Of a stretch of 64,000 nucleotides of DNA, positions 1-64,000 are shown piece after piece. The notes beneath the pieces are model-generated. The model had not been told where the DNA came from, ran no database searches, and worked only from the letters and a program-made list of their open reading frames with translations. Each line of letters begins with the position of its first letter. Position 1 is the stretch's first letter. Location of the stretch: positions 38,774,287 through 38,838,286 of the forward strand of contig NC_092326.1 of NCBI RefSeq assembly GCF_036785885.1, read 5' to 3'. The stretch is from Coffea arabica (Eukaryota; Streptophyta; Magnoliopsida; Gentianales; Rubiaceae). The translations under genes and the position numbers were made by a program.

Positions 1-327
1 ACTAGCATAAATCCCAATAAACCACCAGCTAACCTGAGTATCAGGGTCTTCTAACTTAGCTTCTATCGTGAAAGCAGATTTATACACCTCCAAGATGTTT
101 GTATCCTGACTCCACAGCAGAGCCATACCACCTGCTTTGTTCATAGCTTCCACAGTCACATTTCTATTACATCTTAAAACTCTAGTCAGTCTTTCTATCA
201 CATGCTTCCTATTTTTCGTCTCACTCAAGAAAACCAGGTTTGGAGAGGAGAGGTTATATACCTCCCTCAGATGGGGAACTGTCAAGGGGCTCCCCACACC
301 TTGACAGTTCCACACCAAAACTCTCAT
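1..327 (-). CDS. LINE-A ORF2, N-terminal endonuclease fragment (partial)
   Basis: The reading frame opens at an ATG at 327-325 and stays open to the window edge. It begins MRVLVWNCQGVGSPLT, the start of a plant LINE apurinic/apyrimidinic-type endonuclease, and includes a SETKN motif carrying a conserved catalytic glutamate. In LINEs this enzyme nicks target DNA to prime reverse transcription. The product continues left of the window, where reverse transcriptase is expected. The start codon overlaps the ORF1 stop in the sequence ATGA. Confidence 0.85.
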   Translation of the reverse strand, partial: MRVLVWNCQGVGSPLTVPHLREVYNLSSPNLVFLSETKNRKHVIERLTRVLRCNRNVTVEAMNKAGGMALLWSQDTNILEVYKSAFTIEAKLEDPDTQVSWWFIGIYAS

Positions 328-1799
328 GATCCTTGAGGGGTCCCTTTCAGGCAGGTCCCCCTAACCTCTCCCTTAATCTCAGCAGGATAGAATTCTAACA
401 TAGGTTTAGTCTTTTTCCACTGGAGTATATCAGAATCTGCTTCCTCCATCTCTTCATCCCTCAACAAGACTTTTCTCTTACCAGCAATCGAGTGACTTGC
501 TCCATTTTCATTTAACTCTTTCAAAACTCTCCTGCTACTGGTTGGGGACTTCAGTCTTCTGAACATCCTCTTAGCTTGTTTGTCCTTAGCCTCCTGTACC
601 TTTCCAGTCCTCGTAGATATCTGATGGGTCACAAGCGCTCCTACAGGTTCCTCTTTGTCCACTAGTCCTTGATTTTGGTTCTGCATCTCTAACTCTCTAT
701 CCTCCTCCCTCACTTCCACTGCCATTGGGGACTGATTTTCTTCCTCGAACTGGATCACTAGTGGGAGACCAGGCCCTCTCGTTTCTAGGTTCATGATGTC
801 TTCACTACAAACTTGGAATCCTCCCTTGTTTTCCTCAACTGATGGTAAGGCTCCCCTCCCCTGTTCTTCCTTCGTCTTCTCCCTATCCTCCCTCCCTTTC
901 TGCGAGCTATGGCCCTCCTTATTAGATGACAGCAGAGATTCTAGCAGACTTTGATTCAAAAGGCTTCTGCTTCTATCTTGCTCAATCAATTCTCCTTCCT
1001 GGAATCTCCAATATCTTTTGTCACTCGAACCTTCCTTCCTGATAGTTTGTTTCTGGGGTGAGCTCCTAGCATTTCCAGCTCTCAACCAGGGCCCGTACTG
1101 ATGGCCACCCATGCTTCCCCCTGACATTCTCCTATCCTTACAAGACCTCTCACTGTGTCCTACTAACCCACAACTATAGCAAAAATCAAGACACCTTTCA
1201 TACTTAAAAGCTATCCATTTCAAAGCTCCTGCAATCCTAACCACAGTACCCCTGAGCAGGGGTTTAGACAGGTCAACTAACGCTAAAATTTTCAAGTGCC
1301 TGCCCTCTTTCCCTCCATTCTGAGGAATTAGCACCTCTCTTACTTCTTTGAAAACAGCCCCTATCTTGTTTCCTACCTCTTTAGAAAGCCAATGAACTGG
1401 CAAGTTCCAGAGTTGTACCCAGAGGGGCGCAGTCATAAAGGCCCTATAATCCTCTTCTATCCCTTCCTTCCACCTATTTAGGACTAGCAGTTGATTGTCC
1501 ATAACCCAAGGACCACCCTCTATAATTCTTTCCTTATCATCTAGGCTAGGGATGTTGAACTGAAAGATATTTGGGCCAAGTTCCATCACTGTTATATTCC
1601 TAGGGTATCCCCAAGCAGCAGTTACAAAATTTTTTACCCCAGTAAAGTTGACTACTTTCTCACCTATAACTCTTCCTATCAGGCTTTCCTCGCAGGCTCT
1701 AACTCCCTGATGGAGATCTCCCAATTCTAAAGTGGCTCCGAGAAGCTCATTCCCCTCCAGAGGGAATTTTTTTAGGAGCTCAGCCAGGTCTTCATCCAT
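324..1799 (-). CDS. LINE-A ORF1, DUF4283 / CCHC zinc-knuckle protein
   Basis: A 491-residue protein beginning MDEDLAELLKKFPLEG. I chose this ATG over an in-frame one 59 codons upstream because the upstream residues are low-complexity hydrophobic sequence and the chosen start matches that of LINE-B ORF1. Residues of about 35-190 form a DUF4283 domain with the motifs TGVKNFVTAAWGYP and GGPWVMDNQLL. A CX2CX4HX4C knuckle follows at C207, C210, H215 and C220. The rest is charged and low in complexity. ORF1 proteins of this type are thought to bind LINE RNA. The frame has no stop, so this part of LINE-A may be fairly young. Confidence 0.85.
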   Translation of the reverse strand: MDEDLAELLKKFPLEGNELLGATLELGDLHQGVRACEESLIGRVIGEKVVNFTGVKNFVTAAWGYPRNITVMELGPNIFQFNIPSLDDKERIIEGGPWVMDNQLLVLNRWKEGIEEDYRAFMTAPLWVQLWNLPVHWLSKEVGNKIGAVFKEVREVLIPQNGGKEGRHLKILALVDLSKPLLRGTVVRIAGALKWIAFKYERCLDFCYSCGLVGHSERSCKDRRMSGGSMGGHQYGPWLRAGNARSSPQKQTIRKEGSSDKRYWRFQEGELIEQDRSRSLLNQSLLESLLSSNKEGHSSQKGREDREKTKEEQGRGALPSVEENKGGFQVCSEDIMNLETRGPGLPLVIQFEEENQSPMAVEVREEDRELEMQNQNQGLVDKEEPVGALVTHQISTRTGKVQEAKDKQAKRMFRRLKSPTSSRRVLKELNENGASHSIAGKRKVLLRDEEMEEADSDILQWKKTKPMLEFYPAEIKGEVRGTCLKGTPQGS

Positions 1800-2341
1800 C
1801 GATAAAGTCAGATAATTCAGGATAGTATTCCACTTCACAAGCAGGAGGAAAACCAGAGTGTAGGAGGATCGGAACAGAAAAATTGAAACAAAACAAACAA
1901 GGAAAGCTTTTTGGTGTTTAGGTACGTCTACTAACAGAAAAAGATGAGAAAAAAGAAAAATATGAGAATGGCACACAAATATAGTTCTCTAGTCGCACTA
2001 CCTCTTAACATCAGACAGCGGAGGTAAGGACACATAGAATCTCATTATACCTGTCAAACGCATTTCATAGTGTAGTTCCTTCTGCCGCTTGGACTTCTGC
2101 TTTCCATGCAACATTCAACGATTATGTTTGCCGCATTAATTCACCTTTGATTCCAGACAAGAATCGGAAGTGAAGATGTTTCAGAAAAGTGCGGGAGTGT
2201 TGGATTTTGAAAAAGTTTGATTTTGCTGCCTTTCCCACCAACGGGGAAAGTAGCTCCTATCCCAAGAGAGAGCACCTCAAGTTAGAGAGAGGAAACCTCT
2301 ACGTAGAGAGAGGATAAGTAGAAAAGATAAGAGTGGTGTTC

Positions 2342-2957
2342 TACAGGCTAACAACATCCGCTTAGTTGAATCTTCTCAGGTTGAATTGCCAAAAACAATT
2401 TTCTGGAATTAAGCCAAATTGTTGCCTCCCCACATTAAAAACTTGTCAGGGATTCCTCTAATAGGCAAATTTTGAGATTAATGAGCATATTGGTACTTCA
2501 ACAACATCAAGGAGAACAAAGACATAAGCTCATTGCAGCTCAGAAAAAGTACAGTAGCTGCAAGAAAACTAAAGCAGAAGAATGATTTAGTAACAACTCA
2601 GATGAGATTCTAAAATGATAAAGCAGTCTTCCATATAGTTCACGGCTCAGGCAAAAACTATGTCAAATAAATGTAAACGATGAACATATAATTGATGCAA
2701 AAGTTCTGGATATATATATAGTCTTCAAACAACATACCCATTTGTAAACACTTTCTTGTGTTCTATCTACGATGGCAACATCATCAACTTCATAGTAAAA
2801 GCTACCTTCATTCTTGAGAAAACTTCTTATATGCAGCAAGCAAAATGTTGGTGAAACAGTAGGCTAGCATGTAGAACCTGTAGCTAGAAAAATATTATGA
2901 GTAGAGGCAAAGTCTACCGCCTGCAAAATTTTATGATATGCATTTCCTTGTGCCTAT
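2342..2957 (-). pseudogene. Apyrase fragment, second copy of the 30645-31172 / 36236-36329 region
   Basis: Near-identical to the larger apyrase pseudogene. It retains the exon encoding VAIVDRTQESVYKW (2738-2830), its flanking introns, and the distal part of the next exon upstream in the gene (from 2918). The splice acceptor of the 2738-2830 exon is changed: base 2831 is A where the other copy has C, so the intron end reads CAT instead of CAG. The fragment is cut on the left by LINE-A and on the right, inside an exon, by an Athila LTR. It cannot produce an enzyme. Confidence 0.8.
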
Positions 2958-4288
2958 TGATAGGGTGTTAATTGTTAGTAATTTTATTGTTAATTTTTCC
3001 TTTTATTCTTGCCAAATATTATTTTAATTATTAATATTTACTTATATTTGGTATTGGGACTTAATTTCAGGAACAAAGTAGAAAATTACCAAAAAAGAGG
3101 GACTTTTATGGGAAAATAGAGACTTCTAAGGACCTTGGACTCTTGAATTGGTGGGGACCACAAGCTAGTAAAAGGCATTTAGTCATTTGGGCCTTTCAAA
3201 GAAAGCAACGTAGAGAGAGTTGGACCAAGAAGTAATTTGGAGGCTTTGTCCACATGTGTGGGGACCACAGGAAATAGCTTTTAGGCATCTTTCTTTTGGC
3301 TTTTAAGGGAAGACGTACAGAAGCAAAAGGAGATCCTTTTAGACGGCTCTAGTTTAGCTTTTAGGATAGCTTTAGTTTTTCTTTCTTTTCACTAGCCTCT
3401 GACACACGCCAGGTGTTTGACAATATTCCCTAACGGGAAAAACACCATTTATCCCTTGCTTTCTAGTAAAAAACCGCAATACCTTTGCAATCCATTAATT
3501 CATGTGGTGATTTAATTATGCGGCGTGGCTAAGCCTTCCTTTTAGTCAAGGGGACAACTGACGATTTGGTTCGACAATTACTGTGAGATCGAATCTGTTT
3601 TAATTATTTTCTTCATTTATTGGTATTTATATGTTCCTTGATTTTAATTGCTATGGCCTTGTGTATGATTGATTAGTGCGCAATAATTAATTATTCATAT
3701 AGGCTATTTTTGCTAAATAGGGGTAATTGAATCCATAATTGTTCGTTATCTTTATCTCAGTAGCAACTGGCGTAATTGGGTTTATGTCAGGGGAATATAC
3801 GATCTAACTTAAACAAACCCTCGTAGCGTGTTTGTTAGTTAGGATTGGGCCTTTCTAATTATTAATGCAATCTAGAAATTAAATCCTACGGTCGTACCTA
3901 GGGTTGTTTTTGGGTTAGAAAAATAACTAACGGTCGTACCTTAGCTATCGATAAATTAAGGAAATGTTGGTTGTTTATCGCGTGCATGACAATTATAACC
4001 AACCTATTAATAAAAGTTGGAATTATCTGCGAATCAATGATCAGTGCATGAACCATTTCTGAAGTGCACCATTGGCTAGAGTTTTCCCTTAATTATTTCT
4101 TTGAATTAATTACTTTCTGCATTTAATTTGTTTAATTGGCATTTAATCTCAAAACCCCCTATACTTTGAACTCTAGAAGAAACAAACTATCCCCAGTCCC
4201 TGTGGATTCGACCCTACTCACCGCTATATACAAAATCTATATTTTTCTTGAGTAGGTAATTATTATTGCACAGGTTCGGCACCTGTCA
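2958..4288 (+). repeat. 5' LTR of the Athila-family element
   Basis: It starts TGATAGGGTG and ends CACCTGTCA (TG...CA). The first 1.2 kb recurs almost unchanged at 8829-10087. The primer-binding site follows within a few bases. Confidence 0.9.
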
Positions 4289-4854
4289 ATTTTTGGCGCC
4301 GTTGCCGGGGACTGGTGCTTGTTTAATTTGTTTCTTTTTGAGTTCATTTTTTAATTTATTAATGCAATCTAGAAATTAAATCCTACGGTCGTACCTAGGG
4401 TTGTTTTTGGGTTAGAAAAATAGCTAACGGTCGTACCTTAGCTATCGATAAATTAAGGAAATGTTGGTTGTTTATCGCGTGCATGACAATTATAACCAAC
4501 CTATTAATAAAAGTTGGAATTATCTGCGAATCAATGATCAGTGCATGAACCATTTCTGAAGTGCACCATTGGCTAGAGTTTTCCCTTAATTATTTCTTTG
4601 AATTAATTACTTTCTGCATTTAATTTGTTTAATTGGCATTTAATCTCAAAACCCCCTATACTTTGAACTCTAGAAGAAACAAACTATCCCCAGTCCCTGT
4701 GGATTCGACCCTACTCACCGCTATATACAAAATCTATATTTTTCTTGAGTAGGTAATTATTATTGCACAGGTTCGGCACCTGTCAATTTTTGGCGCCGTT
4801 GCCGGGGACTGGTGCTTGTTTAATTTGTTTCTTTTTGAGTTCATTTTTTAATTT
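3861..4854 (+). repeat. Tandem duplication of about 497 bp spanning LTR end and primer-binding site
   Basis: Bases 3861-4357 are repeated at 4358-4854 with very few differences. The unit holds the last 430 bases of the LTR, the primer-binding site and the start of the untranslated leader. The element therefore has two LTR termini and two primer-binding sites in a row. The duplication is absent from the 3' LTR. Confidence 0.9.
4294..4310 (+). promoter_or_regulatory. Primer-binding site (first of two)
   Basis: TGGCGCCGTTGCCGGGG begins five bases after the LTR end. This is the usual primer-binding sequence of Athila-like plant gypsy elements, complementary to a tRNA 3' end ending in CCA. An identical copy lies at 4791-4807 in the tandem duplication. 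Confidence 0.85.
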
Positions 4855-4922
4855 ATTTTTCTCTTATTTTTTTATATAGTTTATGGCTTCTAACACTCCA
4901 TATTTTGGTGATATAATGGATT

Positions 4923-5945
4923 TTGTTTCCGGGGAAGGCGATGAGACTAGTTTTTTTTGCTAAGTTTGCATATTCAGAGGTACTAAACTCTATTAGAGAA
5001 AGGATGGCTGCTGCAATCTGTAAAATTTGTTATGCCAGGGATCATTCAACTGGTATGTGCCCCGAATATCAAGATAATCTGAGTGTCCCACTCAATAATT
5101 ATGGAGATTTTTCACCCTGGTCTCAAACTTGGTATAACCTTAATCCAAACGGGTATGATCAAGGATGGTGGGATAACTCCAGTTATAATTATACAATAGG
5201 GCCAATGAATTTTCAGCAGCCTATGAATTTTCAGCAGTATGAGTCTCAAGAATCATCATCTATGTCAGGTATGTCTCTTGAAGAAATAGCTACTAATACA
5301 TATCAATTCCAACAGGAGACACAAATGAGAAATGGGATGATGAAGGATGCAATGAGTAATCTGGAAGATCAAATGAAACAATTGACATCCAGGATAGAGC
5401 GATTAGTTTCTCACCTTGAAGAATTGCCCTCACAAACCAACATTAGCCTTGAAGAAAATGGGAGTGCAATTTGCTTGACTAGTGATGAGGAGATGCAAGA
5501 GTGTCAAAATGAGAGATCTACAGATGCAGTTGAAAAAGAAGCCGAAAATGAAGAAATGGAACCCCAACCGCAACCCATTCAAGTGAAAGAATCCAGTGAA
5601 GAATCATCAAATGTGGTGACACTACCTCCATTCCCTAACCCGCATTTTCTTAACTCTTACTCTATGATTTCTGTTAATGAGATTGATTTTGTTATACCGG
5701 AAGTTTCTGAGTCTCATGGCAGAAATAAGTTAAGGGTAGCTATGGTCAAATATCTTGAACCGGTGAATGCTCTTGATGGAGGAGTGGATGAAGAATTGCG
5801 ATCAATGCTTGATAATTTGGCGCGCTCAACTAGTCCATGTAAAATCGTAACTCGTGTGCTCAAAGATTACTCCATCTATAAGGGTTACCAGGATCATATT
5901 GAAGATGAAACATTGAAACGAGCCACAAGATTTTATCCCCCGTGA
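4923..5945 (+). CDS. gag-like ORF with zinc knuckle
   Basis: A 340-residue open frame. Near its N-terminus it carries CKICYARDHSTGMC, a CX2CX4HX4C nucleocapsid knuckle (C33, C36, H41, C46). A Gln/Asn/Tyr-rich stretch and a probable coiled coil with acidic sequence (about 110-220) follow. In Athila-type Gag proteins the knuckle lies toward the C-terminus, so this looks like the end of gag joined to sequence that once lay further downstream, with most of gag and all of pol missing. Soon after the stop comes a TTGGGAGGCAACCCAAG stretch at about 5991, which I associate with the pol/env-like spacer of Athila elements. The start codon is uncertain. Confidence 0.6.
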   Translation: MFPGKAMRLVFFAKFAYSEVLNSIRERMAAAICKICYARDHSTGMCPEYQDNLSVPLNNYGDFSPWSQTWYNLNPNGYDQGWWDNSSYNYTIGPMNFQQPMNFQQYESQESSSMSGMSLEEIATNTYQFQQETQMRNGMMKDAMSNLEDQMKQLTSRIERLVSHLEELPSQTNISLEENGSAICLTSDEEMQECQNERSTDAVEKEAENEEMEPQPQPIQVKESSEESSNVVTLPPFPNPHFLNSYSMISVNEIDFVIPEVSESHGRNKLRVAMVKYLEPVNALDGGVDEELRSMLDNLARSTSPCKIVTRVLKDYSIYKGYQDHIEDETLKRATRFYPP

Positions 5946-8296
5946 ACAAGCATAGCATGTCTAGCCAAAGACATTAAAGAAAGGCGCTACTTGGGAGGCA
6001 ACCCAAGACTATTTGTTTCAGTTTTCATGCATTTTTGAAGTTTTAGTTAAATGTTAGTGTCAATTAATAGTTTGATTTTTGGTGGCAGGAAATTAGTAGT
6101 TAGACGTGCCTACGCCAGGTGGTCACGCCTGAGGGAAAGAAATTTTCGTTCAGGATCTGCAAACTCTATAGCAGTTAGACGTGCCCACGCTTGATGGTCA
6201 CGCTAACGGATCGAGAATTTTCGCCGGATGGTCAAAAGACTAGGGAGCGATTAGGCATGCCCAAGCCTAAGCTAGAGATTTTTTGAAAAAAAATTTTTTT
6301 TTAATTTTTTTTAAAAATTTTATTATTACAAAAAAAAAAATCAGCAATTTCCAATTGGGACGATTTACATTAGCGTAAGTTTTTTTTTTTTTTAAAAAAA
6401 ACAATTCCCCTTTTCTCTTTTCTTTTTCTTCTTTTTCTTTTTCTTTCTTTCTTTCTTTGTTTTTTCTTTCTTTCTTTTTCTTTTCTTTCTTTCCTTTTTT
6501 TCCCTTTTCTTCTTCTTCTTCCCCGCTGCCTGGCTTTTTCTTTTTCCTTCTTTTCTTCTTCGGCCGACGCTTCTCCATCGCGTGTCGCCGCCTCCCTCGC
6601 TCACCTCCAACTCGCCGCGCCTCTCTCTTCCCACCGCGACAGCCGCACGCCACCAGCTCCACCTTGCGCCACCCACTACCAGCGCACGGCCGTCCACCAC
6701 CGAACGCCACCCCAGCTTGCGTCCATCGCCACCATCTCCAAGCTCCAGTTCTCCCATCTCTTTCGTATGCCGCTACCACCAACCCGCCGCCAGGAGCTTC
6801 CTCCGCACAACTCATCTAGCTCGCGCGCCTCCACCACCAGCTCACGCAGCCGCCAGATCTCCTCTCTCCACCTCGCCGCTGCAGTCCGCAGCTTCGTCCT
6901 CTCCCACAGCTTGAGGACAGCTCCACCCGCGCACGCGCCTGCCTGCCCGTGTCTTTCCCCCCCCCAACAGCTCTTCTCCAGCTTTGTCCACCAGCCCGCA
7001 GCCCCAGCTCCTCCTGTGTTGCGCGCCGTCTCCTTCCTCCGCACAACCCATCAACGGCCGCTGCTGACCACCAGTCCACACAGCTCACCACCACCTCCAC
7101 GCGGCCAACACGCTCCACGACCCTCGCTCACCAGCCCGCCACCAGCAGCGCAAGCCACCTGTCGAATTTCTTTGACAGGTGGAGGTATTGAATCTTCAAC
7201 CTCGATTAGTATTTTTCTGGTTCTGCTATTGCTGGACTTTGCGCTTGTGTGTCTGGGTTTCTTGTTGGATACAGCAGGTGTTGATGTGGGCATTTTCTAG
7301 GGTAAATTTTGGACAAATTTGGGTTTAATTGCTGCCATATGTGGGGATATTTTCTGATATTTATTGAATTGTTGGCCATTTGATTTAATTCCTCCCTGTC
7401 TATACACCAGTGGTACTGGTTGGGGTGTTTTGAATACATTCATGGATTCTATATGGTTGCCTGTCTGATAGCCAACTAATACCCTTGTGATTTGGTTATT
7501 GTCCGACTTTTGAACTACTGTTACTGGAGTACCATTTTCTTGAGCCATTTGCTAATTTTAGTAGGTGGAATTGGATACTTGACTGCCCAATTGGAGACAG
7601 TTTGCATTTGCTTGTTGAGGGGACCAACCAGGGGCTAACGACTGGGTCCAACTCCGAATGCAAGTTGAGAGACTGGAGACTCGAGTGACCCACATTGACG
7701 TCGACTTGCATAACATGGTGCGGAATTTGGCAGTACAACGCCCGACCCACCCCTGTTTTGACAACTTCAGGGAAGTACCGTTGCCCTTCTCCTTCCTTTT
7801 GCTGTTAGTTTATCACATTGAGGGCAATGTGTGAATTAGGTGTGGGGGGTCAGTTTTGGGTGCTAGTATTTTTATTTTTAGTTTCTAAAGGTTTTTCCTT
7901 TATTTTTAGTTTGATATTTATCTCCTTTTTCGTTTATTTTCTTTTCTTTTTTTTTTCCTAGCGGCCAGTCTTCATATGAATACCAAGTTTGATGCTGGAT
8001 TGTTGTCTCTAATTCTGCTATTGCCAAGTTTATTAATAATAGGTATCGAGTTGATGTGGTTGAGTTCAGGAACATCTCTTTGGTGAATATCAATAATTGC
8101 TTGACTTTTCTAATTTTTAGTTAACTTTTCTAAGCATAGGGAATGATTGTTGGCATTTTTCTTGTGAATTGGTCCAATTATTAATTTTAGTTCTCCATGT
8201 TTGGAAATTTGAGGCTGGCTGCTGTTATTTTTGTGTTATTTTTAATTATTGTGCTATATGGTTATAAATAAGAGTTGACTGTATTCCGCTAGTGAT
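5946..8296 (+). other. Non-coding interior of the Athila-family element
   Basis: No credible gene. The motif AGACGTGCCNACGC followed by GGTCACGC occurs twice (about 6104 and 6178), with a weaker third version near 6250. Poly-A/T and CTTT tracts fill 6280-6540. A C-rich, G-poor stretch at 6560-7150 opens several overlapping frames that are compositional only. Text around 7800-7860, ending in GTGTGGGGGG, matches the minus-strand element near 33920-33950. Confidence 0.6.
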
Positions 8297-8472
8297 TACT
8301 ACTGAATAACCGGGAATCTTCACCTAAAGTGTCGATTTTCGCGTCAAAAGGTAGTAGTTGCTATGAGTGCGTGGTCCCGTAGCGATTGGAGCTGAGTAAC
8401 CGGGCTCCTCCATCTGGCAAATGTTGGAGTTCGCGTCAAAAGGCTCTAAGGGCTATAGACTAAGTCTTTTGT
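8297..8472 (+). other. Tandem structured-RNA motif (two covarying units) in the Athila interior
   Basis: Two similar units, 8297-8356 and 8386-8449. Each has a 7-bp outer stem, the constant strand GARTAACCGGG, an inner hairpin of 4 bp plus 2-nt internal loop plus 3 bp, then the constant strand TTCGCGTCAAAAGG, then the outer stem closes. Unit 1 pairs: TACTACT with GGTAGTA; AATC with GATT; CAC with GTG. Unit 2 pairs: TTGGAGC with GCTCTAA; CTCC with GGAG; CAT with ATG. The stem bases differ between units yet pairing is kept. A short hairpin AGACTAAGTCT follows at about 8457. The same arrangement occurs in sense orientation at 33148-33300 in the other element. Function unknown. Confidence 0.6.
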
Positions 8473-8828
8473 TATTCAAAAAAAAAAAGGGAAAAAGAAG
8501 TGAAGTAAAGATTGTGTTAGTATGTGAATAAGTCAGCTTGCCGGTTTGTGATCTTAATGTCGAGATTTTGGTTAATAGCTGGACCGTTTGCTGATAAATG
8601 TAAGCAATCATTCCTTTTTCTTAGATTAGTTTGCTTTAAATTGGAGGAGTTGGTAGTTTAGATGCTAACCGGAGTGATTTTTCTTGGATCTTGACTTGTG
8701 TCGCTTGATATATGATTTTCTTGGTGTCTTGGCAATACGGTAGTTGGAGTAACAGCCATGGTCAAATTTTGGTGTTCAATTGTTGTTCTCATGCTTGAGG
8801 GCAAGCATGATTTAAGTATGGGGGGAAT

Positions 8829-10087
8829 TGATAGGGTGTTAATTGTTAGTAATTTTATTGTTAATTTCCCCTTTTATTCTTGCCAAATATTGTTTTAATT
8901 ATTAATATTTACTTATATTTGGTATTGGGACTTAATTTCAAGAACAAAGCAGAAAATTACCAAAAAAGAGGGACTTTTATGGGAAAATAGAGACTTCTAA
9001 GGACCTTGGACTCTTGAATTGGTGGGGACCACAAGCTAGTGAAAGGCATTTAGTCATTTGGGCCTTTCAAAGAAAGCAACGTAGAGAGAGTTGGACCAAG
9101 AAGTAATTTGGAGGCTTTGTCCACATGTGTGGGGACCACAGGAAATAGCTTTTAGGCTTCTTTCTTTTGGCGTTTTAAGGGAAGACGTACAGAAGCAAAA
9201 GGAGATCCTTTTAGACGGCTCTAGTTTAGCTTTTAGGATAGCTTTAGTTTTTCTTTCTTTTCACTAGCCTCTGACACACGCTTGGTGTTTGACAATATTC
9301 CCTAACGGGAAAAACACCATTTATCCCTTGCTTTCTAGTAAAAAATCGCAATGCCTTTGCAATCCATTAATTCATGTGGTGATTTAATTATGCGGCATGG
9401 CTAAGCCTTCCTTCTAGTCAAGGGGACAACTGACGATTTGGTTCGACAATTATTGTGAGATCGAATCTGTTTTAATTATTTTCTTCATTTATTGGTATTT
9501 ATATGTTCCTTGATTTTAATTGCTATGGCCTTGTGTATGATTGATTAGTGCGCAATAATTAATTATTCATATAGGCTATTTTTGCTAAATAGGGGTAATT
9601 GAATCCGTAATTGTTCGTTATCTCTATCTCAGTAGCAACTGGCGTAATTGGGTTTATGTCAGGGGAATATACGATCTAATTTAAACAAACCCTCGTAGCG
9701 TGTTTGTTAGTTAGGATTGGGCCTTTCTAATTATTAATGCAATCTAGAAATTAAATCCTACGGTCGTACCTAGGGTTGTTTTTGGGTTAGAAAAATAGCT
9801 AACGGTCGTACCTTAACTATCGATAAATTAAGGAAAGGTTAGTTGTTTATCGCGTGCATGACAACTATAACCAACCTATTAATAAAAGTTGGAATTATCT
9901 GCGAATCAATGATCAGTGCATGAACCATTTCTGAAGTGTACCCTTGGCTAGAGTTTTCCCTTAATTATTTCTTTGAATTAATTACTTTCTGCATTTAATT
10001 TGTTTAATTGGCATTTAATCTCAAAACCCCCTATACTTTGAAGTCTAGAAGAAACGAACTATCCCCAGTCCCTGTGGATTCGACCCA
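8829..10087 (+). repeat. 3' LTR of the Athila-family element, truncated
   Basis: It starts TGATAGGGTG after a G-rich polypurine stretch (GTATGGGGGGAAT). It follows the 5' LTR closely until GGATTCGACCC, then stops about 100 bases short of the expected CA end. The adjoining AT-rich DNA is unrelated. Confidence 0.88.
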
Positions 10088-10673
10088 ATTAGTTACAAAC
10101 CTATAACAATGATATTATTAGTTATATGTAATATATATTGTATATTAGTATTTATAATATAATTGATATCATCAATTATACTAATAATTATATATGTTTA
10201 TACTAATAGAAATTATTAATTCGTTAAAATAAATTTACTAATACATTTATACTAAATTCTTAATTATACTTGACATAATACACATTTTTTCTCATAAAAA
10301 ATACAATAATGATTTAGTGATTGTATTTGTATTAAAAGTGAAAACTTAACTACTTTAGTTATATTTGTTTTATCATGTTGGATTGTATTCAAATAACTTT
10401 TTTAAATTATTTTTATGAGTTTCAATTGTGAAATTACAATGGATAATAATTTGGTGATGTGTTGATATTTTAGTACTTAATTATTTGTTAAAATTTGACT
10501 ATAATAAAATTATATAATAAATTTTTATTAGCCCCATGGATGCCCCAACGGGGGAAGCGGGGTGGGGTGGGAAGAGCGGGGGACAGGGGGGAATTAATGG
10601 GCTCCCCCACCCCCGCCCCAACTCCACCCTGTTGCCATCCCTACTCACTACCAGCAATCTCTACCACTTACCA

Positions 10674-10676
<3 letters not shown>

Positions 10677-10730
<54 letters not shown>
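10677..10730. repeat. (AT)27 microsatellite
   Basis: An uninterrupted AT dinucleotide run of 54 bases. Confidence 0.98.
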
Positions 10731-10732
<2 letters not shown>

Positions 10733-12380
10733 AAGGGATAATTTCAGTAGCCTCTCTCACAGGTTCTAGTAATTACACTTAAATATCCTCTAATATTGAA
10801 GATTACACTGCTTGTTTTTAATGGTCAAAAGTTGACTTTTATATATGTATTCTTTGCTGTCCTAAGAGGATCATTGAAAGGCAAATATTTTTCCTTTTTT
10901 TTGTTAATTTCATAAAAAAAGTGGTACATGTTTTCTCCCACATACAAGGAGGGCAAATTTGGTAGAAAATTATGTGTCAGTACTTTTTCTCAAATTTTAA
11001 GGAAGCTTTTCTTGACAAGGGCTAAAATAGTTATAAAACATGTCATTCAAGGAGAGGGCAGTATAATTTCTAATATTAGGGAGTATTTAAGTGCAATTGT
11101 TAAAAATTTCAAGGGAGATTTTTGAAATTATCCCTATTTTAAGACTTGTAGGTGTTTTAAAGTGTCACCTTAAATAAATATTTTAATAGTAAAATTTTGT
11201 TTTTCTAAAACACTCCTAAAACAGGCGTGCCAAGGTACTTAAATGCAAAAGGACACAATCGATGTGTGTGCATTTGTTTGATTTATGTTTGGTGAATTCA
11301 ATGTTCAAAACCCTTTCATTCTTTCTTTTTTTTTTTTTTTTTTTTTTTTGGTAAAAGTCAAATCCTGTAAGCACGACATATGCGGGCAACCCGTGCAAAC
11401 ATAGCTGTCGACTCGGATAAGAACTCGAATCTTTGATTTTTCAGTTTGTCGAACTGCAAAGCATACTTTTCTTTCTTTATTGCTATTATCATTAGTTTTT
11501 TTCTTGACAACCATACTTCGAAAAGGTACAAGCTGTTTGTTCTACTGCTAATGCTTCTACTAGCAAATAAAATTCCCACTTGCAGCTCAGAGCCAGCCTA
11601 CATCACCCACTTGAAAAGAATAGAAAATCCAAGGGAACTTTCAACGTAGTTGGGACCAACAACTTTGCTACTAATAAACGAAAGCCCGACTTGCAGCTTG
11701 CCAGCAAGGGAAAAAAAAAAAGAAAGAGGAAAGTCTCCATCAAAAGATGTAGACAGTAGTATACTAGTATAATCACAACAAAAAAAAAAAAAAATTTGTA
11801 GACAGCGCTATTGAAGAAGAAAACGATGTAAAACTCTATCAAACTCTTTTTTTTTTTTTTTTAAATGACTCATGTGATTTTATTTAGTCCTTAGATTTTT
11901 TTAATTACATTATTAGTCCTTAAACTTAATACTTAGTATTAGAATGATATTTGACATTTTTTTGACATTTTTTTATATAATAGTGACCGGACATATGACT
12001 GCCACGTGACTTTTTCCGATAGCAATTTGGGAAAAAAACGTCAAGGGTACTAAATGTGCTCAAAATTTCAAAATTTGGATACCAAATTTGTTGTTGCCCA
12101 AAATTTGGGGACTAAAACCATTCATGTGTCAAAATTTAGGTATCAAAACTGCATTTTTCTCTCTTTTTAATTGACATATGATAACTGGGGACAAACTTTA
12201 TTATGGTCATTGAGCAATTTACAGACAATCCATAGGGTTGCTCAATAGTTAATTAAAAATATTTTTTTTAAGGATAGCCAATTGAAACTTATTAAGTGGA
12301 TGACCAATGAGTCTAGTTGGCAAAAGTATATGCCAAGTCATTATTTACAATTTTTTATTACTTTTGTGGCTTTGTAGCTG

Positions 12381-12549
12381 TGTTTGGATTGTAAATTTAT
12401 CTCAAATAATATTTCGTTTGCATCATAAACGCATGTTTCAATTCATTTTTTTATATTTCCAACTATTTTTTAACTCACATACATCACATCATAAAAAGTG
12501 CTATAGTAATTATTTCAAATAATATTTCAAATAATACTCTATTCAAACA
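12381..12549. mobile_element. MITE, TGTTTGGATT-type termini
   Basis: A short AT-rich element starting TGTTTGGATTGTAAA and ending TATTCAAACA, so the ends are imperfect inverted repeats. A close relative lies at 51814-51969, sharing TCTCAAATAATATTTCG and ACATCACATCATAAAAAGTG. No coding capacity. Confidence 0.65.
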
Positions 12550-13663
12550 CATATTATTTTAGTTATCTTCCTTTATGCCTTCTTCCTCCCTCACTCAACT
12601 CTCTGCAGCCCTTTGGGCAAATGCGAATGGAGAAGATTGTGGAGTGCAGAACCGCGGTGGAGGGGACATAGAATAGAAGTGGGTTACAGTCAGTCAAATT
12701 TGACTTGGCATTCCTTGCCAAATGTACTTATTACATATTACACCCTTAAGTTCTAAAATATTTGTCATCTATTTCACTCTAAAATATTCCAATATATTTG
12801 TTATGCCATACAAGTTAAAGTCATTTTTAATTTCTATTTCCAATGTTGTCCATGTCTCTATTTATGCACATTTTATGTTAAAATTCAAAATTCAAAATTT
12901 GGAGAATCAAACTGAAAAGAAAAATACAAATATCATAATTAAAGTATTATTATTAAAAAGTTGGATTCTCGAAGAACGATAAACATATTGGGACGATAGA
13001 AGGAGTAATTATGCACTTGGCAAGATTTCATTAGCTATTGAGTAACTTATGAATTGTTCATAAATTGTTCAATAACTAGAGTAGATCTTATGGTTAAAAT
13101 TCACCAACGCAGTTTTTTTGTGAAGGGGGAACGGGACAGGATGGAGAATCTACCTTGCAACTTACTGCTGAAGTACTTCTTTGCAATTTCACCTCCATAT
13201 GGTTGTGCTGAACTTGTTAATTTCTATTTGAAAGATAGAAAAAGTTAAAGATCATAAAAATTTGAATAGTATAGACAATTTTCCACTATGAATTCTCCAA
13301 AAGTGTTTATTTTCCATATCCACAAATTTTACGCATATGTATATCCTTTCATTATCACTTTATGACCTTGAAGTACTTCATGTAGGCAGAACGAATTGCA
13401 ATCCACTTCTATACAATCCAAAATGGATTGATGAACTACATCGAAATGGAGGATGCCCATCATAATTAAACTAATTATGGACGCTTATAATATCCAAGTA
13501 ATGAAAATCTAATAGATAAAAGGGTCCATTATTATTATTTAACCCTTCTATGATTTTGTATTCTACCACATTATCCCGCAATTGTTTAACTATTTTTTCT
13601 GGCCTCAATTGTTTTACTATATTCACCTAACACCCTCTATATTTTTATGGTATAATTTTAAAA

Positions 13664-14785
13664 GGGAAAATCGTCCAAAACGTCCCTCACATTTTGTAAA
13701 ATAACTTTTTTCGTCCCTCACTTTTAAAAGTGTAATTTTATATCCCTTACATATTCACATCGGACAAATTTAGTCCCTAACTAGGTTTTCGGTCATTTTT
13801 TGGCCGGAATCCATCTTGTGTAAGGCGCGCACATGATCATTTTTTAAGGGTAAATTTGTCAAATTATATTTTACGTAATCTCATCTATAGTCCTCCACAT
13901 TTTATAAAATAAATTTGTTCTTCCCTCATATTTTATAAAATGATTTTTTTCATCCCTCACATTTCACAAAATGAATTTCTCCATCCCTCACATTTCAAAA
14001 ACTGAAATTTTCATTTCTCACTAATTATGTGTATGAATACATTTTTTTAAACACACACACATATATATATATATATGTCTATTTGATTTTGCTTAATAAT
14101 AATAGTATAAACACATATATGTAATTGGACCCAACTTATGGGCTATCTTCTCTTTTTGTATGATTATGACTAATATTTACCAATAGAATCTTAATTTGCA
14201 TATTCTTATTGTATTTTGACCGAAAATAGCTTTATTGGCCAACTTGACAATGAATGCAAGATTATTTACTAGCTAATACCAAATGAAATCAAATGATCAC
14301 GTATAATATATGGTATTCGTATTATTAAGTGAAATCAAATAGACACGTACATATATTTATGCTATTCGTATTATTAAGCAAAATCAAATAGACATATACT
14401 TGTGTTTAAACAAAATGTATTCACACATATTTTTTTTAGGGTTTCCCTCACTTACATAATTAGTGAGGGATGGAAATATTCATTTTGTGAAATGTGAGGG
14501 ATGAAAAAATCATTTTATAAAATGTGAGGGACGAAAAAATTTGTTTTATAAAATGTGGAGGACTATAGATCAGATTATGTAAAATATAATTTGACAAATT
14601 TACCTTTCAAAAATGATCACGTGCAAGGCACGTGATGGATTCCGGCCAAAAAATGATCGAAAACCTAGTTAGGGATTAAATTTGACCGATGTGAATATGT
14701 AAGGGATATAAAATTACACTTTTAAAAGTGAGGGACGAAAAAAGTCATTTTACAAAATGTGAAGGACGTTTTGGACGATTTTCCC
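13664..14785. mobile_element. Mutator-like element with long terminal inverted repeats
   Basis: The left end GGGAAAATCGTCCAAAACGT is mirrored at the right end by ACGTTTTGGACGATTTTCCC. The inverted arms run about 360-390 bases each (to about 14060 and from about 14430), leaving an AT-rich centre without an ORF. A perfect 9-bp direct repeat, ATTTTAAAA, flanks it at 13655-13663 and 14786-14794. A 9-bp target duplication is characteristic of Mutator-like transposons. The arms contain repeated CCCTCACATTTNNNAAAATG motifs. Non-autonomous; transcripts could fold into a long hairpin. Confidence 0.9.
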
Positions 14786-14794
14786 ATTTTAAAA

Positions 14795-15167
14795 ACCTCC
14801 CTTGAGGTAAACCTCATTTGAGGTTTATGATAATTACACTCAACTCCCTCTTTGTTTCAATAATATTACATTTACCTCCTTTGATATAAAATGAAATCAC
14901 AACCGTTCATGTAAGAATTCAACCAAAAAAAAAAAGAGTACATTCATCATTTTCTGGCCATCGTTACCAATTCCTTCTTCCCCCAACTATCAAACCCATT
15001 TCTCAAGCGAAACTCTTTTTCTCAAATATACATACACCCGCTACCTTCTCTACCTATTTTAGCTCATTTTCAGTGGATTCTTTTTTTATTTCTCACAGTG
15101 TACATTTGAATATATGACACGTGTCTCCATTTATTAACAAGCATTAAAAGTAGTTAAACTTAAATTG
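14795..15167. other. Intergenic spacer
   Basis: AT-rich sequence between the Mutator-like element and the solo LTR; nothing recognisable. Confidence 0.5.
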
Positions 15168-15172
15168 ATCAT

Positions 15173-16972
15173 TGATAAGTGACTAATTTACGTAATAATT
15201 GAATGACATTTTATATTATTTTTAGTCACTTTGGTTATATTATGGGAAGAAAATGAATCATTTTGGCTATAATTGGGGAAAAATGTTTTAAGTGATTTAA
15301 TGAGGTTTTTATCACTTTTTACTTGCATTTTGTGCATTTTTTACAGTTTTGACATATTTTCGTATTTCGGCTATAACTTGAGATACAGTGATTGGATTGA
15401 GATGATTCTTGTATCATTTTGAAGCTAAAAGATATATCTACATTTGGTATGAAGACATCAAAGTCCAATTCAGCCATTTTCCTGGTCAAAAAGTCGAAAC
15501 ACAGAAACTTATCTGGATGGTCGAAAGCTGAAGCCCATAATTGACCAGTCTATGGTATTTCGACCATATCTCCGTTCACTAATCTCCAAATTAGATGATT
15601 CTTGAAGCATTGGAACGCTAATTCAAAGGGCTACAACTTTTGTGTTTTGCATAACAGCCAGTTCTGTGGCTATCATAGAGAAAATTGCAGTTGAAGTGAG
15701 GTCAAAAGTGAAAACACGTATGACAGCTGAATTTCTGCAATTTACTCAGCCAATTTTCTCATCTTCACACTACTTTCCAGCTAGAGTTGGAGAGAAAACG
15801 CAGGCTGCATATGTTTCTGATACACAAAGGAAGACAAATAGCTTATTGTCAAGTCAAAAATATACAGTAGAATCAAGAGGCTAGAACTTTGTTTTGTTAA
15901 CTTGGTTAACACCAGATTTAGAGAATCAAAGGGGAGAAGAAAAATATGGTAGGTGAATGGAGGATATCAGAATTTTAGGATAAAAACTGAGGCTGGTCAT
16001 ATTCTCTTGGGCGAGCAATTTTTGGAGAAGCTTGGAGTCTGCAAAAATGTAGCTCTTCCATTTTCTGTGTGTTAGATTAGTTTAGTATAGAGTAGTATAG
16101 CTCATCCACTCTTATATATTGGCTAGATTATGATGGAGATGAAGAAGGAGGAGTTAAACCTCATGTGACAAGGGTTATCTCTTCTCCAACTCTTTATCTT
16201 TTGTATTGGATTCTTAAGTATGGTTAATATGCAAGTTCTGGATTTTGTGTTTATTATGTATTTTTAAAGTTTATGCCTTGGGTTTGGTTGAACTTTCTAT
16301 GATTGTTAGTGTTTATTATTTGGTTATTTGATGCTATTATTTGAGCAAGTTATTTAGCACTTTAGTTCTTTAAATTATGATTAATTTGGTACCATTAATT
16401 GTGATTATCTAAGGTGTTGTTTCTGCAATGAAAATTGAGATTTAACACTGGTTCAAGAAGTGCTAAACATAGGGAGTACACTCACGAGAGTAGAGTTGCA
16501 CCTATGTGGTTTTAGTGATTCATTTCAAGTAATTTCATAGAAGAAATGAACTTGTAACTAATTTCATAATCATGAGAATAAGTATGGATTAGTTATGAGT
16601 ATAATTGATTCACTACGAAAGTACGATTCATATGCATAAGGAAATTACTCCATAACTAGCCAAGATAGTAGTTCTCAATGATCCAAAAATAGTACTTGCA
16701 TGAGTAGTTAGGGATACCATAACCTAAGGAGCTTTCATTTGTTATTTTCTTGTATAAGTTCAGTAATTCATTAATAGTATTTTGATTTGTCATTTGTTAT
16801 AATTCATTAATAGTCTAAATAATAAAGAAGCTTTAGTAGTGCCAGTAATTGTTCAATCTTCCTCGTGGAATCGACCCGATATATACTCTAAACTACTAGT
16901 TGACCTGTATACTTGCAGTGAAACGGGTGTAAATCGAATTTTTTAACTTGTACGTATAGCAAAATCCCGTCA
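15173..16972 (+). mobile_element. Solo LTR, about 1.8 kb
   Basis: It starts TGATAAGTGAC and ends ATCCCGTCA, with a 5-bp direct repeat ATCAT at 15168-15172 and 16973-16977. Near its 3' end it carries CCTCGTGGAATCGACCC and CAGTGAAACGGGTGT, the sort of text seen at the end of plant gypsy LTRs. Neither a primer-binding site nor an interior accompanies it. An LTR with its own target duplication and no interior implies unequal recombination between the two LTRs of a former complete element. The weak ORF inside is not a gene. Confidence 0.85.
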
Positions 16973-16977
16973 ATCAT

Positions 16978-17716
16978 GTCTTTTCATAGTAAATGAAAAC
17001 GCGTGTAATGCATTCAAATGTGTATTGTGAAAAAATGAGGAGAGAATTCATTGAAGAGAAGTCAATCCCTCTTCTAATCCCAAGTTGACACCTTTTTGTC
17101 CCATCACCTAACCTTTTCTCCAAGCACAACCCGGCTCTTTCCAATACCCTTCACACTCAACCACCAATCCAAAAACCAACCTTTCTCTAAAATGTAGACG
17201 AGCACAACCCTATTTTCTTGTCGCATCAACCCTCTCCTTTACGAGCTGCCTTCCATTCAATGGAAATAAAAGCCTACACACATCGATTAATGCATCCAAA
17301 AAGAGTCAACAATGCTAAACCTTAGTTAACTAATCCCTACCTAATTTTCCAATTTTATCCAAGAAAAATAGAAAGAACAATAATAAGTTATAAAAGTGAT
17401 ACATGTTTGAATTACAATTACGAGATATCACCCATCCTACGAGAAGTCAAATTTAATACATGCTGATAAACAAAATAATCATCTCATTAAGATACTAATA
17501 TTTGAAAAAATAGCATTAAGATAGTAGTTTTGTTTCATTATAACAATAACAAATTTGTTCTCTCAATCAAGTGATGTTGGTCTAAATGTTCGGACTTGAA
17601 AATGAATCAACTCAACTGATGATTCCTTCTGCTTAGCTAAAACATAATTTAGAACAGCCTAAATCATTAAAACTCTTTTCCTTTTTATTAGTCTTGAGAT
17701 GATTTTCGTTTTAGTA
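16978..17716. other. Intergenic spacer
   Basis: No gene, RNA or repeat could be recognised between the solo LTR and LINE-C. Confidence 0.5.
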
Positions 17717-17727
17717 ACTACAATGAG

Positions 17728-19167
17728 GCTAAATATTTCCCTCAAGAATCCATTTTACAATGCACCCCTCCTAAGAACGCATCATGGATGTGGCAAGGAT
17801 TAATGGGAGCAAGAGGTTTACTAGATGAAGGCTTGATTAGGAGAATTGGAAATGGTAGAAGAACGAGAATCTGGGACCACAAATGGATACCAGAGACACT
17901 CGTGGGGAAGCCAGCTATGTGCAGAACAAGTAATTGTGCACTGGAAATGGTGGATGAGCTAATATGCCAGCAGAGATGGAACAGAAATATCATATTCAGC
18001 ACCTTCAGCAAAGAAAATGCTGAGAAGATCCTACGTATCCCCCTAAGCCTATCTGGGAGGGAAGATAGCTTCTACTGGAAATCAAAAGCGGGAGGGGAGT
18101 ATACAGTTGAATCAGGTTATAAAATGCTGTTAGAGAGGGGTAGAAGCAAGAGGAGGTGCAAATTGGAGGGAGCAGGATCAAGCATCTCAGAGGAAAGCCA
18201 ACAAATGACTCAGATGTGGAATACACTGTGGAGGCTTAATGTTAAGCATAAAATCAAACACTTCATATGGAAGTGTATTCAAGGAGCCTTACCAATCAGG
18301 GAGGCAGTGTGGAGACGAACAGGAATAGGCGATCCTATATGCTCAACTTGTGGTGAGGCACAGGAAACTATAGAACATCTGCTGCTCAACTGTTCCCATG
18401 CTATGGATATATGGAAATCAACTCCCAATCAATAGGATGGAGCAACAAACCAGAAGGGACATTTCAAGAGATGGTGGCTGCGAATTTCAGAAGCAAGGAA
18501 TAGACTAGAAGGGAGGGATCATATTGGTCTGACAGCAAATATACTGTGGTAGGTATGGAAAGATAGGAATAAAAAGGAATTTGAGAGCTCAGCTAGATCA
18601 GCACCAATGAGAATAGTAGACCGTGCGCATAAAGAATGGCTGGAACAAGGTTTAGAGCTTCAACAGGGAGATAGGAAAAGTATAGAAAAAACAGTCCCTG
18701 CAAATGAACAACAAAGACAGAGCACTGGAAACGAAGGGGCTATAATTTCAGCAGTGACAAGAGCAAAGGAGCAAGAACAGAATGGCCTTAGAATAGGAGT
18801 CACAGTAAGAACAAGAGCAAACACTAAAATTGCAAACTGGGTACTGAAAGAGAGAAGCCTGGGGAGCAAAATGTTAGATGAAGCATTGGCTTTAAAACTG
18901 GCCCTGTGTAAAGCTGTGCACCAGCAGTGGAGAAAGGTACGACTCAATTTTTGTAGCAAAGAGTTATGGAAACAACTAACAGAGCAACAACCATCAGATA
19001 GCAAGATGGCTACATTGCTGGAGGATATTATGAATCTGAAAAGACTGTTTTGCATGTGCTCTTTTGGGTTGGAAAAGGAAGAAAATATGTTAGATAGTAG
19101 AAAACTGAGTGCAGACACTTTAAGCGTAATTGTGGATGAGGAACGAACTTTCCTCAGTGTTCTTTGA
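17728..19167 (+). pseudogene. LINE-C ORF2 C-terminal part, two in-frame stops
   Basis: One frame runs through the zf-RVT region (WRLNVKHKIKHFIWKC, then CSTCGEAQETIEHLLLNC) and a RNase H-like tail containing LDEALALKLALCKAV. TAG codons interrupt it at 18433 and about 18550. The frame ends at a TGA at 19165-19167, matching the ORF2 end of LINE-B. Endonuclease and reverse transcriptase are absent because of 5' truncation. Confidence 0.9.
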
Positions 19168-19268
19168 ACACTTTTTGTACAGTTCCCTCGAGCCGTTGCT
19201 CGTACATGTAACTTGTTTTTTTATGATAATGAAATTTCCTATCGTTTCGACAAAAAAAAAAAAAAAAA
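17728..19268 (+). mobile_element. LINE-C, 5'-truncated non-LTR retrotransposon
   Basis: A plus-strand LINE starting abruptly within ORF2 at AAATATTTCCCTCAAGAA, which aligns with residue 892 of LINE-B ORF2. It ends in a poly-A tail (about 19252-19268). Target duplication ACTACAATGAG lies at 17717-17727 and 19269-19279. 5' truncation by incomplete reverse transcription is typical for LINEs. The 3' UTR shares with LINE-B a hairpin CGAGC-NNTT-GCTCG (19189-19202) and TATCGTTTCGA just before the tail (19240-19250). Confidence 0.92.
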
Positions 19269-19459
19269 ACTACAATGAGATTAACGAGCTAATGTGCAAT
19301 ACACTGCTACTATTGCAACTAGTAGTATACATATCAAGAGTAAGATTTAAAGGGAAGTGAGGCTACAAACCTGGTAGTAGGTATAGCTGGAGGCATAGCC
19401 TCTATCAAGTTTTCTCTTTTTCTCCTCCATTAATAGCTATGGTTTAAAATTCTTCAGAA

Positions 19460-19560
19460 TTTAAGAATAGCTATCCTGATAACTGTCCTTTACATCCCTC
19501 AAGTCCAAACATCTGCATATATATAAGCTTCTCTTCTTAAACAAAAGTGAGCTTAACTAA
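19460..19560 (+). promoter_or_regulatory. Orphan copy of the phylloplanin-like promoter
   Basis: The stretch AGAATAGCTATCCTGATAACTGTCC through ATATATATAAGCTTCTCTTCTT parallels 20185-20260 upstream of the phylloplanin-like pseudogene, including the TATA motif and the following AAGCTT. No coding sequence follows it within 700 bases. It looks like the left-over promoter of a tandemly duplicated gene whose body was lost. Confidence 0.5.
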
Positions 19561-20236
19561 AATCCCAACTTTACTACTGATGTTGGAGCAAATTTTAACG
19601 CTGGCCCCCTTTTCTGCTTACATTTTTTTTTTGGGGCATGCAAAATTTTGCCTTGTTTTTGTTTAAGGTGATGTATTTGGCTTTCGAATTGTATAGGGTT
19701 TTAAAATTTTAATGATTGCTTGTTAAGGGAGGAGTAAATATGATTGTACACTAATCCGTATAGCAAATACAACAAAAATATACCACTATAATGTGAACGA
19801 TTGTACTTGTCCAAGTCCCCATTTTTCCCTGTGAAAGCAAACTCTTGGCCACTACTTTTCTCCTGTCAATCTTTATTTTATCCCTTTATGTTAGGTATTT
19901 CCATCCCTGATTTGTAGATATTTTCGCCTATGTCTTACATGAAGTGATAAATAATTAAGGATAGAGAGAGCTGTAGTATGTGTGAAACTTCCAAAATTAC
20001 AGACTTGTCATGCTACTAAACTTCAAAAGAAAATAGACCCAATAGCGACGAAGTTTACAAAAGTGGATACCTATTATCAAACCAATCATTCTCGTATTTC
20101 CTAGATCGATGAAGTGGTCGTAATTTCTAACCTAGCAAAAATACGAAAGAAACTTGAAAGGGTAAATAGGTGTAAGACTTCAAAGGATAGCTACCTTGAT
20201 AACCATCATCTACATTCCCCAGGGCCAAAATTCTAT
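19561..20236. other. Spacer upstream of the phylloplanin-like pseudogene
   Basis: AT-rich; the last 70 bases are the duplicated promoter region. No ORF of interest. Confidence 0.5.
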
Positions 20237-20243
20237 TATATAA
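20237..20243 (+). promoter_or_regulatory. TATA box of the phylloplanin-like pseudogene
   Basis: TATATAA, 56 bases before the presumed ATG at 20299. The spacing is plausible for a short 5' UTR. Confidence 0.5.
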
Positions 20244-20298
20244 GCTTGTCTTCTCCCAAGCATTCCCAGCAAAAGCCGCATACTTGATATCTGCAGTC

Positions 20299-20787
20299 AT
20301 GGCTTCTCATCCACATAATGATTTGTTTCTTGGCCTTGCTCTCCTCATTGTTTTCACGACTGCTATTACCCCGTCCACCGTCGCACTTGACAAGATTGCA
20401 TTACCCGTAGCTTCAGCTACGGTTTTTGGTTGCTTGTATTGCACTAATACGGGGAATCTTTTACCTATTGGCATTACTCCTCCAGAGTCCTCCTCTATCT
20501 GGAGCCAATGTCTCGATCACTCGCAATCTTGCTGGTACCAGTACCACTACCATTGCCAGCACTGTGGCAACTACAGCCACAAATGCCCATGGGTTCTTCA
20601 AACTCACCCTATAAGGAGCTCAACCGACAACGGCTCTGGTGTCACGGCCGCGACCACATTTCTTTCCACTTGCTCAGTCGCTGTCCGGCTTCCAATCGGA
20701 CAATGCTCAGCTCTGCCACGGGGTGGGCTCCTCAGGGCACCCATTTCACCCGTTGCTATCTCCCCTTCAGCAGGTGCTATTGCTTAA
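20299..20787 (+). pseudogene. Phylloplanin / Ole e 1-like gene, compensating frameshifts
   Basis: It resembles the intact gene at 52396. It starts MASHPHNDLFLGLALLIVF (signal peptide) and continues through GCLYCTNTGNLLPIG in one frame. The middle (GANVSITRNLAGT ... NAHGFFKLTL, about 20490-20614) lies in another frame. The end (STCSVAVRLPIGQCSALP) returns to the first. Two indels, near 20477-20500 and 20605-20625, therefore cancel. The first frame remains open for the whole length, so a protein with a scrambled centre could still be made. Loss of the conserved central Cys region makes normal function unlikely. Confidence 0.75.
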
Positions 20788-21857
20788 CACTAATGTAATT
20801 TGTTACAAAGCTTACAGACAAGGAAATCGAATTAACCAAGGGGAATGTAAGTAAGTTATTGTTGCACTAATAATATATTGTACTAAAATTATATTTCAGA
20901 GTAGGTATTTTTTACCACATAAATATATGTGGGAAGAGAGAATATAATCATGTATACAGACAAATATTTAACCAAATTTTATTTATTTATAACTCCACAA
21001 AAAATAATGAACAATTCGTGGGCTTTCTTTTTTAGCTCACGGAGTTTCACAGTTTCCTCCAAAAAAAAAAAAAAAAACTATTCAGCTTTTAACTTTCAAG
21101 AAACATAGCTCCACACGCCAAATTATATCAACCAGTGGATATACTAGAACTTCCTGGTTTGAATTAATTAAAAGGCAACTACCAAAATAAACAGGAACAT
21201 GGGCTATGATCCCATGTACTCAGCAAAATAAACCCAATCACGCAACCACTAACAATAAATATGTAATTAATTTATTGACACTTAATTTGATAAATTAATT
21301 TAGATTGGTTTAAATATGTAATTTAATAATGTCTTACTTTAGATTAATCTTTTCATTCCATCGAAAATTCTCTTCTAGATGATATGCGATTGCATCTTAG
21401 TTAGAAAAACGATCGAGTTGAAACTAAGACTAAGAAAATAGTTAGAAAATATGAGCTTAGACTTTCTTCCCCCCCCCCTGGGGCCCTAATACATTAATAA
21501 CTGATCTTATCTGAAGTTCATGAAGTAAAGCTAACTGAAATTTACACACGAACTTCTTTGAATGTCTATGTGAACTAACTGCGATCAAAAGCTAATTAGC
21601 TTTAGTTGCATTCTTCGTTCTTCACTTTCACAGAACTCTTTGAGAATGATATAATGGAGAAGGCTCGCATGACATGAACAAATTGTTGTAGGGAAGTGAA
21701 GGCTACAACTTATATAGTAGTACTAAAATTATTTCACAGAAGAAAATCCTGATCTTGTGACTATAGGAATTACATATAATTCATAAATTTACACAACCGA
21801 AATTTTTGCCTTACCAAAAAGGGGGAATGAATCTCTCATTTTGATCTTTTTTTTTAA
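20788..21857. other. Intergenic spacer
   Basis: AT-rich region between the phylloplanin-like pseudogene and the 3' end of the CNL gene. It must contain the CNL 3' UTR (minus strand), but no clear poly-A signal was assigned. A poly-C run lies near 21470. Confidence 0.5.
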
Positions 21858-24617
21858 TCAATCAGAAAGATCTTTCACATCCCACCGTCCACCATTCTGA
21901 GCATCATAAGAACGTATTAATGGCACATGACGTACAAGATGATAAAGACTGCCACCATTTTTCTCGAGCATGGAGACAAAATTTTTCGGCATATCATACA
22001 AATGAATCTCCTTGAGTTGGCTGAGTTCATCTATACCTACTGGAATCTGCCTTAACCGACCGCATCGCCTTATGATCAGCTTTTGTAGACAAGGCAATGA
22101 ATTGCGTTCCATTATGACCATTTTCAGCTGCCGAAGTAGCTCTAACTCCAGTATCTCGAGCTTCTGAAATTTGCCAGCATTGAAATCCAATTGCTCCCCA
22201 TTGTAGGCGTCAAGCAGCTGGAGTTCTAGTAAATTAGGAAGATCTTGAAGGGTATTAATGGGATTGCTGAACTGCTGATCCAGCCGAGACCACTTCAAAC
22301 GAAGCCTTACCAGATCATGAAGTTTGGAAATCCAGATAGGCATCCTCTCCAGTCTTCCATTCAAATACAAACGCTGGAGTCGAGGAGGATGTGAAATTTT
22401 TTGCATGTCTAAAACTTCCGCCTCATTTTCAGCTGCCACATTCAAAGAATGCAAATTTGGCAGCATTTGAATGGTCTCAGACAAGATCCTTCCATCTTCT
22501 TTGCGCAAACCCATGATTCCCAGCCTTCTTAGTTCTCTGAGGCCTCGCATTGCAACAATGATTTTGTGATTTTTATTGACTTGCACAAACAGTAGCTTGC
22601 GAAGATTGGCCGACCACGTGATCTCTCCTGCGACCTCAAATCCTTTAATTGTGTTAAATGCCACATAATCTTCATTGTCATATCTGTAAACAAGTAAGTA
22701 ACGAAGCTTAGAAAGATGGCATATTTCTTTTGGCAGCGTTCTGACTAATGTTTGTTTGAGGTCCAAGGTTTCAAGGTGCTTAAGCTTTCCTATTGATTTC
22801 GGAATGCTTCTGATTCCTGTATTCCTCAAACACAAGTACCTCAACAACAATAGTTCTTCAATGTCTGCAGGAAACATGTCCAAGTTTGCACCCTCCAGAT
22901 GCAATTCCCTCAACATCTTTAAGCTTGAATAGCCAATTGGAATGGAGTGCTGGCATGGTGCTGATCGGCCAAACTTTAACAAAGCGCGAGCACGAAGATT
23001 TGGGCACAGCTGGCCTAGATTACCTTTATGAATCGATATTCGCCTGACCCTCTCCTTACTGATGTCAAACGTACCTTGATCCGGATAAACTTCACAAAAG
23101 TTTTCATCTTGAAGCTGTGAGAGAACAATCTCATGAATAATATTTTGAACATGACAAGTTCTTGGTCTCCCATCGATGTCCATTTGCCACACCTGAACCA
23201 AGTTTCTTTGAATGAGCTCGTTCAGGTATTCTTCCCCCAAATCTTCGAGTTCTTTTCCATTGTTCCCTTCTGTGATGAAGTCTTCTGCTATCCATAACCG
23301 TATTAGCTCTGTGCGCTGGATGGGGTGATTAGGGGGAAAAGTATTCATCAACAGAAAACAGTTTTTAAGATGGTAAGGTAAGTCATCATAACTAAGAATC
23401 AACACTTTTGCAATATTTGCAAGCCGGCCATGGCTTGTCAGTTCTGATGCAAGACTATCACGCAATTTTTTCCATTCAGGTTCCCTTTCCCCCTTAGTTG
23501 ACAAAAGGTGACCAATTTCAGTGATTGCCAATGGTAGCCCTTCACATTTTCCTAGAATTTCATTGGACAGTGTAGCTAAAGCTGGAGGGCATATACGAGA
23601 TCCTGGAAAGGCGATTCTGTGAATGAGTTCCTTAGCCTTTTCTAGAGATAGATGCTGAATGGGATGGACATCAACGGATCCATCTTTCAGTGAATAGGCT
23701 ATATCCCCTCTTCGCGTAGTGATGATTATTCTACTCCTATTCCTTCTTGGCAATGCTAACATAATAGATCTCCAAACATCATCAGCCCACAGATCATCGA
23801 GGACGATTACATACCTCTTATCCAGCAAATACTCCCTAATGAGGTTGATGTAGTGTTCCGAGCTTTGCTGCTGGGGAGCTGGGGCCGTTTCCGCCCTGGA
23901 GCTGCATCTGCATAGTTGATCTAACATGTTCCGCAAGATCTCCAATTTCTTCTTGGACTTTGAAACACTGATCCATGCGGAGCAACCGAAGTCTTGTTTT
24001 ACTGCCTCGAATACTTGCTTGGCAAGAGTAGTCTTGCCAGATCCACCCATGCCCACAACAAACATGACCTTGTGCTCATCCACCATATCCAGTGCCCACG
24101 CCATCAGCATGTCCCTATCTTCCTCGAAGCCCACGACGTCAGCATCTGCAAGGAACAAAGGAGCAATCCTTGGATGAAGATGTGAGTAAACACGGTTTGT
24201 AGTTGGACTTGGTGTTAAGGCAGCATGGGACGAATTTGCTGGTAGTGGTAAGTATCTTTCTCTACCCTTGTTGATTTCCTCGAGAGTTGATTTGATATCA
24301 TTTATCTGATCGGCAATTGACCGGTATGCCCGCCGCCTGGTCACCGAAAATGCCCTGCCATTTTCTGCCTTGTGATGGTCAAAAAGGTCAAGAATGTCGA
24401 TGATGTCATAAGCTGCATCTTGAACCTTTCGAACCCAATTCAGAATTTGTTGATCTTGGACCGCTCTTTGATGAGCTTCACTCAGAAATGCTGTTATAGT
24501 GCCCAGTTCACTTCTCAAAGTCCTGATCCCGGTATCAACTTTCTTTGGCAACTGCAATTCTCCCGTTAGAAAAGCATCAAGCTTTGCGAGAGCAAATTGC
24601 ACACAAGGGTCTGTCAT
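21858..24617 (-). CDS. CC-NBS-LRR (CNL) disease-resistance protein, RPM1-like
   Basis: An intronless 919-residue protein starting MTDPCVQFALAKLDAF. An in-frame ATG 30 codons upstream is rejected because a TATA box (24679-24684) lies between it and the chosen start. Domains: Rx-type coiled coil (about 1-130); NB-ARC with P-loop GMGGSGKTTLAK (K195), kinase-2 YVIVLDDLW (about 269-277), RNBS-B SRIIITTR, GLPL as CEGLPLAI (about 358-365) and RNBS-D LKNCFLLMNTFP; then leucine-rich repeats from about 540 to the end. The MHD position reads VQN (TCHVQNIIHEIV). Such proteins are cytosolic or membrane-associated immune receptors that use ATP/ADP exchange as a switch. All nucleotide-binding motifs are intact and no frame break is seen, so the gene is probably functional. 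Its ligand cannot be told. Confidence 0.92.
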   Translation of the reverse strand: MTDPCVQFALAKLDAFLTGELQLPKKVDTGIRTLRSELGTITAFLSEAHQRAVQDQQILNWVRKVQDAAYDIIDILDLFDHHKAENGRAFSVTRRRAYRSIADQINDIKSTLEEINKGRERYLPLPANSSHAALTPSPTTNRVYSHLHPRIAPLFLADADVVGFEEDRDMLMAWALDMVDEHKVMFVVGMGGSGKTTLAKQVFEAVKQDFGCSAWISVSKSKKKLEILRNMLDQLCRCSSRAETAPAPQQQSSEHYINLIREYLLDKRYVIVLDDLWADDVWRSIMLALPRRNRSRIIITTRRGDIAYSLKDGSVDVHPIQHLSLEKAKELIHRIAFPGSRICPPALATLSNEILGKCEGLPLAITEIGHLLSTKGEREPEWKKLRDSLASELTSHGRLANIAKVLILSYDDLPYHLKNCFLLMNTFPPNHPIQRTELIRLWIAEDFITEGNNGKELEDLGEEYLNELIQRNLVQVWQMDIDGRPRTCHVQNIIHEIVLSQLQDENFCEVYPDQGTFDISKERVRRISIHKGNLGQLCPNLRARALLKFGRSAPCQHSIPIGYSSLKMLRELHLEGANLDMFPADIEELLLLRYLCLRNTGIRSIPKSIGKLKHLETLDLKQTLVRTLPKEICHLSKLRYLLVYRYDNEDYVAFNTIKGFEVAGEITWSANLRKLLFVQVNKNHKIIVAMRGLRELRRLGIMGLRKEDGRILSETIQMLPNLHSLNVAAENEAEVLDMQKISHPPRLQRLYLNGRLERMPIWISKLHDLVRLRLKWSRLDQQFSNPINTLQDLPNLLELQLLDAYNGEQLDFNAGKFQKLEILELELLRQLKMVIMERNSLPCLQKLIIRRCGRLRQIPVGIDELSQLKEIHLYDMPKNFVSMLEKNGGSLYHLVRHVPLIRSYDAQNGGRWDVKDLSD

Positions 24618-24678
24618 GATTTTTCTTTTGCTAGATGAATATGAGTTGATATGAAAATTGCAAAGAATCTTTACTTCA

Positions 24679-24684
24679 TTTATA
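24679..24684 (-). promoter_or_regulatory. TATA box of the CNL gene
   Basis: Sense-strand CCCTATAAATG, with TATAAA about 62 bases upstream of the ATG at 24617. Transcription would start near 24650, downstream of the upstream in-frame ATG, which supports the chosen start. Confidence 0.6.
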
Positions 24685-24707
24685 GGGTTTTCAGCCCCGG
24701 CCGGCAA

Positions 24708-27516
24708 CTGCAGCGTGTTACAATGTCCTTGACTTTAAAGTCAATTTTTTTTTTTTTATTTACTTGTGAAGTTTCTTTTAATACTACAGTAGTTTATTTT
24801 CCTCAAAGTCAAAGTCGTCTGCCTTCTAATTTTAATTTAGTTTTGCCATTTTATTGTTACTCTCTGCAATGTAGGTCAATCTCGGGTTTGTTGTTGCTTA
24901 TTTTCTCCTCTACCAATGAGAAGGAAAAAATGTTCGCCGGGTCAAGAATGCAAAATTTTCCTGGTTCGAGAAGGAAGGCTTCCAATTAAGACGGTTTCTC
25001 ATGACTGAGAACACGCGGAAATATCAAGAAAGAACCAACACACAAAATCGAGACACGCAAGTAAAGAAGATTCCGCGGTTTGAAGAACCCCCTCTTGGCC
25101 CCCAAATAAATTAGAAAAAAAGAAAGATTCCATGGTGTTATGAAGCATTACATGCTGATATTTAAGATTTTTTTTTTAGTTTTTGAGTTTTCTGATGCGT
25201 ATTTTTTTTAATGCTATAGTCTGAGATTTTAGGTTTTTTTTTTTTTTGGAAAAATTATGAAATGATATAACAAAAATTCAAATGTGAGGGGACCATCAAT
25301 AACAATGTATGCACTTACATGTACATGGTTATAGATTTGATGCGCTATGGGCATCAATTAGAAAAAGTATACCTTATCAAGAGTAAATTTTGTGTACTTT
25401 TTTGGATTTGTTTAAAGTGTCAAGTGTTAATGTTTGGAAAAAAACTAAAAAAAAATTATATTAGAAAAAATGTTTAAGCACAAGGAAGGGACAATCAACG
25501 TAAGTGTATGCACTCACACACACACACACACATATAATGGATTTGGTGCCCAATGAACACTCATTATAAAAACATTTACTATTTATTGTTTGGGGGCACT
25601 TTTGTTAGATCAAATTAAAACTGTTTGTTTGTTTGCCTTCAATGTCACTATGGTTGACTAAAATCCTCAGCTCAACTTTTGAAAAAATTGAATGCATAAT
25701 TTGTAAATATGCCATCTTAAAGGGTAGTGATAGTGGTAGCCAGAAGAAGATGATGAAGGGGAAGAGAAAGATTTAAAGGGAAAAATGATTGAAAAAAAAA
25801 CCAAGAAAGGTACAATTATCATTGGAAGAAGAACGATAAGGCTTCTAGGTAATTTCGCAAGGCTTACAATATTCTTTAAACTGAGTGAATATTAGTTGAT
25901 TTTTTTTTTCCGGAAACGTTAGAAGATGAATATTAGTTGATTCCCCTTTCTCAAAATCTACTCAAAACTGAACCCTACTTATGAATTTGGCATGACATTG
26001 AAGGGGTACTTTGGTTCCTCAAGGTACCAAAAAAAAGGGGTAAATTGATAATAAATAAAATCAAAGCCGACAAAGTGAGACAAGAGTACAAAGTTAATTG
26101 CATGTAATTTACCCTTTTGTTAATTAAATGGGCCCGGTCAAATGTGGTTAGCACCAATCGCCAATTTGAGCGTACATCCTACGCGGCTCTCGATTGGATT
26201 TCATTGGAACAAGAATCTTTCACTAAATCTCTTTCAGATTGCGAACTAGTTATTAACGGGTAGGGGCCATACCAAATCTCCTACCACGTGAAGGTGGGTT
26301 TTCATTTTGTTTTTATTCTTGTTAAAAACTCATACAAGTTCTTAATCAAGAAGGACAAAGTCAACGAAAATATAGAATAAAAATGGTTAAATTATACTTT
26401 ACCCTCGTGCGATTTAGTGGCTTCGCACATAACTCTCTTATAATTACAACATCTATAAATAACATTATCAAAATTTGGATTAAAGTGTCAAAATAAGGAA
26501 AATCACCTCTGTAATGAAATTAGATGAAATGTCAAGATTATCCTCATCTAGAAACTGTAATGATTGAAGTGGACAAAAATTTAATATAGCATACGATACA
26601 CTTTAATCTCCTATGATTTAGCAGTTTTTATTATAGCCTTATATGGTTTCAAAATCTATCATAACTCCCTCGTGGTTTACAAATAAATTTCATATTTTAG
26701 TCGACTCTATAACAGAAGGTAAGTCTTGTCATTTTGATATTTTAGTCCAAATTATGAGGGGTCAAATATAGTTATTGAAATTATATGAGAGTATAGGTGG
26801 ATAAGAGCTAAATCATTGGGGAGAAAAGTGTAATTTATCCTTAATGATAAAAAAAAAGAAGTAAATACAACCAACTGAAGACATTTGGAATAATATTGGT
26901 TAATTTTAAAGATAACTACTATTTAATAAATTTAATTAATGTTATCTAATACTACTTATTAGTTAGTTTAGTTCAAATATTTAAATTTCTATATTTTAAG
27001 TAGAAAATATTTTATTAAACTAACTTAAAAAATAATCATTGAATTGCATGTAATTGTAAAAATTTTAAATTGTTTTCTATGAAAAAATTTATAAGTATTT
27101 TATTCTAAATTTTGAATTATTTGTAATTGTCATGCATAATGTGGGACATAAAGCTAATTAATACTAACATCATTAGATGGAAATGGTGAAATTTAGGCTC
27201 TGTTTGGATTAGCTGTTTTTTGGGATATTTTTGAAATATTTTGCTGTAATAATGTATATGAAAAACTTTTACTGTAGATGTTTTTAGTGGTATTTTTGGG
27301 ATATATTTTAGGATATTTTTAAATTCAATAGTAGAATGAGCCAGAAATGGCTATATATACTAATCAACGCGTTTGAAAAAGGGACAGCAAATTGGAAATA
27401 AGGGGCTATATAATTGTCATGATCAACCACAAGTGCACTCTTCAAATTTCAATGGACATAACTATAGGAACATAAACAACAAGTGTAAAATAACAACAAA
27501 ATTAAACCCCATATGA
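24708..27516. other. Intergenic region between CNL gene and apyrase pseudogene
   Basis: AT-rich, no supported gene. It contains a short (CA)n run near 25518, many poly-A/T tracts, a candidate MITE (26388-26841) and the start of a TGTTTGGATT-type repeat near 27199. Confidence 0.5.
26388..26841. mobile_element. Candidate MITE with degenerate terminal inverted repeats
   Basis: The left end GGTTAAATTATACTTTACCC is roughly mirrored by the right end, whose reverse complement reads GGATAAATTACACTTTTCTC. GATTTAG recurs in both ends and inside near 26620. About 450 bases, no ORF. Target duplication not established. Confidence 0.45.
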
Positions 27517-28183
27517 CTAGGCTGTCATTTGGCTTTCTGTGATTGATGAGGCAACATCAATGGCATAGCCCAGTGGCCATGTTGGTCCAGCCAACCAATC
27601 CTGGTATGTTATCTGATGCAGCAATTTAATCTCTTGCCAAGGATCTAGACCTGTGAATTGCAGCATCTTTCCTGAATCCTGATTAATCTGAAGGATAAAC
27701 GTACGAACAAGAGATTGAGATGCTTAAATTACGTACCCAATCCATCTACCAGTATAGTATACAGGTACACTAGATCCATGCAAATATAAGGAAGGTTAGG
27801 ATCCTCCAATCGGTATTTGGATTTTGCATCTCGCATTTTTGTCCTGCAAGCCCGATCAGCTTCGTTCGCATAATCTGTTGCACGAATTACAGCTGCGTCT
27901 GCATTGCGATCGATAAGACCAAGCTGTTGATAGAAATTACAGAGGTCAGCATTAATGCCGAGGGAAGAAAAGATGCATCAGTAATGATAATGCATGCCCA
28001 ATGCATACCTGAACAGACTTGTAAAAGAATTCTGGTGATATGTACAGCTAATCTTGATCAGGCACCCCTCCATCTCTCTCTTTCTCTCCACATCTGCATT
28101 TCTGTATTTTATTGAGTCCCAGAGCCTGGCTGACTAATTCCTTGCATCTAGTTATGCTTGAACCGGATGGAGAAGCAGTTACA

Positions 28184-28336
28184 CAATGATGGAGCCAAAG
28201 GGAGCGGGGGGCAGAGGGGGGCCATGGACCCCCCTAAGTTTTAAAAATTTTAATTCATAATATGTAAATATATATATAAGTCAAAGTTGACCCCCTAATT
28301 TTTTACAATTTTAGTTTATATTATGAGAGTATATAG

Positions 28337-28370
<34 letters not shown>

Positions 28371-29326
28371 ATGAATTAGCCACCTTTTGATTTAATTTTT
28401 TCTTCAAAAAAAAGTTATTTATTTTTTATTGTACTAATTATTTAACATTCAAAAAATTAAACATATAATTTGATGATCCATAATAAATTGACCCAATTTG
28501 ATGTATTATAATAAAAGATTCAATTCATAATTATCAATGGGCTAAAATAAAAATAATTACTTTATTGGTCCATATACAAATATACACCTTAGCCTAATTG
28601 ATAAAAAATTTGAAATTAGTGATCTATTCTCTTATTGACTCATATACAAATATACAAATAATTACTTGAAGGCTTGATGAAGACAAGAAATTGAGTGATA
28701 TATCCTGTTATTGGCAGATTGATTATATTTGTTCTCACTCTTTCTATATCAACTACAACTATAGAAAGTACATTTTCAATTGTGAATATAATCAAAACAA
28801 AACTCCAAAACAAGATAAAAGATAATTTCTTGAATGACTGTCTAACAATATACATAAAAAAAGGAAGTTGTTCGAAAATTTAGCAGCGATTCAATTAGAG
28901 ATGAATTTAGTTCTATGAAAGAACGTAAAACTCCATTTACTCTTAATAAAAGAGGATGAAATTTCAAGGTATATTAACATAACGTTTATCTTTTTTTTAA
29001 TTGAAAATAGTTATATTTATATTACATAGTTATATTTTTGTATTTGCACAGGTGACATATTGGAGCATCTTCTCATAATGTGCAACTTAAGTGGTTTGTG
29101 ATGTTATAAGATATTTAATCAAATGTTATTTCTTATCTTAATTTTAGTTATGACTATGCTACATATTTATGAAATAGACATACCTTTATAATTAAAATTA
29201 AAATTTTATATTTTAAGATGTCATATATTTAAATAAACACAAATTAGTTTGAACATAACGTATTAAGATAATTTTGTTCGAAAAAATTTTGGCCCTCCCA
29301 AGAAAAAAATCCTGGCTCCGTCACTA
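28184..29326 (+). mobile_element. hAT transposon remnant inserted in apyrase exon 7
   Basis: Ends CAATGATGGAGCCA and (inverted) TAGTGACGGAGCCA form short terminal inverted repeats. The flanks CAGTTACA (28176-28183) and CAATTACA (29327-29334) are an 8-bp target duplication with one mismatch, as expected for hAT. Inside, 28683-28940 retains the end of a transposase. Removing the element joins the two halves of an apyrase exon in frame. (TA)n/(TG)n repeats occur at about 28336-28372. Confidence 0.88.
28683..28940 (+). pseudogene. hAT transposase C-terminal dimerisation-domain remnant
   Basis: The frame reads LTLSISTTTIESTFSIVNII and then KTKLQNKIKDNFLNDCLTIY. This matches the hAT C-terminal pattern in which a P/S-STATVERSFS-like stretch precedes KNRLRNxMxDxxLxDCL. 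A stop and decayed sequence follow. The N-terminal BED finger and catalytic region are missing. Confidence 0.8.
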
Positions 29327-31172
29327 CAATTACATAATATTTTTCTCCTCCATATCTGTAAGTTCCTGGGCGAATTAAGAGCGAATGAGGTATGTTCAAT
29401 GAGATTATGAGACAAAAACCCATTGGCTGACATGCTTTACACTTCAATTAGTGCAGACAAACAGATAAATATGAAACTAATGTTCCATATGTTCATTATA
29501 GTTTGCTAGTCAGCATGGGAGCTAATATGGTTTTCCTATTGACCTGATGATGCACAAAAAGGCATATCTACACAAAGAAAGGAGGAAACACAGAAAAATA
29601 CCGTAGTGCTCACTACAAACTAGAATTCAGGGCTCAAGTATTCCTAACCATGAAAGCCTTCTAAAACACATGGATTGCTAGTGTTATTGAAGAGCTTGAG
29701 AATTTCGGCTCGAACCGAGAGTATGCCATACTTCTCACAACTGTCAATGTGTTGAAATATCACGAAAAGCATTCAATATTTACAACGGGAAGAAGAAAAC
29801 AGGAAAAACATCATGAAACATAAGAGGGATACACCTGCAAAATAGGAGGTCAGTTTCACCAAAATAGACTCAGAGGAGAATGGGAGTTGAAACAATTATA
29901 TGGTCGATGAGGGGAAGACATGTCGCAAAATGCAGATCATGTTTTATCACCTTTTGGTGTAGAGATGATATCTTCTTCCATTTAGATATTTCTCCAGCAC
30001 ATCTACATTGTCTCCCACTGATGTTCTTGGTGCATTTAAGGCATTTGTGTTTGACATAGCATAAACCATCTGGACAGCCTCTTCTCCAAGATCAATCACT
30101 CCAACTGAACTTGAACAGTCCTTGCCCAAATTTCCTAACAGATAATTTGTGGTAATCTGCACAAAAGAATAGGATATAATATGAAAACCGGAGGCTGGAG
30201 TAAGCCTCTGAATGTTGATTGATTAATCTATTGTGTTCTAATACGTATCCCTATCTACAAGGCATTACATATGATATATTAGAGATAGCTTCTAGGATCA
30301 CCGACTGAACCTCCACAAGCCACAACTCCCAGAGGATGCACTTTAAAATCCCATAACCTCATATATCATTTGAATTTTAACTCGTGTAGAGAACTGGATG
30401 ATGCAAAGTGTTTCCGTTATTGATCCGTTTTCCTTCATTTGTTTTATTCTATATATATTGATCATATGGCCATGTATGTTACAATGAATTTTTTGAAGTT
30501 ATTCCTTCATGAATTTTTAATTTACTTGAAGAAAACCAATATTCGGCTAATGAAAGGGCAAGTGATCCCTCTTTAGGCAGATGTAGCACAGTGGTGTTTT
30601 CATGTTTTGCAGCTGCATATTTTTCACCAAAGCATTCCAAAAACCACAGGCTAACAATATCCGCTTAGTTGAATCTTCTCAGGTTGAATTGCCAAAAACA
30701 ATTTTCTGGAATTAAGTCAAATTGTTGCCTCCCCACATTAAAAACTTGTCAGGGATTCCTCTAATAGGCAAATTTTGAGATTAATGAGCATATTGGTACT
30801 TCAACAACATCAAGGAGAACAAAGACATAAGCTCATTGCAGCACAGAAAAAATACAGTGGCTGCAAGAAAACTAAAGCAGAAGAATGATTTAGTAACAAC
30901 TCAGATGAGATTCTAAAATGATAAAGCAGTCTTCCATATAGTTCACGGCTCAGGCAAAAACTATGTCAAATAAATGTAAACGATGAACATATAATTGATG
31001 CAAAAGTTCTGGATATATAGTCTTCAAACAACATACCCATTTGTAAACACTTTCTTGTGTTCTATCTACGATGGCAACATCATCAACTTCATAGTAAAAG
31101 CTACCTTCATTCTTGAGAAAACTTCTTATCTGCAGCAAGCAAAATGTTGGTGAAACAGCAGGCTAACATGTA

Positions 31173-32750
31173 TGACAGGTCGTCAGCCTGTGCAATAATA
31201 ATAATAAATATAGAACCTAGATACCACTAAAAGCAGTCAATAATCAATCCTAGGTACTGGAGCAGGGACTCTAGGTGTGCAATGAGTTACTTGATTCACC
31301 CTGTTCCCGAAGAGTTTGCTTAACCCGATATACCAGAATTAATTAATAGACAAAAATTACTAAATAGTAGACAGTGGCAAGTAGGGTCGTCTCCTCAGGG
31401 ACTGGAGATATCTGTCTCTTTTTAAAGTCCAATTGATAAGGGGGGATTTCACCGGAATGAAACTAAAAATAATTAAACAATTTAATTAAAAATAAATAAA
31501 TCACTAGCACAAGTAAAACAGGAATTAAATCAAGAATAAATAAATTCTAGCCAAGGATACAACTACTCAGGCACAGTCCAATCATCCGATCATTGATGCA
31601 AGAGAGGTTCACTTAATGTATTAATAGGCTAGTTATAGTCTGACGACCAATTTTCCTTAAATTATAGATGACCAAGGTACGACCATTAATCACCTCTAAC
31701 CAGAAAAGTACTCCTAGGTACGACCGTAGGAATTAATTTTCCAATTGCATTAATAACTAGAAAAACCTAGCCCTAACCAATAACACGCTACGAGGGTTAT
31801 TTAAATTAGATTGCACGTTCCCCTAATGTGTAAACACACCAGTTGCCACTAACATTAATCAATCAAACAATTACGGATTTAATTGACTAAATTGGCACGA
31901 GATTAATAAATCACATTGAACATCGGGCCCTTGACATCCAATTAATAAAATAATCCCATGAAAATTCAAGCAGATAACGTGCAAATATTAATAAATAGAG
32001 GAACACGTGAAAACTAATTAGATCTCACAGATTTTCGGGACTGCGCCGTCAAGTTGACCCTTGACTAGATGGAAGATTTAACCACGCCGCATAATTAAAT
32101 CACCACACGAATTAATGGATTGCAAAGGCATAGCGTTTTCTATTAAGAAGCAAGGAATAAAAGGTGTTTTTCCCGTTGGAGAATTTTGTGGAACACCTGA
32201 CGTGTGTCAGAGGCCAGTCAAAAGAAGGAAAAACTAAACTAAAGACTAGGCTAAGAAACTAAAACTAAAAGCTGGCCGTCCGTCTTCGTACGTTAGCTCC
32301 CTATTTAAAGCCAAAGGAAAGATATCCAGTGGTCCCCACCAATTGGCCACAAGCTGCCCCATTTCTTCTTAGTTTCCTTAGGCTTTGTACGTTGCTTTTC
32401 CTTTAAGAACCAAAGGACCAAAGCCCTTTTCCTTTCCTCCGTGGCCCCCACCGAAGTCAAAGGCCCAAGCCTTCAAGTTCTCTCTGCCAAAGTCTCCGGT
32501 TGTAATCCTCTTGGTCAACAAGAATAAAGGGATGGGAGTCCAGTTCTTTTCAGCACTGTGGCCCTGGCCTGTGACTCGCTTGAAGACTCAATTTTCTCCA
32601 GAAAATCCCTCATGTTTGGTAGTTTTCCGTTCTATCCCTGAAATAAAGGCCACAAACCAAATATAAGTAGATATCTGCAATTAACACAATATTTATCAGG
32701 GATGAAAGGGGAAATTAATAATAAAATTACTAACAAATTATACCCTATCA
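31173..32750 (-). repeat. 3' LTR of the minus-strand Athila-family element
   Basis: Sense orientation starts TGATAGGGTATAATTTG at 32750, directly after a polypurine run TGTGGGGGGAAT, and ends GACGACCTGTCA at 31173. Shared text with the 2958 LTR includes AATTCCTACGGTCGTACCTAGG-like sequence. Plus-strand open frames here are not genes. Confidence 0.85.
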
Positions 32751-33130
32751 ATTCCCCCCACACCTAAACCATGCTTGCCCTCAAGCATAAGAAAAGTGGA
32801 CAGACCCCAAAAAGTTGACAGTGGTCATCACTCTAATCTACCACATTGCCAAGAGATTCAAGAGAAAATCATATATCGGGCACTAGTAGTTAAAATCCGA
32901 GAAACATCCCCCCAGTTAGCCTCTACCGCAAACTCCTTCAATTTCCAAATTAACTAGTCTAAGGAAAAGGAATGACACACAGCATTTATCAGCTAATGGT
33001 CCAAATATTCACACAAGTCCCCATATGGAGTCCATAAACCAGCAAGCTTCCCTATTATGTATTCTCTCTTTTTTTTCCTTTTTTTTGTCTTTTTTTTTTT
33101 AAAGCACCTAATAATATTTGACACACGAAG

Positions 33131-33300
33131 ACTTAGTCTCTAGCCGCCGGAACCTTTTGACGCGAACTCCAACATTTTTAGATGAAGGAGCCCGGTTACT
33201 CAGCTCCTACCGCTATGCAACCACGTACTCATATTAAGTACCACCTTTTGACGCGAGAATCGACACTTTTAGGTGCAGATTCCCGGTTACTCGGTAGTAG
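33131..33300 (-). other. Tandem structured-RNA motif, second occurrence
   Basis: In sense (minus) orientation two units appear in the same order as at 8297-8449. Unit 1 (33300-33241): TACTACC pairs with GGTGGTA; AATC with GATT; CAC with GTG. Unit 2 (33207-33148): GGAGC pairs with GTTCC (one wobble); CTCC with GGAG; CAT with ATG. The strands GAGTAACCGGG and TCGCGTCAAAAGG are unchanged, and the AGACTAAGTCT hairpin follows. It lies about 400-550 bases before the LTR, as in the other element. Confidence 0.6.
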
Positions 33301-34167
33301 CCAATAGAGGAGTACAGTCAAGCTTATTCACAGCTAATCAAAGCAGAAACGCAAAATAACAGCACTAACAACTAAACACAGGGGCAGCTCGCCTCATTAT
33401 TGCCAAACATGGAGAACTGGAGTCAATATTGGATCAGTTCACATTAAAATGCCAACAGTCATTCCCAATGCCTAGAAAAGTTAACAAAGAACTCGAAAGA
33501 GTCAAACAGTTCAAAATTCACCAAGGAGATATTCAGGACCCAACCACACTAACCCGATACATTTTGTATTTTAAAAACTTGGCAAAAGTAGACTTGGAGT
33601 CAATAAGTCCACATCTCAATTTTAGCATTCACATGAAAGGTAAGCACCAAGAAGAAAGAACGGAAAATAAGCAACTAGAAATGAAACTACGAAAAACTAC
33701 TAAAACTAAAAACTCACTTTTTTTTTGACTTTTTTTTTTCTTTTTTCTTTTTTGTAACATTAACCAACAAGATTGAAAGAGAATGAACGAAAGAAAATAA
33801 AGCGAAAAAAAGCTAAAAACTAAAACCCAAAACTAAAAACTTAAAAACACTAAAAACTACTAAAATGGAAAGCTGAAAACTGAAAACTACTAAAAACATG
33901 CACACTAGCATAACTTTAGATCCCCCCCACACCTATAGGACACATTGTCCTCAATATGACAAATAAGAACCAAAAGTGAAGCAAAAGTGAGAGGGGAATC
34001 AGCCAAACTTCCCTGAAATCGGGTCATAGCGGAGGGCGAGGTGGAAACGGAGGTGCATAGCCTGTATGCATCAGAAACTGCACCAAATTCTGTGCTATGC
34101 CGGCGACATTGGCGTCGACGTTGGTCATCCGGGCCTGCAAATCCTGAACCTGCTCCCGGAGTTGCTG

Positions 34168-35307
34168 TCATTCAGAAGTCCCACGGCGTGGAGGTGGTGC
34201 AGAAGATGACGGCCCAGCCGTGTCCTCGGCCGACTCATGAAAGGAAGAGGGTCCTGGTCGGGGCGTAGGGCGTGCACCCGGAGCTCGAGGTGGTCCCGGA
34301 GGGGTAAACTGGTAGGAACCATCGGGCAAGCGCTCGACGACTCCCATCCTTTCTAAGCAATCCGCATCCAAGAGCTCCATCTCGAATGCCAAATGTAAGT
34401 CATGGTCCTCCAGGTTAAGAACCCCTAGCTCGGTCGCCAAGTGAGTGATAAAGGACCCAAGGATCAGAGGCTTGTTCTTCTTGGTCAAAACCGTCTTGAA
34501 CTGCGCCGCCAACCAACACCCCAAGTTGACCTTAATGTTATTCTTCATACTCCAGAGGAAGAAAAACTCGGGGCGGGAGAGTATACCGGAGCTGTCCTTG
34601 CGCCCTGAGTAGCTGTAGGCTAAGAATCGCTGCACATAGCGGGCACTAGTGTTCTTAAGAAAGGAACTCCTAGACCGGGAAGGATCGTAGCGCTGCCTAT
34701 CGACGGACATGTCCTCCCATACATCATGGTAGCGGGAGAGGAATGGCTCTACGTAGTCACAGGCACTCTCACTATACTCACTCGTCTCAGCATACTCTCG
34801 AGTAATGAGCCCAAATGCCAAATTAAATTCAGTAATCGAAAAATTAAATTCCCGACCCATCAGACGGAAGCGAATGACATTAGGCGTCGCAGCGGTGAAC
34901 CTCGAGGGCAACTCAAACTCGAAGGTAGCATAAAACTCCCGAGTTAGCTCGACAAATGCGGGGCAGAAGATGTTGAGATATGGGCGCCACCCGATGGCTG
35001 TAAACATCTGCTCTACCTCCTCTCGTATGCCTAGGCCCATCATGGCTAATTTGTCACTAGTCTTACAAGGTATGATACGCCGCTCACAGACTTTGGCATA
35101 CCTCTGCTGATCCGCAGGTTTAGTGAAGGTCAGGTGCCCTCCAAAGCGAGCTGGGGTATCTACCTGAGCACCCCTACCGCTACCCAAACGGGTTCGGACA
35201 TTAGAAGAGTACGGTAGGTTGGTAGGTGTATTCACAGGAATAGATGCCTGTGGAGGGGGCTGAGAACGAGAGGCTCTAGACCTAGAGGATGATTTTGGTC
35301 TCACCAT
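34168..35307 (-). CDS. Athila ORF (retrotransposon ORF1 / env-position protein)
   Basis: A 379-residue frame starting MVRPKSSSRSRASRSQ; an upstream in-frame ATG adds 43 residues of hydrophobic leader and is less likely. After a basic, Ser/Pro-rich N-terminus comes ERRIIPCKTSDKLAMMGLGI, then ELTREFYATFEFEL, FRLMGREFNFSITEF and FFLWSM. These features resemble the Athila ORF-1 / plant transposon protein family, of unknown biochemical role. The C-terminus is Pro-rich. In this truncated copy it is the last ORF before the polypurine tract. The frame is uninterrupted. Confidence 0.75.
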   Translation of the reverse strand: MVRPKSSSRSRASRSQPPPQASIPVNTPTNLPYSSNVRTRLGSGRGAQVDTPARFGGHLTFTKPADQQRYAKVCERRIIPCKTSDKLAMMGLGIREEVEQMFTAIGWRPYLNIFCPAFVELTREFYATFEFELPSRFTAATPNVIRFRLMGREFNFSITEFNLAFGLITREYAETSEYSESACDYVEPFLSRYHDVWEDMSVDRQRYDPSRSRSSFLKNTSARYVQRFLAYSYSGRKDSSGILSRPEFFFLWSMKNNIKVNLGCWLAAQFKTVLTKKNKPLILGSFITHLATELGVLNLEDHDLHLAFEMELLDADCLERMGVVERLPDGSYQFTPPGPPRAPGARPTPRPGPSSFHESAEDTAGPSSSAPPPRRGTSE

Positions 35308-36172
35308 GTCCCCCAACAGTAAGTTCAAGGCAACCGAAAATCTAACAGGTATAGAAAGCAGCAATAACAAAGCGAAAACCTCCCAGTAGTAACCCAGCCA
35401 ATAGCAAACAAAAGGGTTCCAGCAAGTAATCAACAAGCAATTCAGAAATAACTCAACTAAAACCTCAAGAGAAACCCCAGCGAGTTATCCAGCAATTCAA
35501 GCAATATCCCCAAGCAACGTGATGTTCACAAAGTCATCTCCAAATCGAACAAATAATCAGAGCATTGCAACACATTTAAAATCTCAATAAACGGCTCCAG
35601 TTGGCCAAGAAAAATTGCTAACTTATATTCAGCAATAGGAGTGCAGCAAGGGGACAGTGACAACGCAATAAACACAGCTACTCAGACAGTCAAACCAATG
35701 TAGTATTGTAGCTCACCCAGATTTCCAACAAGTGGCTTTAGATGGCCAATTAAATGCACAATTGCACCCAACCCAAAAGAATTAGCAAGTCCAAGCAAAA
35801 TAATCCAACCAGTACCACTGGTGGAAAATCACTAATTGAGAAAGTAAACTCTACTCGTCAACAATATCAACTATGGAACGACCCAGGCAGTACCAATGAG
35901 TATTAAGAAATTGGGCGGCAACGGCGAATTACCTCCACCGTAGATGGTAGCCAGACGAAATGAGACAGTGGTGGGTGCCAGGTGTGCCAGAATCGCGTGA
36001 GGAGTTTCGGCGGTGGCCGTGAGTGAGCAACGGCTGCTCGTTGGTGGCGGGTGAAGTGGGTGAAGCGGATGTGAGGCAGAGGTAGATCAGCAGCGGCGAG
36101 CGAAGACAGAGGTGCTGCTGGCGGCGCGAGGCAGGACGCCGACGGTGCGCGCGACAGTGGGGGCTTCAGCAG

Positions 36173-36262
36173 TCAATAAATATTGTGAGTAGAGGCTAAC
36201 ATGTAGAACCTGTAGAACCTGTAGAGGCTAACAGCAGGCTAACATGTAGAACCTGTAGCTAG
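36173..36262. repeat. Filler DNA at the truncated end of the Athila element
   Basis: Short, scrambled repeats of neighbouring intron text (GAGTAGAGGCTAACATGTAGAACCTGTAG in overlapping partial copies) separate the element from the resumed apyrase intron. CAGCAGGCTAACATGTA also occurs on the far side of the element at about 31156-31172. Such patchwork is typical of error-prone end-joining with templated synthesis. Confidence 0.7.
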
Positions 36263-37698
36263 AAAAATATTATGAGTAGAGGCAAAGTCTACCGCCTGCA
36301 AAATTTTATGATATGCATTTCCTTGTGCCCATGATGTTGCCTGCTAACATAAGCATCCAGTTAAAACAACTTAACAAGATCATGTTGAATTTGATTGACT
36401 CTCTAAATTTCATAAAATTGCTCACCCCAAATCTGACGACTGTACTATTGTGGTGATCTTTTGGAATCACACTCTTGGCTCTGTCTAGTAGGTGCAGAAA
36501 ACAACCTGAGATCGCCTCAGGTCTGTTCTACTACAAGAAATTTGGTCATTAGTGACAATATTTCTCAGTGATGAAAAAAAATCGTCACAAAATGGGGTCC
36601 TTTAACCACAATATGGCAAGTTGTCACAATCGAGTCAAGGAAGCCAACACATCAGTGACGACCTTGCATTGTTGTCACAATTCGATTCCCGCCAGGAGTC
36701 ATGAAGAGAGCGGGAACTGCAATAGTGACAACTTTCTAAAAGTCGTCAGTAATAATAGCACCTTTCTTTGACAACTTTGCTATTGTTGTCACTGATAACA
36801 TTATATAGCTGTTAGTGACAACTAGTTTTATCACTGTTTGATTTTAAATATTTATTGTTTTTTGCAACTATTACTCTTAATTTTTTGTAATCATTATGTG
36901 TTCTCTAATGATTTTTAGTTGTTGTATACTTACGAGCCTCCTTATTAGTTTAATTTTCTTGTATATGTAATAACTTCATTAGAATAAAAAATAATTTAAA
37001 AATAAAAAATTCATTAGTGTAAATAAACTTGTGACTACTTAACTTAGAATGATTATTAGTTAATTTGATATGAATTTAAATAAGAGTTTTCAAATTGAAT
37101 CGGTTATCGAAGCGGATAAATCATAAACTTCATAGTTAATTAACTAATACACTTTATGTATTAGTTGAATTGTGCATTTTTTTCTTATTTGAAGATAATG
37201 GATTAATAGTGAAGTTTTATAAATAGTAGTTATAATTGATATAAAGTTTTAGCACTTATAAGAACTAGTTAAATTTTATTAAAATGCTTTTCCATTTATA
37301 TGAATTTAAAAAATTTTGCCACTCATACTAAAATTTTTAATCATACTAAAATTTTAAAATTGTGACACAAAAATAATGAATAAAAATGAAATCTATATTT
37401 CAAATACAATTATAAAAGACAAAATTGCACCAATTTTTCTTGTGTAAAAAGGGGGGGAATTATGATGTCCAAATCTAGTTAAAATTCAAGACAAAAACAA
37501 AGTGGCGCAATTTTAAAATTCAAGGCAAAAAAAGAGGCGCAAAATTGTCCAAGTCTCTTGTACTACGTAGATGCAAAATAATAACTTTTCTAAGTGTTGA
37601 ACTCTCTCTCAAACATCTCCCCTCTCCAGTCTTTAAATCGAAGCCCGTTTTTTATCCTTCCCGTCAAAGTCTCTCTAATTTCAGCTTCAAAAGCAGCG

Positions 37699-38141
37699 AT
37701 GGCACCAAAGGCGGAGAAGAAGCCGGCTGAGAAGAAGCTCGTGGCCGAGAAAGCCCCAGCAGCCGAGAAGGCTCCGGCAGAGAAGAAGCCAAAGGCCAGG
37801 AAGAAACTCCCGAAGGAAGGCGGAGCCACTGCCGGAGACAAAAAGAAGAAGAGAGTCAAGAGAGCAGCGAGACCTACAAGATCTACACCTTCAAGGTGCT
37901 GAAACAAGTCCATCCGGACATCGGGATCTCCAGCAATGCCATGGGTATCATGAACAGCTTCATCAACAATATTTTCGAGAAATTGGCTCAGGAGGCTTCC
38001 AGGCTCGCCAGGTACAATAAGAAGCCGACGATTACGTCGAGGGAGATTCAGACTACTGTGAGACTTGTACTTCCCGGTGAATTGGCCAAGCACGCCGTCT
38101 CCGAAGGCACCAAGGTTGTTACCAAATTCACTAGCTCTTGA
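37699..38141 (+). pseudogene. Histone H2B captured within CACTA, single-base frameshift
   Basis: It starts [13 protein letters not shown] with the Lys/Ala-rich plant H2B tail. After KKKRVK the frame shifts by one deleted base near 37858-37864. The histone fold then continues in another frame: [20 protein letters not shown], then [20 protein letters not shown], then [20 protein letters not shown] and KFTSS stop. Apart from that deletion the whole protein is present and conserved. H2B pairs with H2A in nucleosomes. Plant H2B genes are intronless, so lack of introns does not show whether capture was through DNA or RNA. About 100 bases of 5' UTR-like sequence precede it. Confidence 0.92.
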
Positions 38142-40549
38142 GGAAATTGAAGAGAAAACGGTTGATTTCTAGGGTTAGTTCTTTCGGTTGATTTTTAGGG
38201 AAAATTTTTTACCTAGTTATCGTGAATCCCCTAGATTAATTGTATCCTCTACTTCTTGGCCCACTTGGGAAGGACTTGCTACTTCCCAAAGATTTTTGGT
38301 ACAAAATCAGCTACAGCTGGACTTGATAGGGGGAGAATTGAATAATAATGACCAAATTAGATGAGGCAATTAGGCAAGCTTTAGATGAGGCATAATAGCA
38401 TACTCATTTACCTCAAAATATTTATTGCTCTGGCTGAATGATTTTTCCTCCAGAACTGCGCACTTCAATTTTCTCCAAGGTTGCAACACGAAACATTCGT
38501 TCTGTTTCCAAGAGGGTAATCACTTCTATTTCTTCTTCCCGTCTCTTTTGTGCTTTGCCCGAAGTGATAACTATGGGACTATTTTTGGTTAATTGAAGGG
38601 AATTTTTTCTTTTCATTTTTGATTGTAGTTTGGATTTACTTTTCTTCTTTGTTTGGTACAATGAATCTGTTCTACTTCTAGCATCTTAGCTCAATCTGTT
38701 TTTATGTAACTACATATCATAGCATTCTTAATTATTGGTAAATACTAAAGTAATGTTCTTTAATTGTTTGTGTTAGTAAAATAGAGTTCTTTCCTGCGTT
38801 CATATATGGTTCCTTGGTGTTTCTGGTGAAGTAATGACTTGTGGGAAAAGTTCCCTTTTCTAATCTGGGTATAGATTGTATATTCCAGGTGTTATGTGTA
38901 CATCAAGTTGTCTCATACAATAACACTAAATACTCAGATTTGGATTGGAAGGCATTTTTTGTAAGGTTGATTCAGGAAATGAAAACTTAATGCTTCTTTT
39001 TTCTTTGTGGAAATAATGTGTATGCTTCTTTTTTCTTTGTGGAAATAATTTGATGCATGGAGAATTACTTCAAGTTATGTTTATCGAACGCTTAGTCCTG
39101 ACAATTGGCTTGTTCATTCTGAAGTTTTCTTCTTTCACTTCTAATATTCAGTGGCTCTTTGTTTACTTTTTCTTTACTATTGCATCACAGACTCACAGTT
39201 GTATGTCTTCCTATGTTATCTAGAATCTTTTAGAGATTTGCATCTGGCCCGCATTTTCCACTGTTGACGTTAAATGAAAGGAGAGTTTGCCATAGAAGAT
39301 AAAGTAGTGAAGCTGTCGAGCTTGTGTAGTTTGCTCTGCTTCTGAGAAGTTTTGATGCCTATGTGCTCTGGACTAGTGATTGACGAGTTTCAGTCAGCTT
39401 TTTGTTGCACTGATTACAGTAGCCAGTTGAATGTCAAAAGGGAGATTTAAAAAAAAACTCAGATTTGGATACTTTTCTTAACATAACTAGTTGGACTAGT
39501 CTTTGTGTTTAAACCTGAATTATGTAATTGTCTTGCTATAAAAGTGTGTACTAAGCTTTCATGCTAGGATATAAGTTGAACTTAGTGATAAGTAGGGAAT
39601 AAACACGGACATCATCTCAAAAGTTTGTAATATGATCTATGAACTCTGTTTGATTTGTGGGCTTTGGTTGCACGAGTTTTAGTTACACGGGCAATGTATT
39701 CATATGACTTTCCAGATTTTATTCTTATGAAATTTCAAAGTGGTTGTCACATGGGTGAAAACAAATTTTGCATAAAAGAATACCATAAATTGACTGGTCT
39801 GTATTCTTCTAATTAGATGTCATGGCTGATTACTGTGTAGGCGAATTGTCTATAGTTATAATATGTGGATATATTGTGGTGAAAGTTTGTATTATCTGAA
39901 TGGATTATGACACTGTAAGTATTTATATGCAGTAGCATTTTTTTAATGGGTTGCAGTTCCATGGTTGATTTTGTGCATTAATTTAATTTAGTTGTATGGT
40001 TTGACAGCTTTAATTTCATAAGGATGATAAAATTCTTGCTTTTGTTTTACTCAAGTGTTTTAGCATGGTGTGCTGAATACGTTTTTCAATCAAAGCTAAA
40101 TTAGAGGTTCAAAGCAGTTGATTATCATGCTCTTTTCATTTCTATTGCACTTGTTTCTGAGCTTTATAATGTTATGGAACTTATCTGCTATACTTGCTAT
40201 GTTACTCATTTCATTATGATTACTATACCGGTACTTGGATATGATTGTAATCATTCATACATAAATTTTTTGTCTTTACATTTGATTGTTATTACTTGAT
40301 AATACATTTTCATTTTAGTAGTACTTGTACTCCAAGCATGTGTGTCCAGTCTTTGAAATTAGTGAGTTTTTGAAGCCAATCTGAAGCTTTCTTGAGTTCT
40401 AAAGTTTCAAGTGCTTTATCTCTTACTTTGCTCTTGTTCAGTCACTGTCTAGACGATACATAAAAGAAATGATTCAGCTTATTTTCTAAGTTCTCTTTCT
40501 TGTCTCAAGTTTTTATTTTCACCTACTAATAATTGAAGTACTTCACTGC
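38142..40549. other. Interior of the CACTA element, no clear gene
   Basis: T-rich, intron- or UTR-like plus-strand sequence. A minus-strand open frame of 79 residues (38422-38661, Lys/Glu-rich) is not recognised. A direct repeat of about 31 bases (TGCTTCTTTTTTCTTTGTGG...) occurs at 38991-39050. Confidence 0.45.
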
Positions 40550-40684
40550 AGATATGTTGCTTATTTTAGATTTTTGGAAGATCAGCAGCCAGAGTTGCTA
40601 ATTGACTCAAGAACTGTAGAGAAAATCCTATATCAAGAAATTTTTCGACGACACATTAAAGTCATCACTGATAAGTTTTATTGA
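40550..40684 (+). other. Exon-like open segment inside CACTA, unidentified
   Basis: A 44-codon frame runs from TTCACTGCAG (a good splice-acceptor context) to a TGA. It reads RYVAYFRFLEDQQPELLIDS followed by RTVEKILYQEIFRRHI. Its composition is that of real protein, unlike the T-rich surroundings. It could be an exon of a captured gene or of a decayed transposase. No family recognised. Confidence 0.35.
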
Positions 40685-41520
40685 CAACTTGACTAAAGTT
40701 GATGCTCGTAATGCATGGCAATAAAACTTAATAAGGTAGATTTGTACTCCAGAGTTGCCAATTGATGCTCGTAATGCATGGCAAAACCTTTTTCTGATCA
40801 TACTTTTAATAAGGTAGATTTGTAATAGTACAAATCAAGTGCAGTATGAATCATGGACATAATTTTCTGCCCAATTGACTTAATGAGGGCATTTATATAG
40901 ATGGTTTAATTTTGGGTAGTAAGCTAATTTAAAATAACCTTTTACGGGTTGAAGAATGAACTTAATCAAGTTATTGTAGCACAGCAATTTGCAGCGAATC
41001 ATTGTTTTATGTTATCCATGGCTAATTTTTATAAGTAACAATCCTTTGTCTTCAGTAGAACATATAGAATATAAATAAGTTATTGACATTACTAATACTT
41101 TAATAGCTAACTTTTGAGTTCATTTGGGATATTGTTCTTGTTATGACAATTCTTCACCTTCTTTATTCTTTTCCTTAATAATTTCCTACTCATTATTTGA
41201 GTTTGTGATAAGTAAATCTAAGATTTTTTTCCTTTTCAAAATGCTTGTTACTTACTATTGTTATACTACTTTATGCAGACAAATGCTACTATGTCAGATT
41301 TTGTGCAAAATTCACAGCTACTAAGTGGACTCAAGAAGGATGAAGATAAAGCTTCTTTTTTGGCTCGTGAAGTGTTTTGGAAGTTTTTATGACTTTTGAG
41401 GCTCGGATGCTTTTTGTAAACTTGATTGACTTTCATGAACAATTTGGGTTACACAGTACCACTTCTATTGTAGTATTTGTAGGATGACATTGAACTTAAA
41501 CATTATATTTTGGTCCTTTG

Positions 41521-41672
41521 TAGCATAATGGATGCTTTTAGCTATTAATTAGCAGGCCTTTTATGGTTCTTTTGATTTGATGAATTGTTGGATTCCTTTT
41601 TAGTATAATGGATGCTTTTAGATATTAATTAGCAGGCCTTATATGGTTCTAATTTGATGTATTGTTGGATTG
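41521..41672. repeat. Tandem duplication of about 90 bp in CACTA
   Basis: TATAATGGATGCTTTTAG(C/A)TATTAATTAGCAGGCCTT occurs twice with the following bases, at about 41526 and 41603. Confidence 0.8.
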
Positions 41673-42643
41673 GTTGCTTTTAGGACAATCGTTTGTATCA
41701 GGTTTCATAGTGACAATATATTGTTACTAATCAGATTTCTCCACTAACAACAAAAAGTTGTCACTAAATAGGATGTATAACAAAAAGGTATATAGTGATG
41801 ATAAATGTTGTCAGTAAAGAGCCATTTTTAGTGACGACTCTAAAGAGTTGTGAGTAACCAATCAATACCAACGGCAACTATGAAAAGGATTTTACTGACG
41901 ACACTACTACGAGCATCATTGATAAGGTGAAATGTCGTCACTATTTATGTATTTATTATTGACAAAAAATATTGTCACTAATGAATAACATTTACTGACG
42001 ACATTTAATGTTATGACTGTGTACCTTTACCGACAGAGATTCACTGACGACTTTGTGACAACTAAAATGTTGTCAGTAAAACACGTTAGTGACGACTTTT
42101 ACATTTTCTGTGATAATAATCAGTTGTCACTGATGACCAAATTTCTTGTAGTGTTCTCAGATGCTTTCAGACCTGGCATTATCTGCAGTCCCAAAAACAA
42201 AGAAGAGTAAAAATAGTCAAATTCTGCAAAATTGAAACTTGAGAAACGATTCGAAGGCCAAATAAAAGGAAGGGGTTCTCCCTGACAGGTTTGCCTCGAT
42301 GTTGACAGTATGATTGGATGAATATGAAATGGATTACCTGTATAAAATTCTCGAAGTTGTTGCCTATAGGAAGGAGATTCATGCATCGATCAAAGCAGAA
42401 GACATGGACTCTGGTCCAACGTTTGCCTGCATCAAATATTATGGTGTACTTCCTAGGCTCTTGACTCTGCACCACATTGTCAAGCGAATTGCTGCCGGAT
42501 AATTGGAACTTTTTGGCTTCAGAAAATGAATCAGCAAGTCGAAGGCAAATTGTGCTGGAGGTTATCAAGAGAGGGACCAAAATTCCTCGAAATCTTGATT
42601 TGGCAGGGTGAAATATCTGACGATGCCTAGTATTAATCAACAT

Positions 42644-43001
42644 TTCTGACGCTGATCAACACAAGATGCATTCGAGACTAGCGTTGTAAATCTGGTTAAA
42701 GTTCTTTAAATGTGTTCAATATTCTTATGAATCAAAAAAGGCAGAAAGAAGAAGCAAGTTTTACAGATTTTCCGCTAGATAACGAGAGCAGGCAATCAAA
42801 CTCCCGCTTCTAAGGACACTACTGTATACTGAACTTTCAATACCGATTTTCTATACTTTCTACAATCTCAGGTTGACGAGTTCTAAATCCAGGGTATACC
42901 AAGAAACTCTTGTTGATGTTTTATTTTCACATTTTCACATTACTGCTATTGAGATTCGACGTTCACAAGGCGCTTAACTTGTACTTAACCCAAATTCTTA
43001 T
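42644..43001. other. Upstream region of the apyrase pseudogene
   Basis: AT-rich region 5' of the apyrase N-terminal exon (minus strand), bounded by the LINE-B target duplication. The original promoter should lie here or beyond LINE-B; no distinct TATA box assigned. Confidence 0.4.
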
Positions 43002-43121
43002 CGGCATATCATCTATCTTTTTTTTTTTTTCTCGAAACGATAATTGGTTGTATTACTTGACAAAAGATTTACAAGTACGAGCAAAGGCTCGAATGAACTT
43101 TACAAGCGGCTTTACTTGCCA

Positions 43122-46100
43122 CTAAGGAAACCAATGTTCCTCATCTAGAATAATGCCCAAGGCATATTTACTAAGCTTAGTGCTTAGTTGATTGTTATCA
43201 TTATGAACTAGGCAAAAGGAGCACTTATGAAACAAATCTCTGAGTTGTAAAATATCGTCCACAACAGTAGCCAATCTGATATCGCTTACACCTGCTGTTC
43301 GAACCTGATTGAGGAGCTGTCGGTTTGGCACTTGAAATTGCACATCCCTGAATTGCAAAGTCGCAGCTTTACACATTGCTAGCTTCAGTGCAGTTGCTTC
43401 GTCTAGCAGTCCTGAACCTGAACTGCTTTCTCGTAGTGTCCACCCTCTTTTTGCACCTTGATTTCCTTCCTGCAAAGTAATCCCAATACCGAAGCAAGAC
43501 TTTGTCATATCTCTAGTTATTCCTATCCTCAATATCAAGCACCCATGTTCAGGATTTCGCTGCTGATTCTGTTGATGTAGAGCTTCTGTTTCATCTATGC
43601 TCATACTAGTTCCATTCCTATCTATTTCCCCAAGTTCTAACCATTCCTGGTGCGCCTTCTGGATTGTCTTCCATGGATGACTTTCCTTACCATTGAACTC
43701 CTCCTCATTTCTATCTTTCCATATCTGCCAGAGAATATGGACTGATAGAGCAATATGTTGCCATCCTTCAGCTCTGGTTCTTGCATCTAAAATTTCGATC
43801 CACCATCTTCTGAAACAGCCTTGGTGTTCCATCATACCTTCCCATTGAATGGGGGCCAGCTTCCATGTCTGTTTAACTTTGCTGCAATTCAAAAGGGTAT
43901 GTTCAATAGTTTCCCTGTCTTCTCCACACCTGTTGCAGATGGGATCACCTACTTTAATTCTACGAAATATGATGTCTCGCACAGGCAATGCATTGCTGAG
44001 GCATTTCCATAAGAAAACCTTCTGTTTCTGCTTCACCTTCAGTTTCCATAACCTTTGGGATTGATTTTCCAGACTTGTAGAACCCTCCAGCTGATTCCTT
44101 TGCTGCCAGATATCTTTGTTCATAACCAGTAGCTTGTACCCTGAGCTGACTGAATAATGGCCACCAGCCCCTCTTATCCAAAAGTTTGCATCCTCCTTTC
44201 CTGCTAAACTAACAGGGATTGTCAAGATAGTTTCTGCATCTTTTTTATTAAAGTGTTTGAAGACAAGATTTCTGTTCCAGTTTTTCTGGCAAATTAGCTC
44301 ATGTACTTGCTGAAGTGCATTATCAGAATTTCTCGGGGTTGTCACTCTTCCATCAAGTGTATCCGGAATCCACCTATCTTCCCAGATATTAGTTTTCCTC
44401 CCATTTCCTATCTTGCGTCTGGTTCCTTGTTCCACCAACTCCCGAGCCCCCATAAGACTCCTCCAAATCCAAGAAGCATTGTTGGGAACTTTGCACTTGA
44501 ATATAGATGATCGTGGAAAATATTTTGCCTTCATGACTTGACTAACCAGCAAATTAGGTTGTGTTAGCATTCTCCACACCTGCTTGCCAAGGAGAGCTGT
44601 ATTGTAAGCCATCAGATCTTTGAAGCCTAAACCTCCCATGTGCTTGTTTCGAGTAAGCTTTTTCCATGCACACCAATGTATTTTATTCTTACCATTTGCC
44701 TCCCCCCACCAGTAATTTGCCATTAAGGAACTAATTTCCTTACACAATTTGGATGGCAGCTGGAAACAGGACATGGTGTACGTTGGCATAGCTAAAGCCA
44801 CAGATTTAAGCATTGTTTCCTTACCAGCTGCACTTAATAACCTGTTTTTCCACTTTAGCATTCGCTGGTGTATGGAAGTCTTAATAAATCCAAAAAGCTG
44901 TTGTTTTGATCCTGAAACTACCATTGGTAGTCCAAGATACTTGCCCTGACTAACTCTTTGCATATTCCCCATGGTTTGACAGATCTCGTCCATCAATTGT
45001 GGCCTGACATTCTTACTGAAGAGTATAGAAGACTTTTCCAAATTTATCTCCTGACCTGACCCCCTGCCATACACTTTCAACACCCTCCTTAACTCATTTG
45101 CCTGCTCCAGATTAGCTTTGCAAAAGATCACAGAGTCATCCGCAAAGAGAAGGTGTGTTATACTAGGTCCCTGTCTACTAATTTTCATCCCTGCGAGCTT
45201 CTTAGAATCTGCCGCCTTCCTGATAAGGTTGGATAGTCCCTCAGAGCACAGAAGGAATAGGTAAGGGGATAGAGGGTCCCCTTGTCTAATTCCTCTTTTT
45301 GGAATTACAAACTCTTTAACCTCCCCGTTTATATTAAACGAGTACGACACAGACTTCACACACTCCATAACCCAGTTCCTCCATTTACAGTCGAAGCCCA
45401 TTTTTTCCATTATTGCCTCCAGGAAACTCCATTCAACTCGATCGTACGCCTTGGACATGTCAAGCTTCACTGCCATAAACCCATCCTTACCTTGTTTCTT
45501 GTTTTTTAAATAATGCATGTACTCATGAGAGACCATAATATTATCAAGAATCTGCCTACCAGGAATGAAGGCAGATTGATTTTTACAAATGCAACAATGC
45601 AAGACACTTTTGAGCCTGTTTGCTAAGATTTTAGCTATCACCTTATATAAGGTAGTGCAAAGACTTATGGGTCTGAATTGCTTTAGAGATGTAGGAATCT
45701 GCACTTTGGGAATTAGAGTGATGATAGTATGATTAACACTCTTTAGGAGGTGGCCAGTATGAAAAAACGTCTGAATAGCCTTTATCACTTGTTGTTTGAT
45801 GGTTGTCCAGAATTTTTGGAAAAAAAGTGGTGACATACCATCAATCCCAGGTGCTTTTTCTGGATTCATAGAGAAAATTACAGATTTTATTTCTTCTTCC
45901 AACACTGGTTTTAACAGGTTTCTATTCAATTCATCAGTGATGGTATGGGGAATACCATGCAAAACCTCATTTAAGTCCCCTCCCTCATTACTGTCCAGCA
46001 AACTCCTATAGTAACCTGCTATTTCAGTACTCAACTCCTCCTCACTCTCTGTCCACGTCCCATCCTCTTTCTGGAGTTTATGCAAGCTGTTTCTCCTTCT

Positions 46101-47201
46101 CCTTCCCTGTACAGATGCATGAAAGAACTTTGTATTTTTGTCTCCTTCCTTGAGCCATTGTATCCTTGATTTCTGTTGCCAGTGCTTCTCTTCTTCCTTG
46201 TAAGCCTTACTTAACTCTTTCTTAAGGGCAGCCATACTAATATTTCTAGAGTTCCCTCTAACTTCTTTCAAGTCGCAAAGCTGCTTTTTAATGAGCTCAA
46301 TCTTGTCCCTAGAGTTAGCTTGGAAGTTGTTCTTCCATTTTAGGAGAGCTACACGGCAGTTCTTAATCTTTGTAGCCACTTGATACATCCTTGATCCCTC
46401 CACCTGCTGTTCCCAAGCAATCCTGATTACCTCCCCAATGTCCTCTCGTTTTAACCATCTTTTATCAAAAAAGAACCTGTGTTTCCTTCTGCTCGAGCTC
46501 ATCATTGTGTCGAACATCAGGATGCTATGATCCGAGGCATAAGGATCAATATGCCTGCAATTGACCTTATCAAACACCTGAAACCAGGGGTAGGTGCAAA
46601 GACCTCTATCCAACCTTTGTTTGACTTCTCCCTCTTCCTCCCAATTGTTGCACCAAGTCCACGGATGACCAATAAATCCAATATCCAGCAAATAATTTCC
46701 ATTAATAAAATCTCTGAAGTCATGAAAGGATTTCTCCTCTCTACGAATCCCTCCCCACTTTTCTTCATTGGAGACTAAATCATTAAAATCCCCGGCTATC
46801 ATCCATCTATCTCCCCACAATCTTTTCCGATTAGCTAAGACTTTCCATTGTTCTTTTCTAATCTGATGATCACAGCTCGCGTAAATTCCTATAAACCACC
46901 AATCAGTATTAGCTTCCATATCCTCCACGTGAGCTTCAATGGTAAAGGAAGTCATAAGGACCTCAAGAATTTTCACCTCATCTTTCCAGAAAAGAGCCAT
47001 ACCTCCTGCCTTATGCATAGCCTCAACCACCACCATCTCTTCAAATCTTAAAATGTTTTTCACTTTTTCTAAATATCTAGTCCTATTTTTGGTCTCACTT
47101 AAAAACACTAAACTTGGAGAGAAGAGGTTATTAACCTCTCTCAACTGGGGAATTGTCAAGGGGCTCCCCACTCCTTGGCAATTCCACACCTGGACCCTCA
47201 T
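43122..47201 (-). CDS. LINE-B ORF2: endonuclease, reverse transcriptase, zf-RVT, RNase H-like
   Basis: 1359 residues. The endonuclease (1-230) carries WNCQG, SETKN (E36), AGDFND (D148, N150), RLDRG and SDHS (H225). The reverse transcriptase (about 440-720) carries APGIDGMSP, KLDMSKAYDRVEW, RGIRQGDPLSP (636-646) and the catalytic FADDS (696-700). A zf-RVT zinc region follows at about 1060-1110, with WKLKVKQKQKVFLWKC and CNRCGEDRETIEHTLLNC. The C-terminal RNase H fold (about 1210-1345) keeps LDEATALKLAMCKA, but the first catalytic Asp (expected in a VDGA-like motif) and the last (in ADxLAK-like) are replaced. The protein drives target-primed reverse transcription in the nucleus. Translation probably depends on the overlap with ORF1. 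Confidence 0.95.
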   Translation of the reverse strand: MRVQVWNCQGVGSPLTIPQLREVNNLFSPSLVFLSETKNRTRYLEKVKNILRFEEMVVVEAMHKAGGMALFWKDEVKILEVLMTSFTIEAHVEDMEANTDWWFIGIYASCDHQIRKEQWKVLANRKRLWGDRWMIAGDFNDLVSNEEKWGGIRREEKSFHDFRDFINGNYLLDIGFIGHPWTWCNNWEEEGEVKQRLDRGLCTYPWFQVFDKVNCRHIDPYASDHSILMFDTMMSSSRRKHRFFFDKRWLKREDIGEVIRIAWEQQVEGSRMYQVATKIKNCRVALLKWKNNFQANSRDKIELIKKQLCDLKEVRGNSRNISMAALKKELSKAYKEEEKHWQQKSRIQWLKEGDKNTKFFHASVQGRRRRNSLHKLQKEDGTWTESEEELSTEIAGYYRSLLDSNEGGDLNEVLHGIPHTITDELNRNLLKPVLEEEIKSVIFSMNPEKAPGIDGMSPLFFQKFWTTIKQQVIKAIQTFFHTGHLLKSVNHTIITLIPKVQIPTSLKQFRPISLCTTLYKVIAKILANRLKSVLHCCICKNQSAFIPGRQILDNIMVSHEYMHYLKNKKQGKDGFMAVKLDMSKAYDRVEWSFLEAIMEKMGFDCKWRNWVMECVKSVSYSFNINGEVKEFVIPKRGIRQGDPLSPYLFLLCSEGLSNLIRKAADSKKLAGMKISRQGPSITHLLFADDSVIFCKANLEQANELRRVLKVYGRGSGQEINLEKSSILFSKNVRPQLMDEICQTMGNMQRVSQGKYLGLPMVVSGSKQQLFGFIKTSIHQRMLKWKNRLLSAAGKETMLKSVALAMPTYTMSCFQLPSKLCKEISSLMANYWWGEANGKNKIHWCAWKKLTRNKHMGGLGFKDLMAYNTALLGKQVWRMLTQPNLLVSQVMKAKYFPRSSIFKCKVPNNASWIWRSLMGARELVEQGTRRKIGNGRKTNIWEDRWIPDTLDGRVTTPRNSDNALQQVHELICQKNWNRNLVFKHFNKKDAETILTIPVSLAGKEDANFWIRGAGGHYSVSSGYKLLVMNKDIWQQRNQLEGSTSLENQSQRLWKLKVKQKQKVFLWKCLSNALPVRDIIFRRIKVGDPICNRCGEDRETIEHTLLNCSKVKQTWKLAPIQWEGMMEHQGCFRRWWIEILDARTRAEGWQHIALSVHILWQIWKDRNEEEFNGKESHPWKTIQKAHQEWLELGEIDRNGTSMSIDETEALHQQNQQRNPEHGCLILRIGITRDMTKSCFGIGITLQEGNQGAKRGWTLRESSSGSGLLDEATALKLAMCKAATLQFRDVQFQVPNRQLLNQVRTAGVSDIRLATVVDDILQLRDLFHKCSFCLVHNDNNQLSTKLSKYALGIILDEEHWFP

Positions 47202-48685
47202 TTACCCCCTGGGGTCCTTATAGGGAAGGACCCTTCACCCTCTGCCCCTAATTCTCTTGAACCTCCAACTATGTCAAGCTTACTCTTTTTCTTTTGCAGG
47301 TCTTCACCCTTAGCAATATCCAAATCCACTTCCAATTCATTAATTTTTCTCTTCCCAAGGTTTTTCAGATTCCCCAGATTAATACTGATCCCTTTTAAAG
47401 CCTGTTTACGTTTACTAGGAGCTCTCAGAGGTCTCTGAGCCCTTCTAATATGCTTCCTAACAACCTCTTGCTGCTTAGTGATGCTCACATTATCTACTTG
47501 CATGACCATAGGCTCATTTTTTGCCTCCTCAGTGTCAGCCTGCACCTCGAAATGCATCTGCTGCTCCCTCAAAATAGTATCTCGTTCTCTATCCACTTCC
47601 ATAAGCGGTTGCCCAACCTTTTCCTTCCCCGCCAGCTCTTCTTCATTCTTTGTTAACCCCCCTTCTGAAGTGGATATAGGGACCTCTACCCTCACTCCTC
47701 CTATCTGGCTAGGGAATGGTAAGGTATGAGCGGGAGTAACTGTCGACGCCTCTCTCTGACCTACTACCAACTCCTGTCCCCTATTCCTGTTACTCTCCTC
47801 TGCCAGTCCTTTATTGCTCTCCACCCCCTGTATATTGGGAAGGCTCTCCCCCCTCTCAATCTCTACCCATTCTCCCTGCTGGTATCTCCAGTGCTGACTT
47901 GGAGTATTAACAAAAACCCCTGTTTGGTTTTTCTGTGGCCCCATTTTCGCGTTCCCATTTCCCGCCCTCATCCAGCTCCCATATTCGTTATCCTTTTTCC
48001 CTTCAATCACCCCTCCTGCCATCCCGCAAGATCTCTCACTATGTCCTATTCTTCCACACCTATAGCAAAAATCCGGGCATCTCTCATACTTAAATTGAAC
48101 CCATTTAGTCACACCAGCCACCTTAATAGAGGTGCCTCTTAACAGGGGTTGATCTATGTCGACCTGAACAGCTAACTTGAGGTGCCTACCCTCTTTTCCT
48201 CCTGTTTGGGGTATAATGACATCCCTAACCAGATGAAAAACAGAGCCTATCTTCTTACCAACTTCCTTAGAAATGCAATGGACAGGAAGATTCCAGACTT
48301 GCACCCATAAAGATGCAGTATTAAAGGCTTTAACATCATCTTCTATCCCCTCATACCATTTCTTCATCACTAATAATTGGTTATCCAAAATCCAAGGACC
48401 TCCCTTAACTATTCTATCCCTGTCACCCTCCTTAGGCAAAAAGAATTGAAACAGGTTCGGTCCTAACTCCGCAACAATCATATCTTTGGGGTAACCCCAT
48501 GCAGCAGTAACAAAGTTCTTGACTCCTGTATAGTTGGCTATCTTCTCTCCCACAATCTTCCCGAGCAAGCTGCCTTGACATTCCTTTATACCTAGTGTTA
48601 ACTCCTCTGTTCCAACCTCAGTAACCTGCATTTCTTTACTGGAGAGGGTGAAACCTTTCAGAATATCCGCTATCTCCTCAGCCAT
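47198..48685 (-). CDS. LINE-B ORF1, DUF4283 / CCHC zinc-knuckle protein
   Basis: 495 residues starting MAEEIADILKGFTLSS. DUF4283 (about 30-190) includes TGVKNFVTAAWGYP and GGPWILDNQLL. A CX2CX4HX4C knuckle sits at C207, C210, H215 and C220, the same positions as in LINE-A ORF1. A polar, Glu/Gln-rich tail with a basic patch (VRKHIRRAQRPLRAPSKRKQ) follows. It is expected to bind the LINE RNA. The stop codon TGA shares two bases with the ATG of ORF2 (47198-47201). Confidence 0.9.
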   Translation of the reverse strand: MAEEIADILKGFTLSSKEMQVTEVGTEELTLGIKECQGSLLGKIVGEKIANYTGVKNFVTAAWGYPKDMIVAELGPNLFQFFLPKEGDRDRIVKGGPWILDNQLLVMKKWYEGIEDDVKAFNTASLWVQVWNLPVHCISKEVGKKIGSVFHLVRDVIIPQTGGKEGRHLKLAVQVDIDQPLLRGTSIKVAGVTKWVQFKYERCPDFCYRCGRIGHSERSCGMAGGVIEGKKDNEYGSWMRAGNGNAKMGPQKNQTGVFVNTPSQHWRYQQGEWVEIERGESLPNIQGVESNKGLAEESNRNRGQELVVGQREASTVTPAHTLPFPSQIGGVRVEVPISTSEGGLTKNEEELAGKEKVGQPLMEVDRERDTILREQQMHFEVQADTEEAKNEPMVMQVDNVSITKQQEVVRKHIRRAQRPLRAPSKRKQALKGISINLGNLKNLGKRKINELEVDLDIAKGEDLQKKKSKLDIVGGSRELGAEGEGSFPIRTPGGK

Positions 48686-49334
48686 TGGGCTTGAAAGGAG
48701 GTAGAGATGGTAAAAATCTCACACACACACGAAACTGAACGAAACCCGATAACCCCAAACTGGGAGATTAAACAAGTCTGTTATTCTCAAGGTAAGACAC
48801 AGGAAAGACAACGACAGATCAAAACAAGATGAACCTACCTCTAATGCACCTACATTACCAAACAAGGTAAGAAGAGACAATGTCCGTGAGCTGACCTGCC
48901 AGTGAAAACCCACACCATTGATGCGTTGTCTTCTCCCTTAGATCTGGGACCTCCATTTGCAGCAGCTTTAATGGAACCCCATGATGTAGTATTATGGGAG
49001 TCAAGTACAAACTGCTCCTCAGAATAGTGACACTTCCCTCCTACTTGCTAAAATAGGAATCCGACACAGAACCTTCTACATCAAGTGGAAGTGATGAGAG
49101 ATTTGTCTAAAAGTGAAAAAGGTTGAGTCTTTTAATTCTTTATTGCTACTCAGTAACTTTTCAGATCTTCCACAATGGAAAGAAAAGCGCTCTTTTTAGA
49201 GAGAGAAGGTCCCCTACAAGAGAGAGAATTTTGAGTATCACTTACCGGCATATCATCTATCACACTTGCCGTTATCACCTATCCACTGCTTCTTAGCTGT
49301 TACTACTGACTACTATTATAACAGCCAAAATTGT

Positions 49335-51010
49335 ATATAGTGATAATTTTGTGGATGATTGATAGTGATGACCATGCATAAGACAAAACTGGACAAAACT
49401 TAATTATTAGCAATAGCGAGAAAATCACTGGAAGTGACCTTGGCCGTCTGCTACAACTTCTACGAAAGTACCAAGAACTTCTTACGTACTACCTGAGCTT
49501 AAATTATTAATTTGGAATATGACATGTTAACAAGGTTCAGAGCGTGAATAAGTCCAAGGCTTCATTCTAGAATTAACCTTCAAAGAATGGTTGTGGAATA
49601 ATTGAACACCCCTTATTCGCAAACGTGTTGGCTGAAATTGCATCACTTGGACTCAGTATGGAGAGCCAGTCGATTTGAAGGTGGAAACATGCAAATTATA
49701 AGAAGTTCGATTTAAAAGCATACAGATTAAATGTGATGAATCAAGACTCTTTTCTTTTTTCTTTTTTTTTTTTTTGCAAAATTATTTATATACTTACAGC
49801 ATAGGAAATATTAATCTAAAGGTAATAGTGAATCGCGTATGAGACTCGTACAATTTTAAGCCCTCTGCTGGAATTGATTTGCTTAGACCAATTCTGGAGA
49901 ACTTCTGCACATAGCTGGAGTTAGAAAATTTGGTGGGTGAATTTTAACATATCTAAACTTAAGTATGTTTTCTAATTTTTGCAGGGACAAAATTTTAAAA
50001 TTGAAAAGAACATTTAAATTAAAAAGATTTTTCAAACTTAATTTACTAAAACTTCCCTCCCTAATTCCTTCCATAAATGTGTAGGTAATGCTTGCTCTGT
50101 CTACTTACTTCTAATTGATTAAGCATTAAAATTCTGCACAATCAAGCGATTCTCATGTTAGCTAAGTCAGAGGTCTCAAGGAACCCAAAAAAACGAACCA
50201 AAAAAAATGTGTGATTCTAAAATTCTACATATCCAAAAAATAACAATGGGATAAAGGTGGTAAAAGGAAAGTAAAAGTGCTAAGTTATTGTAGAAATGAC
50301 CCAAGATTTCAAATATCAAATGGTAAGAAAAAAGCATGGCATCATCATTTGCAATAAGCAACCAGGGATGAAGTGCATAAAAGGGGGAAAAATTAACAAA
50401 AAAAGAAAACAAGTGTGCTGTTTTAAGTCTTACATGTAAAAGAGTAGATTCTAATACCATAAGCTCGACCTTGTGGAAGTTCTATTTGAATCTTCTGCTA
50501 CAAAAAATAATAAAGAAAAACAAATTATCATCCCAAATCAAAAAAAAAAAAAAAAAAGTGTGCCCCAAAACTGCAGCTAACTAGCTAATAGCCATTACTC
50601 CTAATCAACCAACTGGACTGGATGCAAAGCTAGTGGACAGACAGAACAGAAACTCCAAGAAACTTTAGACCCTAGCCTGCCAAAAGTGTTGACAAATATG
50701 TGAAATCTGCCAAACTAAATTAATCAAGATGTATCTATGGCCAATTGAATTGTATGCGTGCGGTTTTAAAATTTCTTTTATGTGGGGGTTGTCTACGCCC
50801 TCTAGGGGTTAAAATGTTTCTTCATTCCTGCATCAAGTAACAATATACCCTCGAATTTCCTGCAGGACCATTAGGACAACTAGATCCGCAGGAGCAGCTG
50901 GCTATTTGAAAATCCTACTATTCCATCCCTTTCATATCTGATAGACCAGAGCTCCTAGATCCAAACAAATTAGCTCTAAGATGATGAACCAACCAATTTA
51001 GCTTTGTGTT
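49335..51010. repeat. Segmental duplication, copy 1
   Basis: Matches 60178-61675 and 63801-64000. The coordinate offset is constant (10842) from 49341 to beyond 50460, with only scattered substitutions. Two short open frames (minus, 49883-50074 and 50176-50460) are identical in both copies but carry no domain and I do not call them genes. Similarity declines after about 50740. Confidence 0.9.
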
Positions 51011-52294
51011 CCAAAAGTTTATTATTTTTTTCATATTTCTATTTTGAATTAGTATCTTATCATTGTATATATGTTTAGACAATTTTAATTTCCTTATATT
51101 AAACGAAACATAAAATTTATCTACACAAATATGGAATCTTACACACTATCACCCCAAATAAAACTACAAAGAAGGTTCAAAATACTCCAAGGACACTGAG
51201 GGTTGTTAGGAATTATTATGGTGACTAATCAAAAGTATTTCATCTAATAGAGTTTTTAATAAAAGGACTTATTAAGTATCTAAATACATTTGAGAATGTT
51301 ATTTGAACACATAGTTCAATAAGTACTTATTGCATTGAATAATGTATAATTTAAAATTTTTTAATAGTATTTTTCTCATTATTTAGTTAATAATAATATA
51401 TAAAATGATTAAATTTAATATTTTATTTTTTGAAACACAAAACTATTTTAAAAGTACCAAATTCGAAACTTTTACTAAAAGTACTTTTAATATTAAAAGC
51501 TACACTCCTAAATTTATATGATGATGTTTACCAAATGCTTTGAAAATATTTTTAGCAGCCAAAATTACTTTTTTATCAAAAGTATCGTAACTCCAAATGG
51601 GCCCCAATTCTCGTGCCTCTCATGGCAGTGTGTCCAAGTTAATTAATAAAATAAACTTATCCTTATTATTATTATTATTATAAAATAAACTTATCCTTAT
51701 TATTATTATTATTTTCCATAGGCTATCCCATTTGCTAAAGACTAACCCTGCAGCATAGGGTAGCAGGGCCACAAGGTTGTACTTTGTATATAGCTAGAGC
51801 CTAGAGGATACCAAAATTATCTCAAATAATATTTCGCTTGCATTACAAACACATTTTCTAACCTATCTTTTTATATTCCCAACTACTTTTTATCTCACAT
51901 ACATCACATCATAAAAAGTGCTACAGTAATTATTCCAAATAATATTTCAAATAATACACTATCCAAACAAACCATTTATTCTCCTTACTATTCATAGACC
52001 AAGCTACTATATATAGCTACTGGAAGCACTACTAGATTCATAACTCTCGTGCATGGAAATATAAATGGCACTCCCACTCTTCTTGATTTTTCTAATAGTG
52101 GGAAAAGATAAAAATGTCCCAACCATTCGTTTTTAATTACGAAATCATAAAAAGTAGATATTATAAATTCGATGAAGAACAAGGGCATTCTTGTCTAAAT
52201 AATGCACTGTCATAAAGGTCAAAAAGACTGCGATTAACAAATAAAGTGTACATTGACATTTCCACGCTTACACGTTACACCTGGAAAGTTTCAC
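51011..52294. other. Intergenic region upstream of the phylloplanin-like gene
   Basis: AT-rich. It contains a 30-bp tandem repeat (AATAAACTTATCCTTATTATT at about 51650-51715) and a MITE. No gene seen. Confidence 0.5.
51814..51969. mobile_element. MITE related to 12381-12549
   Basis: Shares TCTCAAATAATATTTCG and TCACATACATCACATCATAAA with the first copy and ends TATCCAAACA. The left terminus is degraded. It lies about 330 bases upstream of the phylloplanin-like TATA box. Confidence 0.65.
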
Positions 52295-52302
52295 TATAAA
52301 TA
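52295..52302 (+). promoter_or_regulatory. TATA box of the phylloplanin-like gene
   Basis: TATAAATA, 94 bases before the ATG at 52396. The transcript start would be near 52325. Confidence 0.7.
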
Positions 52303-52395
52303 GACTGGCTTTCTCCCAAACATTTCCACCACAAGCCTCCTCCTCCTTTTACAAACATAAATTAGCCCAAAATCCCGATCAACACTATTCTAGCC

Positions 52396-52923
52396 ATGGC
52401 TTTTAATGGTAGTCATGGTATTTTTCTGAGCCTTGCTCTCCTCCTCACTATCATGGCTGCTACTCCACATGTGGGAAAAGGTGCCATTTCACTAACTCCC
52501 GCTGCCTTGTTGGTAAATGGCAGGTTATACTGTACTCCTACAGGGAACCCTTCACCAATCGGTAATTCACCACCCTTGGTTAATGCAACCGTGATTATAA
52601 CCTGTCCCAACATCACTAGGGTTCCTGTTCGAACTGATATTAATGGATTCTTCAATGCCACCCTAGTTACTCGACCCGGTGTTAACCTTAACCTAAACCT
52701 CAGCATCAATTCAATAATTTCCGTCTGCCAGGTGTCTGTCCAACTTCCCGTTCGGAGTTGCGCAGTTTTACCGGTCAGGGGAGTGCTCAGGGGGGTTCTT
52801 ACGCCTGTTGGTGTGTTGCTCGCTAATGCCCTGAGTGGTCTCACAGGTACTGTTGGAGGACTTGTGAACGGTGTTGGAGGAGTCGTCATCAATGTTGTGG
52901 CGTTCGCATTTGGTTTCTTTTAG
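52396..52923 (+). CDS. Phylloplanin-like secreted protein (Ole e 1-like fold)
   Basis: 175 residues, intronless. The N-terminus (MAFNGSHGIFLSLALLLTIM, cleavage likely near residue 29) is a secretion signal. The mature part has GRLYCTPTGNPSPIG, then VIITCPNITRVPVRTDINGF, then SVQLPVRSCAVLPVRGVL. Cysteines lie at 46, 70, 111 and 122. Order and spacing recall tobacco phylloplanin and related small Ole e 1-domain proteins, which are secreted to leaf surfaces or cell walls and have been linked to antimicrobial defence. The C-terminus is Gly/Val-rich and hydrophobic (GTVGGLVNGVGGVV). A clean TATA box and poly-A signal suggest an active gene. A frameshifted relative lies at 20299-20787. Confidence 0.85.
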   Translation: MAFNGSHGIFLSLALLLTIMAATPHVGKGAISLTPAALLVNGRLYCTPTGNPSPIGNSPPLVNATVIITCPNITRVPVRTDINGFFNATLVTRPGVNLNLNLSINSIISVCQVSVQLPVRSCAVLPVRGVLRGVLTPVGVLLANALSGLTGTVGGLVNGVGGVVINVVAFAFGFF

Positions 52924-53096
52924 TAGTTTATGACGATCGTCCATCCGTGCATGCAACTTCGACTTCTCCTTGCAGTGTAACCTAAAATACGAATGAAATG
53001 CATGGATCCATCTCTTCTCTTGGCTATGCATCTGCGTTCGTGTGTATTAATCACGAATCAGTGATATGGTGACTACCAAAGTATTGTTGTAATATG

Positions 53097-53102
53097 AATA
53101 AA
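53097..53102 (+). terminator. Poly-A signal of the phylloplanin-like gene
   Basis: AATAAA about 175 bases after the stop codon, in the context TGAATAAATC. Confidence 0.5.
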
Positions 53103-55618
53103 TCAAGGAGAATATTGTAGCAAGTTGTTGCATGCAGTACTGCTTTTACTGGTAATACACATTGTGTGTGTGTGTGTGTGTGTTTTTTTTTTTAAATGTT
53201 TTTTTAAATGCCCATGCCTCATGTATGTTGGTCTAATTCGATTGAGATTTTATTTCGAATTGAAAACCTTGACCGAGAAATGTGATTGATGATAAACAAA
53301 AACCAAATGTCAATAATGCGATACAAACAAGGCGGTGAGAAAATTTATTGAGTTTTTCTCTTCTTTTTTTGTTTTTTTGGACGGGAAAAATTGTTGAGTT
53401 TATTGCATGAACAAACATGAATATTTCATTAGAAAAAGCCACAATAAAACGGCATATATATGCAACTTAAGTTTCATATATATCTGAGTGACCAATGCTG
53501 ATGCATAAAAGAAAACTATTATATATATTCTAAATCTTACAAGTGAAATCGTTAGTCACAAATACATAGATTTTTATTGTAGTCTACATTTCTGTCATCT
53601 GCGTGGCTTTAAAGTATAGAACAACAAATTTGTGGGAAAAGAAAAACGAGAGTTTGCTACAGGGTCTTTCATGTATTCTGTGAAGCTAATGCTGGAAACA
53701 GGGGGACAGCATTTATCCATTTTCCTTTCCTTTTTGGAGTGAGGGTTTGAGTTTGAGTAGTATCTGCAAAAAATTCTGCCCATGGAGTCAAGACTGGCAC
53801 TGGTATGTGCTTACGTATTGTTTGGGAAGAATTTATAACTTTTAACATAGATTAATAATTTAACTAGGAAAATTTACCTTTTAACCATATCTTAAAGAAA
53901 AGTTCTCAGGGATGCGTAAGCAGACTTCCACTAGCTTGCTGCTATCTTCAGGAAATTAATCAAGAATGTTCCAAATTAAAAAGGCTCCCGCTCTGCCTTA
54001 GTCAAGAAGAATATTCATTTTTTTCCAGCCATTCCTATTTAACGAGTTCTCACTTTCATTTTTTTTTTCTTTTCTTGTATTTCTTTTATAGATTAGCTTT
54101 CAGTCTTCTAGAGCTGTGTGAGCCATGTCATCTACTAGACAATTTTTTTTTTTTTTTTGTGGTTTAGAGCATTATTATTATAGGCAAAATTTACAACTTT
54201 CAATGTAAAAACTAAACAAAATCTTGTATTGTGTGTGTGTTTTTTTTTTAATTTATAGAAAAGAAAATCTTATTCTAAACGATATACTACTTTATATGAC
54301 AAACACAAATTAAATGATGATCTGCCGTCTTGATTTTAAAAATTTTCAATTTTGTATCTATCACTTAGACATAGCGTGACCTTTAATCACATTTTATAGG
54401 TGAACTCTACAAACAGATTCTAAGAGCTCAGCCCCAGGGAGAAGAAAATTCTGCTCTTAATATTAGATAGGTTGTTGGCTTAGAAGATATTTGGGCAAAC
54501 AGTGAGATAAACCTATTCAGTTCGTGAGAAAATCCAGCTGAAAGAGAAACATGTTTAACAATCTATTAGTTAACACACCATAATCGTCTTTAAATTCCAA
54601 AATTCATGACTTCATTATATATTTATACTCAAAATGAATATAACCTAGATCTACATGGCCACGCAGCGATGGATTACTAGACTTCTTTGAACCTTAGGAA
54701 ACATTAAGATTAAATTAAGATCTGTTTGGATTGCGAGTTTTTCTGAAAACTTTTTTTTTATATATTTTTAATTATCTTTTTATATATTTTACATACTTTA
54801 CATTATTACAATCCACAAAAACTTCTTAAAAACTCCAATCAGGAACGAGCTAACATGCTGGAGGACGTACTTCTGTAGTAGAAAATGCTGCTGATGTTGT
54901 GATTTGGATTTTTTAATCCTTCTCTACGGTTATTAATAGAGCAAATGTCACAGATTGTTACTGAATCCTTTAGGATTCTCTATTCTTCTAGCCACTAAAC
55001 TTTTTATTTAGCCAAAAAATGCCATTCAACTAATTAGAACATACTATATTTTATGACCAAAGAAGCATCATATGTTTTCATTAATTACCTAAGTGGCTAA
55101 AATTAGAAATGAGAGTTTTTATGAGTTGAGCAACAAAAATGTACTCTTTTATTAATTAAATGACTATTTTGGCTGAATAAAAAGTTTGGTGACAAAATAA
55201 GGAACTGGAAATTGTTTAGTGACTATTTTTAGCATTTCCTATTATCACCATCGATCCCTGTCATGTTGTTGTGCTGAAGGAAAAATGAAGTGTACTAAAC
55301 AATAAGACGAGGGGGGAGGAGAATACACACAGACTCCAATGAACATTTTGAATCAAATCAAAGTTTTATTTGCCTCCACACAGATCATCATAAACTCCAT
55401 GTAGTAGAAAAAGCTGGTTGTTGGTGCAAATACTTCAATGGCACAATCATATACTCCATGTACTAAGCTGCCAGCAATATGCTATTATGTATTTTTTTTT
55501 TTGTAAGTTAAAATGTATTCCCAAGCAGTATAATATACATTACAATCAATACAATAAAACTAATCCACAAGGTGGAATTAGTCAAATAAACTATTACGTA
55601 TTCTACACCCTGAATCCC

Positions 55619-55650
<32 letters not shown>

Positions 55651-55806
55651 CGTGTGTGTGAAGGAAGACAGAGTGAAAAGGATCACTCTGCAGCGGGGCG
55701 ACACTCAACTGTTACTAGGGTAGGGTAGTTACATATATGATTTACATGCTTAATTCTGTACGTACGAGTACTGAGTAGTATGCTAGTAGTATCTACCTGA
55801 TTTTGA
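53103..55806. other. Intergenic region
   Basis: AT-rich, without a supported gene. Contains (TG)n near 53163, poly-T tracts, a short TGTTTGGATT-type MITE (54722-54843) and (TA)n(TG)n at 55618-55660. Confidence 0.5.
54722..54843. mobile_element. Short MITE, TGTTTGGATT-type
   Basis: The left end CTGTTTGGATTGCGAGTTTTTC is mirrored imperfectly at the right, whose reverse complement reads CCTGATTGGAGTTTTTAAGA. About 120 bases, T-rich centre. Confidence 0.5.
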
Positions 55807-56541
55807 TTAGCCATCTGCAACTTCATTATTGGCACATAACTTTGGCAGCGAACATCTTGTGAAGCTAAAATGCCTCACCAAACCCCAACCAGTACCACTC
55901 TCACTAGTAGCTTGGTCTTCGTTCTCATTCTCCTCCAGTGATCTCCCCATCGTTTCACGCGTAAAAAGATACGTCGTGACGCATCCCACCAAGGATACTA
56001 GACCTAGGAGCACTAGCGGCGCTGTCATTCTGATTCCTGGCTGGTGGTAATTATCAGGAGAAGCCCACTGAAATGCCACCACCCCAACGATCGCGCCCAG
56101 TTTTCCGGCAGCTCCCGAGATGCCGTGGCACGTTGATCTGAACCTAGCCGGGAATAGCTCCGCTGGGACTGTGAAAGTAGTGGTATTGGGTCCAAAATTG
56201 GAGAAGAAGAAAGTGAGAGCGTACAAGAACATGAAACCCGCTTTGGCATGGCGATCCCAGTACGAGTAATATGGGATCCCAATCGCAAATAATACAATGG
56301 CCATGAAGAAGAATCCTCTTATTTGGATTTTGACTCTCCCAATGCGATCGATGAAGAAGACGGCGGCAAATAGCCAGGGATGGCGGAGCAAATTGCAAGG
56401 ATGGCTTGGAGTTTTGCCACATGAAAGGCCTCCTCGTAAGCATTTTTATTATGAAGGGGAAGATATCGTGGGCCGTATATCTGGGACTGGAAAAAGTTAT
56501 TGCTGTAGAAGACGACGTCCACGAGAAACCATGGAAGCGTT
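55807..56541 (-). pseudogene. PHT1-type phosphate transporter, 5'-truncated and frameshifted
   Basis: C-terminal half of an inorganic phosphate:H+ symporter of the major facilitator superfamily. One frame gives LVDVVFYSNNFFQSQIY and ILAICSAIPGY. After a frameshift near 56368-56372 the other gives FFIDRIGRVKIQIRGFFFMA, SNFGPNTTTFTVPAELFPAR and RSTCHGISGAAGKLGAIVGV, then RETMGRSLEENE. These are the PHT1 signatures of transmembrane segments 7-12 and the C-terminal tail. The N-terminal half is missing where a copia LTR fragment begins at 56542. No function is expected. Confidence 0.9.
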
Positions 56542-56961
56542 TATATAAGGCATCTATCAACCAAACCAAATATATACTTTGCTATCTCTATACTACCTTT
56601 TATTTTTCCTCCACTACTATAAGAGTTTATAGGGCAAAGAATAGTGTTAGTGTGAGATTTCTGTCTTGCTCCAATAGTGTAGATTGGAGTAGACTACAGT
56701 ATGCAAAAGGCTGGGCTGCTGTATCCTGGAGGCAACGTGCTGAGACCTATTACACCGGAGGATACTCCGTAAGGGGGCGAATCGTCTTAAATAGAGCGAC
56801 CTAGTCCGCGCCTCAACCTATGCCAAATCAACATTTTTATGGTACAAATTATTTGCATTTTTAATGCAAGATTAAGGTATGAATTTTTGTTAATTTATTT
56901 GTTAAATTTTATTAGAGAAATTATTGTTACTTATATGATTTATTTTGGTCTAGAACCAACA
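56542..56961 (+). repeat. 5' LTR remnant of the copia element
   Basis: From TATATAAGGCAT to GGTCTAGAACCAACA it matches 59758-60175 with about ten percent differences. The first ~290 LTR bases are missing. Confidence 0.88.
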
Positions 56962-59469
56962 ATTTTAAGACGAGTTAGCCTCTTTACATAAGATAAGCTT
57001 ATCATTGCATGTTTTGCTTCTAAATAATCTAATCATAAAACTAACATAATCCCAACGATAAGAATCTTACATGGTTTATAACATAATCCGGACAAACTTT
57101 AATAAACAAGATATTTCATGTGGATGGTCACAATTATAGACTGAAACTAGAAAGGGTAATATCCATTGGTTTTATGTGCTTTAGAGTCTAGTATCAATAT
57201 TATGTAAGCGCATATAAATAATTCACAATATATACCTTTGAATTCAAGTTGCCTATTATTAACAAAATATCATGTATTTGTTTGTTCAAGAAAAACATGG
57301 TACTTGCATGATGTCTTTGTATATTAGTAGACCAAATACAATAATTTTTTGCTATTTTTGAGTTTTTAATATATGTTGTATGAAGCAACTATTTTCGCAT
57401 GAGCTTGTCATGTTACATAGTGAACTTTCAATGTCTCTTATATTAACGGGTTTATTCCGATTGAAAATTTTGGCATTGACATATAAATGATTAATTTGGT
57501 GATAAAGATATATACTCCATGAAATGCATGTATAATGTGGCCAGTTATTGTCTTAAGAATAGTGGTATCAAGATATATAAAAAAAAACCGCAATTATGAG
57601 GGTTCAAGTTATATTTAAATAGCAGGGGTTTAAAATTTTCTAGTTTTGTCTTCAATTCATATGATCTTAGTCCAGCTTGAGGTCTGCATTTTCACAAGCA
57701 ATAATCGGTATTGATAATATATACATGAAGAAAAGATTACACTGTCACCAAGGAAAAATTATATACATGGATAATAGCTTTAGTGGCTTGAAGTTGTGAA
57801 ATATAAAGTTATTAGCCATATAATTCTCAACAACTCTATTCTCTTGACTTGTATTTTGTTAAAATTATGAATATGAACTTTTGAGTTGAAAATGTGATGT
57901 TGTACATTGAAAAATATGTATTCGAGTCAAAGGCCATCAATTTGCAGGCAACCAACAACTTTTGGATTTGTATTAAATTATTTCATGTTGTTTGCTATGT
58001 GGCTGTCTTTGCATTTAATGAAAACAGGAATACTTCATTTCCTTGCCAAGCATGACTATAGTAAGACTATGCTTGGATGGAAACGCGGACAGTGGATGTT
58101 GACTAAGCTGGTAGCTATGAATTTTGAAACTCTTGAGATTTTTCATTATAAGGCTTGCATTACTTGCAAGTTGAATTTTGAAATTAAAACATAATAGTGC
58201 ATTGACTATTATATTTTTTGAATTTTCTTAATCTCTAATTTGAGTTGTGCAGATTAAAAAGTGAGGCATGATTTGGATAGATTTGAATTACATATGAAGT
58301 GTTCTTGCAAAAGAAAATTCATTGAGGACTATGAGAGTGGCGGGTTACTAGATTACTAGCCACTGAGAAGATTACAGAAATGATGAAAATTAATGTGGGT
58401 TTGCTTGATGTGAGCAAATATATGCCCATTCTATTTGCTCAATTTGTGAGTATAACATAATTATTGTTTTTTGAATCTATTCTAACTTTATTTTGAGTAG
58501 TGTAGACGAGCATTCACTGAAAAATATGACATGAGGTGAAGGTACTTGAAATATTTTTTGATATTTTTGCAAAAGCAAAAATAATCATGGAGTTTTTTGA
58601 GAATGGCTTCTAGTGCATCACTAGACTACTGGCCATAGAAAAAATTAAAAAAATTACTTATGAGTAAATATACGCCTACACTATTTGGCAAAAATATATG
58701 GATGAGAAATTTTCTCATCAAAGATTGGTTCCATGTATTTGGACCACTAAGAGATTATTTGAAAAAATTCAAGAATATCATATCTTTGTTATTTTATTTG
58801 TGTTGAAAAAATAAATCTCAAGCTTGAGTCAAGGATATGATATACATCGAGGAGGATAAGACAAAAGTTTAATATATGTTAAAAATCACCTATGAGGATA
58901 CAACCACCTAGGGACTGGAGATCCCAAGAACTAGGTTGGAGACAAAGGAATCATAGAGTGATTTGGTTGATTAATATGCACTACTTTGATTATATTGTCT
59001 ATCCCTATGATGTAAGTGCATTTGTGATCCTATGACGATAAGCGAGGTTGGGATTTTTATTCCCTTAATGAGTTCTATAACCCTTATGGGTGGGATGTCT
59101 AAATCATAGGAGCATCCTTGATAGACTCACCTATATGAGTGTGGAAGTAGGGTCGGTTCCTATGAGAATTTGGACTAGTTCTCTAGAGCACTCATAAAAA
59201 TCGGGATAAATCACAAGGTCATAAATGTGCTGGCTTATGAAACCTATTTTAGAACACTGAAAGGTTCATGCGTGTGATACGATTTCACGTGCCCTCAAGT
59301 AGTCATCGTTTAAAGGCTAAGTCCACTTTGACTCTAGCACGGGAATTGTTGAGCACTAAGTGAAGGTTTAAAGGCATTGCCACCTTCATTATGCATGAAT
59401 TTTTAATCTTTGCCCTATTAAGTGTTAAGTTTTGAATATTATATTTTTTTATTAAAATAAGTGGGGGAT
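56962..59469 (+). other. Interior of the copia element, non-coding
   Basis: No gag, integrase or reverse transcriptase frame can be read. Purine-rich text such as GAGGATAAGACAAAAGTTTAA (about 58852) and a structured-looking stretch at 58900-59440 precede the polypurine tract. A 95-residue open frame at 57907-58194 shows no domain. Confidence 0.5.
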
Positions 59470-60175
59470 TGTTGGATATTTTAATAAAAAAATATCACAT
59501 ATTTATTTTGAATTCAAATAAAATAAATTACAAATTCTTTAAATAAATTTTCAGTTACAAATTGAAACATTTAAATGTGTAACTTATGGGATTTATGTCT
59601 TGCTTTTGTAACTTATGTAATGATTAGGTTTTATGAAATCATTTAGTAATTTTTTTTACCGTTATACAATGAATCTAGACTTTTTTATTTGTAACTGAAA
59701 TATGAGGTGTTAATTCCTATTAATATTGGTATTTTAATATTCCTAATTTCTTAGCCTATATATAAGGCATTTATCAACCAAACCAAATATATACTTTGCT
59801 CTGTATACTACCTTCTATTTTTCCTCCACTACTATAAGAGTTTATAGGGCAAAGAACAGTGTTAGTGTGAGGTTTCTGTCTTGTTCCAATAGTGTAGATT
59901 GGAGTAGACTACAGTGTGCAAAAGGTTGGGATGTTGTATCCTGGAGGCGACGTGTTGAGACCTACTACACCGGAGGATACTCCGTAGAGGCGCGGATCGT
60001 GTTAAAGAGAACGACCTAGTCCGCGCCCAACTCATGCCAAATCAACATTTTTATGGTACAAATTATTTGCATTTTTAATGCAAGACTAAGGTATGAATTT
60101 TTGTTAATTTATTTGTTAAATTTTATTAGAGAAATTATTGTTACTTATATGATTTATTTTGGTCTAGAACCAACA
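59470..60175 (+). repeat. 3' LTR of the copia element
   Basis: 706 bases, starting TGTTGGATATTTTAAT and ending CTAGAACCAACA, so the termini are the TGTTGG/CCAACA inverted repeat typical of copia LTRs. Confidence 0.9.
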
Positions 60176-61675
60176 GTATATTGTGATAATTTTGTGGATG
60201 ATTGATAGTGATGACCATGCATAAGACAAAACTGGACAAAACTTAATTATTAGCAATAGCGAGAAAATCACTGGAAGTGACCTTGGCCGTCTGCTACAAC
60301 TTCTACGAAAGTACCAAGAACTTCTTACGTACTACCTGAGCTTAAATTATTAATTTGGAATATGACATGTTAACAAGGTTCAGAGCGTGAATAAGTCCAA
60401 GGCTTCATTCTAGAATTAACCTTCAAAGAATGGTTGTGGAATAATTGAACACCCCTTATACGCAAACGTGTTGGCTGAAATTGCATCACTTGGACTCAGT
60501 ATGGAGAGCCAGTCGATTTGAAGGTGGAAACATGCAAATTATAAGAAGTTCGATTTAAAAGCATACAGATTAAATGTGATGAATCAAGACTCTTTTCTTT
60601 TTTCTTTTTTTTTTTTTGCAAAATTATTTATATACTTACAGCATAGGAAATATTAATCTAAAGGTAATAGTGATTCGCGTATGAGACTCGTACAATTTTA
60701 AGCCCTCTGCTGGAATTGATTTGCTTAGACCAATTCTGGAGAACTTCTGCACATAGCTGGAGTTAGAAAATTTGGTGGGTGAATTTTAACATATCTAAAC
60801 TTAAGTATGTTTTCTAATTTTTGCAGGGACAAAATTTTAAAATTGAAAAGAACATTTAAATTAAAAAGATTTTTCAAACTTAATTTACTAAAACTTCCCT
60901 CCCTAATTCCTTCCATAAATGTGTAGGTAATGCTTGCTCTGTCTACTTACTTCTAATTGATTAAGCATTAAAATTCTGCACAATCAAGCGATTCTCATGT
61001 TAGCTAAGTCAGAGGTCTCAAGGAACCCAAAAAAACGAACCAAAAAAAATGTGTGATTCTAAAATTCTACATATCCAAAAAATAACAATGGGATAAAGGT
61101 GGTAAAAGGAAAGTAAAAGTGCTAAGTTATTGTAGAAATGACCCAAGATTTCAAATATCAAATGGTAAGAAAAAAGCATGGCATCATCATTTGCAATAAG
61201 CAACCAGGGATGAAGTGCATAAAAGGGGGAAAAATTAACAAAAAAAGAAAACAAGTGTGCTGTTTTAAGTCTTACATGTAAAAGAGTAGATTCTAATACC
61301 ATAAGCTCGACCTTGTGGAAGTTCTATTTGAATCTTCTGCTACAAAAAATAATAAAGAAAAACAAATTATCATCCCAAATCAAAAAAAAAAAAAAAAGTG
61401 TGCCCCAAAACTGCAGCTAACTAGCTAATAGCCATTACTCCTAATCAACCAACTGGACATGATGCAAAGCTAGTGGACAGACAGAACAGAAACTCCAAGC
61501 AACGTTAGACTCTAGCCTGCCAAAAGTGTTGACAAATATGTGAAATCTACCAAACTAAATTAATCAAGATGTCTCTATGGCCAAGATGTCTCTATGGCCA
61601 ATTGAATTGTACGTGTGCCGTTTTAAAATTTCTTTTATTGTAGGTTGTCTTGGCCCTCTAGGGGTTAAAATGTAT

Positions 61676-63800
61676 CTTCTTGAAATTTGAAGTTGGGGTC
61701 CAAAAACTTTCTTTTGCAGCAGAAATAAATTTAAAAAACAGAATTTTGTATTTCATTTTAGTCATGGTACCTCGTTTTTTATTTTACTTCTTGTATGTAG
61801 TTGTGAATAGACAAATCTTTTTCGCTGATGTCCTTGTGCTCCTTTACCCTTTTTTTTTTAACCAGGAGGAAAAGCCCACGCGACGCGTGGGAGTTTAGTG
61901 CTTATAATTAAAGATGGTTAATAATTATTATTTGGTATTTTGTAGTATAAGAATTGAAGTATGACAATTTTAATATATGATATTAAACAGAAAAATCATA
62001 AGTTACATATTGAGTTAAAATATATACTAATATGCAATGAAACAAAATTATAAGATACGATCAACTATTTTGCATCTAACCTAATAAAATAAAAGGCCTA
62101 TTTATATCTGCTCATGCACTTTATGGATATTAAAATCTATTGTTTAGTTTGAATTTGATCTTAATATAAGGGCAATCCACCACATTATCTTGTCATATAA
62201 GTGAGATTTGAACAATTAACATATTTGAAGAAAATCATTGCTAGTGGAATTTCGGTTCTTGCAAGCCAAATTCTTGAATTTCTATTGATTCCAAGGACAT
62301 ATCATCATGAAATCTCCACATTCACCAATCCATCAATTATGATTTATTGTATGATTTAGAACATATAGTAAAGCATCTCCTTCTGGATAGGGATTACAAT
62401 CCTTACATATCAGTTTTTGATCTAGTTGCAAAGATATACAACAACTAAAATGCTAATTTAGAGGAATAACCACGTCAAATAAAGTACTAAAACATTTTAG
62501 ACCACTCAATTCAAGAAAACAATTAAAAGTAATGAAGTACATACTTTAGATTTGCAGCCAAATAGTTTTAAGTAGATAGTTAAACCTATTGGCAAATCAA
62601 ATGAAGTGAAAAATTTGCCTAAATGGAATCATCAATAAAATAACAAACAGTTTGAAATTTATCATAACTAATAGTGTAAACAACAAAAGTAGATGCAATC
62701 TGCATATGGGAAAATTTATAATGATAAACTTACTTTAAACCACAAATAATAATTAACAAATGTAATCTCCTCCCTATCATGCTTATCTAATATGGACAAT
62801 TGAATTAAAATACTAAAAAATTATCACACATACAACCTTCAAGATTACAGATTTCTTACAACCAAAAAGTAGATTGGTTAAAGAAAACATACCTATTGAG
62901 ATTTCTTACAACCAAAAAGTAGATTGGCTAAAGAATATATACTTATTAAGAAAGGTGTTGCAAAATGGGGAAGATGAGTAGCTAATATAGCAACATCCAA
63001 ATTTAATAGGCTACATGATTGTGGTGGAAGAAAGTTGTAAGTAAATGAAATGAATATTACAGATGGGGTAACGGCCAAGAAAGTAAACTTCTCTACTAAT
63101 TGGCATTAATTGTGTCTTAATATCTATATATCATAAGTTTGCAGCTTTAGAAAATTAAGAGACTTGAATGTTAATACAATTAAATGATTAGAAGGACTTT
63201 TATGTTATTTCACTAAAACACAAACTGAATTTAGTTATACCCAATGTTCAATCGGATATCTGTCACCTCTAGCTTTAAATGTCTAAAAGGACATCTAAGT
63301 AAGTACAACAAAACTAAATTAGCTATAATGACTTGTATTCAATACTCCAATTGCACTTCAAACTCTTACATTCCCAAAATAGCCCTACCCTTACTGTTGA
63401 AATCCAAAGAACATCTTTACTCATTCTTATATAGTATAAGGATTTTAATACCGTTATCGGCCTTTGGCTAAGATAATGTACTCCTTTACTTTTTGCATTG
63501 ATTACTTATGCTTACATTCTTCCTTCTTGTTGTTCACAGAGTTTGTTACTGAAATTGTTCTCTGTAAATTGGGCTGTGTCCTTGTTGCTTTTTTTTTTTT
63601 TTTTTATCTTAGGAAAAACCCATTATTTGTATGAGATCCAAAAGAACCCTCCTCACGGAAGTATGTATATCGACAATCAAGAAAATTACACAAGCAAATA
63701 CGTGCAAAAACGAATGTTGAACAGCACAGAACTGCAGCCTGTAGATTATCAGACTAATCTACTGTTTACCCACTCAAACTCAGTGGCCAATGCTTTCTAG
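61676..63800. other. Insertion within duplication copy 2
   Basis: AT-rich insertion without a gene, enclosing the candidate Helitron. A 55-bp tandem repeat (ATTTCTTACAACCAAAAAGTAGATTGG...) lies at about 62848-62955. Poly-T at 63591-63605. Confidence 0.55.
61862..63442 (-). mobile_element. Candidate non-autonomous Helitron
   Basis: In minus orientation the 5' end reads TCCTTATACTATATAAG, like the TC...TATACTATATAA starts of plant Helitrons. The 3' end has a GC-rich hairpin CCCACGCG/CGCGTGGG (61873-61890), then 12 bases and CTGG, fitting the CTRR terminus. The flanking bases are A and T, the expected insertion site. No Rep/helicase coding. Confidence 0.55.
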
Positions 63801-64000
63801 CAAGCATTCAAAACATTGCAGCAAGTAGCAATATATCTTCGAATTTCCTGCAGGAACTTAAGGACAACTGGGTCCGCAGTAGCAGCTGGCTATTCGAAAA
63901 TCCTACTATTCCATTCCTTTCATATCTGATAGACCAGAGCTCCAAGATCCAAACAAATTAGCTCTAAGATGATGAACCAACCAATTTAGCTTTGTGCTCC

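Follow-up and report, generated by a model that had tools for sequence, protein, structure and literature searches.

Positions 8297 to 8472 of a 64,000-nucleotide stretch of Coffea arabica DNA (the window) carry two tandem RNA hairpins, and this locus raises the question of what larger RNA they belong to, whether their pairing is under selection and what they might do for the retrotransposon in which they lie. An earlier note, made from the sequence alone, had placed them in the 3' interior of an Athila-family element (element 1, forward strand) and had found the same two units in the same order in a second element (element 2, reverse strand). We report that the tandem hairpins are best modelled as the apex of a rod of approximately 780 nt, which would occupy the greater part of the noncoding linker that separates two polypurine tracts (PPTs); the interval given in the note does hold the units, but the feature reaches far past both of its bounds. 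Specifically, the folding and comparative data suggest that the sense RNA very probably forms a rod with an apex forking into two hairpins, each with a GAGUA/CAAAA loop, and that this fold is constrained in the lineages carrying it.

The main landmarks of the two elements are as follows.
2956 to 4857, forward strand: 5' LTR of element 1, with a tandem duplication of about 497 bp
8829 to 10086, forward strand: 3' LTR of element 1, from LTR comparison
34168 to 35436, reverse strand: extra ORF of element 2 (ATHILA ORF-1 family, Pfam PF03078), upstream of PPT1

Judged by their sequence features (ORF-1, the order RT-RNase H-integrase and an extra PPT), the elements can be classed as Athila-type Ty3/gypsy retrotransposons. 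The PF03078 match in element 2 scored 33.5 bits (cut-off 20.2), and an Athila ORF-1 extra ORF is reported for 16% of Athila elements in the relevant part of PMC6317226. No PF03078 match was present in the frames of element 1 that were scanned, and what links element 1 to element 2 is the similarity of their LTRs (about 74%) and of their linkers. The duplicated segment of the element 1 5' LTR (3852-4857, approximately 497 bp, 99.4% identical) is absent from the 3' LTR, the LTR pair being otherwise about 97.9% identical. No 5' LTR of element 2 (31172-36230) is recognisable within the window, and on either side the element borders on parts of the repeat at 2343-2961 that share approximately 17 bases, an arrangement unlike that of an ordinary LTR-element insertion. 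The window also contains a CC-NB-ARC-LRR resistance-gene-like ORF of 949 aa (21858-24707, reverse strand) and a LINE whose two ORFs are both long and open (43122-48685, reverse strand).

Relatives were sought in the window's own genome (1.198 Gb, 131 contigs) and two copy families were found. There were 2437 and 2942 first-look candidates; 40 were scored and 30 loci fetched per search. Family 1 comprised 24 distinct rows including element 1, after four of 29 loci with incomplete linkers (L016, L025, L026 and L038) and duplicates had been dropped, and family 2 comprised 22 including element 2, after removal of six of 30 loci (L058, L059, L063, L064, L065 and L067) and duplicates. One family 2 copy, L075, which lies in a tandem array, has an open stretch of 1444 codons with RT, RNase H and integrase (scanned as three pieces). 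Six family 1 copies had no ORF longer than 381 aa across the 8.8 kb upstream of the linker, and the interior of element 1, from LTR to LTR, measures only about 4 kb, so that family 1 seems to be non-autonomous. Tandem copies were located on contigs C22 (≈53.05-53.07 Mb), C11 (≈62.13 Mb), C130 (≈0.18-0.20 Mb) and C12 (≈59.69 Mb). Their constant spacings (5699, 5876, about 9423 and about 8938 bases) suggest that whole elements are arrayed head to tail.

The features of the apex are listed below.
8281 to 8370, forward strand: apex hairpin I (unit 1), from its own fold and ensemble pairs common to both elements
8281-8286 with 8365-8370, forward strand: closing helix of hairpin I, with standard pairs in 275 of the 276 cells given by 46 copies
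8304 to 8314, forward strand: 5' constant strand of unit 1 (internal-loop strand and ACCGGG), from pattern counts and copies
8339 to 8351, forward strand: 3' constant strand of unit 1, TCGCGTCAAAAGG (with the bulged C and the CAAAA loop strand), from pattern counts and copies
8372 to 8462, forward strand: apex hairpin II (unit 2), from its own fold and ensemble pairs common to both elements
8372-8376 with 8458-8462 and 8380-8383 with 8452-8455, forward strand: closing helices of hairpin II, with standard pairs in all 230 cells and in 182 of 184, respectively
8394 to 8404, forward strand: 5' constant strand of unit 2, from pattern counts and copies
8431 to 8443, forward strand: 3' constant strand of unit 2, from pattern counts and copies
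8457 to 8467, forward strand: AGACTAAGTCT, the third hairpin of the earlier note, whose GACTA alternatively closes hairpin II
33225 to 33315, reverse strand: apex hairpin I of element 2, from its own fold and common ensemble pairs
33134 to 33223, reverse strand: apex hairpin II of element 2, from its own fold and common ensemble pairs

Both constant strands occur exactly four times in the window, in the four units where the earlier note had seen them. With up to two mismatches TCGCGTCAAAAGG still had four matches against 0.73 expected (four being reached by 0 of 100 shuffles); for the 5' strand, GARTAACCGGG, the corresponding numbers were 12 and 13.3, so that here the four exact copies alone stand out. 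The described hairpin is also the own fold of all four units, with z values between -3.4 and -5.2; for every unit, 0 of 200 shuffles went as low. In the fold, the outer stem of every unit leads to an internal loop of 5 x 5 (GARUA opposite CAAAA) and then to a constant helix in which ACCGGG faces UUCGCGU and a single C is bulged; an inner stem and a short upper stem complete the hairpin. The structure proposed in the note (21 pairs, four units, two per element) is paired in 97.6% of the 84 cells, against a shuffled mean of 84.2, the observed level being reached by 0 of 500 shuffles; when the structure was slid along the four units as a control, the paired cells dropped to 32-43%. Eight of the 21 pairs were changed on both sides, a count reached by 101 of 500 shuffles, and both the covariation score of the four units and the number of doubly changed cells were reached by 0 of 500.

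The two-sided stem changes on which the note had relied hold between unit 1 and unit 2 but not, for the outer stem and the GGAGC stem, between the elements. TACTACT/GGTAGTA against TACTACC/GGTGGTA and the differences in the GGAGC stem are one-sided and of the wobble type, the unit stems of elements 1 and 2 differ mostly on one side, and 8292/8361 is the sole two-sided change found at the apex between the two elements. The third hairpin competes with a pairing of its GACTA with TGGTC in the helix 8372-8376/8458-8462, which is standard in every cell of the 46 copies. The GAATAA of unit 1 in the window is a rare variant; GAGUA is found in 88 of 92 units. The purine-rich internal loop could stack as G.A, A.A, G.A, U-A and A.C, with a groove like those of protein sites. 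Between the elements the apex is 85% identical, which places it ninth among the 829 windows of that comparison; the linker averages 71%.

Folding of the whole linkers extended the structure to both sides of the apex, with the following parts.
8000 to 8228, forward strand: left arm of the rod (helices common to elements 1 and 2), from the joint fold, ensembles and copies
8528 to 8755, forward strand: right arm of the rod, pairing with 8000-8228, from the joint fold, ensembles and copies
32815 to 33622, reverse strand: linker of element 2, folded as an equivalent giant rod, from its own fold and shared pairs

When the two linkers were folded jointly, most of the left half paired with most of the right half, with the units at the tip. 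Taken singly, the arms were no more structured than their shuffles, of which 6 and 5 out of 60 were as low, but both arms together were; since the arms pair jointly and element 2 has the same design, the feature of the note is the tip of the predicted ≈780-nt rod. The linker of element 1, folded over 7985-8770, had a sense minimum free energy (MFE) of -273.0 (dinucleotide z -11.9) against -144.7 (z -4.4) for the antisense strand, and for element 2 the values were -276 (z -8.1) and -170 (z -3.1). Among 128 stretches of the same length sampled over the window, both strands included, the one covering the element 1 linker in sense ranked first (z -10.2), and ranks 2 and 3 fell to an inverted repeat in the DNA at about 14 kb, once for each strand. 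This repeat (13656-14794) is MITE-like, with arms 92% identical, internal repeats of approximately 31 bp and z values of -9.0 and -8.0 by strand. The linker, with a sense fold far stronger than the antisense one, is unlike a DNA foldback or MITE-like repeat.

At aligned columns, the ensembles of elements 1 and 2 have 173 pairs in common, and of these 112 bridge more than 250 columns, against 56 with none long-range for the 3' LTR, while the antisense linker still shared 88, of which 50 were long-range. Column shuffles do not preserve dinucleotides, and by that measure the control, the 3' LTR, appeared structured as well (z -9.1, sense); we therefore relied on dinucleotide z values and shared pairs. 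The former were -3.5 and -4.7 for the LTRs and -11.1 and -8.8 for the linkers (nine shuffles each, pooled sd).

The further copies provide data on whether this fold is maintained. Exactly two units were found in 46 of 46 distinct copies (pattern allowing one substitution per constant piece), and over the 92 units the internal-loop strands were GAGUA in 88 and CAAAA in 88. The inner unit pairs were standard in 89-92 of 92, with exchanges between AU, CG and GU, between AU and UA, and between UA and CG. Folds made separately for the two families (277 and 260 pairs) had 173 pairs that were identical, and agreement to within one column extended to 212 of the 277; the MFE was lower in sense than in antisense for 46 of 46 copies. 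In family 1 the constant strands were less variable than the arms (0.021 against 0.059), a difference that random runs matched in 363 of 10000 draws.

For the arms, the fold of one copy was applied to the others and broken pairs were counted against a null of relocated substitutions. In family 1 (23 copies) 127 arm-to-arm pairs were broken against 238.9 (sd 18.8; 0 of 200), and in family 2 (21 copies) 101 against 203.6 (sd 17.1; 0 of 200), counts that are not to be read as probabilities because the copies are related and not independent, and that quicker change at unpaired sites alone would also reduce. Across families, using real copies only, the numbers were 26.1 against 46.0 and, in the reverse direction, 19.5 against 40.2, and the count was under the null mean for 36 of 36 copy pairs in each direction (36 of 528 copy pairs were used). 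Outside the arms there was a weak effect in family 1 (56 broken against 76.8; 11 of 200), and in family 2 pairs were no better kept than in the null (76 against 74.9). Compensatory double changes in the arms were not clearly enriched, neither between elements 1 and 2 (9 against 5.6 and 6 against 5.6 expected) nor across families (7.6 against 5.4 and 4.2 against 6.1); between element 2 and family 1 seven double changes kept the pair and six broke it.

Hence the evidence for constraint on arm pairing consists mostly of conserved pairs and changes that keep a wobble, not of textbook covariation; the textbook signal is seen in the tandem units. In its simple form, decay at the neutral rate, which the earlier note had set against its own reading, is not what these copies display, with about half of the expected arm-pair breaks in the 23 and 21 copies. 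The note's proposal of selection at the RNA level is supported for the sense strand by the unit covariation, the sense-only fold and the kept pairs in more copies.

The rod is bounded on both sides by PPTs, one soon after the last ORF and the other at the 3' LTR in both elements of the window.
7836 to 7849, forward strand: PPT1 (extra) of element 1, with the hairpin CATTGAGGGCAATG just upstream (7816-7829)
8813 to 8827, forward strand: PPT2 (terminal) of element 1, with the hairpin CATGCTTGAGGGCAAGCATG upstream (8790-8809)
33923 to 33936, reverse strand: PPT1 of element 2
32754 to 32767, reverse strand: PPT2 of element 2

By pattern, PPT1 was found in 23 of 29 family 1 and 28 of 30 family 2 loci; for PPT2 the respective counts were 27 of 29 and 24 of 30. 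The distance between them is 961-1020 bases in family 1 and 1012-1187 in family 2 (copies with both found). PPT1 and PPT2 are close copies with a TTG-AGGG-CAA hairpin ahead of each. These hairpins (7816-7849, 8790-8827 and, on the reverse strand, 33957-33923) have an AGGG/AGGA loop and a TTG-AGGG-CAA core with stems that differ between PPT1 and PPT2 (CATTG/CAATG and CATGCTTG/CAAGCATG), they precede most PPTs of the fetched copies, and possibly represent a conserved plus-strand priming structure. Extra PPTs in Athila4 and Calypso are cited (Wright and Voytas 2002) in PMC2829016.

The earlier note had recognised no ribozyme or retroelement RNA motif in the units, in keeping with the searches of Rfam 15, which gave no match at gathering scores in the whole window including the arms and none for 8250-8520 at E values up to 10. 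Hammerhead retrozymes were considered, and no hammerhead family match was present anywhere in the window. In a collection of viral contigs the strict motif pattern had no match, and protein scans of these contigs with the extra ORF and with an RT/RNase H/integrase piece as queries gave no relatives. A looser pattern returned seven viral stretches, four of them without a match to the unit model (E ≤10) and L002-L004 with at most 16.9 bits; true units score 88-95 bits. The single match in a genome contig collection lies within a long bacterial reading frame (20.7 bits) and is due to chance. With no relatives in these outside collections, all relatives come from the window's own genome. Titles and abstract beginnings in the open-licence literature described no such structure, and a giant forked rod between two PPTs of a plant element appears to be new in design while its kind, a structured cis-acting retroelement RNA, is known.

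What might the rod do? It lies after the last ORF (≈0.1-0.4 kb past it), before the 3' LTR and between the PPTs. Constant loops between changing stems, their tandem arrangement at an exposed tip, the position after the ORFs and the presence in both families together read as a cis signal recognised by protein, and occurrence both in a family with pol and in one seemingly without it is as expected of a signal in cis served by proteins in trans. We suggest that the rod is a putative cis-acting element for RNP assembly on the genomic RNA, acting in export and/or particle selection, a reading for which we see about even chances. The two identical loops would serve an RNA-binding protein, either the element's own or one of the host, as paired docking sites that the rod keeps apart and exposed; they would mark the full-length element RNA for nuclear export and/or selection into particles, the signal being needed in cis and the proteins supplied in trans.

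Retroelements must move unspliced RNA out of the nucleus (as outlined in PMC10309623), the known export elements RRE and CTE are structured stems with internal loops (according to PMC7551171), and the leader of a plant pararetrovirus, 482-608 nt long, recruits TREX (as summarised in PMC12786077); we therefore place export or selection as first choice, with packaging alone next. Export of plant LTR-element RNA is described as unstudied, and the NXF1 route of the CTE as absent in plants, in the relevant text of PMC12786077, so that a CTE-like mode would need another receptor. For Ty3, the known signals for packaging and transposition lie mainly at the two ends of the RNA (as stated in PMC4974528), which fits this reading but does not single out export.

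A platform for Gag binding that serves packaging or dimerisation only, with no role in export, is unlikely but deserves serious weight: the rod is kept in a seemingly non-autonomous family, which must at least use foreign Gag, and nt 429-4979 of Ty3 are dispensable in cis, hence the signals at both ends, although the Ty1 packaging signals are known near the 5' end (both as given in PMC4974528), and no palindromic kissing loop is evident in the sequence of the two apices. It is improbable that the rod acts in reverse transcription, by pausing or guiding the enzyme or by spacing two plus-strand starts. The close similarity of PPT1 and PPT2, the hairpin before each, their distance ranges and the extra PPTs of Athila4 and Calypso cited in PMC2829016 would agree with it; however, spacing as such would need no constant loops, which suggest recognition by a factor, and PPT1 was missed by the pattern in six of 29 family 1 loci. 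Shielding or compaction of a long 3' UTR against decay, or an aid to translation, is quite improbable even though the rod starts ≈0.1-0.4 kb past the last ORF and fills the 3' UTR, and an RNA stability element in Rous sarcoma virus counters NMD (according to PMC10309623), since compaction alone does not need two identical constant loops.

We consider it very improbable that the linker is an inverted repeat in decaying DNA, or a small-RNA hairpin, in which RNA structure plays no part. Plants are known to produce small RNAs from long imperfect duplexes, a 58-nt arm pair is 72% complementary at the DNA level and the antisense linker is also more stable than its own shuffles, but the true inverted repeat at 13656-14794 folds equally on both strands, which the linker does not, and linker pairs are kept beyond the null. 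A self-cleaving or catalytic RNA of an undescribed class is barely credible: constant unpaired bases between variable stems also typify small ribozymes, yet Rfam gave no match, cleavage near the 3' end would cut the genomic RNA, and two tandem copies would need explaining.

As a cis-acting element for export and/or particle selection, and as a defined RNA domain kept in elements seemingly without pol, the rod would give a handle on the fate of plant retrotransposon RNA (export, choice for particles, shielding) and on the spread of non-autonomous families. Elements of the rod-bearing type are abundant in the host genome, judging from the 2437 and 2942 first-look candidates (40 of each scored). 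Moreover, a linker usually treated as featureless noncoding DNA becomes a structural RNA family open to modelling and to searches of further plant genomes. More tentatively, and with some doubt, the Athila linker rod might be the first described transport or selection element for the genomic RNA of a plant LTR retrotransposon, a giant forked RNA whose two identical loops would recruit a plant export adaptor or an element protein, shared in trans by autonomous and non-autonomous families.

Among known systems, the RNA transport elements of IAP and musD resemble the proposed role of the rod as cis-acting export elements of LTR retrotransposons; they are animal elements and the likeness is drawn from reference titles alone. 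The IAP transport element is reportedly essential for mobility, and another element of the IAP/musD type is said to need long-range interactions, in both cases by the title of a cited paper. The CTE lies near the 3' end before the LTR, a position resembling that of the rod. The CTE of MPMV/SRV-1 is, like the rod, a structured retroelement RNA, a stem-loop with two internal loops, but it is a single stem of 150-175 nt (both as described in PMC7551171), whereas the rod is ≈780 nt long with two tandem hairpins that have one such loop each, and does not take the CTE form of one 150-175 nt stem-loop with two internal loops. Moreover, the CTE binds NXF1 directly (PMC7551171, same account), which plants are said not to use (in the corresponding text of PMC12786077). 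The HIV-1 RRE shares with the rod a long stem ending in branched stem-loops. Protein binding to the RRE occurs via a purine-rich internal loop. The RRE is a 234-nt segment inside the env coding region (as described in PMC7551171), whereas the rod is noncoding and ≈780 nt long. In Sireviruses, as in the Athila linker, noncoding motifs are conserved and additional PPTs lie close to the 3' LTR, and the terminal PPT of Sireviruses is flanked by an inverted repeat; they are Ty1/copia elements with short DNA palindromes, and the relevant text of PMC2829016 describes no RNA rod. Finally, the cauliflower mosaic virus leader (482-608 nt) is, like the rod, a large structured RNA of a plant reverse-transcribing element; it recruits TREX components and sits at the 5' end (as summarised in PMC12786077), whereas the rod sits at the 3' end.
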